Virus record (IMG/VR): IMGVR_UViG_3300034107_000235
Coordinates: 1 to 30,359 of that record
Reading direction: 5' to 3' (one strand)
Origin: a virus
Length of the DNA stretch: 30,359 bases
Shown here: in pieces, positions 1-30,359 of the stretch
How the letters are laid out: the number at the start of each line of letters is the position of its first letter
Numbering within the stretch: position 1 is the stretch's first letter
The notes under the pieces: model-generated
Told to the model about the DNA's origin: nothing
The model's input: only the letters and a program-made list of their open reading frames with translations
Database searches by the model: none
Program-made: the position numbers and the translations under genes

Positions 1-2
1 GC

Positions 3-1007
3 CATGGCAGCAGAGCAGAAGCAGTTGATCAGATCGCAGCACTGTATGCATCTGAAGCTGACAGGAGCACACGAATGATTGATCTGGAAATGTATCCGTT
101 GAGCCCACGCCAGAAGGCGCAGTACGAGGCCACTGAAAACCTTGTTGAGGTGTTCGGCCAGTACGATCAGACTGCTGGCGCTGATGGCTGCGGCTATCAG
201 GCGGAGTCTGAGCAGGCCAGTGATGGCATTGCTTGTGCTAACTGCGTGTTCTTCATGGAAGGCATGTGCGAGGTTGTGAGCGGTGAGATCGCTGCGGCTG
301 GTTTGTGCAAGCTGTGGGTGATCCCTGCAGGTTTGCTTGAGGGTGAACCTGAACCAGAGGTTGAGCCTGAACCTGTGGTTGAGGTTGAACCTGAACCTGT
401 GGTTGAAATTGATGGGTTTAAGCGTGGTGTGAAACCTGAGCGTGAGGTGCGCAAGCTTGAAAAGCTTGAGGTTCGTGCAACCCCTGATGGTGGTGCGATC
501 CTCGAGGGTTACGCAACTGTTTACGATTACGCTTACAACATTGGTGATATTGACCGTGGCGGGTTCACTGAGATCATTGCCGCTGGTGCCGCAACGAAAT
601 CGGCTGCAGAAGCTGATGTGCGTTTGTTGATCAACCATGAGGGTATCCCGTTGGCACGCACCAAGTCTGGGACGATGACGCTGACATCTGATGATATTGG
701 TTTGAGGGTTATGGCCGAGCTCGACCCGTCTAACCCTGTGAGCGCTTCGTTGCGTTCTGCGATGGAACGTGGCGACATGGACCAGATGTCTTTTGCGTTT
801 CGTGTGTTGCGTGACGAGTGGAACGATGATTACTCGATGCGCAAAATCTATGAGTTGAAACTGTTTGATGTTTCAATGGTGACGTACCCGGCGAACCCTG
901 CCACGGTGGCGAAGGTTCGTAACGATGCGCAAGTTTCCGAGCAGGCTTCAGGTCGTTCGGTTGAGATGGCGAAACGCCAGCTCGCAGCAATACCAGCACG
1001 CCGGTAA
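3..1007 (+). CDS. HK97-type prohead protease with N-terminal Cys-cluster (5' end outside window)
   Basis: This is probably the capsid maturation protease (peptidase family S78/U35), which cleaves the capsid protein delta domain and scaffold inside the prohead. Numbered from the in-frame ATG at 75, the protease domain spans about residues 125-282, with the family-type catalytic His in LLINHE (H188) and Ser in MSFAF (S239), followed by DVSMVTYPANPAT. Upstream lies a cysteine cluster (C54, C57, C65, C78) and a VEPEPVVE-type acidic linker (about 90-112). The frame is open from the first base of the window, and the upstream residues (HGSRAEAVDQIAALYASE) match the end of a small domain that often precedes phage proteases. 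Its likely beginning is at 30274. The ATG at 75 also has a good ribosome binding site (AGGAG at 63-67), so a shorter nested product is possible. It lies directly upstream of the capsid gene. Confidence 0.88.
   Translation, partial: HGSRAEAVDQIAALYASEADRSTRMIDLEMYPLSPRQKAQYEATENLVEVFGQYDQTAGADGCGYQAESEQASDGIACANCVFFMEGMCEVVSGEIAAAGLCKLWVIPAGLLEGEPEPEVEPEPVVEVEPEPVVEIDGFKRGVKPEREVRKLEKLEVRATPDGGAILEGYATVYDYAYNIGDIDRGGFTEIIAAGAATKSAAEADVRLLINHEGIPLARTKSGTMTLTSDDIGLRVMAELDPSNPVSASLRSAMERGDMDQMSFAFRVLRDEWNDDYSMRKIYELKLFDVSMVTYPANPATVAKVRNDAQVSEQASGRSVEMAKRQLAAIPARR
360..407 (+). repeat. 24-bp tandem duplication encoding VEPEPVVE linker
   Basis: Two adjacent 24-bp units (360-383 and 384-407) differ at only a few bases and encode the acidic, proline-rich linker VEPEPVVE twice. 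The linker sits between the cysteine cluster and the protease domain. It is likely a flexible or extended spacer whose length can change by slippage. Confidence 0.8.
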
Positions 1008-1094
1008 CAAGCCGGAACGCATGCCGCCTCCTGGCACATGCAGTCCACTTGAAGCCACAAGCTGATCCCATTCCTAAACAGAAAGGTTCCACAG

Positions 1095-2444
1095 ATGTTG
1101 GAGCAGATCCGTAGTTTGATTAGCGCAGCGCTTGATGAGCGTGATGCGTCGCAAGAAGCAGTTGAAGCGATCCTTGCTTTGGCTGAAACCGAAGGCCGCT
1201 CAGATATGACGGCTGAAGAAACAGAAAAGTTTGATGTTGCTCGTGCTGAGCTTCGTGAGATTGATGACAAGATCACCGCATTGCAGGCTCGTGAGTCTGA
1301 CCTCGTGGATCTTGCTACCCGTTCCGACAAGGCCGCTGAGGTCAGAAAAGAAGTACTACCCATGAACATCCGTGTTGTTTCAGAAGAGAAGACCTACCGT
1401 GCAGATTCCGAGCATGACTTTTTGAGCGATGCTATCGCTGCGAAGTTCGGCAATGACAACGCTGCGTCTGATCGTCTTGCTCGTGCCCGTGATGAAGCAC
1501 TCGCAGAGTACCGTTCAACAACTGGCAACTTCGGTGGCCTTGTTGTTCCTCAGTACCTCACAGAGCAGTTCGCTGCGACGCTTGCATCCGGTCGGCCATT
1601 CCTCGAGGCTGTCACCAAGGTTGCACTGCCAGCGCAGGGCATGAACATGGTGATCCCTCGTGGAGCAACTTCCACAGGTGTTGCCGCTCAGACCACTGAA
1701 GGTACCGGAGTAACCAACCAGACGTTCACCGAGTCCGATCTCACTGTTCCAGTGCGGACGTTCGCTGGCCAGCAGGTTGTTTCACGCCAGTCCATTGACC
1801 GTGGTACCGGTATCGGCCAGATTTTGTTGGCTGATCTGTATCAGCAGTACGCAACCAAGGTCAACGTTTCTGCCATCTCTGGTGACGGAACCGCTGGAGG
1901 CCACTTCGGAATCCTTAACACGACTTCGGTGCAGACCGCAGCGTGGACCGGCACCACAGGCGCAAGCCTCGTTGCTGCAATCCACAATGGTCTTGGCAAG
2001 GTCAACGCCGCACGCTACGCAGCAGCAGACCTCATCGTCATGCACCCTCGTCGTTGGGCTTGGCTATGCGCCCAGTCTGACTCGTCGCTGCGTCCGTTGG
2101 TCGCCATCGAGGGTTACAACTCCTTCAACGCTTCTGGCGCTGGAATTGCCGCAGGATATGGGCCAGTTGGTTCCATCGCCGGTGTGCCGGTCGTAACTGA
2201 CGCTGGTGTTCCAATCGTTCTCGGTGCCAGCACCGATGAGGATCGGATTATCATCACCCGCAAGGCCGATGTGTTGTTCATGGAAGATGGATCAGCACCC
2301 ATCGGGCTTACCCTCAACGAGGTTGCCGCAGCGAGCTTGAACGTCACCATGGTGACGTACGGCTACTCGGCATTCACCGCAGGACGCTACCCAGTGGCCA
2401 CCTGCAACCTGCAGGGAACAGGCTTCAAGCAGGTTCTTTCCTGA
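1095..2444 (+). CDS. HK97-fold major capsid protein
   Basis: This is the major head subunit. Residues 1 to about 85 are charged and predicted coiled coil (EQIRSLISAALDERDASQ onward), as expected of the delta scaffold domain removed by the protease. The HK97-type body starts around residue 145 at NFGGLVVPQYLTEQF, continues with FLEAVTKVALPAQGMNMVIP, and ends with the domain containing DADVLFMEDG-like and NVTMVTYGYSAF segments. The length of 449 residues fits a capsid protein that carries its own delta domain. The start has a GAAAGG ribosome binding site at about 1080-1085. An in-frame Met at residue 90 lies near the expected cleavage region. An 87-nt gap separates it from the protease, and a hairpin follows the gene. 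Confidence 0.93.
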   Translation: MLEQIRSLISAALDERDASQEAVEAILALAETEGRSDMTAEETEKFDVARAELREIDDKITALQARESDLVDLATRSDKAAEVRKEVLPMNIRVVSEEKTYRADSEHDFLSDAIAAKFGNDNAASDRLARARDEALAEYRSTTGNFGGLVVPQYLTEQFAATLASGRPFLEAVTKVALPAQGMNMVIPRGATSTGVAAQTTEGTGVTNQTFTESDLTVPVRTFAGQQVVSRQSIDRGTGIGQILLADLYQQYATKVNVSAISGDGTAGGHFGILNTTSVQTAAWTGTTGASLVAAIHNGLGKVNAARYAAADLIVMHPRRWAWLCAQSDSSLRPLVAIEGYNSFNASGAGIAAGYGPVGSIAGVPVVTDAGVPIVLGASTDEDRIIITRKADVLFMEDGSAPIGLTLNEVAAASLNVTMVTYGYSAFTAGRYPVATCNLQGTGFKQVLS

Positions 2445-2457
2445 GTTAACTAGGATG

Positions 2458-2490
2458 GGTGGTGCAAGCAGTGGGCTTGCTTGCACCACC
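2458..2490 (+). terminator. 13-bp perfect hairpin after the capsid gene
   Basis: GGTGGTGCAAGCA (2458-2470) pairs perfectly with TGCTTGCACCACC (2478-2490) across a 7-nt loop. It sits just after the capsid stop codon. There is no T-tract after it, so it may attenuate transcription or protect the 3' end of capsid mRNA and not act as a full terminator. Confidence 0.7.
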
Positions 2491-2519
2491 ACCTAACCCC
2501 GATCAACCAAAGGACAAAC

Positions 2520-3323
2520 ATGCAAGAGACTTTTGATCACCCTGGACAAGTCCTGCTGGCGTTCCCGTCAACAGGCCACGACATCAGCACACGGTTCATG
2601 CGTTCCTTCTGGGAGCTTGACGTTTGGGATCGTGAACGTGCAGTGCAAGTGTGGGAAGCGCTTGATGCACCGGAGTCACCGAACCCGATTGAGTTGCGCC
2701 TACTGCATAACTATGTTGCGCTCGAGGCCACAGCAAATCTTGCGAAGGCTCGCAACCGTTTGTGCGACGAGTTCTTAAAGACGTACACCGATGCCGAGTG
2801 GTTGTGGTTTGTCGATACTGACATGGTGTTTGAACCGCAGCTGATGCATCAGATGGTTGCACGAGCGGTCGAACATGACATCAAGATCCTTGGTGCGTTG
2901 TGTGTGATCCTCACCGCCGACGGCGTGATCCCCACCCTGTTCATTGATAACCCGCAGACGATCACGCAGGTGATGCTCGATTGGGCTCCGAACCAGCTGG
3001 CCGAGGTCGCTGCGACTGGCACTGGTTGCCTGCTGATTCACCGCAGCGTGTTGCAACAGATGTTTGATGCGAGTGGTGGTAGTACTAACTGCTGGTTTGG
3101 TTTCGATATTCGCTTTGGTGATGATGGTTCTGAGTGGGCGTTGGGCGAAGATGTGAGTTTCTGTTTGCGTGCGGGCGAGCAGGGCCACAAGGTTTATGTT
3201 GATACGACTGCGCATGTTGGGCATCACAAAGGCGGCAGGGTTTACTGGCCCAGTGACACAAAGACGATGGGTGTGACCCCACCTGAAGAACCACGCACCA
3301 CGGACGATAATGCTCGGACCTGA
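2520..3323 (+). CDS. GT-A type glycosyltransferase-like protein (GT2-like)
   Basis: This is probably a nucleotide-sugar-dependent glycosyltransferase. The sequence begins with a strand typical of the fold (QVLLAFPSTG), has NLAKARN at about 73-79, and carries the metal-binding D-x-D as WLWFVDTDMVF (D99, D101). A late segment, GEDVSFCLRAGEQGHKVYVDTTAHVGHHK (ED at 209-210), resembles the acidic catalytic motif and closing histidines of GT-A enzymes. The ATG at 2520 is preferred over an upstream TTG at 2481 because AAAGGA stands at about 2509-2514 and the TTG lies inside the post-capsid hairpin. Its place next to the capsid gene suggests that it modifies virion proteins or a host surface sugar; the acceptor is unknown. 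Confidence 0.75.
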   Translation: MQETFDHPGQVLLAFPSTGHDISTRFMRSFWELDVWDRERAVQVWEALDAPESPNPIELRLLHNYVALEATANLAKARNRLCDEFLKTYTDAEWLWFVDTDMVFEPQLMHQMVARAVEHDIKILGALCVILTADGVIPTLFIDNPQTITQVMLDWAPNQLAEVAATGTGCLLIHRSVLQQMFDASGGSTNCWFGFDIRFGDDGSEWALGEDVSFCLRAGEQGHKVYVDTTAHVGHHKGGRVYWPSDTKTMGVTPPEEPRTTDDNART

Positions 3324-4119
3324 CGCTTCTAGGTACATCCTCGCTGGTCGTGGTGTACCGGTGGCACGACCGTTCAATCTGAGATGGTTGCTACCTACCA
3401 TCTGCAAGGATGATCTGCGCAGATGGCGTGCGGTCTGGGTTACGTCATGGGTTGTTGCAGCGGTTGGCATGTTGTGGTGGTGCTCGGATCTTGGTTTGGA
3501 ACGTGCAGCAGCTGCAGCAGTGTTGTTGCTGGCATTGCCTGGAGTGTGGGGCCCGCAAGTAGTACGACCTGTTGGCGTTGACTTACCGGCGATGGCGGTG
3601 GCGATCATGGCTGTTGCCTGTTTCCAGCACGGACTGTGGCCTGTAGCGGTGTTGCTGATTTTGGTTGCCGCTTCCATCAAGGAAACATCACCTGTGTTTG
3701 CTGCGGTGTGGGCATGGCATCCGATCATGCTTATCGGTTTGATTGTGCTGGCTGTTGTGTGGTTTGTTCGCAAACCACAGATCGATCAGGTGACTGCACA
3801 GCCTTTGTTGCGCAGGGTGTATGAGCATCCTGTGATCACTGCTATGGAGTCTCATCGTGGGCGGTGGCGTGACGCTTGGTTGATGGTCGCACCGTGGGGT
3901 GCAACCTTGGCAGCTTTGTACCGGCCGTCGTGGCAGACGCTTCTGATTCTCGTTCTAGCGTACGCACAGCTTCTTGTTGCTACTGATACTGTTCGCCTGT
4001 TGCACACGGCTGCAGGGCCTGTGATGGCCATTGCTGCAGCACAGGTTCTACCTGTGCAGTGGTTGCCGCTGATACTTGTCGCACACTTCTTCTGGTGGAG
4101 AAAGCCCGAGGTCATCTGA
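3310..4119 (+). CDS. Polytopic membrane protein, function unknown
   Basis: This 269-residue protein has several strongly hydrophobic stretches: about residues 42-58 (VWVTSWVVAAVGMLWW), 65-80, 92-120, 133-153 (HPIMLIGLIVLAVVWFV) and the last 70 residues. It looks like an integral membrane protein with about six or more spans. It overlaps the upstream glycosyltransferase gene by 14 nt and its stop overlaps the ATG of the next gene, so the three are probably translated together. I do not recognise the family. A membrane protein within a head gene block, next to sugar and methyl transferases, could handle lipid-linked sugar transfer or alter the host envelope, but this is inference from position. 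Confidence 0.6.
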   Translation: MLGPDASRYILAGRGVPVARPFNLRWLLPTICKDDLRRWRAVWVTSWVVAAVGMLWWCSDLGLERAAAAAVLLLALPGVWGPQVVRPVGVDLPAMAVAIMAVACFQHGLWPVAVLLILVAASIKETSPVFAAVWAWHPIMLIGLIVLAVVWFVRKPQIDQVTAQPLLRRVYEHPVITAMESHRGRWRDAWLMVAPWGATLAALYRPSWQTLLILVLAYAQLLVATDTVRLLHTAAGPVMAIAAAQVLPVQWLPLILVAHFFWWRKPEVI

Positions 4120-4601
4120 TGCATCACGCAGTTCTCGAATGGGTGCAACGATGGGTGCCAGCAGGGCCAGCCAAAATTTTGGACTGCGGCGGCAGAGATA
4201 TAAACGGGCAACCGCACTACCTGTTCGAGCATTCGACGTTTGAGATCGTTGACCTTGTGGACGCACCTGGCGTTACTTGGGTAGGCGATATTCTCGACTA
4301 CGGCAGCACAGACAAGTTTGATGTGGGCCTACACCTCGAGGTTGCAGAGCACACACCTGATTGGCCGCTACACATCGCACACATGAAGAACCTGCTTGAC
4401 CATCGCAAAGGCCTGCTGATCTTCACCGCAGCCTGCTACGAACGTGCACCACACTCAGCGTCTGATGGTGGGCCGTTACAACCTGACGAGTACTACTTGA
4501 ACGTAGACCCCGACAACCTTTCTGTGATCCTCACACGCAACTTCGCAAAGCATGTGATTGATGTGCAGGGGAATGATGTAAGGGCTGCAGCATGGAGATG
4601 A
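4119..4601 (+). CDS. Putative SAM-dependent methyltransferase (class I)
   Basis: This 160-residue protein has a class I methyltransferase outline: KILDCGGRDINGQPHYLF at about 19-36 matches motif I (hydrophobic strand, acidic residue, glycines), TFEIVDLVD is the second strand ending in acid residues, and KFDVGLHLEVAEHTPDW resembles the motif where a SAM methylase often reads D-x-x-x-x-x-x-x-E-H. The TGATG overlap at 4117-4121 sets the start and implies coupling to the membrane protein gene. The set of glycosyltransferase, membrane protein and methyltransferase between capsid and connector genes suggests a surface-modification cassette. The substrate cannot be told from sequence. Motif I is shorter than usual, so activity is not certain. 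Confidence 0.62.
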   Translation: MHHAVLEWVQRWVPAGPAKILDCGGRDINGQPHYLFEHSTFEIVDLVDAPGVTWVGDILDYGSTDKFDVGLHLEVAEHTPDWPLHIAHMKNLLDHRKGLLIFTAACYERAPHSASDGGPLQPDEYYLNVDPDNLSVILTRNFAKHVIDVQGNDVRAAAWR

Positions 4602-4605
4602 ACGC

Positions 4606-5226
4606 ATGACAATAACAAACGGTTATCTCACACAAGCTGAAGCACTTGCCTACGTCGGGCAAAACCTTGTGCAAGACACAAGCCTTTTGGATGATGTGGT
4701 TACGTCGAGCTCAAGGATGATCGACCGTTACTGCGGGCGAGAGTTCTTTCAAACAACCGAGGCCCGTACGTTCGCCACATCCGATGACATCTACTCACTA
4801 GGTTTCGGTTCGTTCAACGACCTTGTGAGCGTCACGACACTTAAGACAGACCCGACTGGCGCAGGCGTTTACTCCACGACGATTGGTGCGACAAGTTTTC
4901 AGTTGTTGCCGTACAACGCATCGCAGATGGCTGAGCCATACGAATCGTTGCAACTTCTCGGTGGTGTGCAGTGGCCAGTGCCGACGTTCAACATGCGGCA
5001 GAACACGGTTGAGATAACTGGTGTGTGGGGTTGGCCTTCTGTGCCGCTTGATGTGAAACAGGCGTGCAGAATTATCGTGGCTGAGATCGCAAAGCTTGAG
5101 TCGGCACCGTTGGGTGTTGCAGGGTTTGGCGAGTTTGGTGTTGTGAGGGTTTCGCAGACAATGCCACCAAGGGCCCGCCAACTCCTACAACCGTACAAGC
5201 ACGGAAGTAACTTCGGTATCGCATGA
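4606..5226 (+). CDS. Head-tail connector (gp6-like adaptor)
   Basis: This is likely the adaptor ring that docks under the portal in HK97-like phages. It begins with an acidic helical segment, YLTQAEALAYVG...LLDDVVTSSSRMIDRYCGREFF, typical of gp6-like adaptors in which a bundle of helices carries a conserved Tyr/Arg-rich turn. The middle is beta-rich (LVSVTTLKTDPTGAG) and a WGWPSVPLDVKQACRIIVAEIAKL helix follows, a common feature of this family. The C-terminal MPPRARQLLQPYKH is also typical. The length of 206 residues is somewhat above the minimal family. A GGAGA ribosome binding site is present at about 4593-4597. Its stop overlaps the next start (ATGA). Confidence 0.75.
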   Translation: MTITNGYLTQAEALAYVGQNLVQDTSLLDDVVTSSSRMIDRYCGREFFQTTEARTFATSDDIYSLGFGSFNDLVSVTTLKTDPTGAGVYSTTIGATSFQLLPYNASQMAEPYESLQLLGGVQWPVPTFNMRQNTVEITGVWGWPSVPLDVKQACRIIVAEIAKLESAPLGVAGFGEFGVVRVSQTMPPRARQLLQPYKHGSNFGIA

Positions 5227-5615
5227 GCTCGATCACGAACGGCGAGATCAGAGAAGCGTTAGCGCAAGCACTTAACGCAGTGCCAGGGCTTAACATTTAC
5301 CGGTTCCCGCCGGAAGATGTAAACCCGCCATGCGCTTTCATCGCAGGGTTCAACATCACACCGCTCACGTTTGATGGGAACCGTGAAACAAAGGTTGATG
5401 TCACCGTTGTTGTCTCGCACAAACACGTTGACCAGATCGTTACCCTTGACGCAATGCTCGACTCCGATGGTGCTTGGTCGGTGGTTGACGCTATCGAATC
5501 TGCTACACCTCCTGGCATGAACTTTTTTGTTGAATCGATCGGCGGTTACCGTGAGCTCACCGTTGCTGATGTGGCCTACTACGCTGCAGATATAAACGTG
5601 ACGGTGCGAACATGA
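5223..5615 (+). CDS. Neck or tail terminator protein
   Basis: This small protein of 130 residues has an alpha-beta pattern: an N-terminal helix (GEIREALAQALNAVPGLNIYRF), a PPCAFI strand, a long strand (KVDVTVVVSHKHVDQIV), a helix containing LDAMLDSDGAWSVVDAIE, and a last beta hairpin. The arrangement resembles tail terminator or head-closure proteins of siphoviruses, which close the tail tube at the neck. No single diagnostic motif is present, so the assignment rests mainly on size, pattern and position between the adaptor and a gp10-like protein. ATGA overlaps join it to both neighbours. Confidence 0.5.
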   Translation: MSSITNGEIREALAQALNAVPGLNIYRFPPEDVNPPCAFIAGFNITPLTFDGNRETKVDVTVVVSHKHVDQIVTLDAMLDSDGAWSVVDAIESATPPGMNFFVESIGGYRELTVADVAYYAADINVTVRT

Positions 5616-6115
5616 GCGCAGCAGATTCGTTCGGTTTTAAAATGGTTCGCTATGCGGACAACATCACCGATGTGAACCGTAAGGCGACGATTGCCGCTGC
5701 GCTTGTTTACAAATCTGGGGTGTTGACATCTGCCGCTAGTTTCCTTGGCTCGGATCTGCGGTTCAGCGTGTGGAAGAAAGCACCCGCATACGGGCCGTCA
5801 CCGAGGTTCGGCGCAGGGTTCGAGGTTGGTGGCAGCAAAGTTCACGCAAACGCACTGTTGAAGGCTCGGCCTTTAGGCATGTGGCGGTTGCTAGAGAGTG
5901 GTACGAGAGAGGCAACTCACCCGATTAAGCTTCGCAAAAAGCAGGGCAAGAAGGTGATGAGTCGTGGCGGTCAGATATTCGGTACTACTGCAACGGTGCG
6001 TGGTATGAGAGGGCAGCAGTCGTGGTCGAAGGGTATCCGTTCAAGCGGGCCCGGTGCCATACAGGCGTACAAGCGCACACAAAAACTCGCACTGCTTGAG
6101 GCGAGTCGCAGGTAA
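5612..6115 (+). CDS. Basic neck/tail-completion protein (HK97 gp10-like)
   Basis: This 167-residue basic protein has the features of the HK97 gp10-like group: an N-terminal helix, a middle with glycine-rich basic loops (SPRFGAGFEVGGSKVHANALLKARPLGMWRLLESGTREATHPIKLRKKQGKK) and a C-terminal arginine-rich helix ending EASRR. The combination LLESGT followed by basic residues is typical of phage minor neck proteins. It is coupled to the upstream gene by ATGA, and its TAA overlaps the ATG of the glycosyltransferase that follows. The role is probably head-tail joining. Confidence is moderate because these short proteins diverge fast. Confidence 0.55.
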   Translation: MSAADSFGFKMVRYADNITDVNRKATIAAALVYKSGVLTSAASFLGSDLRFSVWKKAPAYGPSPRFGAGFEVGGSKVHANALLKARPLGMWRLLESGTREATHPIKLRKKQGKKVMSRGGQIFGTTATVRGMRGQQSWSKGIRSSGPGAIQAYKRTQKLALLEASRR

Positions 6116-7155
6116 TGCGAATACTTGTTGTGCACCCCGGTCCTAATTTCAGTGTGCAAGATGTGCATGATGGTTGGGTTGAGGGTTTCGAGGAGTTAGG
6201 CCACGAGGTCCAGCAGTACAACCTTGGTGATCGTTTGACATGGGCTGCGATAGCGCACCTTGGCATGGATGACGGCAGCTACATCAAAGCGTTCCCGAAA
6301 CCAGAGAACGTGTACAGCTTTGCGATCAGTGGTCTGCCGCAGGCTGCGTTGTACTGGTGGCCGCAACTGATTGTGTTTGTCAGCGGGTTCACGGTTGACC
6401 CGCAGTTCTTAGAGGTTTGCCGTGGTCGTGGTATCAAAACAGCTTGCGTGATGACCGAGAGCCCGTATGAGGAATCACGGCAACTGTTGATCGCACCGCA
6501 CTTTGATGCTGTGGCGTTGAACGATCCGACCAACATGGGCCAGTACGCAACGCTCACGACAGCGGTTTACACACCGCACGCATACCGGCCTGAGATCCAT
6601 TTTGAAGGCGAAGCACACGAGGACTACCACAGCGATTGTGTGTTTGTCGGTACGGGCTACCCATCGAGGGTTGCTTTCCTTGAGCGGTGCAACTTTGACG
6701 GCATTGATCTTGCGTTGGCTGGTAACTGGCAGAACGTGCCGACAGTCCTGGCTGATCGTGTTGTGCATGACATCGAAGACTGCATCGATAACGCACAGAC
6801 CGCAGAGTTGTACCGTGGCGCTAAAACCAGTTTCAACATTTACCGTACCGAGAACAACGGTGATGTTTCTGATGGTGCTGATGGTTGGTCTGTTGGGCCT
6901 CGTGAGATCGAGCTCGCAGCGTCTGGCACTTGGTTCGCACGGCAATCTCGTGGTGAGTCTGACGAGCTTTTTCCGATGCTCCCTACTTTTAACAGTCCTG
7001 AAGAACTTAGCGAGCTAATACGCTGGGCTCTTGAGAATCCCGTTGAGCGGCAAATTGCCGCTGAGCAGGCAAAACGTGTGGTCGCTGATCGTACGTTTCC
7101 GAATAATGCCCACATGTTGCTTGCAGCGTGTGGCCTAGTGAAAAGAGAAAGCTAA
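6115..7155 (+). CDS. GT-B type glycosyltransferase (CgeB/GT4-like)
   Basis: This 346-residue protein is probably a glycosyltransferase of the GT-B fold. The N-terminal MRILVVHPGPNFSVQDVHDGW is the characteristic first strand and loop of a group found in many actinophages. An N-terminal domain runs to about 170 (DPTNMGQY, YTPHAYRPEIH), and the C-terminal Rossmann domain begins at CVFVGTGYPSRVAFLERC and contains ELYRGAKTSFNIYRTENN and the conserved acidic segment SVGPREIELAASGTWF, where a Glu usually contacts the donor nucleotide. It follows the neck genes and its TAA overlaps the tail tube ATG. This placement fits sugar modification of tail or capsid proteins. The sugar and acceptor are not known. 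Confidence 0.75.
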   Translation: MRILVVHPGPNFSVQDVHDGWVEGFEELGHEVQQYNLGDRLTWAAIAHLGMDDGSYIKAFPKPENVYSFAISGLPQAALYWWPQLIVFVSGFTVDPQFLEVCRGRGIKTACVMTESPYEESRQLLIAPHFDAVALNDPTNMGQYATLTTAVYTPHAYRPEIHFEGEAHEDYHSDCVFVGTGYPSRVAFLERCNFDGIDLALAGNWQNVPTVLADRVVHDIEDCIDNAQTAELYRGAKTSFNIYRTENNGDVSDGADGWSVGPREIELAASGTWFARQSRGESDELFPMLPTFNSPEELSELIRWALENPVERQIAAEQAKRVVADRTFPNNAHMLLAACGLVKRES

Positions 7156-7565
7156 TGGCTAATCCGATCAGCGGTCGCAAGGGCCGTGTATACATCGATG
7201 CGAGTGCAAACGGGACTGCAGCGGCTTCACCTGTTGCAAACCTGAACACATGGGGACTTGATTCCACCACAGACAAGACCGAAGTGACCTCGTTTTCTGA
7301 CACCTCGAAGACTTACGTTGTTGGTCTGCCTGATGGCAGCATCAGCTTCGGTGGTTTTTGGGATACTGCTGCAGGTTCGCAGTTCGGTATCACAAACTCG
7401 GTTGCTCAAGGGAGAAAATTCTACTTGTATCCATCGACCGACAATGCGCAGTACTTCTTCGGTCAAGCGCACTTCGATCTGTCTATCACTCAGACCGTTT
7501 CTGGTGCTGTTGAGATCAGCGGTACTGGTTCAGCGGCGAGCTCGATCAGCAGCGTTGGTACCTGA
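7155..7565 (+). CDS. Major tail tube protein
   Basis: This 136-residue protein probably forms the tail tube. It opens with MANPISGRKGRVYIDASANGTA, a beta hairpin start usual for this family, followed by LNTWGLDSTTDKTEVTSFSD, the conserved region of tail tube subunits where a DxxEVTxFxD-like motif recurs, and ends in serine-rich beta strands (GAVEISGTGSAASSISS). Size and position immediately upstream of a frameshifting chaperone gene and the tape measure gene support it. The ATG at 7155 overlaps the upstream TAA and has an AGAGAAAG-like ribosome site; an earlier in-frame ATG at 7128 lies inside the previous gene and is less likely. Confidence 0.83.
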   Translation: MANPISGRKGRVYIDASANGTAAASPVANLNTWGLDSTTDKTEVTSFSDTSKTYVVGLPDGSISFGGFWDTAAGSQFGITNSVAQGRKFYLYPSTDNAQYFFGQAHFDLSITQTVSGAVEISGTGSAASSISSVGT

Positions 7566-7567
7566 TC

Positions 7568-7930
7568 ATGGCTGACGAGTGGGCCGTCAACCTTCCAGAC
7601 AAAAAGCAGGTCAGACTTTCTGACTTCACGCTTGATGAGCTGGTGCAACTTGAATCGGATTGTGATGAGGAGTGGTGGGCGCTCCTATCGCACCCGTTCA
7701 AAAGTGCGAAGAATGCGAAGTACATTTACGCAGCGGCATGCGCACAACAAGGCGTTGAGCCTGCTGTGTTAACGGTGCGGATGTTGACTGATGTATTTGT
7801 CCAGGTGCCTGATGATATGCCTGAGATTTATGAAGGGCCTATCCCAAAAGGGGAGGACGATCCACAGACAGCTGGGTCGTCTGGTGTGCCCTCCGATTCC
7901 AGTGGACCCCAGAACAAACCCGAAGCTTAA
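7568..7930 (+). CDS. Tail assembly chaperone, zero-frame product (gpG-like)
   Basis: This 120-residue acidic protein has the usual chaperone make-up: a helical N-terminal part (LSDFTLDELVQLESDCDEEWWALLSHPFKSAKNAKYIYAAACAQ) and a flexible acidic tail. It lies between the tail tube and tape measure genes. The tape measure is wrapped by this protein and by its frameshifted longer form during tail assembly. Codons 93-94 are CCA AAA within the slippery heptamer CCCAAAA (7843-7849), from which the longer form is made. Confidence 0.8.
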   Translation: MADEWAVNLPDKKQVRLSDFTLDELVQLESDCDEEWWALLSHPFKSAKNAKYIYAAACAQQGVEPAVLTVRMLTDVFVQVPDDMPEIYEGPIPKGEDDPQTAGSSGVPSDSSGPQNKPEA

Positions 7931-7983
7931 GTATTCGGGATCTCAGACTTCTTAGCGAGGCGGTGAGCAGTGGCTCTACTTGA
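7568..7983 (+). CDS. Tail assembly chaperone, -1 frameshift product (gpGT-like)
   Basis: A -1 slip at CCCAAAA (7843-7849), which fits the X-XXY-YYZ rule in the zero frame, joins 94 chaperone codons to 44 further codons read from 7849 to the TGA at 7981-7983. The extension contains FQWTPEQTRSLSIRDLRLL, a segment of the type seen in the T domain of actinophage chaperones (Trp-Thr-Pro, then an aromatic or hydrophobic helix). It ends just inside the tape measure reading frame. The zero-frame stop is at 7928-7930, so the extension overlaps it. Both the short and long forms are expected in lambda-like tail assembly. The total would be 138 residues. Confidence 0.8.
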
Positions 7984-10666
7984 ACGGTTACAGATCCTCA
8001 TCGACGCTGATGCCAGTGGTGCTGTGCGTGAGTTTAAAAAGGTTGGCAACACTGCTGATCGTGAGCTCGGCAAGGCCACTAAGTCAATGGACCGTATGAG
8101 CGCAAAGCTAACTAGCTTTGGTGCTGGTGCAGTTGTTGGCGCTGCGGCACTCGGTGCCGGTTTGGCAATGTTTGCTAAGGAGGCTGCGGCGGCTGAGACA
8201 CAGCAGTTGAAGCTGACTAACTCGATCAAGAACAGTACTGCTGCGTTCCCTGGTAACGGCAAAGCTTTGCGTGATCAGGCATCAGCTTTGATGAAAGTCA
8301 CTGTGGCTGATGATGATGCGATTGTTTCGGCGCAGGCTTTGCTTGTGCAGTTCGGGCGCACATCTTCAGAGACAGAAAAACTGACACCTCTGGTTGTTGA
8401 CTTGTCTCGCAAGATGGGCGTGGATCTCGACGCAGCTGCAAAGGCAGTGGGGAAGAGTTCCGAGGGTTCATCGGGTGCGTTGAAGAAGATGGGTATCGAG
8501 GTCGAATCGCTTGGTCTTGGTTCAACCGCTACTGAAGACACGATTGCTGCGCTTGCCGCTTCCGTAGGGGGATTTGCAGAATCTGAAGGGCAAACATTCG
8601 CAGGCCAACTCGACATCATGAAAAACAAGTTTGGTGAGCTCAAAGAGTCTGTCGGCAAAGGCGTACTCGATGTTGTAAACCCGATCCTTGGTATCGGTGC
8701 TGCAGCTGGCGAGATCAACCCGAAGGTCGGTGAAACTGCAGGCAAGCTTGCAACTATGGGCGCTATCGGTGCGGGCCTTGTTGGTACTTTGTCTGTTGGC
8801 ACTGGTGCTGTGATGAAGATGCGTGACCAGTTCACACAGGTATCGATGGTTGGTGGCACTGCGACACGTTCGCTCACAAATGTTGGCAAGGCCGCTGCAG
8901 GTATCGGTGCTATTGGTGCAGCCGTTGTTGTGTATCAGTTGGCTAAGGCTTTGGATGAGGCAAGCGTCAACGCTGCAAAGGTTGAGGCAGGGCTTGCTGC
9001 GATCAGTTTGCAAGCCGCAGAAGGTAGCGGTGTGTCTGCGAAGTCGTTTGCTGATCTTGCTAAAAGCACAGACGGTGCAATCGACAAACTCTCAGATTTT
9101 GGTGATCGAACACTCGACGTTTTTAACCTGAGCAAAACGTCTGGCACGTTCAAACTTGATGGTGAAGTCATCCAGATCGATAGTGCTACCGCTGCGATCA
9201 ACAAGCTTAAAGCTGCGGGCGACAACAAAGGTTTGCAAGGTGCTTTGGATCTGCTTAGCGGTGCTGATCTTGGTACTGGTGGCGGCGTTGAAATGGAACA
9301 GCAGCGCAAGAAGTTTGTTGAGTTCTTAGGCAATACGGAAAAAGGTTTGAGCGATAGCGGTAAGGCAGCGAAGGCCAACGCTGAGCAGCTTGATGATGTG
9401 ACTGGTTCGATGGAATCTTTGACGGAAGCCTCAAAGATTTACAACGGCCAGTTGGCGTTTATTGCTGCAACACAGAAACTTGGCGCTGATCGTGCAGCTG
9501 CGTACAACAAAGCTATTGAGGACACCTCGACGCTTGATGATCAGGCGACTGCAGCGTTCGGAATGAACACTGCGTACAAAGGGCTGTTTGACACTTTGAA
9601 CGATCTGCCTAAAGAGTTTGATGTGATCAAGGCTGCGTTGGGTGATTACACGGACGAGCAGAACAAAGCTGTTGAGGCTGTAATCAGTTTTGGTGACACT
9701 GCTGGGAGTGTCCTTGAGCAGGCTGTTTCAACTGGTGGTGATCCACGCATGCTTGGCGGTATCTTCCGTAATCGCCTTGAAGAGGTGTTGAAGAATGCTG
9801 GTATCCCACCTGAGCAGATCGCTGAGTACATCGGTCTTGCCGGTTTGGGCGAGTTCCAGATTGAAGCGGCTGTCCGGTTGAGTTTGTCTGAAGAGGAGAA
9901 GCAGAAGTTTTTGAATCTGCTTGCGTTGTTCGAGGCAACGTCGCAAGATTTCGCTCCTGAGATTCTCCCGAAGATCAACGAGTTGTTTCTTGCTGGCGAG
10001 TTCCAGAAGTTGAATGCGTTGATCGCAGCATCACAACCGGGTGTTACTCAGACAGAGTTGTTCTTGTATCTGACTGCGTACCCTGATCTTGCTGGGCCTT
10101 TAGCTGGGACGATTGATGCGTTGCAAGCGCAAGCCGATGCCGATGCGGTTGCTTTGCGGGCAACGATGTTCCCTCCTGGTTCAATGATTGCTGATCTGAT
10201 GGCGAACTTGCAGGCCGAAGCGAACGCTGCGCCACCTGTGGTGATTCCGTTCCAACTTCCGGGCGCACCGGGTAGTGGTCTTCCGACGTTGCCGAACCGT
10301 GGCAATCTGCCAGCCGGTATCAACCCGAGTGATCTGCCTGTTCAGCAGGCCGAGATCGACACTGGTTTGGATTTCAACTTCAACGGGATTATCGGGCGTG
10401 CTATCGGTGGGCCTGTTGGCGGTGGTCGTACTTACATGGTGAATGAGCGTGGCCGTGAGTTGTTCACGCCTAACTCGAACGGGTTTATTATGAACGCTGG
10501 CGATGCACAGTCTTTGATCCAGGGTGTGTCGCAGCTGGTTAGCAGTGGGGGTGGTGGCGGTATGACTAACAACATTACGATCAACGAAACAAGTTCACCA
10601 CGCCAAACAGCGCTAGAAGTCATCAGAGCTAACAAGGCTTCACTGTTCCTAGCTGGTGCACTGTGA
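7970..10666 (+). CDS. Tail tape measure protein
   Basis: This 898-residue protein sets tail length and is threaded inside the tube. Its start is a GTG at 7970 (MALLERLQILIDADAS), overlapping the end of the chaperone frameshift. It has an N-terminal helical region, a glycine and alanine-rich hydrophobic segment at about 51-69 (GAGAVVGAAALGAGLAMF), a second hydrophobic region at about 250-280, long alanine-rich helices, and a C-terminal GGPVGGGRTYMVNERGRELFTPNSNGF block that is a recurrent closing motif of phage tape measures. By the common scaling of about 0.15 nm per residue, the tail would be near 135 nm, which is an estimate. It is followed by GTGA overlap with the next gene. Confidence 0.93.
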   Translation: MALLERLQILIDADASGAVREFKKVGNTADRELGKATKSMDRMSAKLTSFGAGAVVGAAALGAGLAMFAKEAAAAETQQLKLTNSIKNSTAAFPGNGKALRDQASALMKVTVADDDAIVSAQALLVQFGRTSSETEKLTPLVVDLSRKMGVDLDAAAKAVGKSSEGSSGALKKMGIEVESLGLGSTATEDTIAALAASVGGFAESEGQTFAGQLDIMKNKFGELKESVGKGVLDVVNPILGIGAAAGEINPKVGETAGKLATMGAIGAGLVGTLSVGTGAVMKMRDQFTQVSMVGGTATRSLTNVGKAAAGIGAIGAAVVVYQLAKALDEASVNAAKVEAGLAAISLQAAEGSGVSAKSFADLAKSTDGAIDKLSDFGDRTLDVFNLSKTSGTFKLDGEVIQIDSATAAINKLKAAGDNKGLQGALDLLSGADLGTGGGVEMEQQRKKFVEFLGNTEKGLSDSGKAAKANAEQLDDVTGSMESLTEASKIYNGQLAFIAATQKLGADRAAAYNKAIEDTSTLDDQATAAFGMNTAYKGLFDTLNDLPKEFDVIKAALGDYTDEQNKAVEAVISFGDTAGSVLEQAVSTGGDPRMLGGIFRNRLEEVLKNAGIPPEQIAEYIGLAGLGEFQIEAAVRLSLSEEEKQKFLNLLALFEATSQDFAPEILPKINELFLAGEFQKLNALIAASQPGVTQTELFLYLTAYPDLAGPLAGTIDALQAQADADAVALRATMFPPGSMIADLMANLQAEANAAPPVVIPFQLPGAPGSGLPTLPNRGNLPAGINPSDLPVQQAEIDTGLDFNFNGIIGRAIGGPVGGGRTYMVNERGRELFTPNSNGFIMNAGDAQSLIQGVSQLVSSGGGGGMTNNITINETSSPRQTALEVIRANKASLFLAGAL

Positions 10667-11115
10667 CCGCATCCTCAATCACGTTCGATGCCGTGGCACT
10701 GGGCAACAGTGCGATCAAGATAAGAAACATTTGGACGTTCTGGCAACCAGCACAACTCGAAGCATCAAACATCAAACTCGCTGGTGTCACTGGTATGACC
10801 GCACGCAAACCACTGGTGCAACCAACGACACACAGCCTCGAGCTCATCATCTCCGGCGAAGTGTCCACAACTGGCACACCAGACACCGACTACCCTGCAC
10901 GGCTCAAAACAAACCTTGCGTACATCGCAACGTACTTCACGAACATCCCAGCAACAACTGACGGCACACGCACAGCGATACTCACACTGCCATCAGGGGC
11001 AACGCTCACAGGCCCAGTACACATTCTCGGCCTGACTATCGGTGAGGTTGTACCAACCGCAAAGTGGGCGCTTGCAGTGCTCGAGGTTTCAGTCCCAGCA
11101 GGTGTTCTCGCATGA
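10663..11115 (+). CDS. Tail tip protein, probably distal tail-like
   Basis: This 150-residue, beta-rich protein starts at a GTG that overlaps the tape measure stop (GTGA). The sequence has alternating strand-like segments (SITFDAVALGNSAIKI, HSLELIISGEVSTTGTPDTDYPARLKTNLAYIATYF, LTGPVHILGLTIGEVVPTAKWALAVLEVSVPAG). The position immediately after the tape measure is where the distal tail protein or its equivalent is encoded in siphoviruses. No firm motif is visible, so the assignment rests on order. Base composition on the plus strand changes here from G/T-rich to C/A-rich. Confidence 0.45.
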   Translation: MTASSITFDAVALGNSAIKIRNIWTFWQPAQLEASNIKLAGVTGMTARKPLVQPTTHSLELIISGEVSTTGTPDTDYPARLKTNLAYIATYFTNIPATTDGTRTAILTLPSGATLTGPVHILGLTIGEVVPTAKWALAVLEVSVPAGVLA

Positions 11116-11136
11116 TCCAAAAAGAAGGTTAACCAC

Positions 11137-11535
11137 ATGGCAAACGTCGTTTACCCAACAGGCATGAAAGCCTTCGCAGATGCAGACATTGACTATTTGG
11201 TTGATGACATCAAGATCGTCGCAATGAGCAGCACCTACGTTTACTCTGCTGCGCATGATTTCCGTGACGATCTGTCAGGTGTTGTCGCAACCTCGGCAAA
11301 CCTCTCATCAAAGACTTCAACAGGTGGTGTGCTCGACGCAGCAGACCCAGTGTTTACATCGGTGACAGGTTCAACCATTGTGAGCTTTGCGATGTTCAAA
11401 GACACTGGCACTACTTCAACATCACGCCTGATCTGTTTTTGGAACGCCACTGCAGCTGGCGCAGCGTTCGCTGTGATCCCTGACGGCACCAACATCACGC
11501 TCACACTTTCAGCAACAGGTCTCATCGCTATCTGA
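11137..11535 (+). CDS. Small phage structural protein, tail tip region
   Basis: This 132-residue protein contains a block found in many phage minor tail proteins: DDIKIVAMSSTYVYSAAHDFRDDLSGVVATSANLSSKTSTGGVLDAADPVFTSVTGSTI, then FAMFKDTGTTSTSRLICFWNAT. The pattern (short beta strands, acidic turn, GVxDAAD) is recognisable as a common virion-associated fold of unknown exact role. A good AGAAGG ribosome site lies at about 11123-11128. Its stop overlaps the ATG of the next gene by one base (TGATG). It is probably part of the tail tip or baseplate. Confidence 0.6.
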   Translation: MANVVYPTGMKAFADADIDYLVDDIKIVAMSSTYVYSAAHDFRDDLSGVVATSANLSSKTSTGGVLDAADPVFTSVTGSTIVSFAMFKDTGTTSTSRLICFWNATAAGAAFAVIPDGTNITLTLSATGLIAI

Positions 11536-13865
11536 TGGCGCAAACCCTTGCGTTTCCTTTCCTGACACCACGAGCGCTTGGCGCTCCTGCACCGCTTGCG
11601 TTCACAGCAGTGCAAGGAAACAAGACCGCTGCGATCCCTTTCATAAACCGTGCGCCATCAGTGCGGGGGTTCTTCGCTGACACCACACCACCAGCACCAG
11701 CACCGAACGCTGCACCGGTGCCTGCTATTAGCGTGCAACTGTTTGACACAAACAACGCTTCTGCGATCTCAACGCCAACGACCATTCTTGGTTCTCGCAG
11801 GTGGCAAGACAGCCTGGACTCTCTGAGCCAAGGCAAGATCAGTATGCCTTATGCGACTGCAGCGGACATCAGCGCAACATCAGGTATGACACTAGGCCGG
11901 CACCTAAGGTTCACCCTCGGCACAACGCTGGCGTGGACCGGTCGCATTGTCTCCACGCAGGTTGTTGAAACAGACATCAAGGACTCTGACAAGGTGTTTG
12001 AAGTTACCTGTTTGGACATACGGTCTATTCTTGATCGTGCAACCGTGTACCCACAGAATGGTCTAGGTGCTGTCCCTGCATCGGATTTGCGGACGTTCGC
12101 ATGGCACTCCGCTGAAGGTTCCACAACTGGTTGGGCTGCAGCAACACCACGCTCATACGCAATGTCTTTGGCGTGGCGCACACCTAACACACAGCCTGAA
12201 TGGTTTGAACCTTGGCTACCGCCTGACGGTTGGCCTATCGGGTCAACCACACCAATACAAGGTTTTGTTGGCAGGATCGCAGCATCAGATGTGCGCACAA
12301 CCCTGTTCAAACGCACGTTCACTGTCGCATCAGATGGCCTGTATGACCTTTGGTTAGCAATGTATTCGGGTGGTTCCATTTACGTTGACGGCATCCAGTT
12401 GTACGACTCGAAAGAATATTCTGACTCTTGGCGTTCACCGTGGCGGGCAATGATCGAACTAACAGCAGGCGCTCATGTGTTCGCTGTTGAACTGAAACAC
12501 ATTGCAGGCCCAGACCTTTCAGCCCTACCTGGCACCCTTGCAACTGTGAACCGTGAACATTGCTTTGCGCTGAATCTGCACAAGATTGAATCACCTGAAA
12601 CAGTCCTGTCAGGTTCAACACTGGTGATGGCTTCTGATGACAGCTGGTATGCGTTGGACAATCCTGCTGTGGTCCCTAACCCGACAGCGGGCACAGTGCT
12701 CATCACGCTGATCAATGAAGCTATTGCACGTAATTCTTTGCCAGCAGGGTTCGCTGTTGGGTTTAGTGCCACAGTGGATTCTGATGGGCTGGGTTGGCCT
12801 GCGTTGGATGTGTTTACTGTGCGTGTTGGTGACACTATTTGGGATGTTTGCCAGCAGTTGCAGAATCTTGGTTATGAGTTCGGGATGCGTGCCGCTGGGC
12901 TAACACTTGATGCGTTTGCTTTTGGGCGTGGCGGTACTAGCACTGCAGGCATTCAGGCTGGTGTGAATTTGCAGGCTGTGACTCGTGATGAGCGGCCACC
13001 GCAACCAAACACTCTTGTGTGTACCTATTCGGGCGGGCAGTTTGTTTCAACTGATGCGGCACAGGTTGCCCTGTTTGGGATTATTGAGGCAGCGTTTCAG
13101 ATAGCTGATGTGCGTGACCTTGCATCAGCACAAACAGTTGCAGCGGCACAACTCGAACTGTTCGCAGCACGCACAGAGTCGTTGTCTGTGTCTGCTATCT
13201 ACGCTGGCGATCAACCGTATTTGAACTACCGGATTGGAGACAGCATCGTTTTGTATAAGAACGGTGCTGGGGCTGAGAACGTGCGCTTGAAAACGTTGGA
13301 TGTGTCCGAGGATTCAAACGGGTTTGTAGGACTCTCGTTTGAACTTGCATCAGCATCCGAACAGGACGCTGACAGGATCGCTGCAATGTTGAAGCGTGGG
13401 GTGCCAGGGGCGTTGGCTGGTTTGTCTAAGGTTGCGACACCTTCACGCTCGTTGGCTGATGGTGGAACCAGTGGCCTTGTGCAGCTGTACCGTGTTGACG
13501 GTTTCTCACAGGGTGAACTAGTTGACTACACAGAAGATCCTTTGAGGGGTCAGTCAACAGCGGAGGTTTTCCAACGGCCTGTACGTCTCACCTATATCAA
13601 ACTGTCGCAGCTAGGCACGCTCACTTCTGCCATTGAAGTGATCATGTTGAAGAACGGTGCGCAGTTGGATGTCAGTATGTATATCGCTGCAGGTGAGTTC
13701 ACATCCACCTACCTGACAATGGACCACACGTTTCAGGCCAACGATCAGTTGGCTTTCCGTTTGGTTGATAAGGGTGTGGGTGGTGGGCTGTTGCAGGTGC
13801 AGGTGTGGGCAGCGTTCGCTTCTGGTGAGGATGTGCAACCTGTTGGCCGTCTGATATGGGAATGA
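11535..13865 (+). CDS. Large tail tip/hub protein with putative carbohydrate-binding insert
   Basis: This 776-residue protein is probably the tail hub or tail-associated protein that connects the tip to receptor-binding parts. The first 55 residues are proline and alanine rich. Residues about 60-170 hold SRRWQDSLDSLSQGKISMPYATAADISATSGMTLGRHLRF, VFEVTCLDIRSILDRA, the usual hub-type fold entry. Between about 190 and 360 is an insert with LFKRTFTVASDGLYDLWLAMYSGGSIYVDGIQLYD and MIELTAGAHVFAVELKH, which resembles a PA14 or carbohydrate-binding jelly roll. The rest carries hub-like segments such as TIWDVCQQLQNLGYEFGMRAAG and NYRIGDSIVL. The insert would be consistent with sugar binding on the cell surface. 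Confidence 0.68.
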   Translation: MAQTLAFPFLTPRALGAPAPLAFTAVQGNKTAAIPFINRAPSVRGFFADTTPPAPAPNAAPVPAISVQLFDTNNASAISTPTTILGSRRWQDSLDSLSQGKISMPYATAADISATSGMTLGRHLRFTLGTTLAWTGRIVSTQVVETDIKDSDKVFEVTCLDIRSILDRATVYPQNGLGAVPASDLRTFAWHSAEGSTTGWAAATPRSYAMSLAWRTPNTQPEWFEPWLPPDGWPIGSTTPIQGFVGRIAASDVRTTLFKRTFTVASDGLYDLWLAMYSGGSIYVDGIQLYDSKEYSDSWRSPWRAMIELTAGAHVFAVELKHIAGPDLSALPGTLATVNREHCFALNLHKIESPETVLSGSTLVMASDDSWYALDNPAVVPNPTAGTVLITLINEAIARNSLPAGFAVGFSATVDSDGLGWPALDVFTVRVGDTIWDVCQQLQNLGYEFGMRAAGLTLDAFAFGRGGTSTAGIQAGVNLQAVTRDERPPQPNTLVCTYSGGQFVSTDAAQVALFGIIEAAFQIADVRDLASAQTVAAAQLELFAARTESLSVSAIYAGDQPYLNYRIGDSIVLYKNGAGAENVRLKTLDVSEDSNGFVGLSFELASASEQDADRIAAMLKRGVPGALAGLSKVATPSRSLADGGTSGLVQLYRVDGFSQGELVDYTEDPLRGQSTAEVFQRPVRLTYIKLSQLGTLTSAIEVIMLKNGAQLDVSMYIAAGEFTSTYLTMDHTFQANDQLAFRLVDKGVGGGLLQVQVWAAFASGEDVQPVGRLIWE

Positions 13866-13871
13866 TCTGAG

Positions 13872-14765
13872 ATGGCGTATAGACAAACGGCAACTGTTGC
13901 TGTTCAATCTAGTCCAACCCCTATCTTGTATAGCAATGGTTCGATCTGGGTTGGCAACGATGCGTCTGCTTCGGTTAGCAGGATTGACCCAGCCACAAAC
14001 ACTGTTATAGCAACGATCACTAGTGCAGGTGTTCTTACTGATCCAACGTCATTGGCTGAAGATCAGTTTGGAAACGTGTGGGTTGCTTGCCGAAACTCTA
14101 CACAAGGAAGTGTGTCACGCATTGATCCTGCAACAAACACAGTCACCGCATCTCTTTACACTGGAAACGGCATCAGGCCCATTGGTATTGGTATGGGCGC
14201 TGGTGAAATGTGGGTAAGTGAAAATGTTAGTACAGGTGTATATGCGCGATTTGATACAACAACACTTGCCCAAACCTACATTGCTGCAGTTGCTGGTGCC
14301 GGCTACAACTTCGTGGATGACGGCACAAACGTCTGGTTTGATAACGGGGGGGGTTGCAACAAGATTGATCCAGCAACAAACACTGTCACAGCAGTGACTG
14401 CTGGCATCATTGGCGGGCTGGGCTTTTTGCATTATGCGTTTGGTTACATCTGGCGTGTGTGTGATCGAGGGCTTCAACGTGTTGACCCGACCACGAACGC
14501 TTTGACCCGTGTAATAGTGTCCGGGCAACAGTGCTATGGCGTCACTGATGATGGCACTGATCTGATTGTTTCTGATATTGGCGGCGAAATCTATGTGGTT
14601 GACCCAACATCGTTCACTGTGAAACAAACGCTCACGAGTACTAGCTATTATTGGGGTACTACTTTTGGTGGCGGGTCCATCTGGGCAAATGCACGCAATT
14701 CAGGTCAGTGCAAGAGGTTCACTCCGCTTCCTGTGGGTTGGGTGCGTGGGCATGCGTGGGGGTGA
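13872..14765 (+). CDS. Beta-propeller (YVTN/NHL-like) tail protein, candidate receptor binder
   Basis: This 297-residue protein is made of repeated blades. The unit RIDPATNTV recurs with variations (RIDPATNTV twice, KIDPATNTV, RVDPTTNAL, VVDPTSFTV), each preceded by a strand such as GSIWVGND, GNVWVACRN, GEMWVSEN, TNVWFDNG, GYIWRVCD, GSIWANAR. About six blades can be counted, the arrangement seen in streptogramin-lyase-like propellers. It lies between the hub gene and the endolysin gene, so a virion role in recognising the host surface is likely, but an enzyme cannot be ruled out. A run of eight G (14346-14353) lies in the coding sequence and could vary by slippage. Confidence 0.7.
   Translation: MAYRQTATVAVQSSPTPILYSNGSIWVGNDASASVSRIDPATNTVIATITSAGVLTDPTSLAEDQFGNVWVACRNSTQGSVSRIDPATNTVTASLYTGNGIRPIGIGMGAGEMWVSENVSTGVYARFDTTTLAQTYIAAVAGAGYNFVDDGTNVWFDNGGGCNKIDPATNTVTAVTAGIIGGLGFLHYAFGYIWRVCDRGLQRVDPTTNALTRVIVSGQQCYGVTDDGTDLIVSDIGGEIYVVDPTSFTVKQTLTSTSYYWGTTFGGGSIWANARNSGQCKRFTPLPVGWVRGHAWG
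14346..14353 (+). repeat. G8 homopolymer tract in the propeller gene
   Basis: Eight consecutive G residues encode part of DNGGGCNKI in the fourth blade. Gain or loss of one G would shift the frame in the middle of the protein. It could therefore act as a contingency tract, or it could simply be a chance run. Confidence 0.8.
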
Positions 14766-14768
14766 AAG

Positions 14769-15617
14769 ATGAGAGACCTTGGTATTGCTGACAGACTCCG
14801 CAACGCTGGTTTGGTGGTTGAGGAACAACCAGGTTGGCAAACTCGTGGCTCAGCTTTGTTTGCTCCAAGGGCTGTGATGTGGCACCACACCGCAAGCGCT
14901 ATGGGCAAGAACCTGCCAAGCCTGAACATTGTGACCAACGGCAGACCAGACCTTGCGGGCCCGTTGTGCCATGTGCTTACGGGTCGGGATAACTGCAACG
15001 TGGTGATTGCAGCGGGCAGGGCTAATCATGCTGGTGCTGGCAGGTGGAACGGTAGCAGTGTCGGCAACAGCGCCTACTGGGGTATCGAGGTAGAGAACGT
15101 CGGCACTATCGCTGAACCGTGGCGACCAGACCAACTGCAAAACGTCGCCGAAGTAACTGCAGCGTTGATTGGTTATAACGCTGGATTGGTTGCTGATTGC
15201 TGTATGCATAAAGAGTGGGCACCAACACGCAAGATCGACATGCACACCATCTCTGGCAATGAGATGCGTGCTCGTGTCATGCAACTCTGCATCGGCACAC
15301 CAGCACCACCACCAGAACCAGCACCACCCACACCAGCTGTTGTTGACCTTGCAGCAATCGCAGCAGGCATAGCAGCAGCATCCAAACAGATCGTCAAACA
15401 GGGCACCAAAGGTGATGCAGCGAAATGGGCGCAAGCCCTACTCAACAACAAGCTTGATGGGCCAGACCTGATAGTTGACGGGAACTTTGGGCCAGCATCA
15501 GTAGCGGCAGCTAAACGCTTTCAAACAAACGTCAAACGGTTCTTCAAACTCTCATCCAAACAGATGCCAGTAGACGGAATCATTGGGCCATCAACCTGGT
15601 ATTGGCTAACAAGATGA
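14769..15617 (+). CDS. Endolysin: N-acetylmuramoyl-L-alanine amidase with peptidoglycan-binding domain
   Basis: This 282-residue lysin cleaves the bond between muramic acid and the stem peptide. The N-terminal domain (about 20-170) is amidase_2 type: the zinc-binding His pattern is visible as VMWHHTAS (H39/H40), NHAGAG (H87, motif RANHAG) and CCMHKEWAPTRKIDMH (H147, with K153/D157-type residues). A proline linker (PAPPPEPAPPTPAVV, about 179-193) leads to a C-terminal peptidoglycan-binding domain with LLNNKLDGPDLIVDGNFGPASVAAAKRFQ and VDGIIGPSTWYWL, the repeat of the PG_binding_1 fold. No signal peptide is seen, so a holin is needed for export, and one follows immediately. Confidence 0.92.
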   Translation: MRDLGIADRLRNAGLVVEEQPGWQTRGSALFAPRAVMWHHTASAMGKNLPSLNIVTNGRPDLAGPLCHVLTGRDNCNVVIAAGRANHAGAGRWNGSSVGNSAYWGIEVENVGTIAEPWRPDQLQNVAEVTAALIGYNAGLVADCCMHKEWAPTRKIDMHTISGNEMRARVMQLCIGTPAPPPEPAPPTPAVVDLAAIAAGIAAASKQIVKQGTKGDAAKWAQALLNNKLDGPDLIVDGNFGPASVAAAKRFQTNVKRFFKLSSKQMPVDGIIGPSTWYWLTR

Positions 15618-15628
15618 AAGGGCCACAC

Positions 15629-15814
15629 ATGAGCCTAAAAGATGAAGCAACACGAGCATGGGTCTACCGTGTGCTCACTGCAGCAGTGCCCTTGGTAGCT
15701 GCTTATGGGTTTATTGATGGGCGCACTGCTGCACTGTGGCTTTCAATGTGTGCAGCCATTCTGGGCACTGGCCTTGCGGCCTACAATACAAGCACGAAAG
15801 CAGGCGATCTATGA
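15629..15814 (+). CDS. Holin-like small membrane protein
   Basis: This 61-residue protein has two predicted transmembrane segments: VYRVLTAAVPLVAAYGFI (about 11-28) and LWLSMCAAILGTGLAAYN (about 35-52), with a short charged N-terminus (MSLKDEATRAW) and C-terminus. It lies directly after the endolysin gene, as actinophage holins do. I chose the ATG at 15629 because AAAGGG at 15617-15622 gives good spacing; ATG 15614 and TTG 15602 are alternatives that would overlap the endolysin stop. A longer start could give an antiholin form. Its stop overlaps the start of the next gene (ATGA). Confidence 0.72.
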   Translation: MSLKDEATRAWVYRVLTAAVPLVAAYGFIDGRTAALWLSMCAAILGTGLAAYNTSTKAGDL

Positions 15815-16167
15815 GCGCACAAGTTCTGTTGGATGACAGTGGGGCACAGGTCAATTGGACTGTGCGCAAAAACACCACATGGGTAGACAACTTCGTTGCA
15901 ACCCTCACTGCATCAAGCACACCCATAGACCTAACCAACATCACGATCACAGCACAGATCACTGCTGCACCAACCTCTACCACAGTGCTCAAGACTTTCA
16001 CTGTGACCAAGACCAATGCTGCGTTGGGCCAGTTCAAAATCCGCATCAGTGAAACACTCACAACACTTTCTGTTGGGACTTACTGGTGGTCAATGCAGTG
16101 GAACGATGGCACTGATGATGTGCCTTTGTGCGCTGGCAACTTTGTTGTGCAGGATTGGAGTCTCTGA
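15811..16167 (+). CDS. Baseplate upper protein-like (BppU N-terminal-like) domain protein
   Basis: This 118-residue, beta-rich protein has an Ig-like strand order: VNWTVRKNTTWVDNFVATLTASSTPIDLTNITITAQITAAPTSTTVLKTFTVTK, then FKIRISETLTTLSVGTYWWSMQW and CAGNFVVQDWSL. The phrase PIDLTNITITAQI and the closing WxWD-type strand resemble N-terminal domains of baseplate upper proteins that anchor fibres. It is coupled to the holin gene by ATGA and to the fibre gene by TGATG. It is likely a small tip or fibre-anchor subunit; the exact partner is inference. Confidence 0.55.
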   Translation: MSAQVLLDDSGAQVNWTVRKNTTWVDNFVATLTASSTPIDLTNITITAQITAAPTSTTVLKTFTVTKTNAALGQFKIRISETLTTLSVGTYWWSMQWNDGTDDVPLCAGNFVVQDWSL

Positions 16168-17432
16168 TGGCAACAGTTTCACTTGCTTCATCCAAGCCAC
16201 CCATCACCCTGACCAGTGGCCGTGGCATCACAATCACCATTGACCGCAGCGTTACAACGTCGAGCGGTGGCGGGTCAGGCACCGTTACCAGTGTGACCGC
16301 AACAGCACCAGTGGTCATCACAGGCACACCAACCACAACACCAAACGTGACCCTTGACGGGATCAACGCAACACAGACCACAGCTGGCATTTTCTCACCA
16401 GCACGCTTGGCATCAGGCACAGCAGATGCCACAACCTTTTTGCGTGGCGATTCCACATGGACAGATGATGTGCCCTTGCAGGTCAGTGTGAAGAACAAGA
16501 GTGGTGGGGCACTCACCAAGGGCACACCTGTTTACGCCACTGGCACTGTTGGTGCTACTGCTGTGATTGAGATTGCTGCAGCTGATGCATCAGTATCAGC
16601 AAAGATGCCTGCAATAGGTTTGCTCTACCAAGACCTTGCTAATAACGGTACGGGCCTTGTGATGGTCATGGGTACCATCACCAGCATCAACACTCTGGGC
16701 TACACAATCAACAGCGGCATGTTTGTTGCACCAGGTGGAGGGCTAACAAACACACGCCCAACAGCTGCAACAGACCTTGTACAGAATGTTGCACGGGTCA
16801 CAAGGGTGAACGCTTCAACAGGTGAAGTGCTCGTGCTCGGACCGGGGCGCACCAACGATGTGCCCAACCTCATTGCCACCAACTTCTTGGCATCGAGTGG
16901 TACAGCTTCGGCCACAACATTCCTACGTGGTGACCAAACATGGTCCGCACCAGACACGCCTTACAAGACCATCAGCAAAACTACGTTCACAACACCAACA
17001 GCCAGTGTGGACATCAACCCCACTGGATACACCGCAGTAAAGATTGTTGTGCTTGGCAAAGGTGACAACGCAGCCACATCAGTTGGTGTGCGTATGAGGG
17101 TCAATGGCAGCACTGCTGCAGAATATTTGATCAACAACAGCACAACCCCGCAAACCTCATTCAACAACAACGGCAACCTGCCCGGTTCACTCACAAACAC
17201 AGACCGGCAAGGCTACTGGGAATGCGACCTTGCTGTTGGTGGGACCACCAAATACACAGCAGGTTTGCAACGTGGCGCTTCAATGCTTTCAAACGCCACC
17301 GCAGGTATTGCACCAACATCTAACGCACTGTTCTTCACAGGTGTAACCACATCAATCACATCAATCACAGTGTTCCCCAGTGCAGGGAACTTTGATACCG
17401 GATCACAAGTCACTGTATTGGGGATTACCTGA
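16167..17432 (+). CDS. Tail fibre / receptor-binding protein
   Basis: This 421-residue protein has tail fibre features. The N-terminal part contains GSGTVTSVTATAPVVITGTP (about 37-56), a shaft motif common in tail fibres. The hallmark ATTFLRGDSTW (about 88-98) occurs again as ATTFLRGDQTW (about 249-259); such FLRGDxTW motifs mark trimeric shaft segments. Between them lies a beta domain (VSVKNKSGGALTKGTPVYATG to VLVLGPG). The last 160 residues are a beta-rich, Asn/Thr-rich domain (VGVRMRVNGSTAAEYLINNS onward) which could be the receptor-binding head. The start overlaps the upstream TGA (TGATG). The neighbouring small genes are probably fibre accessories. Confidence 0.82.
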   Translation: MATVSLASSKPPITLTSGRGITITIDRSVTTSSGGGSGTVTSVTATAPVVITGTPTTTPNVTLDGINATQTTAGIFSPARLASGTADATTFLRGDSTWTDDVPLQVSVKNKSGGALTKGTPVYATGTVGATAVIEIAAADASVSAKMPAIGLLYQDLANNGTGLVMVMGTITSINTLGYTINSGMFVAPGGGLTNTRPTAATDLVQNVARVTRVNASTGEVLVLGPGRTNDVPNLIATNFLASSGTASATTFLRGDQTWSAPDTPYKTISKTTFTTPTASVDINPTGYTAVKIVVLGKGDNAATSVGVRMRVNGSTAAEYLINNSTTPQTSFNNNGNLPGSLTNTDRQGYWECDLAVGGTTKYTAGLQRGASMLSNATAGIAPTSNALFFTGVTTSITSITVFPSAGNFDTGSQVTVLGIT

Positions 17433-17689
17433 TGGAACGCACCGACAACAACGGCCTGTGGCAATCAGAAGATGGGATCACCTGGCTACTAGTTGAACCT
17501 TCTGAAGCGTTCCATGCGCAGTTGGCAGCGGACCCAGAACCCGAGATCCAATCAGCACCACAGGTGGTTGCCGCACAAGCGATCTCTGATGAGATCACAG
17601 TCAGGCTTGATCCTGCTGGGACGCTCACAGAGATCAAAGCTGCGATCACTGATGGTCTTGCCGCAGCAATCGTTTCACTAGGTGGCTGA
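17432..17689 (+). CDS. Small fibre-adjacent protein, function unknown
   Basis: This 85-residue acidic protein begins MERTDNNGLWQSEDGITWLLVEPSEAFHAQL and ends in a helix, TLTEIKAAITDGLAAAIVSLGG. The TGATG overlap at 17430-17434 couples it to the fibre gene. Its position and W-rich start would suit a fibre accessory or assembly protein, but there is no recognisable motif. Confidence 0.5.
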   Translation: MERTDNNGLWQSEDGITWLLVEPSEAFHAQLAADPEPEIQSAPQVVAAQAISDEITVRLDPAGTLTEIKAAITDGLAAAIVSLGG

Positions 17690-17697
17690 GTCATCAC

Positions 17698-18054
17698 ATG
17701 CTGGCGGCGCTTGAAACAATCCAAACAGTGAGCATCACAATGGGCATCATCGTCGCAATAGCAACACTCACAGTTGCACTGTTTGTCATCTTCGAAAAGA
17801 TCACAGGGTTTACCGCACGGTGGGCAGGCCGACAAGTAGCAATAGGCGTGCAACCGTTACACGACTCGATTGAAGAGCTCGCAACATACACACGGCACCA
17901 TCTCGGACCGAACGGTGTGACCATGCCGTTACACCACAAGGTTAACTTGCAAACAGAATCGTTGGCTGAACTCCAAGGCCGTGAATGGAAACGCAAAGAT
18001 TTCAACGCATGGCTAGACCGCCTCGAAAGCGAAACAATAGACCCTTCAGCTTAA
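17698..18054 (+). CDS. Single-span membrane protein, possible second holin
   Basis: This 118-residue protein has one strong transmembrane segment (about 8-32, IQTVSITMGIIVAIATLTVALFVIF) followed by a charged helix. The segment TYTRHHLGPNGVTMPLHHKV recalls the H/R-L-G-P-N-G signature of actinophage DUF2746-like membrane proteins, which often accompany lysis genes. A role as holin, antiholin or spanin-like partner is plausible. It is the last gene before the terminator at 18103. No frameshift or broken codon is seen. Confidence 0.55.
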   Translation: MLAALETIQTVSITMGIIVAIATLTVALFVIFEKITGFTARWAGRQVAIGVQPLHDSIEELATYTRHHLGPNGVTMPLHHKVNLQTESLAELQGREWKRKDFNAWLDRLESETIDPSA

Positions 18055-18102
18055 AGATCGACGGCGCAGTTTTGTTTGTCCTCTTCTGCATGCCGTCAGA
18101 TT

Positions 18103-18155
18103 GAACCCCCACATCTTGTGCGCAAGCCCACTGCGCCGATGTGGGGGTTCTTTCA
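18103..18155 (+). terminator. Strong terminator between tail/lysis operon and minus-strand gene
   Basis: GAACCCCCACATC (18103-18115) pairs perfectly with GATGTGGGGGTTC (18138-18150), 13 bp, across a 22-nt loop and followed by TTTC. It separates the plus-strand late operon from the convergent minus-strand Rpf gene, so it probably stops late transcripts and may also stop traffic from the other direction. Confidence 0.82.
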
Positions 18156-18171
18156 TGTCCGCAATTAAGTT

Positions 18172-18588
18172 CTAGCAGCCCGTACCGTTCCACGCTGAAG
18201 ACCAACCACTGTTCACCGTGTACACGGCAACAGCGTCTTGGATGTGTGGTGGCGCTGAGCGTGCCGTTGGGTAACCACCGTGGCCTGCACGGGCAGACAT
18301 GGTTTGCCAAGTGCTGTTCAGGTACTGATACGCACCACTAGCGGTGCTCACAGGGTTCTTCGCCTGATAGTTCCCACCACTCTCGTGCCGCCTGACGCAG
18401 GCGAGGAAACCACCTGGCGGGTTATGCGCTGGTGGTTCAGGTGGTGTTTGTAGCGATGCGATCACAGCCGCTTGTGATGGTCCATCCAATGCTTGGAACT
18501 GGGCTACCTGTTCACTGGTGCAGGCTGTAAAGAGTAATGGGATTGTAACGGCAAACAGTGTTGCTGCAGCTTTGATTGTGCGTATCAT
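18172..18588 (-). CDS. Rpf-like (resuscitation-promoting-factor/transglycosylase) secreted lipoprotein
   Basis: This 138-residue protein is the only minus-strand gene in the window. It has a positively charged start (MIRTIK), a hydrophobic signal segment and a lipobox-like PLLFTAC, with C23 the likely lipidation site. From about 58 lies a lysozyme-like transglycosylase domain: FLACVRRHESGGNYQAKNPV contains the expected catalytic Glu (E69) and ASGAYQYLNSTWQTM the substrate-binding part. C64 and the terminal C138 may form the disulfide seen in this family. A Pro-rich spacer lies between. The ATG at 18588 has a clear AGGAGA ribosome site; the longer reading frame above it has none. It could remodel host peptidoglycan, aid lysis, or stimulate dormant cells. 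Confidence 0.85.
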   Translation of the reverse strand: MIRTIKAAATLFAVTIPLLFTACTSEQVAQFQALDGPSQAAVIASLQTPPEPPAHNPPGGFLACVRRHESGGNYQAKNPVSTASGAYQYLNSTWQTMSARAGHGGYPTARSAPPHIQDAVAVYTVNSGWSSAWNGTGC

Positions 18589-18801
18589 TAAGTTGTCTCC
18601 TGGTCGGGATATGGAACAAGCCCACGCTGATGCGTGGGCTTCACCATTTACCCTAACAACTTCGGGCCTGCCGATGCACGCATACCTTCTCAAAAAGAAA
18701 TTTGAGAAATGCCACACCAAACCTTGCAACTCGTGCAACAATGGTTGCACGCCACCGAAACGGGGCGTACCACCACACCACCACAAAGGACAAACAACAC
18801 G
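18589..18801. promoter_or_regulatory. Divergent intergenic region with three inverted repeats
   Basis: This 213-nt region separates the minus-strand lipoprotein gene from the plus-strand early genes. It holds AAGCCCACGC/GCGTGGGCTT (18618-18627 and 18632-18641, 4-nt loop), TTCTCAAA/TTTGAGAA (18687-18694 and 18701-18708, 6-nt spacing) and CGTGCAAC/GTTGCACG (18732-18739 and 18744-18751, 4-nt spacing), the last with a nearby extra TTGCAAC. The short dyads could be operators. I did not find convincing -35/-10 sequences. Confidence 0.5.
18771..18796 (+). repeat. ACC-rich leader with AAAGGACAA, copy 1
   Basis: The stretch CACCACACCACCACAAAGGACAA just before the 18802 gene is nearly the same as that before the 19739 gene; AAAGGACAA also precedes the gene at 2520. 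It contains the ribosome binding site, so it looks like a reused translation-start leader. Confidence 0.6.
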
Positions 18802-19119
18802 ATGAATGCAATCACAGCAGGACTCCTACACAACCTCCGGCTCGAGGATCAGATCCTCACCTACAACGAACAACTCGCCAACATGAAACACCTTGGCATG
18901 GCTGAGCGTGTAGCAGTCCAAGACAGCCCACAACAAGATGCAATCATCACCTTGCTCGAGGAGCTCAACGATCAGGCGCAGGAATCATGCACGCAGATCC
19001 GTGATGATCTGGTTGATTCTGGGATCAACGCCACCTCTGCTTGCGGCGAAAGCGGCGACTTTGTGATTGAGCTTAAGACCGCTTCAGGCATGCATGTGAT
19101 CGCAGGGTGCCAGCTATGA
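18802..19119 (+). CDS. First early gene, unknown function
   Basis: This 105-residue acidic protein starts MNAITAGLLHNLRLEDQILTYNEQ, with the leader CACCACAAAGGACAA upstream providing AAAGGA at about 18785-18790. The body is helical (DAIITLLEELNDQAQESCTQIRDDLVDSGI) and the last 30 residues, SACGESGDFVIELKTASGMHVIAGCQL, are beta-like with two Cys. I recognise no family. The stop overlaps the next ATG (ATGA). It is the first gene of an operon of small genes that runs to about 20 kb. Confidence 0.6.
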   Translation: MNAITAGLLHNLRLEDQILTYNEQLANMKHLGMAERVAVQDSPQQDAIITLLEELNDQAQESCTQIRDDLVDSGINATSACGESGDFVIELKTASGMHVIAGCQL

Positions 19120-19343
19120 GCAACGACGGCGAAGTAATCGGCGGTGCGTGCGTCACTGACGCAGGCGTGCCAGTGGTCATCATCTCATCCGCATCGAAGT
19201 GGATTGAGTTCGATTCATCGTGCGGGTTTATGGAATGGAGGATGAGCGCAGATGATGCGTTCACCCTGTCAAACCTTCTGATCAACCGTGCGGTGCAGGC
19301 AATGAAGATGGCAGCAGAGGAGAGGGCGAACGATGACGAGTGA
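19116..19343 (+). CDS. Small early protein, unknown
   Basis: This 75-residue protein begins MSNDGEVIGGACVTDAGVPVVIISSASKW and continues IEFDSSCGFMEWRMSADDAFTLSNLLINRAVQAMKMAAEER. The strand-strand-helix order and a Phe/Met-rich core slightly resemble the pair of paralogous proteins encoded at 19739 and 22609. The ATGA overlap sets the start; a GTG at 19107 is less likely. The 3' end overlaps the next gene by 11 nt. Confidence 0.55.
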   Translation: MSNDGEVIGGACVTDAGVPVVIISSASKWIEFDSSCGFMEWRMSADDAFTLSNLLINRAVQAMKMAAEERANDDE

Positions 19344-19533
19344 AGGCAAGATCACGACAACAGAGTGTGCGTTCATCCTTGGTATCAATCGTGCGACGGT
19401 CACACGGTGGGTTCATAACGGGCAACTCAAACCAGAGTTCACCCTTGCTAACGGTCAGATCATCTTTGACCACGAATACATTTTGGATGTCGCAGCAGAC
19501 CTAGCACTCGAACAAGCAGAGGACAACGAATGA
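19333..19533 (+). CDS. Excisionase/MerR-like helix-turn-helix protein
   Basis: This 66-residue protein is probably a DNA-binding regulator. KITTTECAFILGINRATVTRWVHNGQLKPEFTLANGQIIFDHEYI has the short helix, turn and recognition helix order of MerR and excisionase-type domains, with the wing following (about 7-50). Small proteins of this sort often act as excisionase or transcription regulators. No integrase is found, so regulation is the more likely job. The neighbouring dyads upstream could be targets, which is inference. It overlaps the gene before by 11 nt and the gene after by 4 nt. Confidence 0.72.
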   Translation: MTSEGKITTTECAFILGINRATVTRWVHNGQLKPEFTLANGQIIFDHEYILDVAADLALEQAEDNE

Positions 19534-19676
19534 GCAAAGATCAGATACTTGGTTTCGCAATGATCGCCAGTGTCGGTGTGTACGTCTATGGGAGGGCTAT
19601 CGCAGCGAAGATTCGTGCACGGTTTAACCGTGAGCAGATCGAGCTTGCAAAATACCGTCACCCTGGCAGCAAATAA
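19530..19676 (+). CDS. 48-residue membrane protein
   Basis: A short frame of 49 codons including stop starts at ATG 19530, overlapping the stop before it (ATGA). It encodes MSKDQILGFAMIASVGVYVYG, a single hydrophobic segment (about 6-20), then a basic tail (RAIAAKIRARFNREQIELAKYRHPGSK). It resembles small host-interacting phage membrane proteins, but no family is recognised. The overlap supports it as a real gene. Confidence 0.5.
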   Translation: MSKDQILGFAMIASVGVYVYGRAIAAKIRARFNREQIELAKYRHPGSK

Positions 19677-19712
19677 GTTAGTGTCACAGCCCACCACCAC
19701 ACTTACCACCAC

Positions 19713-19738
19713 ACCCACCACCACAAAGGACAACACAG
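19713..19738 (+). repeat. ACC-rich leader with AAAGGACAA, copy 2
   Basis: The short gap before the 19739 gene contains CACCCACCACCACAAAGGACAA, nearly the same as copy 1. The whole gap 19677-19738 is low in complexity and rich in ACC. Confidence 0.6.
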
Positions 19739-20017
19739 ATGAGCAACACAGACAGGTACGAGTACAACCGGGCGGCACGCCACGAGTCAATGAAGTGCAG
19801 CATTACAGGCGTTAGCTTCCACGGCCTGAACGGCAAGATGGTTCAGGCCGATTACCTGAAGGACGCTGAAGGCCACGAGCACATTGCGTTCCACGTTGGG
19901 CTCGCAACATTCTTTATGGAAGGTGACACGTCGAACGAGAAGATTGTGCAGATGCAACTCATTGGCCTTGCGATTGTCGCAGCGTCAGAAGAACTGTTGA
20001 AGAATGGCCCAACATGA
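19739..20017 (+). CDS. Small protein, paralogue of the 22609 gene product
   Basis: This 92-residue protein has HIAFHVGLATFFMEGDTSNEKIVQMQLIGLAIVAASEELLKN in its second half, preceded by SITGVSFHGLNGKMVQADYLKDAEGH. The same order (KM-V-x-x, GH, F-x-x-G-x-A-x-FF-x-EG, long helix) is seen in the protein encoded at 22609, so the two probably arose by duplication. Function is unknown; the shared fold looks like a beta sheet followed by a helix. The start has AAAGGA about 8-12 nt upstream. The stop overlaps the nuclease start (ATGA). Confidence 0.65.
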   Translation: MSNTDRYEYNRAARHESMKCSITGVSFHGLNGKMVQADYLKDAEGHEHIAFHVGLATFFMEGDTSNEKIVQMQLIGLAIVAASEELLKNGPT

Positions 20018-21342
20018 GCCTCATTGAACCGCTCCCCGATCCGATCAGGCGTGACCAGTACGGGCGATACAAGGTCTTGCCACTAAAGGGCAAGAAACCT
20101 GTCGGCTACTCGAGGGCAACCACGATTGCCAAAGCACTCGATGACACAAGCAACCTCGCTGCGTGGGGTAAACGCATGACAGCACTTGGTCTAGCAGTGC
20201 GGCCTGATCTGCTCGCAATGGTCCAAACAACTGATGCGGCAGATAAGAAAGCACTCGACCGCCTGTGCGAATCGGCATCCGAGGCTGGTGGGGCGACAGC
20301 ACGCAGAGACCTCGGCACCGCACTACACAAAATGTTCGAGCAGTCATGCATCACTCCTGGCTACCAGCCACCGGCCACATACGCAGCAGACATCACAGCG
20401 ATACACCAGACGTTGCGTAAAGCAGGCTTGCAGGTAGTCGATGAATGCTCAGAGCTGATGGTCGTGATCGACAAACACCAGATCGCAGGCATGGCAGACC
20501 TCATCGTCAAACGCATCAGCGACGGCGAGCTGTTCATCGCAGACCTCAAAACCGGTAGCTCGGTGCAATACGGTGCGCTCGGATGGGCGATACAACTATC
20601 GATCTACGCCAACGCCGACAACATCTACATCCAAGGCGCAGCAGTAGACGGCTCAGAGGATCTCCGGGCACCAATGCCCTTGGTTAACAAGCAACAGGCG
20701 TTTATCATTCATTGCGAACCCGAATCAGGCAGCTGCGACCTCTACACGCTCAACATCGAACGTGGTTTCCAAGCGTTGGAATGTGCGATTGAGGTGCGTG
20801 AGTGGCGCAAGGCACGACAACTGCTAGTACCATTTAAAGGTGCTGGCGGTGCGGAGTCAGGGGCTGTGGTGGCCCATGATGGACCCGCCGCCAGCACTGA
20901 TGGTCTGCCAGACGCTGTGAGCACGGCAACTGGCAGCAGTGATGGTGTGGGAGAGGTGACCGCCTCCTCGGAACCTTCTTCCACACCACACATCACCGAT
21001 ACCGAGGCTGCACTCGTCGAGCGTGACCACATGCTTAACCTTCGCAAACTCTGGTTACTCGAACGCATCCGCATCATCGGAGAACAAGGCTTCATCACCA
21101 CACTCCAGGCTGAATGGCCCGACAACTGCGCAGGACCAAAAGCGGTACGCAGCCGTCAAGTCAAATGGAACATCGCCGAAACCGCTGCAGTCGTCAAATG
21201 CGTTGACACAGTAGAAATGGCGCACGATCTGCCATTCGGTGCAACAGACCCCGAACTAGTACAACGTCTCAAGCTCGAGGAAACAGAACGATTCGTGAAA
21301 GCTGCGACAGGCGCAGGACTCACCAACCAGACCGCAAATTAG
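20014..21342 (+). CDS. PD-(D/E)XK nuclease (RecB/Cas4-like recombination exonuclease)
   Basis: This 442-residue protein is probably a phage recombination exonuclease. The core lies at about 95-205: LGTALHKMFEQ (H105), QIAGMADLIVKR (D162), ELFIADLKTGSS (D177, K179) and WAIQLSIYANAD (Q194, Y198), the order of active-site residues expected of RecB/Cas4-type nucleases. There is no CX2CX2C cluster of Cas4. After about 270 comes a Ser/Ala-rich linker and a helical C-terminal region (HMLNLRKLWLLERIRIIGEQG onward) of unknown role. The gene is followed by an SSB-like gene and a Hjc-like resolvase, which suggests a recombination module for genome processing or repair. Confidence 0.8.
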   Translation: MSLIEPLPDPIRRDQYGRYKVLPLKGKKPVGYSRATTIAKALDDTSNLAAWGKRMTALGLAVRPDLLAMVQTTDAADKKALDRLCESASEAGGATARRDLGTALHKMFEQSCITPGYQPPATYAADITAIHQTLRKAGLQVVDECSELMVVIDKHQIAGMADLIVKRISDGELFIADLKTGSSVQYGALGWAIQLSIYANADNIYIQGAAVDGSEDLRAPMPLVNKQQAFIIHCEPESGSCDLYTLNIERGFQALECAIEVREWRKARQLLVPFKGAGGAESGAVVAHDGPAASTDGLPDAVSTATGSSDGVGEVTASSEPSSTPHITDTEAALVERDHMLNLRKLWLLERIRIIGEQGFITTLQAEWPDNCAGPKAVRSRQVKWNIAETAAVVKCVDTVEMAHDLPFGATDPELVQRLKLEETERFVKAATGAGLTNQTAN

Positions 21343-21345
21343 CGG

Positions 21346-21364
21346 GCAGGCCACAGTGGCCTGC
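21346..21364 (+). terminator. Palindrome after the nuclease gene
   Basis: GCAGGCCAC-A-GTGGCCTGC is a 19-bp perfect palindrome that starts four bases after the stop codon of the nuclease gene. As RNA it makes an 8-bp stem with a 3-nt loop. No T-tract follows. It may slow transcription, protect an RNA end, or bind a protein. Confidence 0.55.
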
Positions 21365-21405
21365 ACACAACACACCAACACATCAACACGAAAGCAGGAC
21401 AGGCA

Positions 21406-21834
21406 ATGGACATGAAGGAACTAAACAGGGCAGCAACCACCAGTGGTGGTAAGTGGGTGAAGCTGCGAACCAAAGAGGACGGCAGTTTTGAGGGCACACT
21501 TGTAGCGTTCGAGTCACGGCCACGCACCGACATGGAAGGCAACGTGGTGATGAAGCGTGGCACTGACACTCCTCGCACAGAATGGTTGCTTACACTGTCG
21601 GTGCCGTTGGCTGAGCGTGAAGGGCCCGACGATGATGGCACACGCAAAATGCCATGCAACGAAGCCATGCAATCAGCGATCTCACAGGCCATCAAAGCGT
21701 GCGGTGAGCCTGCGAAAGAGGGCGACACACTCAAGATCGCAGTGAGCGCAGATCCTGTAGACAAGATGCGTCAGGCGACTTATGTGGCACGGTGGACACC
21801 CGGCAAACCCATTATCGACATCGACGAGTTCTGA
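21406..21834 (+). CDS. Putative ssDNA-binding-like protein with acidic tail
   Basis: This 142-residue protein lies between two recombination nucleases. Its sequence fits a beta-barrel: WVKLRTKEDGSFEGTLVAFESRPRTDMEGNVVMKRG, RTEWLLTLSVPLAE, DTLKIAVSADP. The end, GKPIIDIDEF, is acidic with a terminal aromatic residue, as in the C-terminal tails of single-strand binding proteins that recruit partners. No sequence similarity to SSB is obvious, so this is inferred from shape and location. An alternative is an annealing helper of the exonuclease. Its stop overlaps the next start (TGATG). Confidence 0.5.
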   Translation: MDMKELNRAATTSGGKWVKLRTKEDGSFEGTLVAFESRPRTDMEGNVVMKRGTDTPRTEWLLTLSVPLAEREGPDDDGTRKMPCNEAMQSAISQAIKACGEPAKEGDTLKIAVSADPVDKMRQATYVARWTPGKPIIDIDEF

Positions 21835-22265
21835 TGTCTGGTGCCGCCAGCAGGAACCGTGGGGCTAACGCCGAGCGTGCTGTGGTGAACTACCTCAAAG
21901 CGGAGGGGTGGTTACACACAAGGCGGGTTCTTGCTGGCGACGGGCACCAACACTCAGATATCGAATGCTGGAGCGGGATCAGCATCGAAATCAAGGACCG
22001 GACATCGAGCTCGTGGCCTTCATGGCGTGAGCAAGCAGTCACACAGGCTCGACCAGGAGACCTGATCGTTGTAACCCGTAGGACTCGTGGCACACCTGAT
22101 GTCGGCCAATGGCCCGCACAGATGCCACAACGTGATTACATCTGGATCGGCGGCAAAGGCTTGTTGCCATTCCCATGCCCACGGTTAAAAGAACTATGGG
22201 TAGAAACCACATTCGCAAACGTCTGCACCCTTATCCGTGCGGCAGAACAGGACAAACAACGATGA
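21834..22265 (+). CDS. Hjc-like Holliday junction resolvase / PD-(D/E)XK endonuclease
   Basis: This 143-residue protein has a PD-(D/E)XK order typical of Hjc-type resolvases: NRGANAERAVVNYLKAEGW (E14), HQHSDIECW (D42) and ISIEIKDRTSS (E52, K54), followed by a helix with QAVTQARPGDLIVVTRR. Phages use such enzymes to trim branched DNA before packaging. The C-terminal WVETTFANVCTLIRAAEQ is helical. The TGATG overlap at 21832-21836 sets the start; an upstream start at 21792 lies inside the previous gene. The next gene begins at the ATGA overlap. Confidence 0.78.
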   Translation: MSGAASRNRGANAERAVVNYLKAEGWLHTRRVLAGDGHQHSDIECWSGISIEIKDRTSSSWPSWREQAVTQARPGDLIVVTRRTRGTPDVGQWPAQMPQRDYIWIGGKGLLPFPCPRLKELWVETTFANVCTLIRAAEQDKQR

Positions 22266-22609
22266 ATCACATCGGAGACGAACAAGAAACACCCGACCTA
22301 CTCACAATGAGTTTGCAGATGCTGTCAGACATGGCACCCGCAACCAACATTGCAGAATGGTCGCATGAGATGGGCGTTAAAAATAAGACACTTAGACCAT
22401 TTCACACTCATATGATCTGGGGACATGACCTAGTGCTCGACTGGGGACTGATTGCCCTACGCATTAAGGAATGCTCGAACACTCCAGGGCGGGCACCGAC
22501 ACCAACCGAGATCAAAGGGTATGTGGTGCGCAGCGTCGAGCTCACCCATGCGGAGCTTGCAGAAGCCATTGAGGCTTACCGGCCACCACAACAACAGATG
22601 GCAATCTGA
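22262..22609 (+). CDS. Unknown early protein
   Basis: This 115-residue protein begins MNHIGDEQETPDLLTMSLQMLSDMAPATNIAEWSHEMGVKNKTLRPFHTHMIWGHDLVLDWGLIALRIKE and ends with a helix TEIKGYVVRSVELTHAELAEAIEAYRPP. The centre has W and H residues, with no zinc ligand pattern. I recognise no family. It is coupled by ATGA to the resolvase and by TGATG to the next gene. Confidence 0.55.
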   Translation: MNHIGDEQETPDLLTMSLQMLSDMAPATNIAEWSHEMGVKNKTLRPFHTHMIWGHDLVLDWGLIALRIKECSNTPGRAPTPTEIKGYVVRSVELTHAELAEAIEAYRPPQQQMAI

Positions 22610-22923
22610 TGAGCACCAAAAAATCATCAGCACGCACCATGCAAGCAATCAAAGCAACGGTGTACCAAGAGGTAGAAGAGATCGACTTTTACCACACGAA
22701 CGCAAAGATGGTCGATGTCAGGGTGCGTGGCGATGACGTAGGCCATATGAGTTTCAGTATCGGCAAAGCGGTGTTCTTCCTCGAGGGGACCGGCACCAAG
22801 CTGCAAAAATGCCAAGCAATCCGAGACATCGCACAAGCACTCACCACCGCAGCGGACCTGCTCGAAGCAGAAATCGCTGCGGCCGAAACGTACTTCTCAG
22901 AGCAACTGCTGTTAGGTGACTGA
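22609..22923 (+). CDS. Small protein, paralogue of the 19739 gene product
   Basis: This 104-residue protein contains NAKMVDVRVRGDDVGHMSFSIGKAVFFLEGTGTKLQKCQAIRDIAQALTTAADLLEAE. It shares with the 19739 product the order KM-V, GH, F-x-x-G-x-A-x-FF-x-EG and a terminal helix. It starts at the TGATG overlap. Function is unknown. The two copies at different places in the early region suggest that they have separate targets or dosage roles. Confidence 0.62.
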   Translation: MSTKKSSARTMQAIKATVYQEVEEIDFYHTNAKMVDVRVRGDDVGHMSFSIGKAVFFLEGTGTKLQKCQAIRDIAQALTTAADLLEAEIAAAETYFSEQLLLGD

Positions 22924-23347
22924 CCTCATGCGCCTACCAGTACGGGCTGAGATGATCGACCACCTAACCATCATCGTCGAAGACTGCAACAAACAGGCCC
23001 ACTGGCGTAAACACGCTGCGTGCCGTGGCATGGACACCAACCTGTTCTACCCAGAACCGGGATACAACGGGCACAGAAAACAACGGCAAGCGCAAGCGGT
23101 ATGCGCCGGATGCCCTGTACAAGCCGAATGCTTACAAGCGCTTGGTCGTTACAGTGGTGGGATTGTCGGCGGGCAAACCACAGCACAACGCACCAAAGGC
23201 CACATGATCAAAAAGAACCTCGACCTACTCCAACTACGGGATCACATCATCAACACCGAACCGTTGGAGATCGCAGCGCACGATCTTGGCATCAGCGCAC
23301 AATCAGTAAAAAAGCACATCCACCGCCACCCCGAAGGAGTCGCATGA
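22916..23347 (+). CDS. WhiB-family Fe-S regulator (first copy)
   Basis: This 143-residue protein carries the WhiB cluster: AACRGMDTNLFYPE (C36), AVCAGCPVQAECLQAL (C63, C66, C72) and GGIVGGQTTAQR in place of the usual G-[VI]-W-G-G turn. The four Cys should bind a [4Fe-4S] cluster; WhiB proteins bind the host sigma factor and change transcription. A basic C-terminal region with IAAHDLGISAQSVKKHIHRHPEG could contact DNA. The start is uncertain: GTG 22916 overlaps the previous gene by 8 nt, and ATG 22928 is an alternative. The tryptophan of the turn is lacking, which is a deviation from most members. Confidence 0.82.
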   Translation: MTDLMRLPVRAEMIDHLTIIVEDCNKQAHWRKHAACRGMDTNLFYPEPGYNGHRKQRQAQAVCAGCPVQAECLQALGRYSGGIVGGQTTAQRTKGHMIKKNLDLLQLRDHIINTEPLEIAAHDLGISAQSVKKHIHRHPEGVA

Positions 23348-23487
23348 AAGATCAAAAGCTCGAGCACTGCCACCAATGCGGCAAACCTGTCACACCCGGC
23401 ATCGATCACGACACAGCGAACATCAACGGCATCCGTTGGTGGTGCCCAGAACACTGCCCACAATGCCGAGAGTCCCCTAACAGATGA
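23344..23487 (+). CDS. 47-residue zinc-ribbon protein
   Basis: This short frame overlaps the WhiB stop (ATGA) and the next start (ATGA). It encodes MKDQKLEHCHQCGKPVTPG with C9 and C12, then WWCPEHCPQCRESPNR with C34, C38 and C41. The paired CxxC-type groups suggest one bound zinc ion. Position between two WhiB genes suggests a regulatory partner or assembly helper, which is inference only. Confidence 0.6.
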   Translation: MKDQKLEHCHQCGKPVTPGIDHDTANINGIRWWCPEHCPQCRESPNR

Positions 23488-23915
23488 CACCTGAAGAATG
23501 GGACATCGCAGCATGCAGATACCACCCAAAAGAACTGTTCTTCCCAGACCGAAACAACTTCGGTCAAGTATGGGACCGGGCCCGCAACATCTGCCAAGAA
23601 TGCCCAGTCAAAGCCGCATGCCTCCAAGACGGGCAACACGAGGTGTTCGGCATGTGGGGAGGGCTTAGCCCAGCAGAAAGGGGATACGGTCGCTCAAACA
23701 ACGCAGCACCAATGAGTACCGAACGCATCGCAGCCTTGCTCGAACACGTTGGCAAACCCATGACAGTCAACCAGGTATACCTAGCCTTACATCCGCATTA
23801 CACGAAACACGCCACACGCAACGCCTTAACCAGACTCGCACAAGGCGGCATCGCCACCCGCACCTCCAACGTCCAACCTGAACCAGACACCTACCACTGG
23901 AACCACCACACATGA
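23484..23915 (+). CDS. WhiB-family regulator fused to winged-helix-like domain (second copy)
   Basis: This 143-residue protein has the WhiB pattern AACRYHPKELFFP (C11), NICQECPVKAACL (C37, C40, C46) and VFGMWGGLSPAERGYG (GMWGG at 56-60), the conserved turn. The rest differs from ordinary WhiB proteins: residues about 79-127 (STERIAALLEHVGKPMTVNQVYLALHPHYTKHATRNALTRLAQGGIATRTS) look like a winged helix, with three helices and a short wing. It may thus bind both the sigma factor and DNA. ATGA overlaps tie it to the zinc ribbon gene and the PrimPol gene. The fusion is based on my reading and would need structure prediction. Confidence 0.78.
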   Translation: MTPEEWDIAACRYHPKELFFPDRNNFGQVWDRARNICQECPVKAACLQDGQHEVFGMWGGLSPAERGYGRSNNAAPMSTERIAALLEHVGKPMTVNQVYLALHPHYTKHATRNALTRLAQGGIATRTSNVQPEPDTYHWNHHT

Positions 23916-25990
23916 CCACAGACCCGCACAACACAGCCAACGAATACGCACAACGAGGATGGCGAGTAGTGCCCATTGTGCCAGGGGAGAAACGACCAGC
24001 GCTCAACCAGTGGCAACACCAAGCAACAACGGACACCACAACCATTGACCGATGGTGGATGGGTGAACACTCCGGCTGCGGAGTAGGCATCGCAACAGGA
24101 GAACAATCAGGCATCTGGGTCTTAGACATCGATGACCGAGACGCACTCTACGAACTGGAGAAGGAACACGGTGAGCTACCACCAACGCTCACATCGATTA
24201 CAGGTAGCGGCGGTGAGCATCAGGTGTACCTGTGGCCGGCAGATGGGCGCACCATCCACAACAGCGCCAGCGGGTTCATACAAGGCATAGATGTCAGGGG
24301 CGAAGGCGGCCAGATCGTCGCACCACCAACCATCCACCCCAACGGCAACCCATACGAATGGGACGAACAATGCACAGAAATCGCTGCAGCACCCGAATGG
24401 CTACTAGCCCTCATCTGCGACAAAGACCCACAACCCACCACCACACAACCCACCCCGAGCACCACCACCACAGACAGACCAGGAGACCTATGGGCACAGC
24501 AGACCGACTGGGCATACATCCTCATACCCGACGGCTGGCAACTCTCACACACCGACAACAACGGCGAACGCTACTGGGTACGACCCGGCAAAGAACCACG
24601 AGACGGCATCAGCGCAACCACAGGGCACACAGCAAACGACAACCTGCACGTGTTCACAAGCTCAGTACCCAACCTCAAAGCAGAAGAAACATACACAAAG
24701 CTCGGATACCTCGCAGCCATACACCACAACCACGACCACGCTGCAGCGGCACGAGCACTAGCAGCACAAGGATTCACCACACCACAACCAGACCTCAACA
24801 TCCTCAACCACCTCACCACAACCGCCAGCGGTGAACCAGATGCGAACCCGCTTGCCCCATACCTCATCGACTGGCAAAGCTTCTGGACCACAGACCACAC
24901 CGAAACAGAATGGCTACTCGAACCCCTCTTCGCAAAAGGCAGGGCACACGCAATCTACGCCGGAGCCAAAGTCGGCAAAAGCTTTGTCACACTCGCAGCA
25001 TGCGCAGCCCTAGCAACCGGCCAACCATTCCTACGCAAACCCCAAACAAACCCACAACACGTACTCTACGTCGATTACGAGATGACACCAACAGACCTAT
25101 ACGACCGCCTCACAGAATTCGGATACGAATCCACAATCTTCGACCACCTCCACTACGCACAACTACCAGTCATCGCACCCCTCGACACCTCACAAGGCGG
25201 CATCGCACTCTGCCAAGCCGCCCACGCAGTCGGCGCAGAAATAGTAATCATCGACACCACAGGCAGAGCAGTACAAGGCGAAGAAAACGACGCAGGCACC
25301 TACCAAGACTTCTACCGCCACACAGGCATGCAACTCAAACGCATGGGCATCACATGGGCACGCCTCGACCACGCAGGCAAAGACACCACCAGAGGCCAAC
25401 GAGGATCATCAGCAAAGAACGACGACGTAGACATAGTCGTCAACCTCACACGCACACCAACCGGCATCACATGGACAGCAACCCACAGGCGCATGTCCTG
25501 GTACCCAGAACAATCAGACATCACCATCGCAGAACTAGACGACCAAGCCACCTTCACAATGGAAGGCGGCAACCTCGAACAGTTCGAGCTCCACATCTTC
25601 GACCTCTCAGACTGGCTCGACGCTGAAGGAATACCAGCCAACGCACCCATCCGAGAATGCTGGGCACACACCAAAACAAACGGACCCGCAGGCACCCTCA
25701 AAAAGGATGTACAAGCGGCAGTCAGGTACCGCAAATCGGCACAGTATTCGCTGCGAAAAACAGGGCGGGACAAAGCTCGGGACACGCCTCCGGACAAAAC
25801 TGCGGGACAGACTGCGGGACACTCTGGGACAGAACCCGAAACCCATACAAACAAAGGCGGGACAGAGAGCGGGACACTGCGGGACACTATTGAGCAGGCA
25901 CAGCGGGACACTCTGTCACCCCGTAGGGGGGACAGAGTTCACGGCCCACAAACCGAACACCCAAACCAACCCACATACGAAGAGTTCTAA
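23912..25990 (+). CDS. Primase-polymerase/helicase replication protein
   Basis: This 692-residue protein is probably the phage replication enzyme. Residues about 8-165 form a bifunctional primase-polymerase (AEP) domain: GWRVVPIVPGEKRPAL, WVLDIDDRDAL (D72, D74), GEHQVYLW (H103) and GIDVRGEGGQIVAPPTIHPNG. A Thr/Pro linker (about 172-190) leads to a RecA-like helicase/ATPase: Walker A AGAKVGKSF (350-358), LYVDYEM and Walker B AEIVIIDTTGR (442-452), then RLDHAGKDTTRGQRGSSA. The pairing recalls plasmid and phage RepA-type initiators. The last 90 residues are low in complexity because the DNA there carries the GGGACA repeats. The ATG overlaps the upstream stop (ATGA). Confidence 0.86.
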   Translation: MTTDPHNTANEYAQRGWRVVPIVPGEKRPALNQWQHQATTDTTTIDRWWMGEHSGCGVGIATGEQSGIWVLDIDDRDALYELEKEHGELPPTLTSITGSGGEHQVYLWPADGRTIHNSASGFIQGIDVRGEGGQIVAPPTIHPNGNPYEWDEQCTEIAAAPEWLLALICDKDPQPTTTQPTPSTTTTDRPGDLWAQQTDWAYILIPDGWQLSHTDNNGERYWVRPGKEPRDGISATTGHTANDNLHVFTSSVPNLKAEETYTKLGYLAAIHHNHDHAAAARALAAQGFTTPQPDLNILNHLTTTASGEPDANPLAPYLIDWQSFWTTDHTETEWLLEPLFAKGRAHAIYAGAKVGKSFVTLAACAALATGQPFLRKPQTNPQHVLYVDYEMTPTDLYDRLTEFGYESTIFDHLHYAQLPVIAPLDTSQGGIALCQAAHAVGAEIVIIDTTGRAVQGEENDAGTYQDFYRHTGMQLKRMGITWARLDHAGKDTTRGQRGSSAKNDDVDIVVNLTRTPTGITWTATHRRMSWYPEQSDITIAELDDQATFTMEGGNLEQFELHIFDLSDWLDAEGIPANAPIRECWAHTKTNGPAGTLKKDVQAAVRYRKSAQYSLRKTGRDKARDTPPDKTAGQTAGHSGTEPETHTNKGGTESGTLRDTIEQAQRDTLSPRRGDRVHGPQTEHPNQPTYEEF
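25766..25937 (+). repeat. GGGACA iteron-like array with terminal hairpin (candidate replication origin)
   Basis: Eleven copies of (C/G/T)GGGACA or CCGGACA start at 25766, 25778, 25790, 25803, 25815, 25825, 25858, 25870, 25880, 25904 and 25928. The spacings are 12, 12, 13, 12, 10, 33, 12, 10, 24 and 24, close to one or two helical turns. The copies fall in all three codon phases of the host gene, so the selection is on DNA and not on protein. The array makes a local G-rich patch in a G-poor region. It ends in CTCTGTCACCCC (25911-25922) facing GGGGGGACAGAG (25926-25937), a 12-bp stem with one mismatch that includes the last copy. Confidence 0.75.
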
Positions 25991-26002
25991 GGACACCAAA
26001 CC

Positions 26003-26248
26003 ATGCCCAACTGTCAATGCCAATACCGAGGTGACCTACTCACACAAGGACACCGAGACCACCACCGCAACTGGGAACAAACACAACCCACAACCAGACA
26101 CCCAACCACCTCCACCACAACAGCAATCGAGATCACCCAACTCATCATCGCCATCGACCAACTCACCGCAGCCCTACACGGCGGCCCACCACCACCGCTC
26201 ACACCAGGAGCACAAGCAATCATCGCCAACCACAGGAGCCAACAGTGA
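26003..26248 (+). CDS. Small early protein, unknown
   Basis: This 81-residue protein starts at ATG 26003 with AAGGA at 25990-25994. It begins MPNCQCQYRGDLLTQGHRDHHRNW, with two Cys and several His, and continues with a Thr-rich stretch, a helix (IEITQLIIAIDQLTAALHGG) and a Pro-rich end. A GTGA overlap couples it to the next gene. No family is recognised. The base composition is extremely C/A-rich, as in its neighbours. Confidence 0.5.
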   Translation: MPNCQCQYRGDLLTQGHRDHHRNWEQTQPTTRHPTTSTTTAIEITQLIIAIDQLTAALHGGPPPPLTPGAQAIIANHRSQQ

Positions 26249-26769
26249 AAGACCTCGACCAGCTCACAGCCCTAGCCAACACCATCACACGCATCCTCGA
26301 AGCCGGCGCACAAGCACTCATCGAACAACGCAGTGGTTTCCCAGCCGGTGGCACAGGCGGCACACCAAGCTCAACCAGTGACCGCACAGGCAGGCTCGCA
26401 ACAACACGAGCAGACAAAGGCCCAGAACGATCAGACCAAGACTACGAACGAACCATACAGATCCTCATTGAGCTCGAGGACATCCTCAACCGAGCACGAC
26501 CACCCAAACGCACAACCATCCACATCCAAGCAACCACCACACAACACGACGATGGCTGCAGATCATGCGCACGAGTAGGCACATGGACCGCACGAACCAA
26601 GAACAACCCCATGTGCCGCACATGCAACGAGCTCATCCTCCGCATACAAATGCAACACAACATCACCCTCGAGCTACCACCAACCACACTCGTCGACCGC
26701 CAACGCCAAGGCCGCCGCATCACCACACGAGAAATCAACCAAGCACTCCACGAAAATAAAACACGGTGA
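26245..26769 (+). CDS. Putative zinc-finger protein
   Basis: This 174-residue protein starts at a GTG with a CAGGAG site about 7 nt upstream, overlapping the TGA before it. After an N-terminal helix (DLDQLTALANTITRILEAGAQALIEQ) and a Gly/Ser-rich linker there is a second helix (YERTIQILIELEDILNRAR). Residues 105-127 are CRSCARVGTWTARTKNNPMCRTC, a CxxC-x15-CxxC pattern expected to hold zinc. The end is basic (VDRQRQGRRITTREINQAL). It may bind DNA or join a replication complex; the function is not known. Confidence 0.6.
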   Translation: MKDLDQLTALANTITRILEAGAQALIEQRSGFPAGGTGGTPSSTSDRTGRLATTRADKGPERSDQDYERTIQILIELEDILNRARPPKRTTIHIQATTTQHDDGCRSCARVGTWTARTKNNPMCRTCNELILRIQMQHNITLELPPTTLVDRQRQGRRITTREINQALHENKTR

Positions 26770-26845
26770 TAACCTTGACGATCGCCACCACCACATGTAA
26801 CGCTTACGGCAGTCTCACCACACCCAGCCTAGAAGCAGGACAGTG
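26770..26845. other. Short intergenic region with weak TTGACG element
   Basis: This 76-nt gap contains TTGACG at 26775-26780 and TGTAAC at 26796-26801, 15 nt apart. The spacing is short and the second hexamer is poor, so a promoter here is only possible. AGCAGGACAG before 26846 serves as ribosome site for the HNH gene. Confidence 0.25.
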
Positions 26846-27121
26846 ATGGCATCCAAAGGCCGCAGCACTAGGCAGTGGAAGACCATCAGCCTTACCGTCT
26901 ACGCAGAAGAAACACATTGCTGGCTATGCGGACGAGCAGTAGACCACACCATCCAACCAAGAACACGATGGGCACACAGTGTCGATCACATCATCCCAAT
27001 CAGCCAAGGCGGCGCACCATACGACCGTGCCAACCTCCGCCTCGCACACCACGGCTGCAACAGCCGACGCTCCAACAACCGAGCGCAACCACAACGACCA
27101 GGCGCAACACGCCAATGGTAA
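26846..27121 (+). CDS. HNH endonuclease
   Basis: This 91-residue protein has an HNH fold: CWLCGRAVD (C25, C28), HSVDHIIPISQGG (H44, D47, H48) and NLRLAHHGCNSRR (N63, H69, C71, N72), the order of a Cys-framed HNH nuclease. HNH proteins next to terminase genes commonly act with TerL in genome cutting at the packaging site. A GTG start at 26843 is possible, but ATG 26846 is better placed to the AGCAGGACAG ribosome site. Its stop is followed by the DnaA-box region. Confidence 0.85.
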   Translation: MASKGRSTRQWKTISLTVYAEETHCWLCGRAVDHTIQPRTRWAHSVDHIIPISQGGAPYDRANLRLAHHGCNSRRSNNRAQPQRPGATRQW

Positions 27122-27355
27122 AACCTCACACACAGTGAGATAGTTATCCACAGATAACCTGCCCACCCCACGAAAGTTATCCACAGAAACCTGTGAACTT
27201 TTTTTAGGGGTGGGTGCTTGAGTATCCCGCTGCTTTTACAGGCCGATTTTTCTCTCCACAATTTCTCAACGTTATCCACAGATTTCTGGGGATAACCTCG
27301 GAAGCTTAAAAAGGTTGTCCACAGGGCCTGTGGATTGTTTCGGAAGGTGGTCACG
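27122..27355. promoter_or_regulatory. DnaA-box cluster, origin-like intergenic region
   Basis: This 234-nt non-coding stretch contains TTATCCACA at 27144-27152, 27177-27185 and 27272-27280, and TTGTCCACA at 27315-27323, all in the same orientation. TTATNCACA is the E. coli DnaA box and TTGTCCACA is the usual actinobacterial form. Weak reverse sites occur at 27287-27295 and 27329-27337. Small dyads overlap boxes (GTTATC-CACA-GATAAC at 27143-27158 and TCCACAG-GGC-CTGTGGA at 27318-27334). A T-rich stretch (27231-27270) between boxes could unwind. Confidence 0.82.
27173..27205 (+). terminator. Hairpin with T7 tract inside the DnaA-box region
   Basis: CACAG (27182-27186) pairs with CTGTG (27191-27195) and AAAGTT (27173-27178) with AACTTT (27196-27201), with a 3-nt bulge on the left arm and a T7 tract at 27199-27205. 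It is a plausible end for early transcripts. DnaA box 2 (27177-27185) overlaps the left arm, so bound DnaA and termination may interfere. Confidence 0.6.
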
Positions 27356-27622
27356 TTGAGTGAGATTCTTGATGCTGCGCAAAGCGGTGACCGTCGTGCG
27401 ACCCTTGAGGCTTTGCGTGACCAGATCGCTTTGGTGATCGACGCACCTTCAACAACGGGTGCGGAGTTGGCTTCGCTTGCACGGCAGATGATTGTGGTTA
27501 CTGAGATCCTTGAGGGGATCTCTGATGGGCAGGCGGTGAATCTTGTTAATGACCTCGCAGCAAAACGAGCTTCTCGGAAGCCAGGTGCCAACACATCTGG
27601 TCGTGCCGCCAGCGGCGGTTAG
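27356..27622 (+). CDS. Terminase small subunit
   Basis: This 88-residue protein lies directly before TerL. LSEILDAAQSGDRRATLEALRDQIALVIDAPSTTGAELASLARQMIVVTEILEGISDGQ matches the short helical TerS type of actinophages (leading SEILDAAQSGDRxAxLEALRDxIA and LARQMxxVxxEI). The TTG at 27356 is chosen because GGAAGG stands about 8-14 nt before it; the frame is open up to 27335, where another TTG exists. TerS binds phage DNA and loads TerL. It overlaps the TerL start by 74 nt. Confidence 0.75.
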   Translation: MSEILDAAQSGDRRATLEALRDQIALVIDAPSTTGAELASLARQMIVVTEILEGISDGQAVNLVNDLAAKRASRKPGANTSGRAASGG

Positions 27623-28979
27623 TTCTGCTGGTGCGGAAGCTGTCGAGCTTGCTGCGCTTGCCGGTTTGTTTCTTGATCCGTGGCAAGAGTTGGTGTTGCA
27701 GTCGGCTTTGTCGGAGCGTGCGGATGGGCGGTGGGCTGCGCTCGAGGTTGGTCTTGTGGTTCCACGCCAGAATGGCAAGGGTTCGATACTTGAGGCTCGT
27801 GAGCTTGCAGGTATGTTCTTGCTGGGCGAAGAGCTCATCTTGCATAGCGCTCATGAGTTTAAGACTTCGCAAGAGGCGTTCCGCAGGGTTCGTTACCTGA
27901 TAGAAAATTGTGATGACCTTGACCGGATGGTGAAGCGGGTTCGCACTTCGAATGGTGAAGAGGCCATTGAGTGTAAGAACGGTTCGAGGTTGCGGTTTGT
28001 TGCTAGGTCTTCTGGGTCTGGTCGTGGGTTCACTGGTGATTGCATCATTTTTGATGAGGCTTACAAGCTGAGTGCGGCGATGATGGCAGCGTTGTTGCCT
28101 ACTTTGTCTGCTCGACCTAATCCGCAACTCTGGTATACGACGAGTTCTCCGCCTGAGATTGACGAGTTTTCGGAGCAGATCCGGCGCACGAAGGTGCGTG
28201 CGATGTCTGAGAACCCTGGCAGGTTGTGTTGGGTTGAGTGGTCTTCTGAGTTGAACGCTGATCCTGCTGATCCTGCGGTGTGGGCTGCGGCGAATCCTGC
28301 GATGGGTCGTAGGATCGATCCGGAGTTTGTTGAGGCTGAGCGGCAGACGATGCCAGCGGAGGCGTTTGCTGTTGAGCGTCTTGGTGTGTGGAAGTCGCAG
28401 AGTTTGAGTGCGAAGATCCCGTTGCATGCTTGGGAAGCTGTGCAGGTTGATGTGTCTCCTGGCACTGATGGTGTTGTGTTCGGTGTGGATTTGCCGCCTG
28501 ATCGTTCGTCGGTTTCGGTTGCTGCGTGTTCGCCAGCTGGCGAGTACGGGTTTGCTGTTGAGCTTGCGGATCGTCGGCCCGGTACTGATTGGCTGATCCC
28601 ACGTTGCATCGAGCTTGCTGATCGTTACCCTGGCAGCGTGTTTGTCATTGATGGTGTTGGGCCGTCGGCTGGGTTCATTACCGATCTGCAGAATCTTGGA
28701 TTGACCGTGCGGACCACTTCGGCTCGTGAGTATTCCGAGGCTTGCACAAGGCTGTTTGATGCTGTGATGGCTAAGAGTGTTACGCACACTGGCCAGTCTG
28801 AGCTTGTCGCTGCGGTGATGGGCGCTAATACTCGCAAGCTTGGCGATTCGTGGGCATGGTCGAGAACGTCGAGCAGTGTGGATATTTCACCGCTGGTTGC
28901 TGTGACGTTAGCTTTGTGGGGTTGCGCTACTGCTCGTGAGGCTCCTGAGCCTACGCTTCCGCAGGTGTTTGCTTACTAG
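27549..28979 (+). CDS. Terminase large subunit
   Basis: This 476-residue protein is the packaging motor and nuclease. The ATPase part has VPRQNGKGS (residues 71-79) as Walker A, CIIFDEAYKL (165-174) as Walker B and YTTSSPP as coupling motif (about 196-202). The nuclease part has FGVDLPPDRSSVSVA (D314) and VFVIDGVGP (D368), metal-binding acids of the RNase H-like fold. The length fits actinophage TerL. ATG 27549 is chosen; a TTG at 27543 is in frame. The HNH gene and TerS upstream fit a cos or HNH-assisted cutting system. Confidence 0.93.
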   Translation: MTSQQNELLGSQVPTHLVVPPAAVSSAGAEAVELAALAGLFLDPWQELVLQSALSERADGRWAALEVGLVVPRQNGKGSILEARELAGMFLLGEELILHSAHEFKTSQEAFRRVRYLIENCDDLDRMVKRVRTSNGEEAIECKNGSRLRFVARSSGSGRGFTGDCIIFDEAYKLSAAMMAALLPTLSARPNPQLWYTTSSPPEIDEFSEQIRRTKVRAMSENPGRLCWVEWSSELNADPADPAVWAAANPAMGRRIDPEFVEAERQTMPAEAFAVERLGVWKSQSLSAKIPLHAWEAVQVDVSPGTDGVVFGVDLPPDRSSVSVAACSPAGEYGFAVELADRRPGTDWLIPRCIELADRYPGSVFVIDGVGPSAGFITDLQNLGLTVRTTSAREYSEACTRLFDAVMAKSVTHTGQSELVAAVMGANTRKLGDSWAWSRTSSSVDISPLVAVTLALWGCATAREAPEPTLPQVFAY

Positions 28980-28994
28980 GAAAGGGCGGTGCCA

Positions 28995-29141
28995 ATGTTT
29001 AAAGATACTCTTGCGACCGTTCTTGAGATCGCTGGGATTATGGCCGTGTGTGTTGCAGTGTTTTTGGTGTCACCGATCATGGCCCTTGGTGTTGCTGGTG
29101 TTGCGATGTTCGTGGTGGGCTTTATGATTGACGGTACCTGA
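28995..29141 (+). CDS. 48-residue membrane protein between TerL and portal
   Basis: This short frame starts at ATG 28995 with AAAGGG at about 28981-28985 and ends in TGA overlapping the portal ATG. It encodes MFKDTLATVLEIAGIMAVCVAVFLVSPIMALGVAGVAMFVVGFMIDGT, two hydrophobic segments (about 10-26 and 28-44). The good ribosome site and the overlap make it likely real. Its function is unknown. Confidence 0.6.
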   Translation: MFKDTLATVLEIAGIMAVCVAVFLVSPIMALGVAGVAMFVVGFMIDGT

Positions 29142-30274
29142 TGGGTTTCTTTAAACGTGAACAGCGTGCGATTACACCTGATTCGATTATCGCTGCGGTT
29201 AATCAGATGCGTATGCGTACTGGTGCACCAATCGTTGACGCCAACAGTGCGATGCGTTTGGCTGCAGTGTGGGCTTGCGTGCGGTTGTTGGCGGGTGTGG
29301 GTTCGACGTTGCCGTTGGATCAGTACCGTGATGGTCCTGGCGGTCGTACACAACTGCCGGCTAGTTCGCTGTTTCGTGCGCCAGCACCAAACGTCAACAT
29401 CACCACATGGTTGTACCAGCTGTGGAGCTCACTGCTACTTGATGGCAACGCCTACGGCTTGGTTACTGAAACAGGTGTTAACGGGTTCCCTGTCACAGTC
29501 GAGATCCTCGATCCGGCCACCGTCCAGTGGCGGCACGTTGACGGCGAGTGGACCACACAGATTAACGAGAAGCGCATTAACCGTTGGCCTAACGGGCCGT
29601 TGTGGCACATGCCGATGTTTGTGATGCCTGGTATGCCGATGGGCATGAGCCCGATCAGCAGTGCCAAACAGGCTATCGGTTCAGGTATTAGCGCTGAGCA
29701 GTTTGGTGCGCAGTTCTTTAACAGTGGCGGCAATCCTAACGCCGTGATTTACTCCGACTCTGAGTTGACTCCTGAGCAGGCGCAGGGCATCAAGAATGCG
29801 TTCGTCAATGCCACACAAGGCAACCGTGAACCTGCGATCATGGGTTCAGGTTTGAAGTATGAGCGTGTGCAGATCAGCCCTGACGAGTCACAGTTTTTGG
29901 ATTCGCAACGGTTTACGGTCGAGCAGATCGCACGCATCTACGGCATACCGCCGGAGCTTGTCGGTGCCGCCACATCTGGTAGCTCGGTTACTTATGCGAA
30001 CCGTGAGCAGCGTGCGGCGGACTGGTTGTCCTTTGGTCTGATGCCGTACCTGATCCCGATTGAAGATGCGCTTTCAACGCTGGTGCCAAGGGCGCAGCGT
30101 GTGAAGTTCAATGTTGACGGGCTGTTGCGCTCCGATCTCAGTACGAGATATGCGGCGCATGCTGTTGGTATCGGTTCTGGTTTCCTCACAGTTGACGAGG
30201 CCAGAGCGTATGAGGATCTTCCACCGCTTACAGCAGAGGATCAGCCTTTGCCTGTTGACCAGGTGATTGCCTGA
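29141..30274 (+). CDS. Portal protein (HK97 gp3-like)
   Basis: This 377-residue protein is the dodecameric portal at the packaging vertex. Hallmarks include VDANSAMRLAAVWACVRLLAGVGSTLPL near the N-terminus, WLYQLWSSLLLDGNAYGLV, LTPEQAQGIKNAFVNATQG, and ESQFLDSQRFTVEQIARIYGIPPELVG followed by YANREQRAADWLSFGLMPYL. The order and length are those of the phage portal family. The start overlaps the small membrane gene (TGATG) and the stop overlaps the next ATG (TGATG). Confidence 0.93.
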   Translation: MGFFKREQRAITPDSIIAAVNQMRMRTGAPIVDANSAMRLAAVWACVRLLAGVGSTLPLDQYRDGPGGRTQLPASSLFRAPAPNVNITTWLYQLWSSLLLDGNAYGLVTETGVNGFPVTVEILDPATVQWRHVDGEWTTQINEKRINRWPNGPLWHMPMFVMPGMPMGMSPISSAKQAIGSGISAEQFGAQFFNSGGNPNAVIYSDSELTPEQAQGIKNAFVNATQGNREPAIMGSGLKYERVQISPDESQFLDSQRFTVEQIARIYGIPPELVGAATSGSSVTYANREQRAADWLSFGLMPYLIPIEDALSTLVPRAQRVKFNVDGLLRSDLSTRYAAHAVGIGSGFLTVDEARAYEDLPPLTAEDQPLPVDQVIA

Positions 30275-30359
30275 TGCCTTGGCATGTGGTGGAAAAAGAT
30301 GCGGGCTGTTCTGTTTCTGAACCGTGGGGTGTTCGCAAAGATGATGACAATTCATTAGC
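30274..30359 (+). CDS. 5' end of the prohead protease region gene (cut by the window end)
   Basis: The frame starts at an ATG overlapping the portal stop and encodes MPWHVVEKDAGCSVSEPWGV, then RKDDDNSLA. This is the beginning of a small domain common upstream of phage prohead proteases, whose end reads GCHxxxxxAxxQxxALYASE. The window start continues the same pattern as HGSRAEAVDQIAALYASE, in frame with the protease at 75-1007. The missing piece between the ends would be A-G-C, about five bases. Confidence 0.8.
   Translation, partial: MPWHVVEKDAGCSVSEPWGVRKDDDNSL

Follow-up and report, generated by a model that had tools for sequence, protein, structure and literature searches.

The Rpf-like gene and its setting

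The window, by which we mean the whole 30,359-base stretch of DNA analysed, is an IMG/VR virus record whose head, tail, lysis and replication genes all lie on the plus strand. Within this actinophage sequence of about 30 kb the sole supportable minus-strand gene is located at 18172..18588 (138 aa, stop included in the coordinates) and encodes an Rpf-like lipoprotein. The original prediction had described it as an ORF with a signal segment, the lipobox PLLFTAC and a catalytic Glu, and as the only gene on its strand; its position and motifs agree with that description, all remaining ORFs with a homologue or a family match are on the plus strand, and the other minus-strand ORFs of the window have neither a family match nor a conserved homologue. 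The lysis module is encoded on the plus strand by genes for an amidase endolysin with a peptidoglycan-binding domain (14769..15617) and a holin (15602..15814). With this separate amidase–holin pair present, the Rpf-like gene is unlikely to be the endolysin of a lysis cassette: an endolysin would be expected in the late lysis operon and without an export signal of its own, and this gene is on the opposite strand and encodes a signal peptide. On its other side lies a divergent plus-strand operon, the first gene of which (18802..19119) encodes a product of unassigned role.

Two different WhiB-family genes are found close together at 22916-23347 and 23484-23915, and since WhiB genes mark an actinobacterial host (PMC10202952) they indicate that the host of this phage is an actinobacterium, as had been proposed. 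We note the presence of two distinct WhiB genes near each other in one small phage genome. Other features of the window include a putative glycosyltransferase-like gene (2481-3323) between the major capsid and connector genes, which is 95-97 % conserved in relatives, and a strong AT skew (0.45-0.5) with negative GC skew at 24001-27000, in the primase-polymerase region; repeated GTTATCCACAGA boxes, which are DnaA-box-like, follow at 27139-27282, and the skewed region and boxes together are perhaps a candidate replication origin. The window is short by a few hundred bases at the junction; a 33.8-kb relative (G007) spans the rest of the genome, and the two jointly cover the genome of this phage type, here called group A, almost completely.

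Putative transcription signals on either side of the gene

The gene is assigned an ATG start at 18588, with the Shine-Dalgarno sequence AGGAG (18597..18601, minus strand) 8 nt before it; the flanking CCAGGAGACAA is invariant in six phages. Farther upstream on the same strand are a hairpin with an invariant stem, GCCCACGC-AWCA-GCGTGGGC (18620..18639), in the presumed 5′ leader, and a candidate extended −10 element, TGTTAGGGT (18650..18658), that is kept in five of the six phages. A longer reading frame starting with TTG at 18786 was rejected because the leader hairpin, the Shine-Dalgarno sequence and the signal peptide all place the start at 18588. The divergent region between the gene and the plus-strand operon is 213 bp long and conserved, and contains two operator-like palindromes, TTCTCAAA-6-TTTGAGAA (18687..18708) and GTGCAAC-4-GTTGCAC (18733..18750), each kept in most group A phages. 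When this region was scanned with the sigma-70 consensus no site matched.

At its 3′ end the gene converges on the late operon, and between the two gene ends there is a long stem-loop of 48 bases (18103..18150), a probable two-way terminator, in which the relatives show a compensatory change at one pair and a single insertion that is itself paired. A diverged form of it is present at the same place in a phage contig that lacks the Rpf-like gene (L109, described below), and the stem-loop therefore belongs to the end of the late operon and not to that gene. A second conserved hairpin, with an invariant stem and a near-invariant loop, lies at 18060..18097. The two-hairpin element as a whole (18055-18171) is 83-97 % identical among relatives, with fold z-scores of −5.4 and −6.2, and its hairpin arms CGGCGCAGT and ACTGCGCCG could alternatively pair with each other; a known RNA was rejected here, as an Rfam search of the segment gave nothing above cutoff. 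The terminator-like hairpin and the divergent region noted in the original prediction are thus real and conserved, and they are consistent with a separate transcription unit that would be read from a promoter of its own.

The predicted lipoprotein and its fold

The first 22 residues (18523..18588, minus strand, as are all positions in this section) form a predicted signal peptide of the lipoprotein type, PLLFTA–C, with a hydrophobic stretch of mean 1.95. The next residue, Cys23 (18520..18522), fits the PROSITE lipoprotein pattern PS00013 and is the predicted lipidation site; the protein would thus be exported and lipidated here. The stricter Gram-positive lipobox pattern is missed because of a Phe at position −3; three phage relatives and 21 of the 22 chromosomal ones do match it. 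Cys23 is followed by a linker of about 40 residues and then by an Rpf/transglycosylase-like domain (residues 59-138; 18175..18414), predicted from the PF06737 family, an AF2 model and likeness to RpfB. Glu69 (18382..18384), within an HESGG motif, is the predicted catalytic acid on the strength of its invariance, which extends to its surroundings (A1, A4).

Both Cys23 and Glu69 are kept in all 18 phage relatives and in all 22 chromosomal ones, the signal sequences differing between the two groups; the active-site Glu is thus conserved, as the original prediction required. Part of the phage set was gathered via the HESGGNY motif, so that motif invariance in that set is biased; the chromosomal set was gathered with an HMM profile and likewise keeps the catalytic Glu. 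The terminal Cys that had been remarked upon is indeed present (Cys138; 18175..18177), and it co-occurs with Cys64 (18397..18399), both being present in 23 of 33 homologues and both absent from 8. This pattern is in keeping with a predicted disulfide that would close the domain, as in Rpf proteins; Cys138 most likely pairs with Cys64, which would explain the terminal position of the residue. The gene is under purifying selection, with dN/dS values of 0.21-0.27 between the window and five phages of the same type, and of 0.13-0.29 for the domain alone.

The PF06737 match is only slightly above the cutoff (29.7 bits against 27; close relatives score 26.5-35), and the RpfC equivalog NF046107 of NCBIfam scores 18.9 bits, far under its cutoff of 200. 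The AF2 model of the mature protein, built with 33 homologues, has a pLDDT of 91.8, an earlier model from ten close sequences having been poor. Its best structural match is the catalytic domain of RpfB (Z 11.8, rmsd 1.9 Å over 75 residues), followed by RpfC (Z 10.9) and RpfE (Z 10.8), the Rpf matches having rmsd values of 1.8-1.9 Å over 71-75 residues and ranking above phiKZ gp144 (Z 8.4) and common lysozymes (about 7.5). The Foldseek E-values, 7e-3 at best, are weak, as is not uncommon with a domain this small. Judged from the alignment ends, the RpfB counterpart of Glu69 (residue 47 of the model) is residue 292, the catalytic Glu of RpfB. Sequence and predicted fold together support assignment of the product as an Rpf-type lipoprotein, with enzyme activity that is probable from the same evidence.

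In another reading the protein is a decoy, or a remnant with a structural part only: as a lipoprotein it would bind the wall and retain its fold, with the activity unused. The bare margin of the Pfam score would fit this, and the invariance of Glu69 and its surroundings and the purifying selection on the domain make it most improbable.

Phages that carry the gene and a temperate sibling that does not

Five group A records (L016-L019 and L027) have a common gene order, with the Rpf-like gene inverted between the same neighbours, and a sixth (L054) stops within the gene; the inversion is at the same place in every fully covered relative that has the gene. The 10-kb contig L109, which covers the locus, encodes an amidase 90 % identical to that of the window and lacks the Rpf-like gene, which is thus accessory. 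Between its lysis module and early genes L109 has the stem-loop and then a lysogeny module (3960-6591) comprising an attP-like sequence, a tyrosine integrase (4509-5666, plus strand) and an HTH repressor (5644-5991, minus strand); a sequence resembling a tRNA 3′ end in this module could be the attP site. The locus illustrates how modules are exchanged between temperate phages and phages that do not integrate.

A search of 13 records with the gene, among them the window, found neither a tyrosine nor a serine integrase (PF00589, PF00239), and no repressor was recognised in the window. Since the module occupies the same locus in L109, the Rpf-like gene sits at the lysogeny site of its kin, in phages that seemingly do not integrate. 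The earlier proposal of independent expression therefore holds in part: a separate transcription unit is supported, and expression from a prophage is weakened, the only integrase being that of L109, where the lysogeny module replaces the gene. A small HTH protein is encoded at 19333-19533 of the window, so that non-integrative persistence is possible. That the Rpf-like gene stands in place of a lysogeny module suggests that lifestyle and control of the host wall are connected.

The phages carrying members of the same protein clade range from 30 to 128 kb and are otherwise largely unrelated. Group B carriers (records up to 49-67 kb) have a different terminase and an M15-peptidase lysin, and carrier phages of 97 and 128 kb share the amidase–holin module with group A. 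L032, a 54-kb phage otherwise unlike the rest, also carries the gene, which there has 57 % G+C within a 40 % G+C stretch, a contrast that is a sign of recent arrival. The domains of all carriers aligned are 81-95 % identical to the one in the window's protein (90 % for L032), with values of 82-90 % for unrelated phages. Use of one gene by several kinds of phage probably reflects a common tool for remodelling the host wall during infection. We note that nine further phage records (L012-L014, L036, L038, L039, L044, L045 and L049) encode exported-looking Rpf-like proteins of a different build and with no evident lipobox, which suggests repeated independent use of such enzymes. The plasmid search revealed no homologues beyond one staphylococcal SceD.

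Chromosomal relatives and descent

A pattern scan of genome contigs gave one distant match, and it was an HMM profile search of genomes that found the same lipoprotein architecture in the chromosomes of one Acidimicrobiia family, where 22 of 33 genomes have it; among the 296 genomes sampled from the class (Acidimicrobiia) and the 396 from the phylum, none from other families passed an E-value of 1e-20. In the clearly mapped case (L098) the neighbourhood of the Rpf gene looks chromosomal, and no phage gene was recognised in it by eye. The chromosomal proteins (L056-L061 and L066-L081) have the same order of parts as the phage copies, with a lipobox Cys, a linker and a domain ending in xGC, and their domains are 55-72 % identical to that of the window. 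Their linkers are 35-53 residues long as against 38-42 in the phage copies, and in 15 of the 22 (among L056, L057 and L066-L081) the linker includes an EF-hand-like or Ca-loop-like DxNxDGxIxxxE motif that all phage copies lack; in most chromosomal proteins HES is also followed by a short insertion.

A maximum-likelihood tree places the phage proteins in a single clade (100/100) beside those of the Acidimicrobiia family, the inner forks being weak. A single clade spread over largely unrelated phages points to one capture followed by transfer from phage to phage. The wide chromosomal presence and the nesting suggest that the direction was from host to phage, with weak inner fork support for the nesting, and the relationship indicates which bacterial family these uncultured phages are likely to infect. 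One genome bin of this family includes a 6.7-kb contig with related head genes (67-71 % DNA identity); the contig is purely phage sequence and so a weak host link. A search of the family's genomes for the group B terminase gave no match, a result that is uninformative.

A proposed role for the Rpf-like lipoprotein during infection

The reading that we favour, to which we give a probability of roughly 0.5, is that the gene encodes an active, lipid-anchored peptidoglycan-cleaving enzyme of the Rpf type, descended from the Acidimicrobiia family, captured by a phage and expressed from its own promoter, which remodels the wall of the infected cell and keeps the host growing. Its ancestor would be the lipoprotein encoded in the chromosomes of that family, captured in what the tree indicates was a single event and then passed among phages. 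Transcribed against the plus-strand operons, the product would be exported through Sec, lipidated at Cys23 and anchored to the outside of the membrane, where Glu69 would cut glycan strands in the cell's own wall; because of its anchor it should act mainly there and not as a diffusible factor. The proposed benefit is that slow hosts are kept growing, the wall staying in, or returning to, a growing state long enough for phage production, and lysis would be left to the holin and amidase. When phage WC1 infects Rhodococcus, expression of four out of the six rpf genes of the host rises, a change by which, its authors propose, the phage prevents dormancy (PMC10986025); TM4 has a wall-hydrolase motif in its tape measure protein, and this helps it to infect stationary cells (PMC1796659). 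Since the host already has a chromosomal copy, a second one would be of less certain benefit.

A bolder version would make this an anti-dormancy gene of non-integrating phages, a captured host surface growth factor that was shortened with its lipid anchor retained, placed at the integrase–repressor site of temperate kin and exchanged between phages with the same hosts, and that keeps slow-growing cells in growth, or returns them to it, during infection; we regard it as doubtful but conceivable. We consider it unlikely that the protein is a superinfection exclusion lipoprotein, an anchored enzyme that alters or occupies the wall site used for injection by competitor phages and in this way shields the infected cell from them. 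Such a role would suit its position where the temperate sibling L109 keeps a lysogeny module, the spread of the gene among phages probably sharing hosts, and the precedent of Ltp of phage TP-J34, which is encoded in a lysogeny module and transcribed against all other genes (PMC3952083). However, a catalytic domain under purifying selection and so alike in unrelated phages fits a shared enzyme better, and with no integrase or repressor recognised in the window there is no lysogen to protect.

Help with lysis, in which a second wall enzyme would act from outside and assist the holin and amidase in opening or dispersing the cell, is still less probable. The end of the gene adjoins the lysis module, the predicted fold is muralytic and the two larger carrier phages have the same amidase–holin module, but the gene is on the opposite strand with its own leader, outside the late operon; export by a signal peptide needs no holin, so that its timing would have to be separate, and many carriers (group B) use the M15 peptidase as lysin. 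For studying how a phage manages on hosts that are slow or dormant, especially uncultured actinobacteria, this host-related lipoprotein, maintained by selection in several kinds of phage, offers a single small protein as a handle for tests.

Comparison with known systems

The nearest well-known proteins are RpfB, RpfC and RpfE (PF06737), which the window's protein resembles in catalytic fold, in the equivalent position of the Glu and in having an export signal; its domain is only 24-25 % identical to solved Rpf domains, and the protein is shorter, predicted to be lipid-anchored and has no accessory domains that we could find. Streptomyces phages encode 'hydrolases' (Blueeyedbeauty gp19 and its kin) that are likewise free-standing exported PF06737 proteins of actinophages, their gene being set against its neighbours on one side, as in the window; they differ in having no lipobox that we could see and a long coiled linker, and their identity to the window's protein, about 53-73 %, is confined to a core of about 40 residues. 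Phages also use an Rpf-like domain as a tape measure motif, as in the Barnyard tape measure protein (PMC1796659), but there it is part of the virion, whereas here it is a separate lipoprotein; the window's own tape measure protein has no Rpf-like motif. Ltp of TP-J34 (PMC3952083) shares with the present protein its lipoprotein nature, its position at a lysogeny module and its opposite strand, but is not known as a wall enzyme, and the window phage has no recognised repressor or integrase. Our literature search, with most subscription papers outside its reach, found no paper on a free-standing Rpf encoded by a phage. Rpf-like domains in phages are thus already known as tape measure motifs and as the exported 'hydrolases' of Streptomyces phages; what appears to be new, and without precedent in the literature searched, is a predicted lipid-anchored, host-related Rpf protein common to several phage types and placed at a lysogeny locus.

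What the first reader, a model, noticed from the sequence alone, without database searches (positions are those of the whole stretch)
24000..29000. Abrupt flip of strand composition at the DnaA-box region
Plus-strand bases to the left are C/A-rich and to the right G/T-rich, though genes on both sides are in the same orientation. Counts by hand: 24421-24480 has C32 G5 A23 T0; 28261-28320 has G22 C15 T15 A8. The opposite flip appears between 9601-9660 (G19 C11) and 10801-10860 (C23 G12), with a mosaic zone to about 15 kb. Half a genome from 27.2 kb is about 12 kb. The polarity (G-rich leading strand) is that expected of bidirectional replication starting near 27.2 kb.
Basis: partly seen in the sequence, partly recalled or inferred. 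Interest (0 to 1): 0.8.

Follow-up and report, generated by a model that had tools for sequence, protein, structure and literature searches.

The report
Strand-bias switch at phage genome end
In this small virus of actinobacteria the base make-up of the DNA strands flips abruptly where the packaged genome's two ends join, most likely because copying starts there and runs both ways; the same switch recurs at the genome ends of many related phages that rely on the host's DNA polymerase.

Summary
The flip is real and extreme. The keto (G+T) share of four-fold synonymous sites falls to 4-11% just left of 27.2 kb and is 83% just right of it, with genes on one strand throughout; the change-point is 27,188-27,199. 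The site is also the packaged genome's end (cos): independent relatives' contigs stop within about 20 bp of each other there, between HNH nuclease and terminase genes. The flip follows position, not gene lineage: a relative with a different terminase (38% identity) has the same composition there. It does not need the DnaA boxes: relatives without any TTRTCCACA still flip. The opposite switch is diffuse, with an extremum at 15.2 kb, not at half a genome. Best reading: bidirectional host-replisome copying from an origin at or beside cos. In a 20-genome panel of actinophages, cos holds the largest or near-largest jump in 14 of 16 genomes lacking PolA and 0 of 4 encoding it (Fisher 0.003; relatives not independent). 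Near the site synonymous changes stay within A/C on the left and within G/T on the right, even at low divergence, which plain deamination does not explain. Known kind of signal, in a new and unusually strong variant. No origin was tested experimentally.

The parts
27188..27199 (.). keto/amino change-point (best estimate 27,191)
   Evidence: likelihood change-point; cumulative minimum
27224..27258 (.). cos region (virion genome ends); left-end motif TTTTTCTCTCC at 27,248-27,258
   Evidence: contigs of relatives start at window-equivalent 27,224-27,244; seven contigs of the TerL-B group start at one identical base, 12 nt before TCTCTCTAGGT; HNH gene | cos | terS order as in annotated cos phages
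27144..27152 (+). exact DnaA-box consensus TTATCCACA
27177..27185 (+). exact DnaA-box consensus TTATCCACA
27272..27280 (+). exact DnaA-box consensus TTATCCACA
   Evidence: order-2 Markov expectation for the whole window is 0.13 copies
27287..27295 (-). one-mismatch DnaA box TTATCCCCA
27315..27323 (+). TTGTCCACA (one mismatch)
26003..27121 (+). most amino-rich block: genes 26003-26248, 26245-26769 and HNH endonuclease 26843-27121; four-fold keto 4-11%
23912..25990 (+). Prim-Pol (PF09250) + AAA_25 replication protein; four-fold keto 16%
27335..27622 (+). terminase small subunit (phrog_1459)
   Evidence: four-fold keto 72%
27543..28979 (+). terminase large subunit; four-fold keto 83%
10663..15617 (.). 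mosaic zone of the opposite, diffuse switch; cumulative maximum at 15,219

Best explanation
The window is a circularly joined actinophage genome. Its virion ends (cos) lie at about 27.23 kb, and a bidirectional theta origin lies at or within about 100-200 bp of cos. After the ends anneal, the host replisome, with the phage Prim-Pol/AAA protein, moves forks in both directions. The strand made continuously in each arm (5'->3' away from cos) has become G/T-rich and its complement A/C-rich. The bias is strongest next to the start and fades with distance. It reverses diffusely on the far side because forks meet at varying places. Shown: flip, polarity, coincidence with the genome end, decay, recurrence, independence from gene lineage and from DnaA boxes. 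Inferred: that replication begins there, which protein initiates it, and that replication causes the bias.
For: Polarity and shape as expected for an origin. Same-strand genes on both sides rule out gene orientation as the cause. Flip at the same place in relatives G001, G002, G004, G005, L005, L009 and L066. A swapped TerL with 38% identity has the same composition. Three exact DnaA boxes within 137 bp, with copy number and spacing varying among close relatives while the 9-mer stays. No family A DNA polymerase in the window, so host polymerase is the likely copier. In 20 actinophage genomes the jump at cos ranks in the top 0.1-1.4% of positions in 14 of 16 without PolA and in 0 of 4 with PolA (Fisher 0.003, or 0.015 with related genomes collapsed by judgement). 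Jumps are larger where no tyrosine integrase was found (0.155-0.334) than where one was (-0.042 to 0.184), as expected if lytic replication builds the bias.
Against: No origin has been mapped. DnaA boxes are absent in relatives that flip equally, so the initiator is unknown. Origin and cos coincide, so an end-specific cause is not excluded. Galaxy and phiT45-1 lack PolA and show no jump. The PolA and integrase associations were noticed after the fact, on genomes chosen by terminase similarity, with shared ancestry, and the integrase comparison is confounded with G+C content. The far-side switch (15.2 kb) is not opposite the origin.
Confidence: 0.6

Rival explanations
1. The bias is anchored to the virion ends themselves, not to a sequence-specific origin: the annealed, nicked cos junction primes strand-displacing synthesis outward from its 3' ends, or the ends are otherwise exposed as single strands, so the bias centres on cos in any phage that uses this route.
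For: Flip within about 100 bp of cos in most jump-positive phages whatever the sequence there; no shared DnaA boxes; both arms fade from cos. Outward synthesis from the two cos 3' ends would give the observed polarity.
Against: Cos phages with their own PolA, and lambda, HK97, P2 and sk1, show no jump at cos. 5'->3' resection of ends would give the opposite polarity (reasoning, not tested).
Confidence: 0.2
2. Early and late gene blocks of different ancestry or codon preference happen to meet at 27.2 kb.
For: Late structural genes lie to the right and early replication genes to the left; the far-side extremum lies at a gene-block boundary near the endolysin.
Against: Graded, not uniform, bias within each block. 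A replaced TerL takes the same composition. A/C versus G/T at third positions is not a tRNA class, since A/G and C/T share tRNAs (general knowledge). PolA phages have the same early/late junction at cos without a jump.
Confidence: 0.06
3. Transcription-coupled mutation causes the skew.
For: Coding strands are often G/T-skewed; the right arm fits.
Against: All genes next to the site are on +, so both sides should have the same sign; the left is opposite and stronger. Pahexavirus Y3Z is keto-rich on + across a change of gene strand.
Confidence: 0.04
4. The linear genome replicates from its ends by protein-primed strand displacement, as in phi29-like viruses, which predicts the same polarity and gradient.
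For: Sign and gradient match.
Against: Terminase, HNH and cos ends; a Prim-Pol/helicase-type protein; no polymerase or terminal protein was recognised in the proteins searched, though only family A was searched genome-wide.
Confidence: 0.02

Closest known systems
Replichore GC/AT skew of bacterial chromosomes and large phages (for example the huge phages of PMC7162821)
   Same: Sign change at a presumed origin, G/T-rich leading strand, diffuse reversal on the far side. That paper reports about 30% of its phage genomes with skew indicative of bidirectional and 30% of unidirectional replication.
   Different: A 30-kb cos phage; bias far stronger next to the site (four-fold keto 4% against 83%), fading within a few kb, with the flip at the packaging end; changes held within the A/C or G/T class.
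DnaA-box origins (oriC type)
   Same: Cluster of exact TTATCCACA at the flip in this clade.
   Different: Boxes absent in relatives with the same flip; no clear AT-rich unwinding element (G+C 46-48% against 54%).
HNH-cos-terS packaging junction of HK97-like actinophages (Fulbright, SoilAssassin, Mbo4, BaileyBlu)
   Same: Gene order HNH | end | terS-terL; contigs of relatives end there; Mbo4 carries an annotated 3' overhang.
   Different: Only phages without their own PolA show the composition switch.
Pahexavirus (Cutibacterium phages)
   Same: Composition jump at cos (0.42 to 0.70) and synonymous variation mostly G/T.
   Different: Keto-rich over nearly the whole + strand with the amino-rich part confined to the last 2.5 kb, more like unidirectional copying.
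Corynephage BFK20 gp43, a phage Prim-Pol protein (PMC4538821)
   Same: A Prim-Pol clade replication protein in a phage of actinobacteria.
   Different: Not compared by sequence here; no origin data found for this clade.

Membership tests
Bidirectional replication skew | strand composition changes sign at one site with the G/T-rich strand running away on both sides | tested here: met
Bidirectional replication skew | opposite change about half a genome away | tested here: inconclusive
   diffuse; extremum 15.2 kb, arms 18.4 and 12.0 kb; about 54-61% of genome length from cos in relatives
Bidirectional replication skew | independent of gene orientation and gene lineage | tested here: met
Bidirectional replication skew | replication actually starts there | not testable with these tools
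   needs infection-time read depth or origin mapping
DnaA-dependent origin | clustered DnaA boxes | tested here: met
   three exact, two one-mismatch; expected 0.13 exact per window
DnaA-dependent origin | boxes conserved in relatives that share the skew | tested here: not met
   absent near cos in G002, L066 and G004
DnaA-dependent origin | adjacent AT-rich unwinding element | tested here: inconclusive
   only mildly AT-rich, 46-48% G+C
cos packaging site | fixed genome ends at one site | tested here: met
   contig ends of independent relatives
cos packaging site | HNH and terminase genes flank the end | tested here: met
   compare
cos packaging site | cohesive overhang demonstrated | not testable with these tools
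   needs virion end sequencing

The most novel reading that the evidence does not exclude
Near cos, strand composition is held by selection on the amino/keto class (A or C on one strand, G or T on the other), not merely by asymmetric deamination. Synonymous differences stay within the class even where two genomes differ at no more than 3 of 40 four-fold sites (left A/C 25 of 40; right G/T 31 of 70; control 13 of 68 within class), and class-crossing transversions are reduced as well as transitions (Fisher 0.010 and 0.020). Possible gains: lagging-strand templates without hairpins, or dense priming motifs for the Prim-Pol protein. Together with the cos-centred jump in 14 of 16 PolA-less actinophage genomes, this would define a replication start zone at the genome end common to host-polymerase-dependent actinophages.
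Probability: 0.35. Interest if true: 0.75.

Novelty: new variant of a known kind. Interest (0 to 1): 0.55.

Why it matters
Origins are unknown for most actinophages. If the cos-centred switch marks them, origin position and replication mode could be read from sequence for many genomes, and a rule (host polymerase: start at cos; own PolA: no switch) becomes testable in laboratory phages such as Fulbright, SoilAssassin and phiC31. The within-class substitution pattern bears on an old question, whether strand skew is mutational or selected, in a system where the bias is near its limit.

Tried and rejected
Priming-motif idea: with synonymous-codon shuffles GTG is modestly enriched on the G/T strand in both arms (z about 4), but so are CTG, TGC, GGT and others, so no single motif stands out; left open. 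Exchangeability ratios mix divergence levels, so the local low-divergence test was used instead. Singleton polarity counts may reflect saturation and are not relied on alone. In Pahexavirus at low local divergence G/T and transitions are equal (10 and 10) with few events, so it supports the class constraint only weakly. BaileyBlu, phiC31, SansAfet, Puppers, Galaxy, lambda, HK97, P2 and sk1 show no jump at cos. No host could be assigned: the terminase search of bacterial genomes gave only distant hits. Literature searches found no report of a skew switch at cos in actinophages, within the held open-access library only.

Full report
Observation. All hand counts are exact. Along the + strand the (G+T)-(A+C) walk has its minimum at 27,191 and its maximum at 15,219, with a circular amplitude well beyond block shuffles (1,959 against at most 1,099). 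The change-point is 27,188-27,199. At four-fold synonymous sites the keto share runs 45, 35, 39, 19, 16, 5, 4, 11% toward the site from the left (genes from 21.4 to 27.1 kb, some small genes omitted), then 72 and 83% (terS, TerL), 67% (portal), 74, 50 and about 50-70% further right. Genes around the site are all on +. The opposite change is diffuse: 10.66-11.5 kb is amino-rich, 11.5-14.8 kb keto-rich, and the lasting change is at 15.2 kb.

What the site is. It lies between an HNH endonuclease gene and terS-terL, the usual position of cos in HK97-like actinophages (annotated in Fulbright, SoilAssassin and Mbo4, the last with a 3' overhang). Contigs of relatives stop there from both sides: type-A starts at window-equivalent 27,224, 27,226, 27,238, 27,238 and 27,244; in the TerL-B group seven contigs (L110, L111, L112, L118, L120, L125, G002) start at one identical base. 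A sequence like TCTCTCTAG or TTTTTCTCTCC follows the end in lineages with different terminases. L005, L007 and L010 align across the join of the window's own ends, so the window closes into a circle.

DnaA boxes. Three exact TTATCCACA lie within 137 bp, with TTGTCCACA and TTATCCCCA nearby; 0.13 exact copies are expected in the window. Close relatives keep the 9-mer while copy number and spacing vary. But G002 and L066, which share about 86-92% nucleotide identity with the aligned left arm, carry a different HNH-cos-terminase segment without any such box and flip at the same place, as does the more distant G004. The boxes travel with the cos segment; they are not needed for the flip.

Position, not lineage. 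TerL of G002 is 38% identical to that of the window and has 85% keto at four-fold sites against 83%. TerL of BaileyBlu, 41% identical, has 41% keto at third positions. Composition therefore follows the place in the genome and the kind of phage.

How general. I compared keto share in the 1.5 kb on either side of cos with the same contrast at every other position of each genome. The jump at cos ranks in the top 0.1-1.4% (1.5-kb or 3-kb windows) in the window, G001, G002, G004, G005, Fulbright, SoilAssassin, Mbo4, Pahexavirus Y3Z, LC001 (start shifted by 830 bp to the terminase side), CLED96, Anatole, Constance and FirstPlacePfu; the maximum lies within about 130 bp of cos in most, though in SoilAssassin and Anatole a slightly larger 1.5-kb jump lies elsewhere and in LC001 it is about 340 bp away. 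It is absent in BaileyBlu, phiC31, SansAfet, Puppers, Galaxy and phiT45-1, and in lambda, HK97, P2 and sk1. Of the 20 actinophage records, exactly BaileyBlu, phiC31, SansAfet and Puppers encode family A DNA polymerase: 14 of 16 without and 0 of 4 with show the jump (Fisher 0.003; 0.015 for 8 of 10 lineages, collapsed by my judgement). Jumps are larger where no tyrosine integrase was found among the PolA-less genomes (Mann-Whitney 0.002, not phylogenetically corrected and confounded with G+C). These associations were found after looking and need an independent sample.

Substitution pattern. Comparing relatives at four-fold sites, differences left of the site are mostly A/C, and right of it G/T is the commonest class, whereas in the protease and capsid genes transitions are commonest. 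This holds in local stretches with at most 2 or 3 differences per 40 sites (left A/C 14 of 21 and 25 of 40; TerL G/T 21 of 46 and 31 of 70; control within-class 7 of 41 and 13 of 68). Class-crossing transversions are reduced too (Fisher 0.010 left, 0.020 right). A bias only in C->T and A->G would not do that. Either selection holds the amino/keto class, or an unusual mutational asymmetry affects all class-crossing changes. Local differences shared by several pairs are counted once, but recombination and shared ancestry remain. Pahexavirus shows the same excess of G/T overall (225 of 357 two-state sites), but not clearly at the lowest divergence.

Mechanism. The favoured account is a bidirectional origin at or beside cos, used by the host replisome with the phage Prim-Pol/AAA protein (PF09250, PF13481). 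It explains polarity, place, decay, diffuse reversal and recurrence. It is inferred: no replication data exist here for this phage. Because cos and the presumed origin coincide, synthesis primed at the annealed cos junction is the main rival. Transcription, gene-block codon choice and protein-primed replication fit worse, for the reasons given under the rivals.

Comparison and verdict. Skew marking bidirectional replication is known in bacteria and large phages (PMC7162821). What is unusual here is the strength, the coincidence with the packaging end, the recurrence in phages without their own PolA, and the within-class substitution pattern. I file it as a new variant of a known kind.

Noticed in passing
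25811-25921: Four imperfect 22-nt direct repeats containing GCGGGACACT inside the 3' part of the Prim-Pol gene; TGTCCC/GTCCCG words are strongly over-represented on the minus strand of the left arm. Possible iterons, but the composition does not flip there.
   Followed up: partly
L069 (Pahexavirus Y3Z) 1-29160: Keto-rich + strand over 0-26.6 kb regardless of gene strand, then amino-rich in the last 2.5 kb, where no genes are annotated, up to cos; looks like mostly unidirectional copying.
   Followed up: partly
26839-28960: The HNH-cos-terS-TerL segment is exchanged as a unit between close relatives (window type against G002/L066 type).
   Followed up: partly
18172-18786: Minus-strand ORF with transglycosylase/tape-measure-like PHROG matches, the likeliest gene on the minus strand.
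   Followed up: no
22916-23347 and 23484-23915: Two WhiB-family regulators (PF02467) close together, pointing to an actinobacterial host.
   Followed up: no
L067 11392-11424 and L065 11863-11871: TTATCCACA on the minus strand inside or next to the 3' part of the Prim-Pol homologue in two distant relatives, not at the flip.
   Followed up: no

Follow-up and report, generated by a model that had tools for sequence, protein, structure and literature searches.

The replication gene and its neighbourhood

We analysed a stretch of 30,359 bases that makes up a complete IMG/VR contig (the window). Its replication gene encodes a multidomain protein whose parts are listed in Table 1 together with the other features of the locus. 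Pfam matches identify the PrimPol part (Prim-Pol, E 8.7e-44) and the helicase part (AAA_25, E 2.8e-21); the latter also matches RSF1010 RepA in sequence (PDB 1g8y, E = 6.9e-10) and 1nlf on fold (Foldseek, E 7.6e-11). An SF3 helicase is absent from this protein, its fold being that of AAA_25/RepA, and no RepC-like protein was matched among the neighbouring ORFs scanned; a predicted HTH is fused to the helicase instead. In an AlphaFold model of residues 307-617 (mean pLDDT 86.8), the C-terminal end consists of three HTH-typical helices, at 250-265, 274-284 and 291-310 in the numbering of the model, and since the model contains no wing we name the domain HTH only. A protein-based search of phage records gave 305 records, none of which covers most of the protein; the best was Streptomyces phage mu1/6.

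Table 1. Coordinates of the replication gene, its parts and the neighbouring DNA elements in the window
Feature	Position	Strand	Description and basis
Replication gene	23912..25990	+	692 aa: PrimPol, RSF1010-RepA-like helicase (AAA_25), C-terminal HTH, linker/tip; ORF
PrimPol domain (aa 9-163)	23936..24400	+	Retained in L008, where the rest is swapped
Block exchanged as a unit in L008	24829..25965	+	Helicase, HTH, array and hairpin; DNA homology
RepA-like hexameric-type helicase domain (aa 329-492)	24896..25387	+	
Tri-helical HTH (aa 556-616)	25577..25759	+	Predicted reader of the repeats; AlphaFold model
Candidate iteron array	25767..25934	+	Ten GGGACA and one CGGACA; motif count
Hairpin	25910..25938		12 pairs, one mismatch; loop GTA; last repeat in the 3' arm
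C-terminal tip QPTYEEF	25966..25990	+	Conserved; retained across the L008 swap
Four exact DnaA-box-like nonamers (TTATCCACA x3, TTGTCCACA)	27144..27323	+	Intergenic, before the terminase genes

Two WhiB-family genes (22916-23347 and 23484-23915) lie immediately 5' of the replication gene. The early genes at 21000-27100 display a very strong strand asymmetry, with AT skew up to 0.5 and GC skew down to -0.33, which is not seen in the late genes.

A repeat array and a hairpin at the 3' end of the gene

The first repeat lies 7 bp past the end of the code for the last HTH helix, so that the array adjoins the gene of its presumed cognate initiator; all repeats are confined to the final 225 bases of the gene. 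Exact copies of GGGACA start at 25767, 25779, 25804, 25816, 25826, 25859, 25871, 25881, 25905 and 25929, all on the + strand, and the entire window holds 13 copies on both strands together. A preliminary description of this DNA had counted eleven copies; ten are exact, while the eleventh, CGGACA at 25791, has a single mismatch and reads GGGACA in the relative L006. Its further observation that the copies occupy all three codon phases is correct (1, 1, 2, 2, 0, 0, 0, 1, 1, 1 for the ten exact copies), and the G-rich island it had seen in a G-poor region is apparent in the G content: the array has 33%, compared to 22% for the remainder of the gene and 18% for the DNA downstream. The count also withstood the codon-preserving shuffles that the description had named as a way to refute it: shuffling synonymous codons over the whole gene (n = 20,000) gave a mean of 1.2 and a maximum of 6 GGGACA, and shuffling the tail only gave a mean of 4.0 and a maximum of 9, so that the observed 10 was never reached. 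The array thus shows short direct repeats above chance, as iteron origins do. Its successive steps are 12, 12, 13, 12, 10, 33, 12, 10, 24 and 24 bp, which are multiples of approximately 11.5 bp, a period chosen post hoc; we rejected a phasing of the repeats on the 10.5-bp helix, as the steps are out of register with it.

The array finishes in the hairpin ACTCTGTCACCCC(GTA)GGGGGGACAGAGT, which includes the last copy as the description had claimed, and whose one mismatch is a single A-G. Its predicted DNA fold has -12 kcal/mol (z = -5.7), and none of 200 shuffles was equally good.

Conservation of the array among close relatives

All ten exact copies are present with the same spacing in each of four close relatives (L003-L006, protein identity 91-95%). 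When only codons encoding the same amino acid in all five sequences are considered, synonymous variation is 1/49 at codons 618-676 and 0/12 after codon 676; in five earlier segments of the gene it amounts to 25-47% (13/52 to 50/107). The loss of repeats in close relatives, the other outcome that the description had named as a refutation, is thus not observed: the repeats are kept and synonymous change is suppressed there, which, along with the shuffles and the three codon phases, bears out the earlier proposal that DNA rather than protein is under selection. The array is a real, conserved DNA-level element.

In L004, the loop-closing pair of the hairpin is T-A instead of C-G, both of its bases having changed; this keeps the stem and turns SPRRGD into SPCKGD (RR to CK). 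The two-sided compensatory change is a single event among the five sequences.

Another relative, L008, has exchanged a whole block. Its DNA is 86% identical to the window up to 24828 and 91% identical from 25966 on, and between these points it carries another AAA_25 helicase, AAGTGCGG-type repeats and another hairpin, while the PrimPol half, the last residues of the protein and the downstream gene are all retained. This pattern of exchange is what an initiator-and-site cassette would predict.

Homologous helicase genes carry other repeats

Two scans for homologs provided 53 loci from viruses and 43 from bacterial genomes. In homologous helicase genes, a short repeat array and a GC hairpin follow directly after the C-terminal HTH, with letters that differ by lineage: the repeat is GGGGACCA in L007 (50% identical), CGGACCA in L009 (48% identical) and CCTGCCC in gp21 of Streptomyces phage mu1/6, and each of these three has a GC hairpin that includes all or most of its own repeat. 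Variants of GGGACA account for the majority of the repeats, namely GGGACC, GGAACC, GGAACG, GGAACA, GGTACA, GGGGCA and GGGTCA. In a motif-free test on a fixed stretch, covering 200 nt on the 5' side of the stop and 150 nt on its 3' side, a repeat excess (p <= 0.02) was found at 38 of 84 helicase gene ends as against 23 of 725 other ORF ends from the same loci. A significant array is therefore missing from about half of the homologs in this fixed region, which counts against reading the array as an iteron origin; measured from the end of the HTH, the excess is present in 55 loci. The exact motif of a locus occurs in its own hairpin in 23 of 60 loci, compared to 136 of 2593 for the motifs of other loci, a ratio that is descriptive because many loci are related, and in which the own-motif count is lowered by an automatic hairpin choice that at times took a stem other than the one in the array.

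In some relatives, the array lies wholly or partly past the stop codon. The gene stops directly after the HTH in L185 and soon after it in L148, both with the array 3' in non-coding DNA; the majority of copies are past the stop in L149, and the array spans the stop in L192 and L146. The motif can also occur in both orientations (6+/6- in L192, 4+/8- in L149). Arrays past the stop codon again indicate that the array is a DNA element.

Arrays found without reference to the gene

We also scanned IMG/VR blindly for GGGACA(4-8)GGGACA(4-8)GGGACA, which gave at least 120 loci. Among the matches listed, the 3' end of a RepA-like helicase ORF is no more than 450 nt from the array at 24 of 120 loci, compared to 0 RepA-like helicases among 837 ORFs elsewhere in these loci (p = 4e-24); of the ORFs near arrays in these matches, 23 of 45 have a Pfam match to AAA_25 and 7 to Prim-Pol. 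A small number of the loci come from near relatives of the window (L078 and L006 are on one contig), but kinship does not explain the association. The other 96 loci among the matches listed have no RepA-like helicase at the array; there may be other replication genes, ordinary coding repeats and chance matches among them. Exact DnaA boxes were not found near the arrays among the matches listed.

Motif and HTH vary together

Across 47 non-redundant loci, similarity of the motif tracks similarity of the HTH when helicase similarity is held constant (partial r = 0.26, 0 of 2000 permutations), a correlation that is modest and partly phylogenetic. Among 290 columns, the top rank for motif positions 3 and 6 goes to HTH columns, but the ranking is only suggestive because helicase columns follow closely, the motifs were registered by hand and the lineages are not independent. 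The near-sisters L220, L221 and L222 have the motifs GGAACA, GGGACA and GGTACA, in which a single base differs; L220 shares 86% identity with each of L221 and L222 over the helicase, a value that falls to 56-63% over the HTH. The HTH of the window has diverged from the RN[DE]-type helix found in a number of other GGGACA bearers. This counts against the iteron reading, and for this reason we do not claim a simple recognition code.

A candidate replication site within its presumed initiator gene

We suggest that the array and hairpin are a candidate cis replication site, either an iteron-type origin or a component of one, that is recognised by the protein of the gene in which it lies; we estimate the probability of this at roughly 70%. 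The GGGACA iterons would be bound by the HTH that follows the helicase domain, the RepA-like helicase would thereby be loaded at the iterons, and the linked PrimPol would prime the strand so opened, perhaps at the GC hairpin. A short conserved C-terminus lies beyond the site and is presumably the reason why the ORF runs through it, in which case the iterons would also encode a flexible linker.

The iteron reading had been put forward in the preliminary description, and it is supported by the exchange of the whole unit in L008, by the non-coding arrays and by the blind scan, in which the arrays were associated with genes for RepA-like helicases. The codon-level constraint, the shared anatomy and the repeat excess in homologous genes, the motifs found in their own hairpins and the tracking of the HTH by the motif speak for it as well. 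The partner protein named in the description, a PrimPol-helicase, needs amending: the RSF1010-RepA-like helicase with its C-terminal HTH is constant, while PrimPol is not, as the mu1/6 gene with a similar array carries a DnaB-N domain instead. We found nothing in favour of WhiB binding to the array, which had also been considered.

The description missed the cluster of DnaA-box-like nonamers further downstream, which could be a part of the origin or a rival to it. On the latter account the true start would be the DnaA-box cluster, with the array as an accessory site of the helicase protein for copy-number or incompatibility control, in analogy to P4 crr or P1 incA. We regard this as unlikely, although it is the strongest of the alternatives. 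The four nonamers are the only exact matches to TT[AG]TCCACA in the window, they lie between an HNH gene and the terminase genes, and L003, L004 and L006 have DnaA-box-like sites in the same intergenic region. The cluster also coincides with a mildly A+T-rich stretch (56% at 27190-27275) and with the cumulative GC-skew minimum at 27279, and its position together with that of the minimum, 1.2-1.4 kb 3' of the array, counts against an origin at the array itself. So does the base composition: A+T is 38% in the array, 49% in the following 61 nt and 46% in the window, so that no A+T-rich melting region adjoins the array, and here most iteron origins differ. Against a separate start at the boxes, DnaA-box-like sites in the five diverged relatives L135, L136, L137, L141 and L170 are found within 250 nt of the helicase stop, adjoining the array, which makes boxes and array look like parts of one origin, and most array-bearing homologs have no exact DnaA box nearby. 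Furthermore, the skew switch falls where the genome may end: the homologous stretch breaks off at 27237 for L004 and at 27225 for L006, in each case because the contig of the relative ends, and a cos site or terminus may therefore lie at 27122-27345 too. As the skew minimum is 1.3 kb off and coincides with this possible end, GC skew is not taken as support for the origin. The DnaA-box cluster may thus be a second part of the origin. Given that the array is G+C-rich and that the boxes are at 27144-27323, melting of the DNA may start there, with the array as a loading or control site; taken as a separate account, this is the one rated unlikely above. The same intergenic region (27122-27345) contains inverted partial copies besides the DnaA-box-like nonamers, and both GC and AT skew switch abruptly in it.

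It is distinctly less probable that the array is an operator or an mRNA element that regulates the replication operon. It does lie in a presumably transcribed region just 5' of the next gene, and the hairpin would form in RNA also; on the other hand, homologs have the motif in both orientations, as noted for L192 and L149, the array tracks the helicase gene in the blind scan, a promoter/terminator scan detected no promoter-like or terminator-like sites at the array, and there was no Rfam match in the region scanned.

The chances are very slim that the repeats are a protein feature, that is, a low-complexity GT/RD/AG linker whose repeats stem from amino-acid selection or slippage. The tail does resemble a disordered linker, and the extreme C-terminus is conserved (QPTYEEF here, a zinc-ribbon-like CxxC segment in Streptomyces homologs), but the three reading phases and the near absence of synonymous change speak against it, the compensatory change in the L004 hairpin alters two residues, and arrays past the stop in other homologs already contradict it. 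A packaging (pac/cos) or recombination site is just as improbable, despite terminase genes 1.4-1.6 kb downstream in the window, given that mu1/6 has no annotated terminase gene within ~3 kb of its array, that the blind-scan arrays associate with the helicase gene and that the genome end, judging by where the contigs of relatives stop, would rather be near 27.23 kb.

Comparison with known origins

In RSF1010, RepC binds iterons and the ssi sites are hairpins; the lambda ori is located inside the O gene. The candidate site resembles the RSF1010 oriV in that the helicase of the window gene is in the RepA family; it differs in that primase, helicase and DNA-binding domain are in one protein with the site inside its own gene, whereas RSF1010 has a separate RepC initiator, to which none of the neighbouring ORFs scanned here has a match. 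RSF1010 employs the RepA helicase, an AEP-type primase (RepB') that reads dedicated ssiA and ssiB sites, and RepC (PMC4538821). Like pRN1 ORF904, the window encodes a PrimPol-helicase-DNA-binding protein with a stem-loop at the 3' side of the gene, although ORF904 has an SF3 helicase and the window an AAA_25/RepA-type helicase with candidate iterons. The essential stem-loop of pRN1 is just 3' of the PrimPol-helicase gene, is ~100 nt long and non-coding, and varies in sequence while its structure is kept; its authors found no iterons, and proposed a similar 3' stem-loop for a phage (PMC4234260).

In the pri-rep-ori module of PICI/SaPI elements, the origin immediately follows the 3' end of the initiator gene and contains iterons, whose sequences are given element by element (PMC6092414). 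The candidate site of the window likewise lies at the 3' end of its presumed initiator gene, but in PICI/SaPI two iteron sets flank an A+T-rich region, while the window has one G-rich array with a hairpin and a RepA-type helicase. In iteron plasmid origins such as that of RK2, iterons occur together with DnaA boxes and a melting region (PMC4980987). The window shares with RK2 and lambda O short direct repeats next to the gene of an element-encoded, here presumed, initiator, and it has DnaA-box-like nonamers, which lie 1.2-1.4 kb from the array. In those systems initiator and helicase are separate proteins, whereas the window gene joins the presumed reader to the helicase in one polypeptide. 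The window therefore combines parts of RSF1010, pRN1 and PICI with a RepA helicase-HTH fusion and a site embedded in code. The literature searched contained no description of this arrangement, which is weak evidence, as most subscription journals are outside its coverage.

A possible portable cassette

More tentatively, we speculate that RepA-like helicase, HTH and 3' iteron-hairpin could form a portable cassette that occurs in many phages and prophages, with either a primase or a DnaB-N domain at the N-terminus. The letters of the iterons and the recognition helix of the HTH might then change together fast enough for an initiator-origin code to be read, and in many members the origin would be protein-coding, as a linker to a zinc ribbon or tip. 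Joint change of initiator and origin specificity is hard to study, as the majority of pairs either do not differ at all or have diverged too far. The homologs described above offer dozens of natural pairs, including the near-sisters L220, L221 and L222 and the clean swap in L008, and the differing repeat letters make the matching of a starter protein to its start site testable. If the array is such a site, this would provide a readable replication site for phage genomes with this type of RepA-like helicase, and a striking case of one sequence that serves as both replication site and code.

What precedes the helicase-HTH-array unit varies: in the window it is PrimPol, whereas mu1/6 has DnaB-N and L009 an unrelated N-terminal half. 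This variation was noted at L009/L135 and L010/L167.

Homologs with the array inside the ORF have further protein sequence beyond it. Of the 49 homologs in which the HTH is followed by 60 residues or more, 36 have a CxxC...H/C zinc-ribbon-like segment, while the window's own group has a short conserved C-terminal tip. In the Streptomyces homologs (among L151-L226), the last ~40 residues form a conserved zinc-ribbon-like CTxCxxPL...RGYxTHxxC segment beyond the array, which would make the array the code for a linker between the HTH and this segment. Short acidic-aromatic C-terminal tips (AELF, EELF, DDLF, LEDF, DLGLF, YEEF) occur at L192, L194, L195, L139, L137 and L138 and at 25966-25990 of the window; we take them to be reminiscent of sliding-clamp-binding or SSB-tip peptides.

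Follow-up and report, generated by a model that had tools for sequence, protein, structure and literature searches.

The question raised by this locus is where the phage begins to replicate. The window, by which we mean the whole stretch of DNA analysed, is the IMG/VR virus record IMGVR_UViG_3300034107_000235 at its full length of 30,359 bases. The original prediction placed a plasmid-like replicon, comparable to those of pSC101 and P1, at 25766-27355, in which a PrimPol-helicase, iterons and DnaA boxes would lie together beside a strand skew flip. We found that a PrimPol-helicase, an iteron-like array and a DnaA cluster are indeed all present, with only the 3′ end of the gene lying within 25766-27355.

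Genome and host

The record is probably close to a whole genome which was opened by the assembler, because both the gene order and an ORF continue across the contig end. Genes for the small terminase, large terminase and portal follow one another at 27.3-30.3 kb, and the head protease resumes at the window start. An ORF typical of actinophages (MPWHVVEKD...), begun at 30275, was seen by eye to cross the contig end (30275-30359 into 1-80), with a few bases missing. Two tandem WhiB-like regulators (22916-23347 and 23484-23915) lie immediately 5′ of the PrimPol-helicase gene. Given these two genes, and given that the helicase relatives found in cellular genomes are almost all actinobacterial, the host of the phage is likely to be an actinobacterium. 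The suggestion of a phage-plasmid phase found no support, with no integrase, ParA or ParB recognised by PHROGs or Pfam among the ORFs scanned.

The PrimPol-helicase gene

The proposed initiator is encoded on the plus strand at 23912-25990 (692 aa) and was described by Pfam, profile and Foldseek searches as a PrimPol joined to a RepA-like helicase, a C-terminal three-helix domain and a disordered tail. The Prim-Pol (archaeo-eukaryotic primase) domain (23936-24400, plus strand, aa 9-163; Pfam PF09250, E = 8.7e-44) has a profile match to pRN1 ORF904 (1RNI, E = 1.4e-7), its nearest solved structure. The RepA/AAA_25 domain, of the hexameric helicase type (24896-25387, plus strand, aa 329-492; Pfam PF13481, E = 2.8e-21), has a profile match to RSF1010 RepA (1G8Y, E = 1.1e-6), and the RepA structures 1NLF and 1OLO also rank first by E-value in Foldseek. 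The C-terminal domain (25574-25741, plus strand, aa 555-610), the candidate iteron reader, was seen in AlphaFold models and covaries with the iteron; it has no confident fold relative (Foldseek E > 2; best VIA-align Z of 5.9, to unrelated proteins) and a Pfam search of the C-terminal domains gave no consistent match. The proposed initiator is a PrimPol with an RSF1010 RepA-like helicase and a small C-terminal domain, and this composition does not bear out the analogy with pSC101 and P1, whose Rep proteins are of the Rep_3/RepA winged-helix type and contain neither helicase nor primase.

An iteron array within the coding sequence

The array, which is the proposed origin, spans 25767-25934 and consists of 10 direct copies of GGGACA. 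All lie on the plus strand and within the 3′ end of the PrimPol-helicase ORF, a location which the original prediction had left unstated. Successive copies are spaced by 12, 25, 12, 10, 33, 12, 10, 24 and 24 bp, and only 3 further copies occur in the whole window, both strands summed. The copies occupy all three codon phases and code for different peptides. When the protein stretch under the array was resampled with synonymous codons (20,000 trials), a mean of 1.2 and a maximum of 7 GGGACA were obtained, compared to the 10 observed. We also compared the window to four close relatives (L002-L005). Synonymous codons differed at 1.4% in the array versus 19% in the rest of the gene, and fourfold sites at 0.6% versus 23%, although amino-acid divergence was equal (8.5% in the array, 8.3% in the rest of the gene); the GGGACA copies were unaltered in all five phages. 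The array is under DNA-level selection, because its synonymous and fourfold sites are frozen at equal amino-acid divergence.

The array is closed by a single palindrome, a potential hairpin of 29 bp at 25910-25938 (ACTCTGTCACCCC-GTA-GGGGGGACAGAGT), with a DNA fold of -15.1 kcal/mol (z = -6.35). In L003 two substitutions in the stem swap a C-G pair for a T-A pair and are thus compensatory. Palindromes of a pyrimidine-TA-purine form were found in the array region of 25 of 57 loci, at 0.60/kb compared to 0.010/kb elsewhere in the same loci, and in many loci they lie within the array or at its far end; it should be noted that the window's own palindrome fails the strict motif used for this count. 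The idea that the hairpin is exceptional by arm length was rejected, as 7 of 71 control windows match it in this respect. What supports it is the specific pyrimidine-TA-purine form, the DNA fold and the compensatory change. A search of Rfam gave no match.

Arrays in related phages and chromosomal elements

Most viral relatives were found to have, at the matching position, an array of a different repeat unit together with a C-tract/TA/G-tract palindrome; the units include GGGACCAC, CGGACCAC, GGGAACCG, GGGAACCAC, GGGACAG, GAACAGG and GGGCAGG, among others. In relatives at 30-50% identity the helicase gene likewise has an array at its 3′ end, which is intragenic in L006, L008, L010, L018 and Streptomyces phage mu1/6, and wholly or mostly non-coding, just past the stop codon, in L012, L015, L021, L023 and L025. 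In most viral loci, including mu1/6, the 3′ end of the helicase gene has an over-represented 7-mer which tops every control window from the same locus (P ≤ 0.005, a floor set by the 200 shuffles used). Arrays were not found in some relatives (L024, L026, L058 and L070).

A scan of genome contigs gave no match with a narrow alignment and 30 bacterial loci (L053-L082) with a broader one, from Mycobacterium, Streptomyces, Amycolatopsis, Nocardioides, Acidimicrobiia and others, nearly all of them actinobacterial. About half of these were positive in the same 7-mer test, rising to about two thirds of the 30 if arrays found by hand are included. The loci are chromosomal elements with the helicase, array and palindrome laid out as in the window phage. 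A search of a plasmid collection returned one weak match.

The repeat unit changes with the C-terminal domain

Across 43 loci, similarity of the C-terminal domain predicted similarity of the iteron when helicase similarity was controlled for (partial r = 0.20, permutation P = 0.0055), while helicase similarity did not predict it when the C-terminal domain was controlled for (partial r = 0.075, P = 0.13); the permutation treats loci as exchangeable, which removes shared ancestry only in part. By these comparisons, iteron identity tracks the C-terminal three-helix domain and not the helicase domain. L010, L012, L015 and L025, for example, all have GGGAACC iterons and a third helix which starts with Gly-Arg/Lys-Arg-Arg. 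L054 has the same basic motif, and in a targeted search 8 of the 11 GGAACC copies in this locus fell in the expected region.

Natural recombinants were also found. Compared to the window, L007 has kept its PrimPol domain (78-100% identity per 50-residue block) and its downstream genes (mostly 90-99%), whereas the helicase, C-terminal domain and array between these conserved flanks belong to another type and were exchanged together; where the window has its array, L007 has a new AAGTGCGGCC-like repeat and a CCCCTACGTAGTAGGGG hairpin (L007:2790-2935). L004 (genome G003), on the other hand, has an array and helicase of the window type (94% identity), but another terminase (44% identity for the large terminase). 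The predicted 1.6 kb unit is thus, on the evidence of the sequences, split by two exchange points, the array going with the helicase and the DnaA cluster with the terminase. The part of the plasmid-like unit which stands is thus an initiator enzyme with its own iterons; the DnaA cluster lies 1.2 kb from the array, is separable from it and surrounds a likely cos site.

The DnaA cluster and the probable packaging end

The DnaA cluster lies in the intergenic region at 27122-27334, between an HNH gene (26843-27121) and the small terminase gene (27335-27622). It contains three exact TTATCCACA boxes (27144-27152, 27177-27185 and 27272-27280, plus strand), one TTATCCCCA box with 1 mismatch (27287-27295, minus strand) and one exact TTGTCCACA box of the actinobacterial form (27315-27323, plus strand). 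With up to 1 mismatch allowed, these 213 bp contain five boxes, compared to a maximum of 3 in shuffles of the window (100 trials) and of 2 in shuffles of the intergenic region (1000 trials), and the cluster at 27144-27323 is therefore real and non-random. The same region probably contains the packaging end, a cos site at 27226-27237 (CCCGCTGCTTTT) surrounded by the boxes, because the two contig ends of the relative G002 share 12 bp at the equivalent of window position ~27225-27237 and the contig of G004 stops there too.

Seen from the packaging end, the DnaA-like repeats could be parts of it, either terminase-binding repeats or terminator stems at cos, and be unrelated to DnaA. The cos site of phage lambda offers a parallel, as its cosB carries repeated terminase sites. 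In the window the boxes flank the probable cos site, they vanish where the terminase is of another type, and some of the CCACAG/CTGTGG boxes form terminator-like stems (27182-27195 and 27318-27334; CACAG/CTGTG and TCCACAGG/CCTGTGGA) which overlap or adjoin two of the boxes. We nevertheless regard this as somewhat unlikely; DnaA is the simpler reader, because four of the boxes, TTGTCCACA among them, match its consensus exactly and because other relatives have the same 9-mer at their arrays.

If DnaA does read the boxes, the cluster at 27144-27323 might itself be the functional origin, at which host DnaA opens the DNA and the PrimPol-helicase merely primes. The cluster is non-random, the minimum of the GC skew of the window falls within it at 27287 (the maximum is at 15219), and in the less close relatives L006, L008 and L012 (genomes G005, G007 and G010) the only exact TTRTCCACA boxes of the genome are found at the array, which links DnaA to the system. 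However, L004/G003, which shares the array and whose helicase is 94% identical, has no exact DnaA box in its 31.4 kb, the cluster goes with the independently exchanged terminase/cos module, and inspection around the arrays of the 30 bacterial genome loci gave no exact box. The skew does not help either. The flip lies 0.3-2.7 kb from the array, at or towards the boundary of early and late genes, and in the circular relative G005 the minimum precedes the large terminase gene by ~200 bp, is separated from the array by ~1.7 kb and has no DnaA box nearby. Since the minimum in G005 tracks the terminase boundary and not the array, GC skew was dropped as an origin marker. An origin at the DnaA cluster is, on balance, improbable.

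The borrowing of host DnaA at the origin, as originally predicted, may hold for part of the family. Boxes are found at the array in L006, L008, L010, L012 and L023, and DnaA is probably an optional helper in the branch with boxes at the array, because the exact boxes of G005, G007 and G010 sit only there; for the window phage itself, where the related L004/G003 lacks the cluster, the boxes appear to have moved to, or to belong to, the cos/terminase end. The wider caution is that, if this is correct, a DnaA cluster with a skew flip need not be the origin of a phage; in the window phage they would mark the packaging end.

The array as a probable replication origin

We think it likely that the array and hairpin at 25767-25938, inside the 3′ end of the initiator gene, are the replication origin of the phage. 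At the level of sequence, the case is made up of an array with a palindrome, DNA-level selection, a conserved position, unit changes which follow the C-terminal domain and the natural exchange of the cassette. An operator or centromere-like site, the target of a repressor or partition protein, would look similar in some respects, as direct repeats also serve repressors and ParB/StbA-type proteins, and the DNA-binding domain of R388 StbA is one of the weak fold matches to the C-terminal domain. But the repeat unit follows the C-terminal domain of the helicase protein itself, the array and helicase are exchanged together and neither ParA nor ParB was recognised among the scanned ORFs, which makes such a site very unlikely. 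That the repeats are a mere by-product of a repetitive protein tail, which is predicted to be disordered at aa 611-685, can practically be dismissed given copies in three codon phases encoding different peptides, frozen synonymous sites and arrays which are all or mostly non-coding in five relatives (L012, L015, L021, L023 and L025).

For an origin at the array and hairpin, we propose that the GGGACA iterons would be bound by the C-terminal three-helix domain of the PrimPol-helicase. Binding would load the hexameric helicase of the RepA-like type, and the TA-centred palindrome beside the iterons would open or extrude. The PrimPol domain would then prime the exposed strands near the palindrome and a host polymerase would extend the primers; the hairpin, being palindromic, could work for both strands. 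Binding, loading, priming and the direction of replication are modelled here on SaPI Rep/Cch2, pRN1 and RSF1010. Since structural searches gave no confident relative of the C-terminal domain, the iteron-binding role proposed for it rests on the covariation and the cassette exchange.

Comparison to known systems

Examples are already known of initiator helicases that read iterons at the end of the gene encoding them, and of PrimPol-helicase genes followed by an origin hairpin. The C-terminal domains of the SaPI Rep and SCCmec Cch2 initiator helicases read short iterons at or just past the 3′ end of their own gene (PMC7581432). The window phage and its relatives share this position of the iterons, but the helicase of the window is of the RSF1010 RepA type and fused to a PrimPol, and its iterons lie in coding sequence with a TA-centred palindrome at their end. 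In Sulfolobus plasmid pRN1 and phage BIP-1, the gene for a PrimPol-helicase with a C-terminal DNA-binding domain carries an origin hairpin at its 3′ end; pRN1 uses an SF3 helicase and a 100-nt stem-loop and has no iterons (PMC4234260). The window shares the Prim-Pol domain of the ORF904 type, but has a RepA-like helicase, a 29-bp hairpin and iterons.

RSF1010, whose replication as summarised in PMC4234260 was used for the mechanism, has a RepA helicase, a RepB′ primase, a RepC iteron binder and ssi hairpins. The window resembles it in having a RepA-type helicase, an AEP primase, iterons and a hairpin as a possible priming site; it differs in that one polypeptide would hold all of the functions, and no RepC-like gene was recognised among the scanned ORFs. 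The iterons of RSF1010 are ~20 bp long, compared to 6-10 bp in the window system and its relatives, which also have one palindrome in place of two separate ssi sites. The resemblance to P4 alpha and lambda O lies in an initiator with a dedicated iteron-binding domain and in iterons at or inside the initiator gene; the lambda iterons are inside the O gene, and lambda O is not known to be a helicase. P4 alpha carries a Toprim primase (PMC4234260). The pSC101 and P1 replicons are similar in having an iteron array by the initiator gene, but in the window the array is inside the 3′ end of that gene, and their DnaA boxes are within the origin, whereas the boxes are 1.2 kb away and separable in the window clade and at the array in L006, L008, L010, L012 and L023.

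In the literature searched, which lay mostly outside subscription journals, we found neither the combination of a RepA-type helicase, iterons in coding sequence, co-change of repeat and reader and a fixed TA-centred palindrome, nor a description of the origin for the RepA-type helicase family in actinobacterial phages. The origin of the window phage may belong to a class of self-contained origins which has so far gone unrecognised and is widespread among the phages and chromosomal elements of actinobacteria. In this class one polypeptide would read, unwind and prime, the origin would lie in the end of the gene encoding it, and iteron “passwords” would diversify along with the small C-terminal reading domain around a fixed TA-centred palindrome; we regard this broader proposal as evenly balanced between right and wrong. 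If true, helicase, reader and iterons would travel as one specificity cassette which sets replication incompatibility. If the array is indeed the origin, sequence would allow origins to be predicted in many phages and integrated elements, in each case with a separate repeat and reader domain. This would offer a system for studying the co-evolution of initiator and origin, a source of compatible actinobacterial replicons and a test of whether one protein can replace RepA, RepB′ and RepC of RSF1010.

The nearest cultured phage, and the best laboratory system, is Streptomyces phage mu1/6. Its gp21 has a homologous helicase domain (41% identity over 214 aa), with no apparent Prim-Pol domain and an N-terminus which by eye is DnaB-like. 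The end of the gene holds a GGGCAGG array and a palindrome (L051:4400-4600), which the mu1/6 record carries without an origin annotation.

Follow-up and report, generated by a model that had tools for sequence, protein, structure and literature searches.

The stretch of viral DNA analysed here, referred to as the window, is 30,359 bp long and represents a phage genome, complete or nearly so, that was opened at an arbitrary point, since mapping to relatives shows that the sequences at its start and finish are neighbours in L003 and L007, with only some 5 nt absent. The encoded proteins comprise an HK97-type structural set, two WhiB-like proteins, a primase-polymerase (Prim-Pol)/helicase, an HNH endonuclease and a terminase. 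Among cultured phages, actinobacteriophages have the most closely related terminases. The window is best explained as a 30-kb phage of the actinophage type, and the infected host is probably an actinobacterium. No RNA family or tRNA was found within the window. One reading frame, Transglycosylase/Rpf-like (18172–18786), lies on the minus strand, opposite to nearly all other genes.

The genes surrounding the locus are all on the plus strand. The Prim-Pol/helicase gene (23912–25990; Pfam Prim-Pol 9e-44, AAA_25 3e-21) likely encodes the replication protein, judging by these domains. It is followed by the HNH endonuclease (26843–27121; Pfam PF01844 6e-9, phrog_338 7e-25) at the right end of the genome, a type of enzyme that is the usual partner of cos-cleaving terminases. 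The small terminase subunit TerS (27356–27622; phrog_1459 4e-8 with the longer frame) starts with a TTG codon that is kept in relatives and preceded by the ribosome-binding-site-like GGAAGG. Its predicted structure is small and all-helical (mean pLDDT 73), with no clear helix-turn-helix, and a search of solved structures for TerS relatives returned only chance-level matches. The large subunit TerL (phrog_9 2e-84) is listed as the frame 27543–28979, although its true start may be near 27630. A promoter-like TTGACG-N17-TAACGCT precedes HNH (26775–26804); it is conserved, and present in the relative G003 despite the swapped downstream module of that genome.

The gap between the HNH stop at 27121 and the TerS start at 27356 is non-coding and contains four DnaA boxes, all on the plus strand, starting at 27144, 27177, 27272 and 27315. 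The earlier note had described four boxes of the same orientation in this terminase-side gap, and all four are exact matches where it placed them, forming a closely spaced cluster of exact TTATNCACA/TTGTCCACA 9-mers. There is no other exact TTRTCCACA in the 30,359-bp window. In 300 genomes generated by an order-2 Markov model, the mean number of TTRTCCACA on the plus strand was 0.20, and two or more never fell within a single 200-bp stretch; the Poisson probability of four boxes in 180 bp anywhere is about 6e-11. A chance origin of the cluster is thus rejected, in agreement with what the note had estimated.

Most of the boxes constitute one half of an inverted dyad. Site 1 (27143–27158, plus strand) combines TTATCCACA at 27144–27152 with a short inverted partner, GATAAC. 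Site 2 (27173–27205, plus strand) places TTATCCACA at 27177–27185 within an imperfect dyad that also resembles a terminator hairpin with a T-tract, consisting of the stem CACAG/CTGTG followed by AACTTTTTTT; the T-rich patch of the gap is therefore mostly the T tail of this terminator-like hairpin following HNH. Site 3 (27271–27296, plus strand) is the 26-bp dyad GTTATCCACAGATTTCTGGGGATAAC, in which TTATCCACA at 27272–27280 is paired with a one-mismatch box, TTATCCCCA, on the minus strand at 27287–27295. Site 4 (27314–27337, plus strand), an imperfect dyad GTTGTCCACAGGGCCTGTGGATTG with TTGTCCACA at 27315–27323, lies 18 bp upstream of TerS and is terminator-like on the minus strand. The single-strand fold has z = −4.7. 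The only promoter-like match in the gap (27235–27262) is near the shuffle expectation. A separate short hairpin, CTCAC-N5-GTGAG, directly follows the HNH stop (27125–27139) and recurs in G009 as well as in most close relatives.

The earlier note had made its reading depend on conservation of the boxes in related phages, and the close relatives do keep them. The site 3 dyad is invariant in all eight close sequences that span it, and the site 2 box is unchanged in five of five. Site 1 reads TTATACACA in G001, TTATCCACA in L003 and L007, and ATATCCACA plus two extra boxes in G004; the site 4 box is TTATCCACA in L006 and L007, and G008 and G009 carry 26-bp homologous dyads there. Within the aligned close group, both box changes lead to other DnaA consensus boxes (TTATACACA; TTATCCACA/TTGTCCACA), while the left side of the array is rebuilt in L007 and G004, with three boxes versus two. 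Variable columns number 2 of 36 in the boxes versus 39 of 213 elsewhere (P = 0.085, not significant alone), and the alignment weakly supports purifying selection on the boxes.

The position of the gap within the phage genome is indicated by contig ends of relatives, the relatives mapped on the window having been found with TerL, Prim-Pol and HNH. Seven such ends from close relatives map to 27225–27244: L002, L004, L005, L006 and L008 start at 27226–27244, G001 ends at 27237 and G004 at 27225 (L002 and G001 come from opposite ends of a single contig). G003, G007 and G009 also end between the end of the replication/HNH region and TerS, and in G001, G003, G007 and G009 TerS occupies one end and the HNH or Prim-Pol region the opposite one. 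Breakage of independent assemblies at the same point is characteristic of fixed virion ends. On this sequence evidence, the gap, with the HNH endonuclease and terminase genes adjacent, is almost certainly a cos site, the physical ends of the virion DNA lying at 27225–27244. The ends are presumably cohesive; 12–15 nt are common to both contig ends in G001 and G009, which is suggestive only. The predicted cut falls between boxes 2 and 3, so that two boxes lie on each side, roughly symmetric about 27236. Immediately to its right is a conserved CT-rich block, TTTTTCTCTCC (27247–27257, plus strand), and a similar block is recognisable in the distant relatives L010, L013, L018, G003, G008 and G009. 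The cos identity of the gap, its flanking by boxes, the dyads and the skew inversion described below were absent from the earlier note.

In bacteria, DnaA is the master initiator of chromosome replication, and the distribution of the dyad suggests that the same protein recognises the boxes. When 257 Gb of bacterial and archaeal sequence from 85,000 genomes was scanned, the perfect dyad GTTATCCACAG-N4-CTGTGGATAAC was found at only 27 places, and flanking proteins identified dnaA or dnaN as the neighbour in 7 of the 10 chromosomal loci tested. Among viral contigs, a slightly looser dyad pattern occurs in 87 stretches from at least a dozen unrelated lineages, and direct TTATCCACAG pairs were found at least 120 times versus 8 for a reversed control pattern. 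The identical dyad is present in many unrelated phages with different terminases. Phages whose terminases are unrelated share the motif with chromosomal origins; this is best explained by a single host protein, DnaA, and the boxes are probably true host DnaA-binding sites.

The strand composition of the window inverts at the same place. The minima of cumulative GC, T-A and keto skew are at 27279, 27189 and 27191, respectively, and the GC and keto maxima are near 15,219, about halfway round the genome. The boxes thus lie no more than about 100 bp from the inversion, which is a classic signal of a replication origin. Keto skew at third codon positions is about −0.65 in Prim-Pol and HNH, +0.36 in TerS and +0.64 in TerL; as the neighbouring genes are all on the plus strand and their third positions flip, gene direction is rejected as the cause of the inversion. 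The AT content of the gap is 0.48–0.53, and no obvious unwinding element was found in it apart from one short T run. The skew is graded in the window, G001 and G003, strongest beside cos on both sides and fading toward 15 kb, unlike the flat skew per arm that simple bidirectional replication would predict.

The boxes and the origin signal do not consistently occur together among relatives. G003 (31,383 bp) is 94% identical to the window in Prim-Pol and 99% in portal and capsid, but only 38.5% in TerL. It has a different HNH-TerS-TerL module and contains no TTRTNCACA anywhere, yet the skew inversion at its ends is kept. G005 and G007, with Prim-Pol 48–50% identical, likewise have a skew inversion at or near cos and no boxes at cos. 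Conversely, G008 and G009 resemble the window in TerL (68%) and HNH (79%) and differ in the portal and the helicase part of Prim-Pol; they have homologous dyads at cos (GTTGTCCACAGGGAAAAGTGGATAAC and GTTACCCACAGACAAAAGGGGATAAC), with the exact DnaA box lost in G009, and no skew inversion. The pattern in G003 versus G008 and G009 indicates that skew follows the replication module and boxes follow the packaging module, although skew changes slowly, the G003 signal may be inherited, and G003 is a single recent clean swap. Replication of this phage group appears, from the skew, to start at or very near cos, with the boxes not needed. Ten unrelated dyad phages have no clear skew inversion at the dyad. 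The proposal of the earlier note that the cluster marks a phage origin using host DnaA therefore stands in part: probable DnaA-binding sites and skew inversion coincide in the window, but the boxes do not fix the origin, given G003 with the same replication protein and G008 and G009 with box-like dyads. As a near-identical phage with a swapped HNH-cos-TerS-TerL module, G003 (L061; L103, L104) amounts to a natural knock-out for the boxes. A different placement is seen in G007 and G005, which have two copies and one copy of TTATCCACA, respectively, on the opposite strand at the 3' coding end of Prim-Pol (L065:7392-7424, L063:7871), unlike the window, where this part of the gene has no boxes.

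Similar clusters recur beside other terminases. Sf6-like TerS is encoded in 38 of 73 new dyad loci, and in those inspected the dyad occupies the gap between TerS and a phrog_2-type TerL. In L128, L147 and L185 the dyad is just upstream of a phrog_38-type TerL, and in a fourth group (L304, L327, L332, L284) a direct box pair precedes an HNH-TerL pair by about 0.9–1 kb. DnaA-box clusters near terminase genes are thus found in at least four unrelated terminase backgrounds. Distances to TerL, recognised by three PHROG families, were compared in 14 longer records found via direct box pairs, excluding two further records with TerL (G050 and G055) whose box positions were not listed. Five of the 14 have the cluster at most 1.4 kb upstream of TerL (0.6 expected, P 2e-4) and seven have it at most 2.5 kb upstream (1.0 expected), an enrichment that is suggestive only because the records are partly related and the P value of 2e-4 ignores relatedness. 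The remark in the earlier note that few phages are described with such a cluster beside the packaging genes agrees with the literature searched, but the arrangement recurs in uncultivated phages.

These results lead us to propose, tentatively, that the gap is cos and that the boxes are a host-DnaA-binding element of the cos module, two per side. The boxes would belong to an HNH-cos-TerS-TerL module. Once the genome has circularised or formed concatemers, host DnaA would bind where its ends are joined, and the phage would borrow it for architecture or timing at cos, in the way that lambda uses IHF at cosB. DnaA could, for instance, shape cos for HNH or terminase, or it could restrain read-through or cutting until it is diluted over many genome copies; an effect on packaging or timing is suggested here by analogy. 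Against this reading, the nearest cultured phages with this layout, BaileyBlu and PA6, are without boxes at cos, so that a role of DnaA would be confined to this lineage; the dyads of G009 have lost the exact box; G003 is the single clean module swap; and the skew inversion sits exactly at the boxes, with all three minima at 27189–27279, maxima halfway round and a very strong flip at third codon positions. An origin that is assisted by DnaA and overlaps cos, where DnaA would open or mark the site for the Prim-Pol/helicase to start bidirectional replication, is accordingly a possibility to be taken seriously, if a somewhat doubtful one. RepA and DnaA act together at plasmid and P1-type origins; here the Prim-Pol/helicase gene is 1.2 kb upstream, 7 of 10 chromosomal dyads tested adjoin dnaA or dnaN, and among other loci the dyad of L159 lies within or close to a DnaD-like loader gene and that of L157 follows a Prim-Pol-type gene. 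The relatives weaken a pure origin reading, however: G003 has the same replication protein and skew with no boxes (though its skew could be inherited), G005 and G007 have an inversion at or near cos but no boxes at that place, and G008, G009 and the ten unrelated dyad phages carry dyads with no inversion. Nor is there an obvious unwinding element beyond the short T run.

The near symmetry of the sites around cos, their dyad form and their association with the terminase module would also suit cosB-like sites that are bound by the TerS or HNH of the phage itself and whose likeness to DnaA boxes is coincidental, and G009 retains the dyad shape with the exact boxes gone. We consider this unlikely, as phages whose terminases are unrelated carry exactly the same dyad, and so do chromosomal origins; the TerS model, in which no clear DNA-binding fold is predicted, is weak evidence in the same direction, and no solved relative of TerS was found. 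Decidedly unlikely is the notion that the boxes titrate DnaA and halt host initiation, or that sites 3 and 4, which are directly upstream of TerS, block the TerS operon until copy number rises. The turnover of box number and position on the left side (two or three) is expected if occupancy alone matters, but a pure titration site need not be at cos nor be lost with the terminase module, and the sole promoter-like match in the gap is close to what shuffled sequence gives. Finally, the terminator-like character of site 2 on the plus strand and site 4 on the minus strand, together with the single-strand fold, could mean that hairpins insulate cos from transcription on both sides and that the box sequence is incidental. 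This is highly improbable, given that site 3 has no T tail, that L007 and G004 have directly repeated boxes that form hardly any hairpin or none, and that a hairpin does not require identity of a 9-mer.

The arrangement shares elements with several known systems. Bacterial oriC contains the same 9-mers and the same 26-bp inverted dyad, likewise grouped in a non-coding region; here, by contrast, only four boxes are present, in a phage and around cos, with no unwinding element recognised, whereas several chromosomal dyads of Clostridia and lactobacilli are accompanied by 10–16 boxes within 400 bp. At the cos site of phage lambda, cosB consists of terminase sites (gpNu1 R) plus a site for host IHF. 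The module proposed here would be alike in that protein sites adjoin the cut and a host DNA-binding protein helps, but DnaA boxes take the place of the IHF and gpNu1 R sites, the cut has sites to its left and right, and the module is of the HNH type. The order HNH, cos, terminase is found at the linear ends of Pahexavirus (Propionibacterium phage PA6) and Arthrobacter phage BaileyBlu, with related TerL (41% for BaileyBlu, 34% for a Pahexavirus), but neither PA6 nor BaileyBlu has DnaA boxes at or near its genome ends. P1 and iteron-plasmid origins also have a few DnaA boxes adjoining the replication site. Unlike these, no iterons were found here, the initiator would be a Prim-Pol/helicase, and the boxes can be separated from the origin that the skew marks. 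For phage T5, DnaA boxes have been described together with repeats and palindromes in the non-coding injection stop signal region (PMC13250531); T5 is unrelated, however, and its signal ends the first 8–9% of injected DNA and is not cos.

DNA searches yielded no convincing cluster in cultured phages, and DnaA boxes tied to cos or terminase were not found in the open-licence literature searched. DnaA boxes in phages are known, the T5 region being one example, whereas a cluster around cos and its recurrence beside unrelated terminases were not found in that literature. We speculate, with considerable doubt, that host DnaA could serve as a phage packaging or genome-end factor at cos or beside terminase, so that cutting and packaging are coupled to how replication stands in the cell, and that this was reached independently in several unrelated terminase lineages. 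If phages do place DnaA sites at the point of cutting and packaging, DnaA would act beyond replication, as a sensor or helper of virus assembly. Recurrence beside unrelated terminases makes such a role testable, and G003 offers a box-free natural comparison.

Other placements of the boxes were also seen. L134 and L190 (G036:27347-27440 and G033:27117-27210), from an unrelated phage, have seven tandem copies of TTATCCACA in about 95 bp, with a separate dyad cluster 6.7 kb away. In the inspected loci L127, L140, L142, L144, L153, L155, L161 and L182, a large serine recombinase gene has its 3' end about 60–140 bp from the dyad, which may overlap attP.
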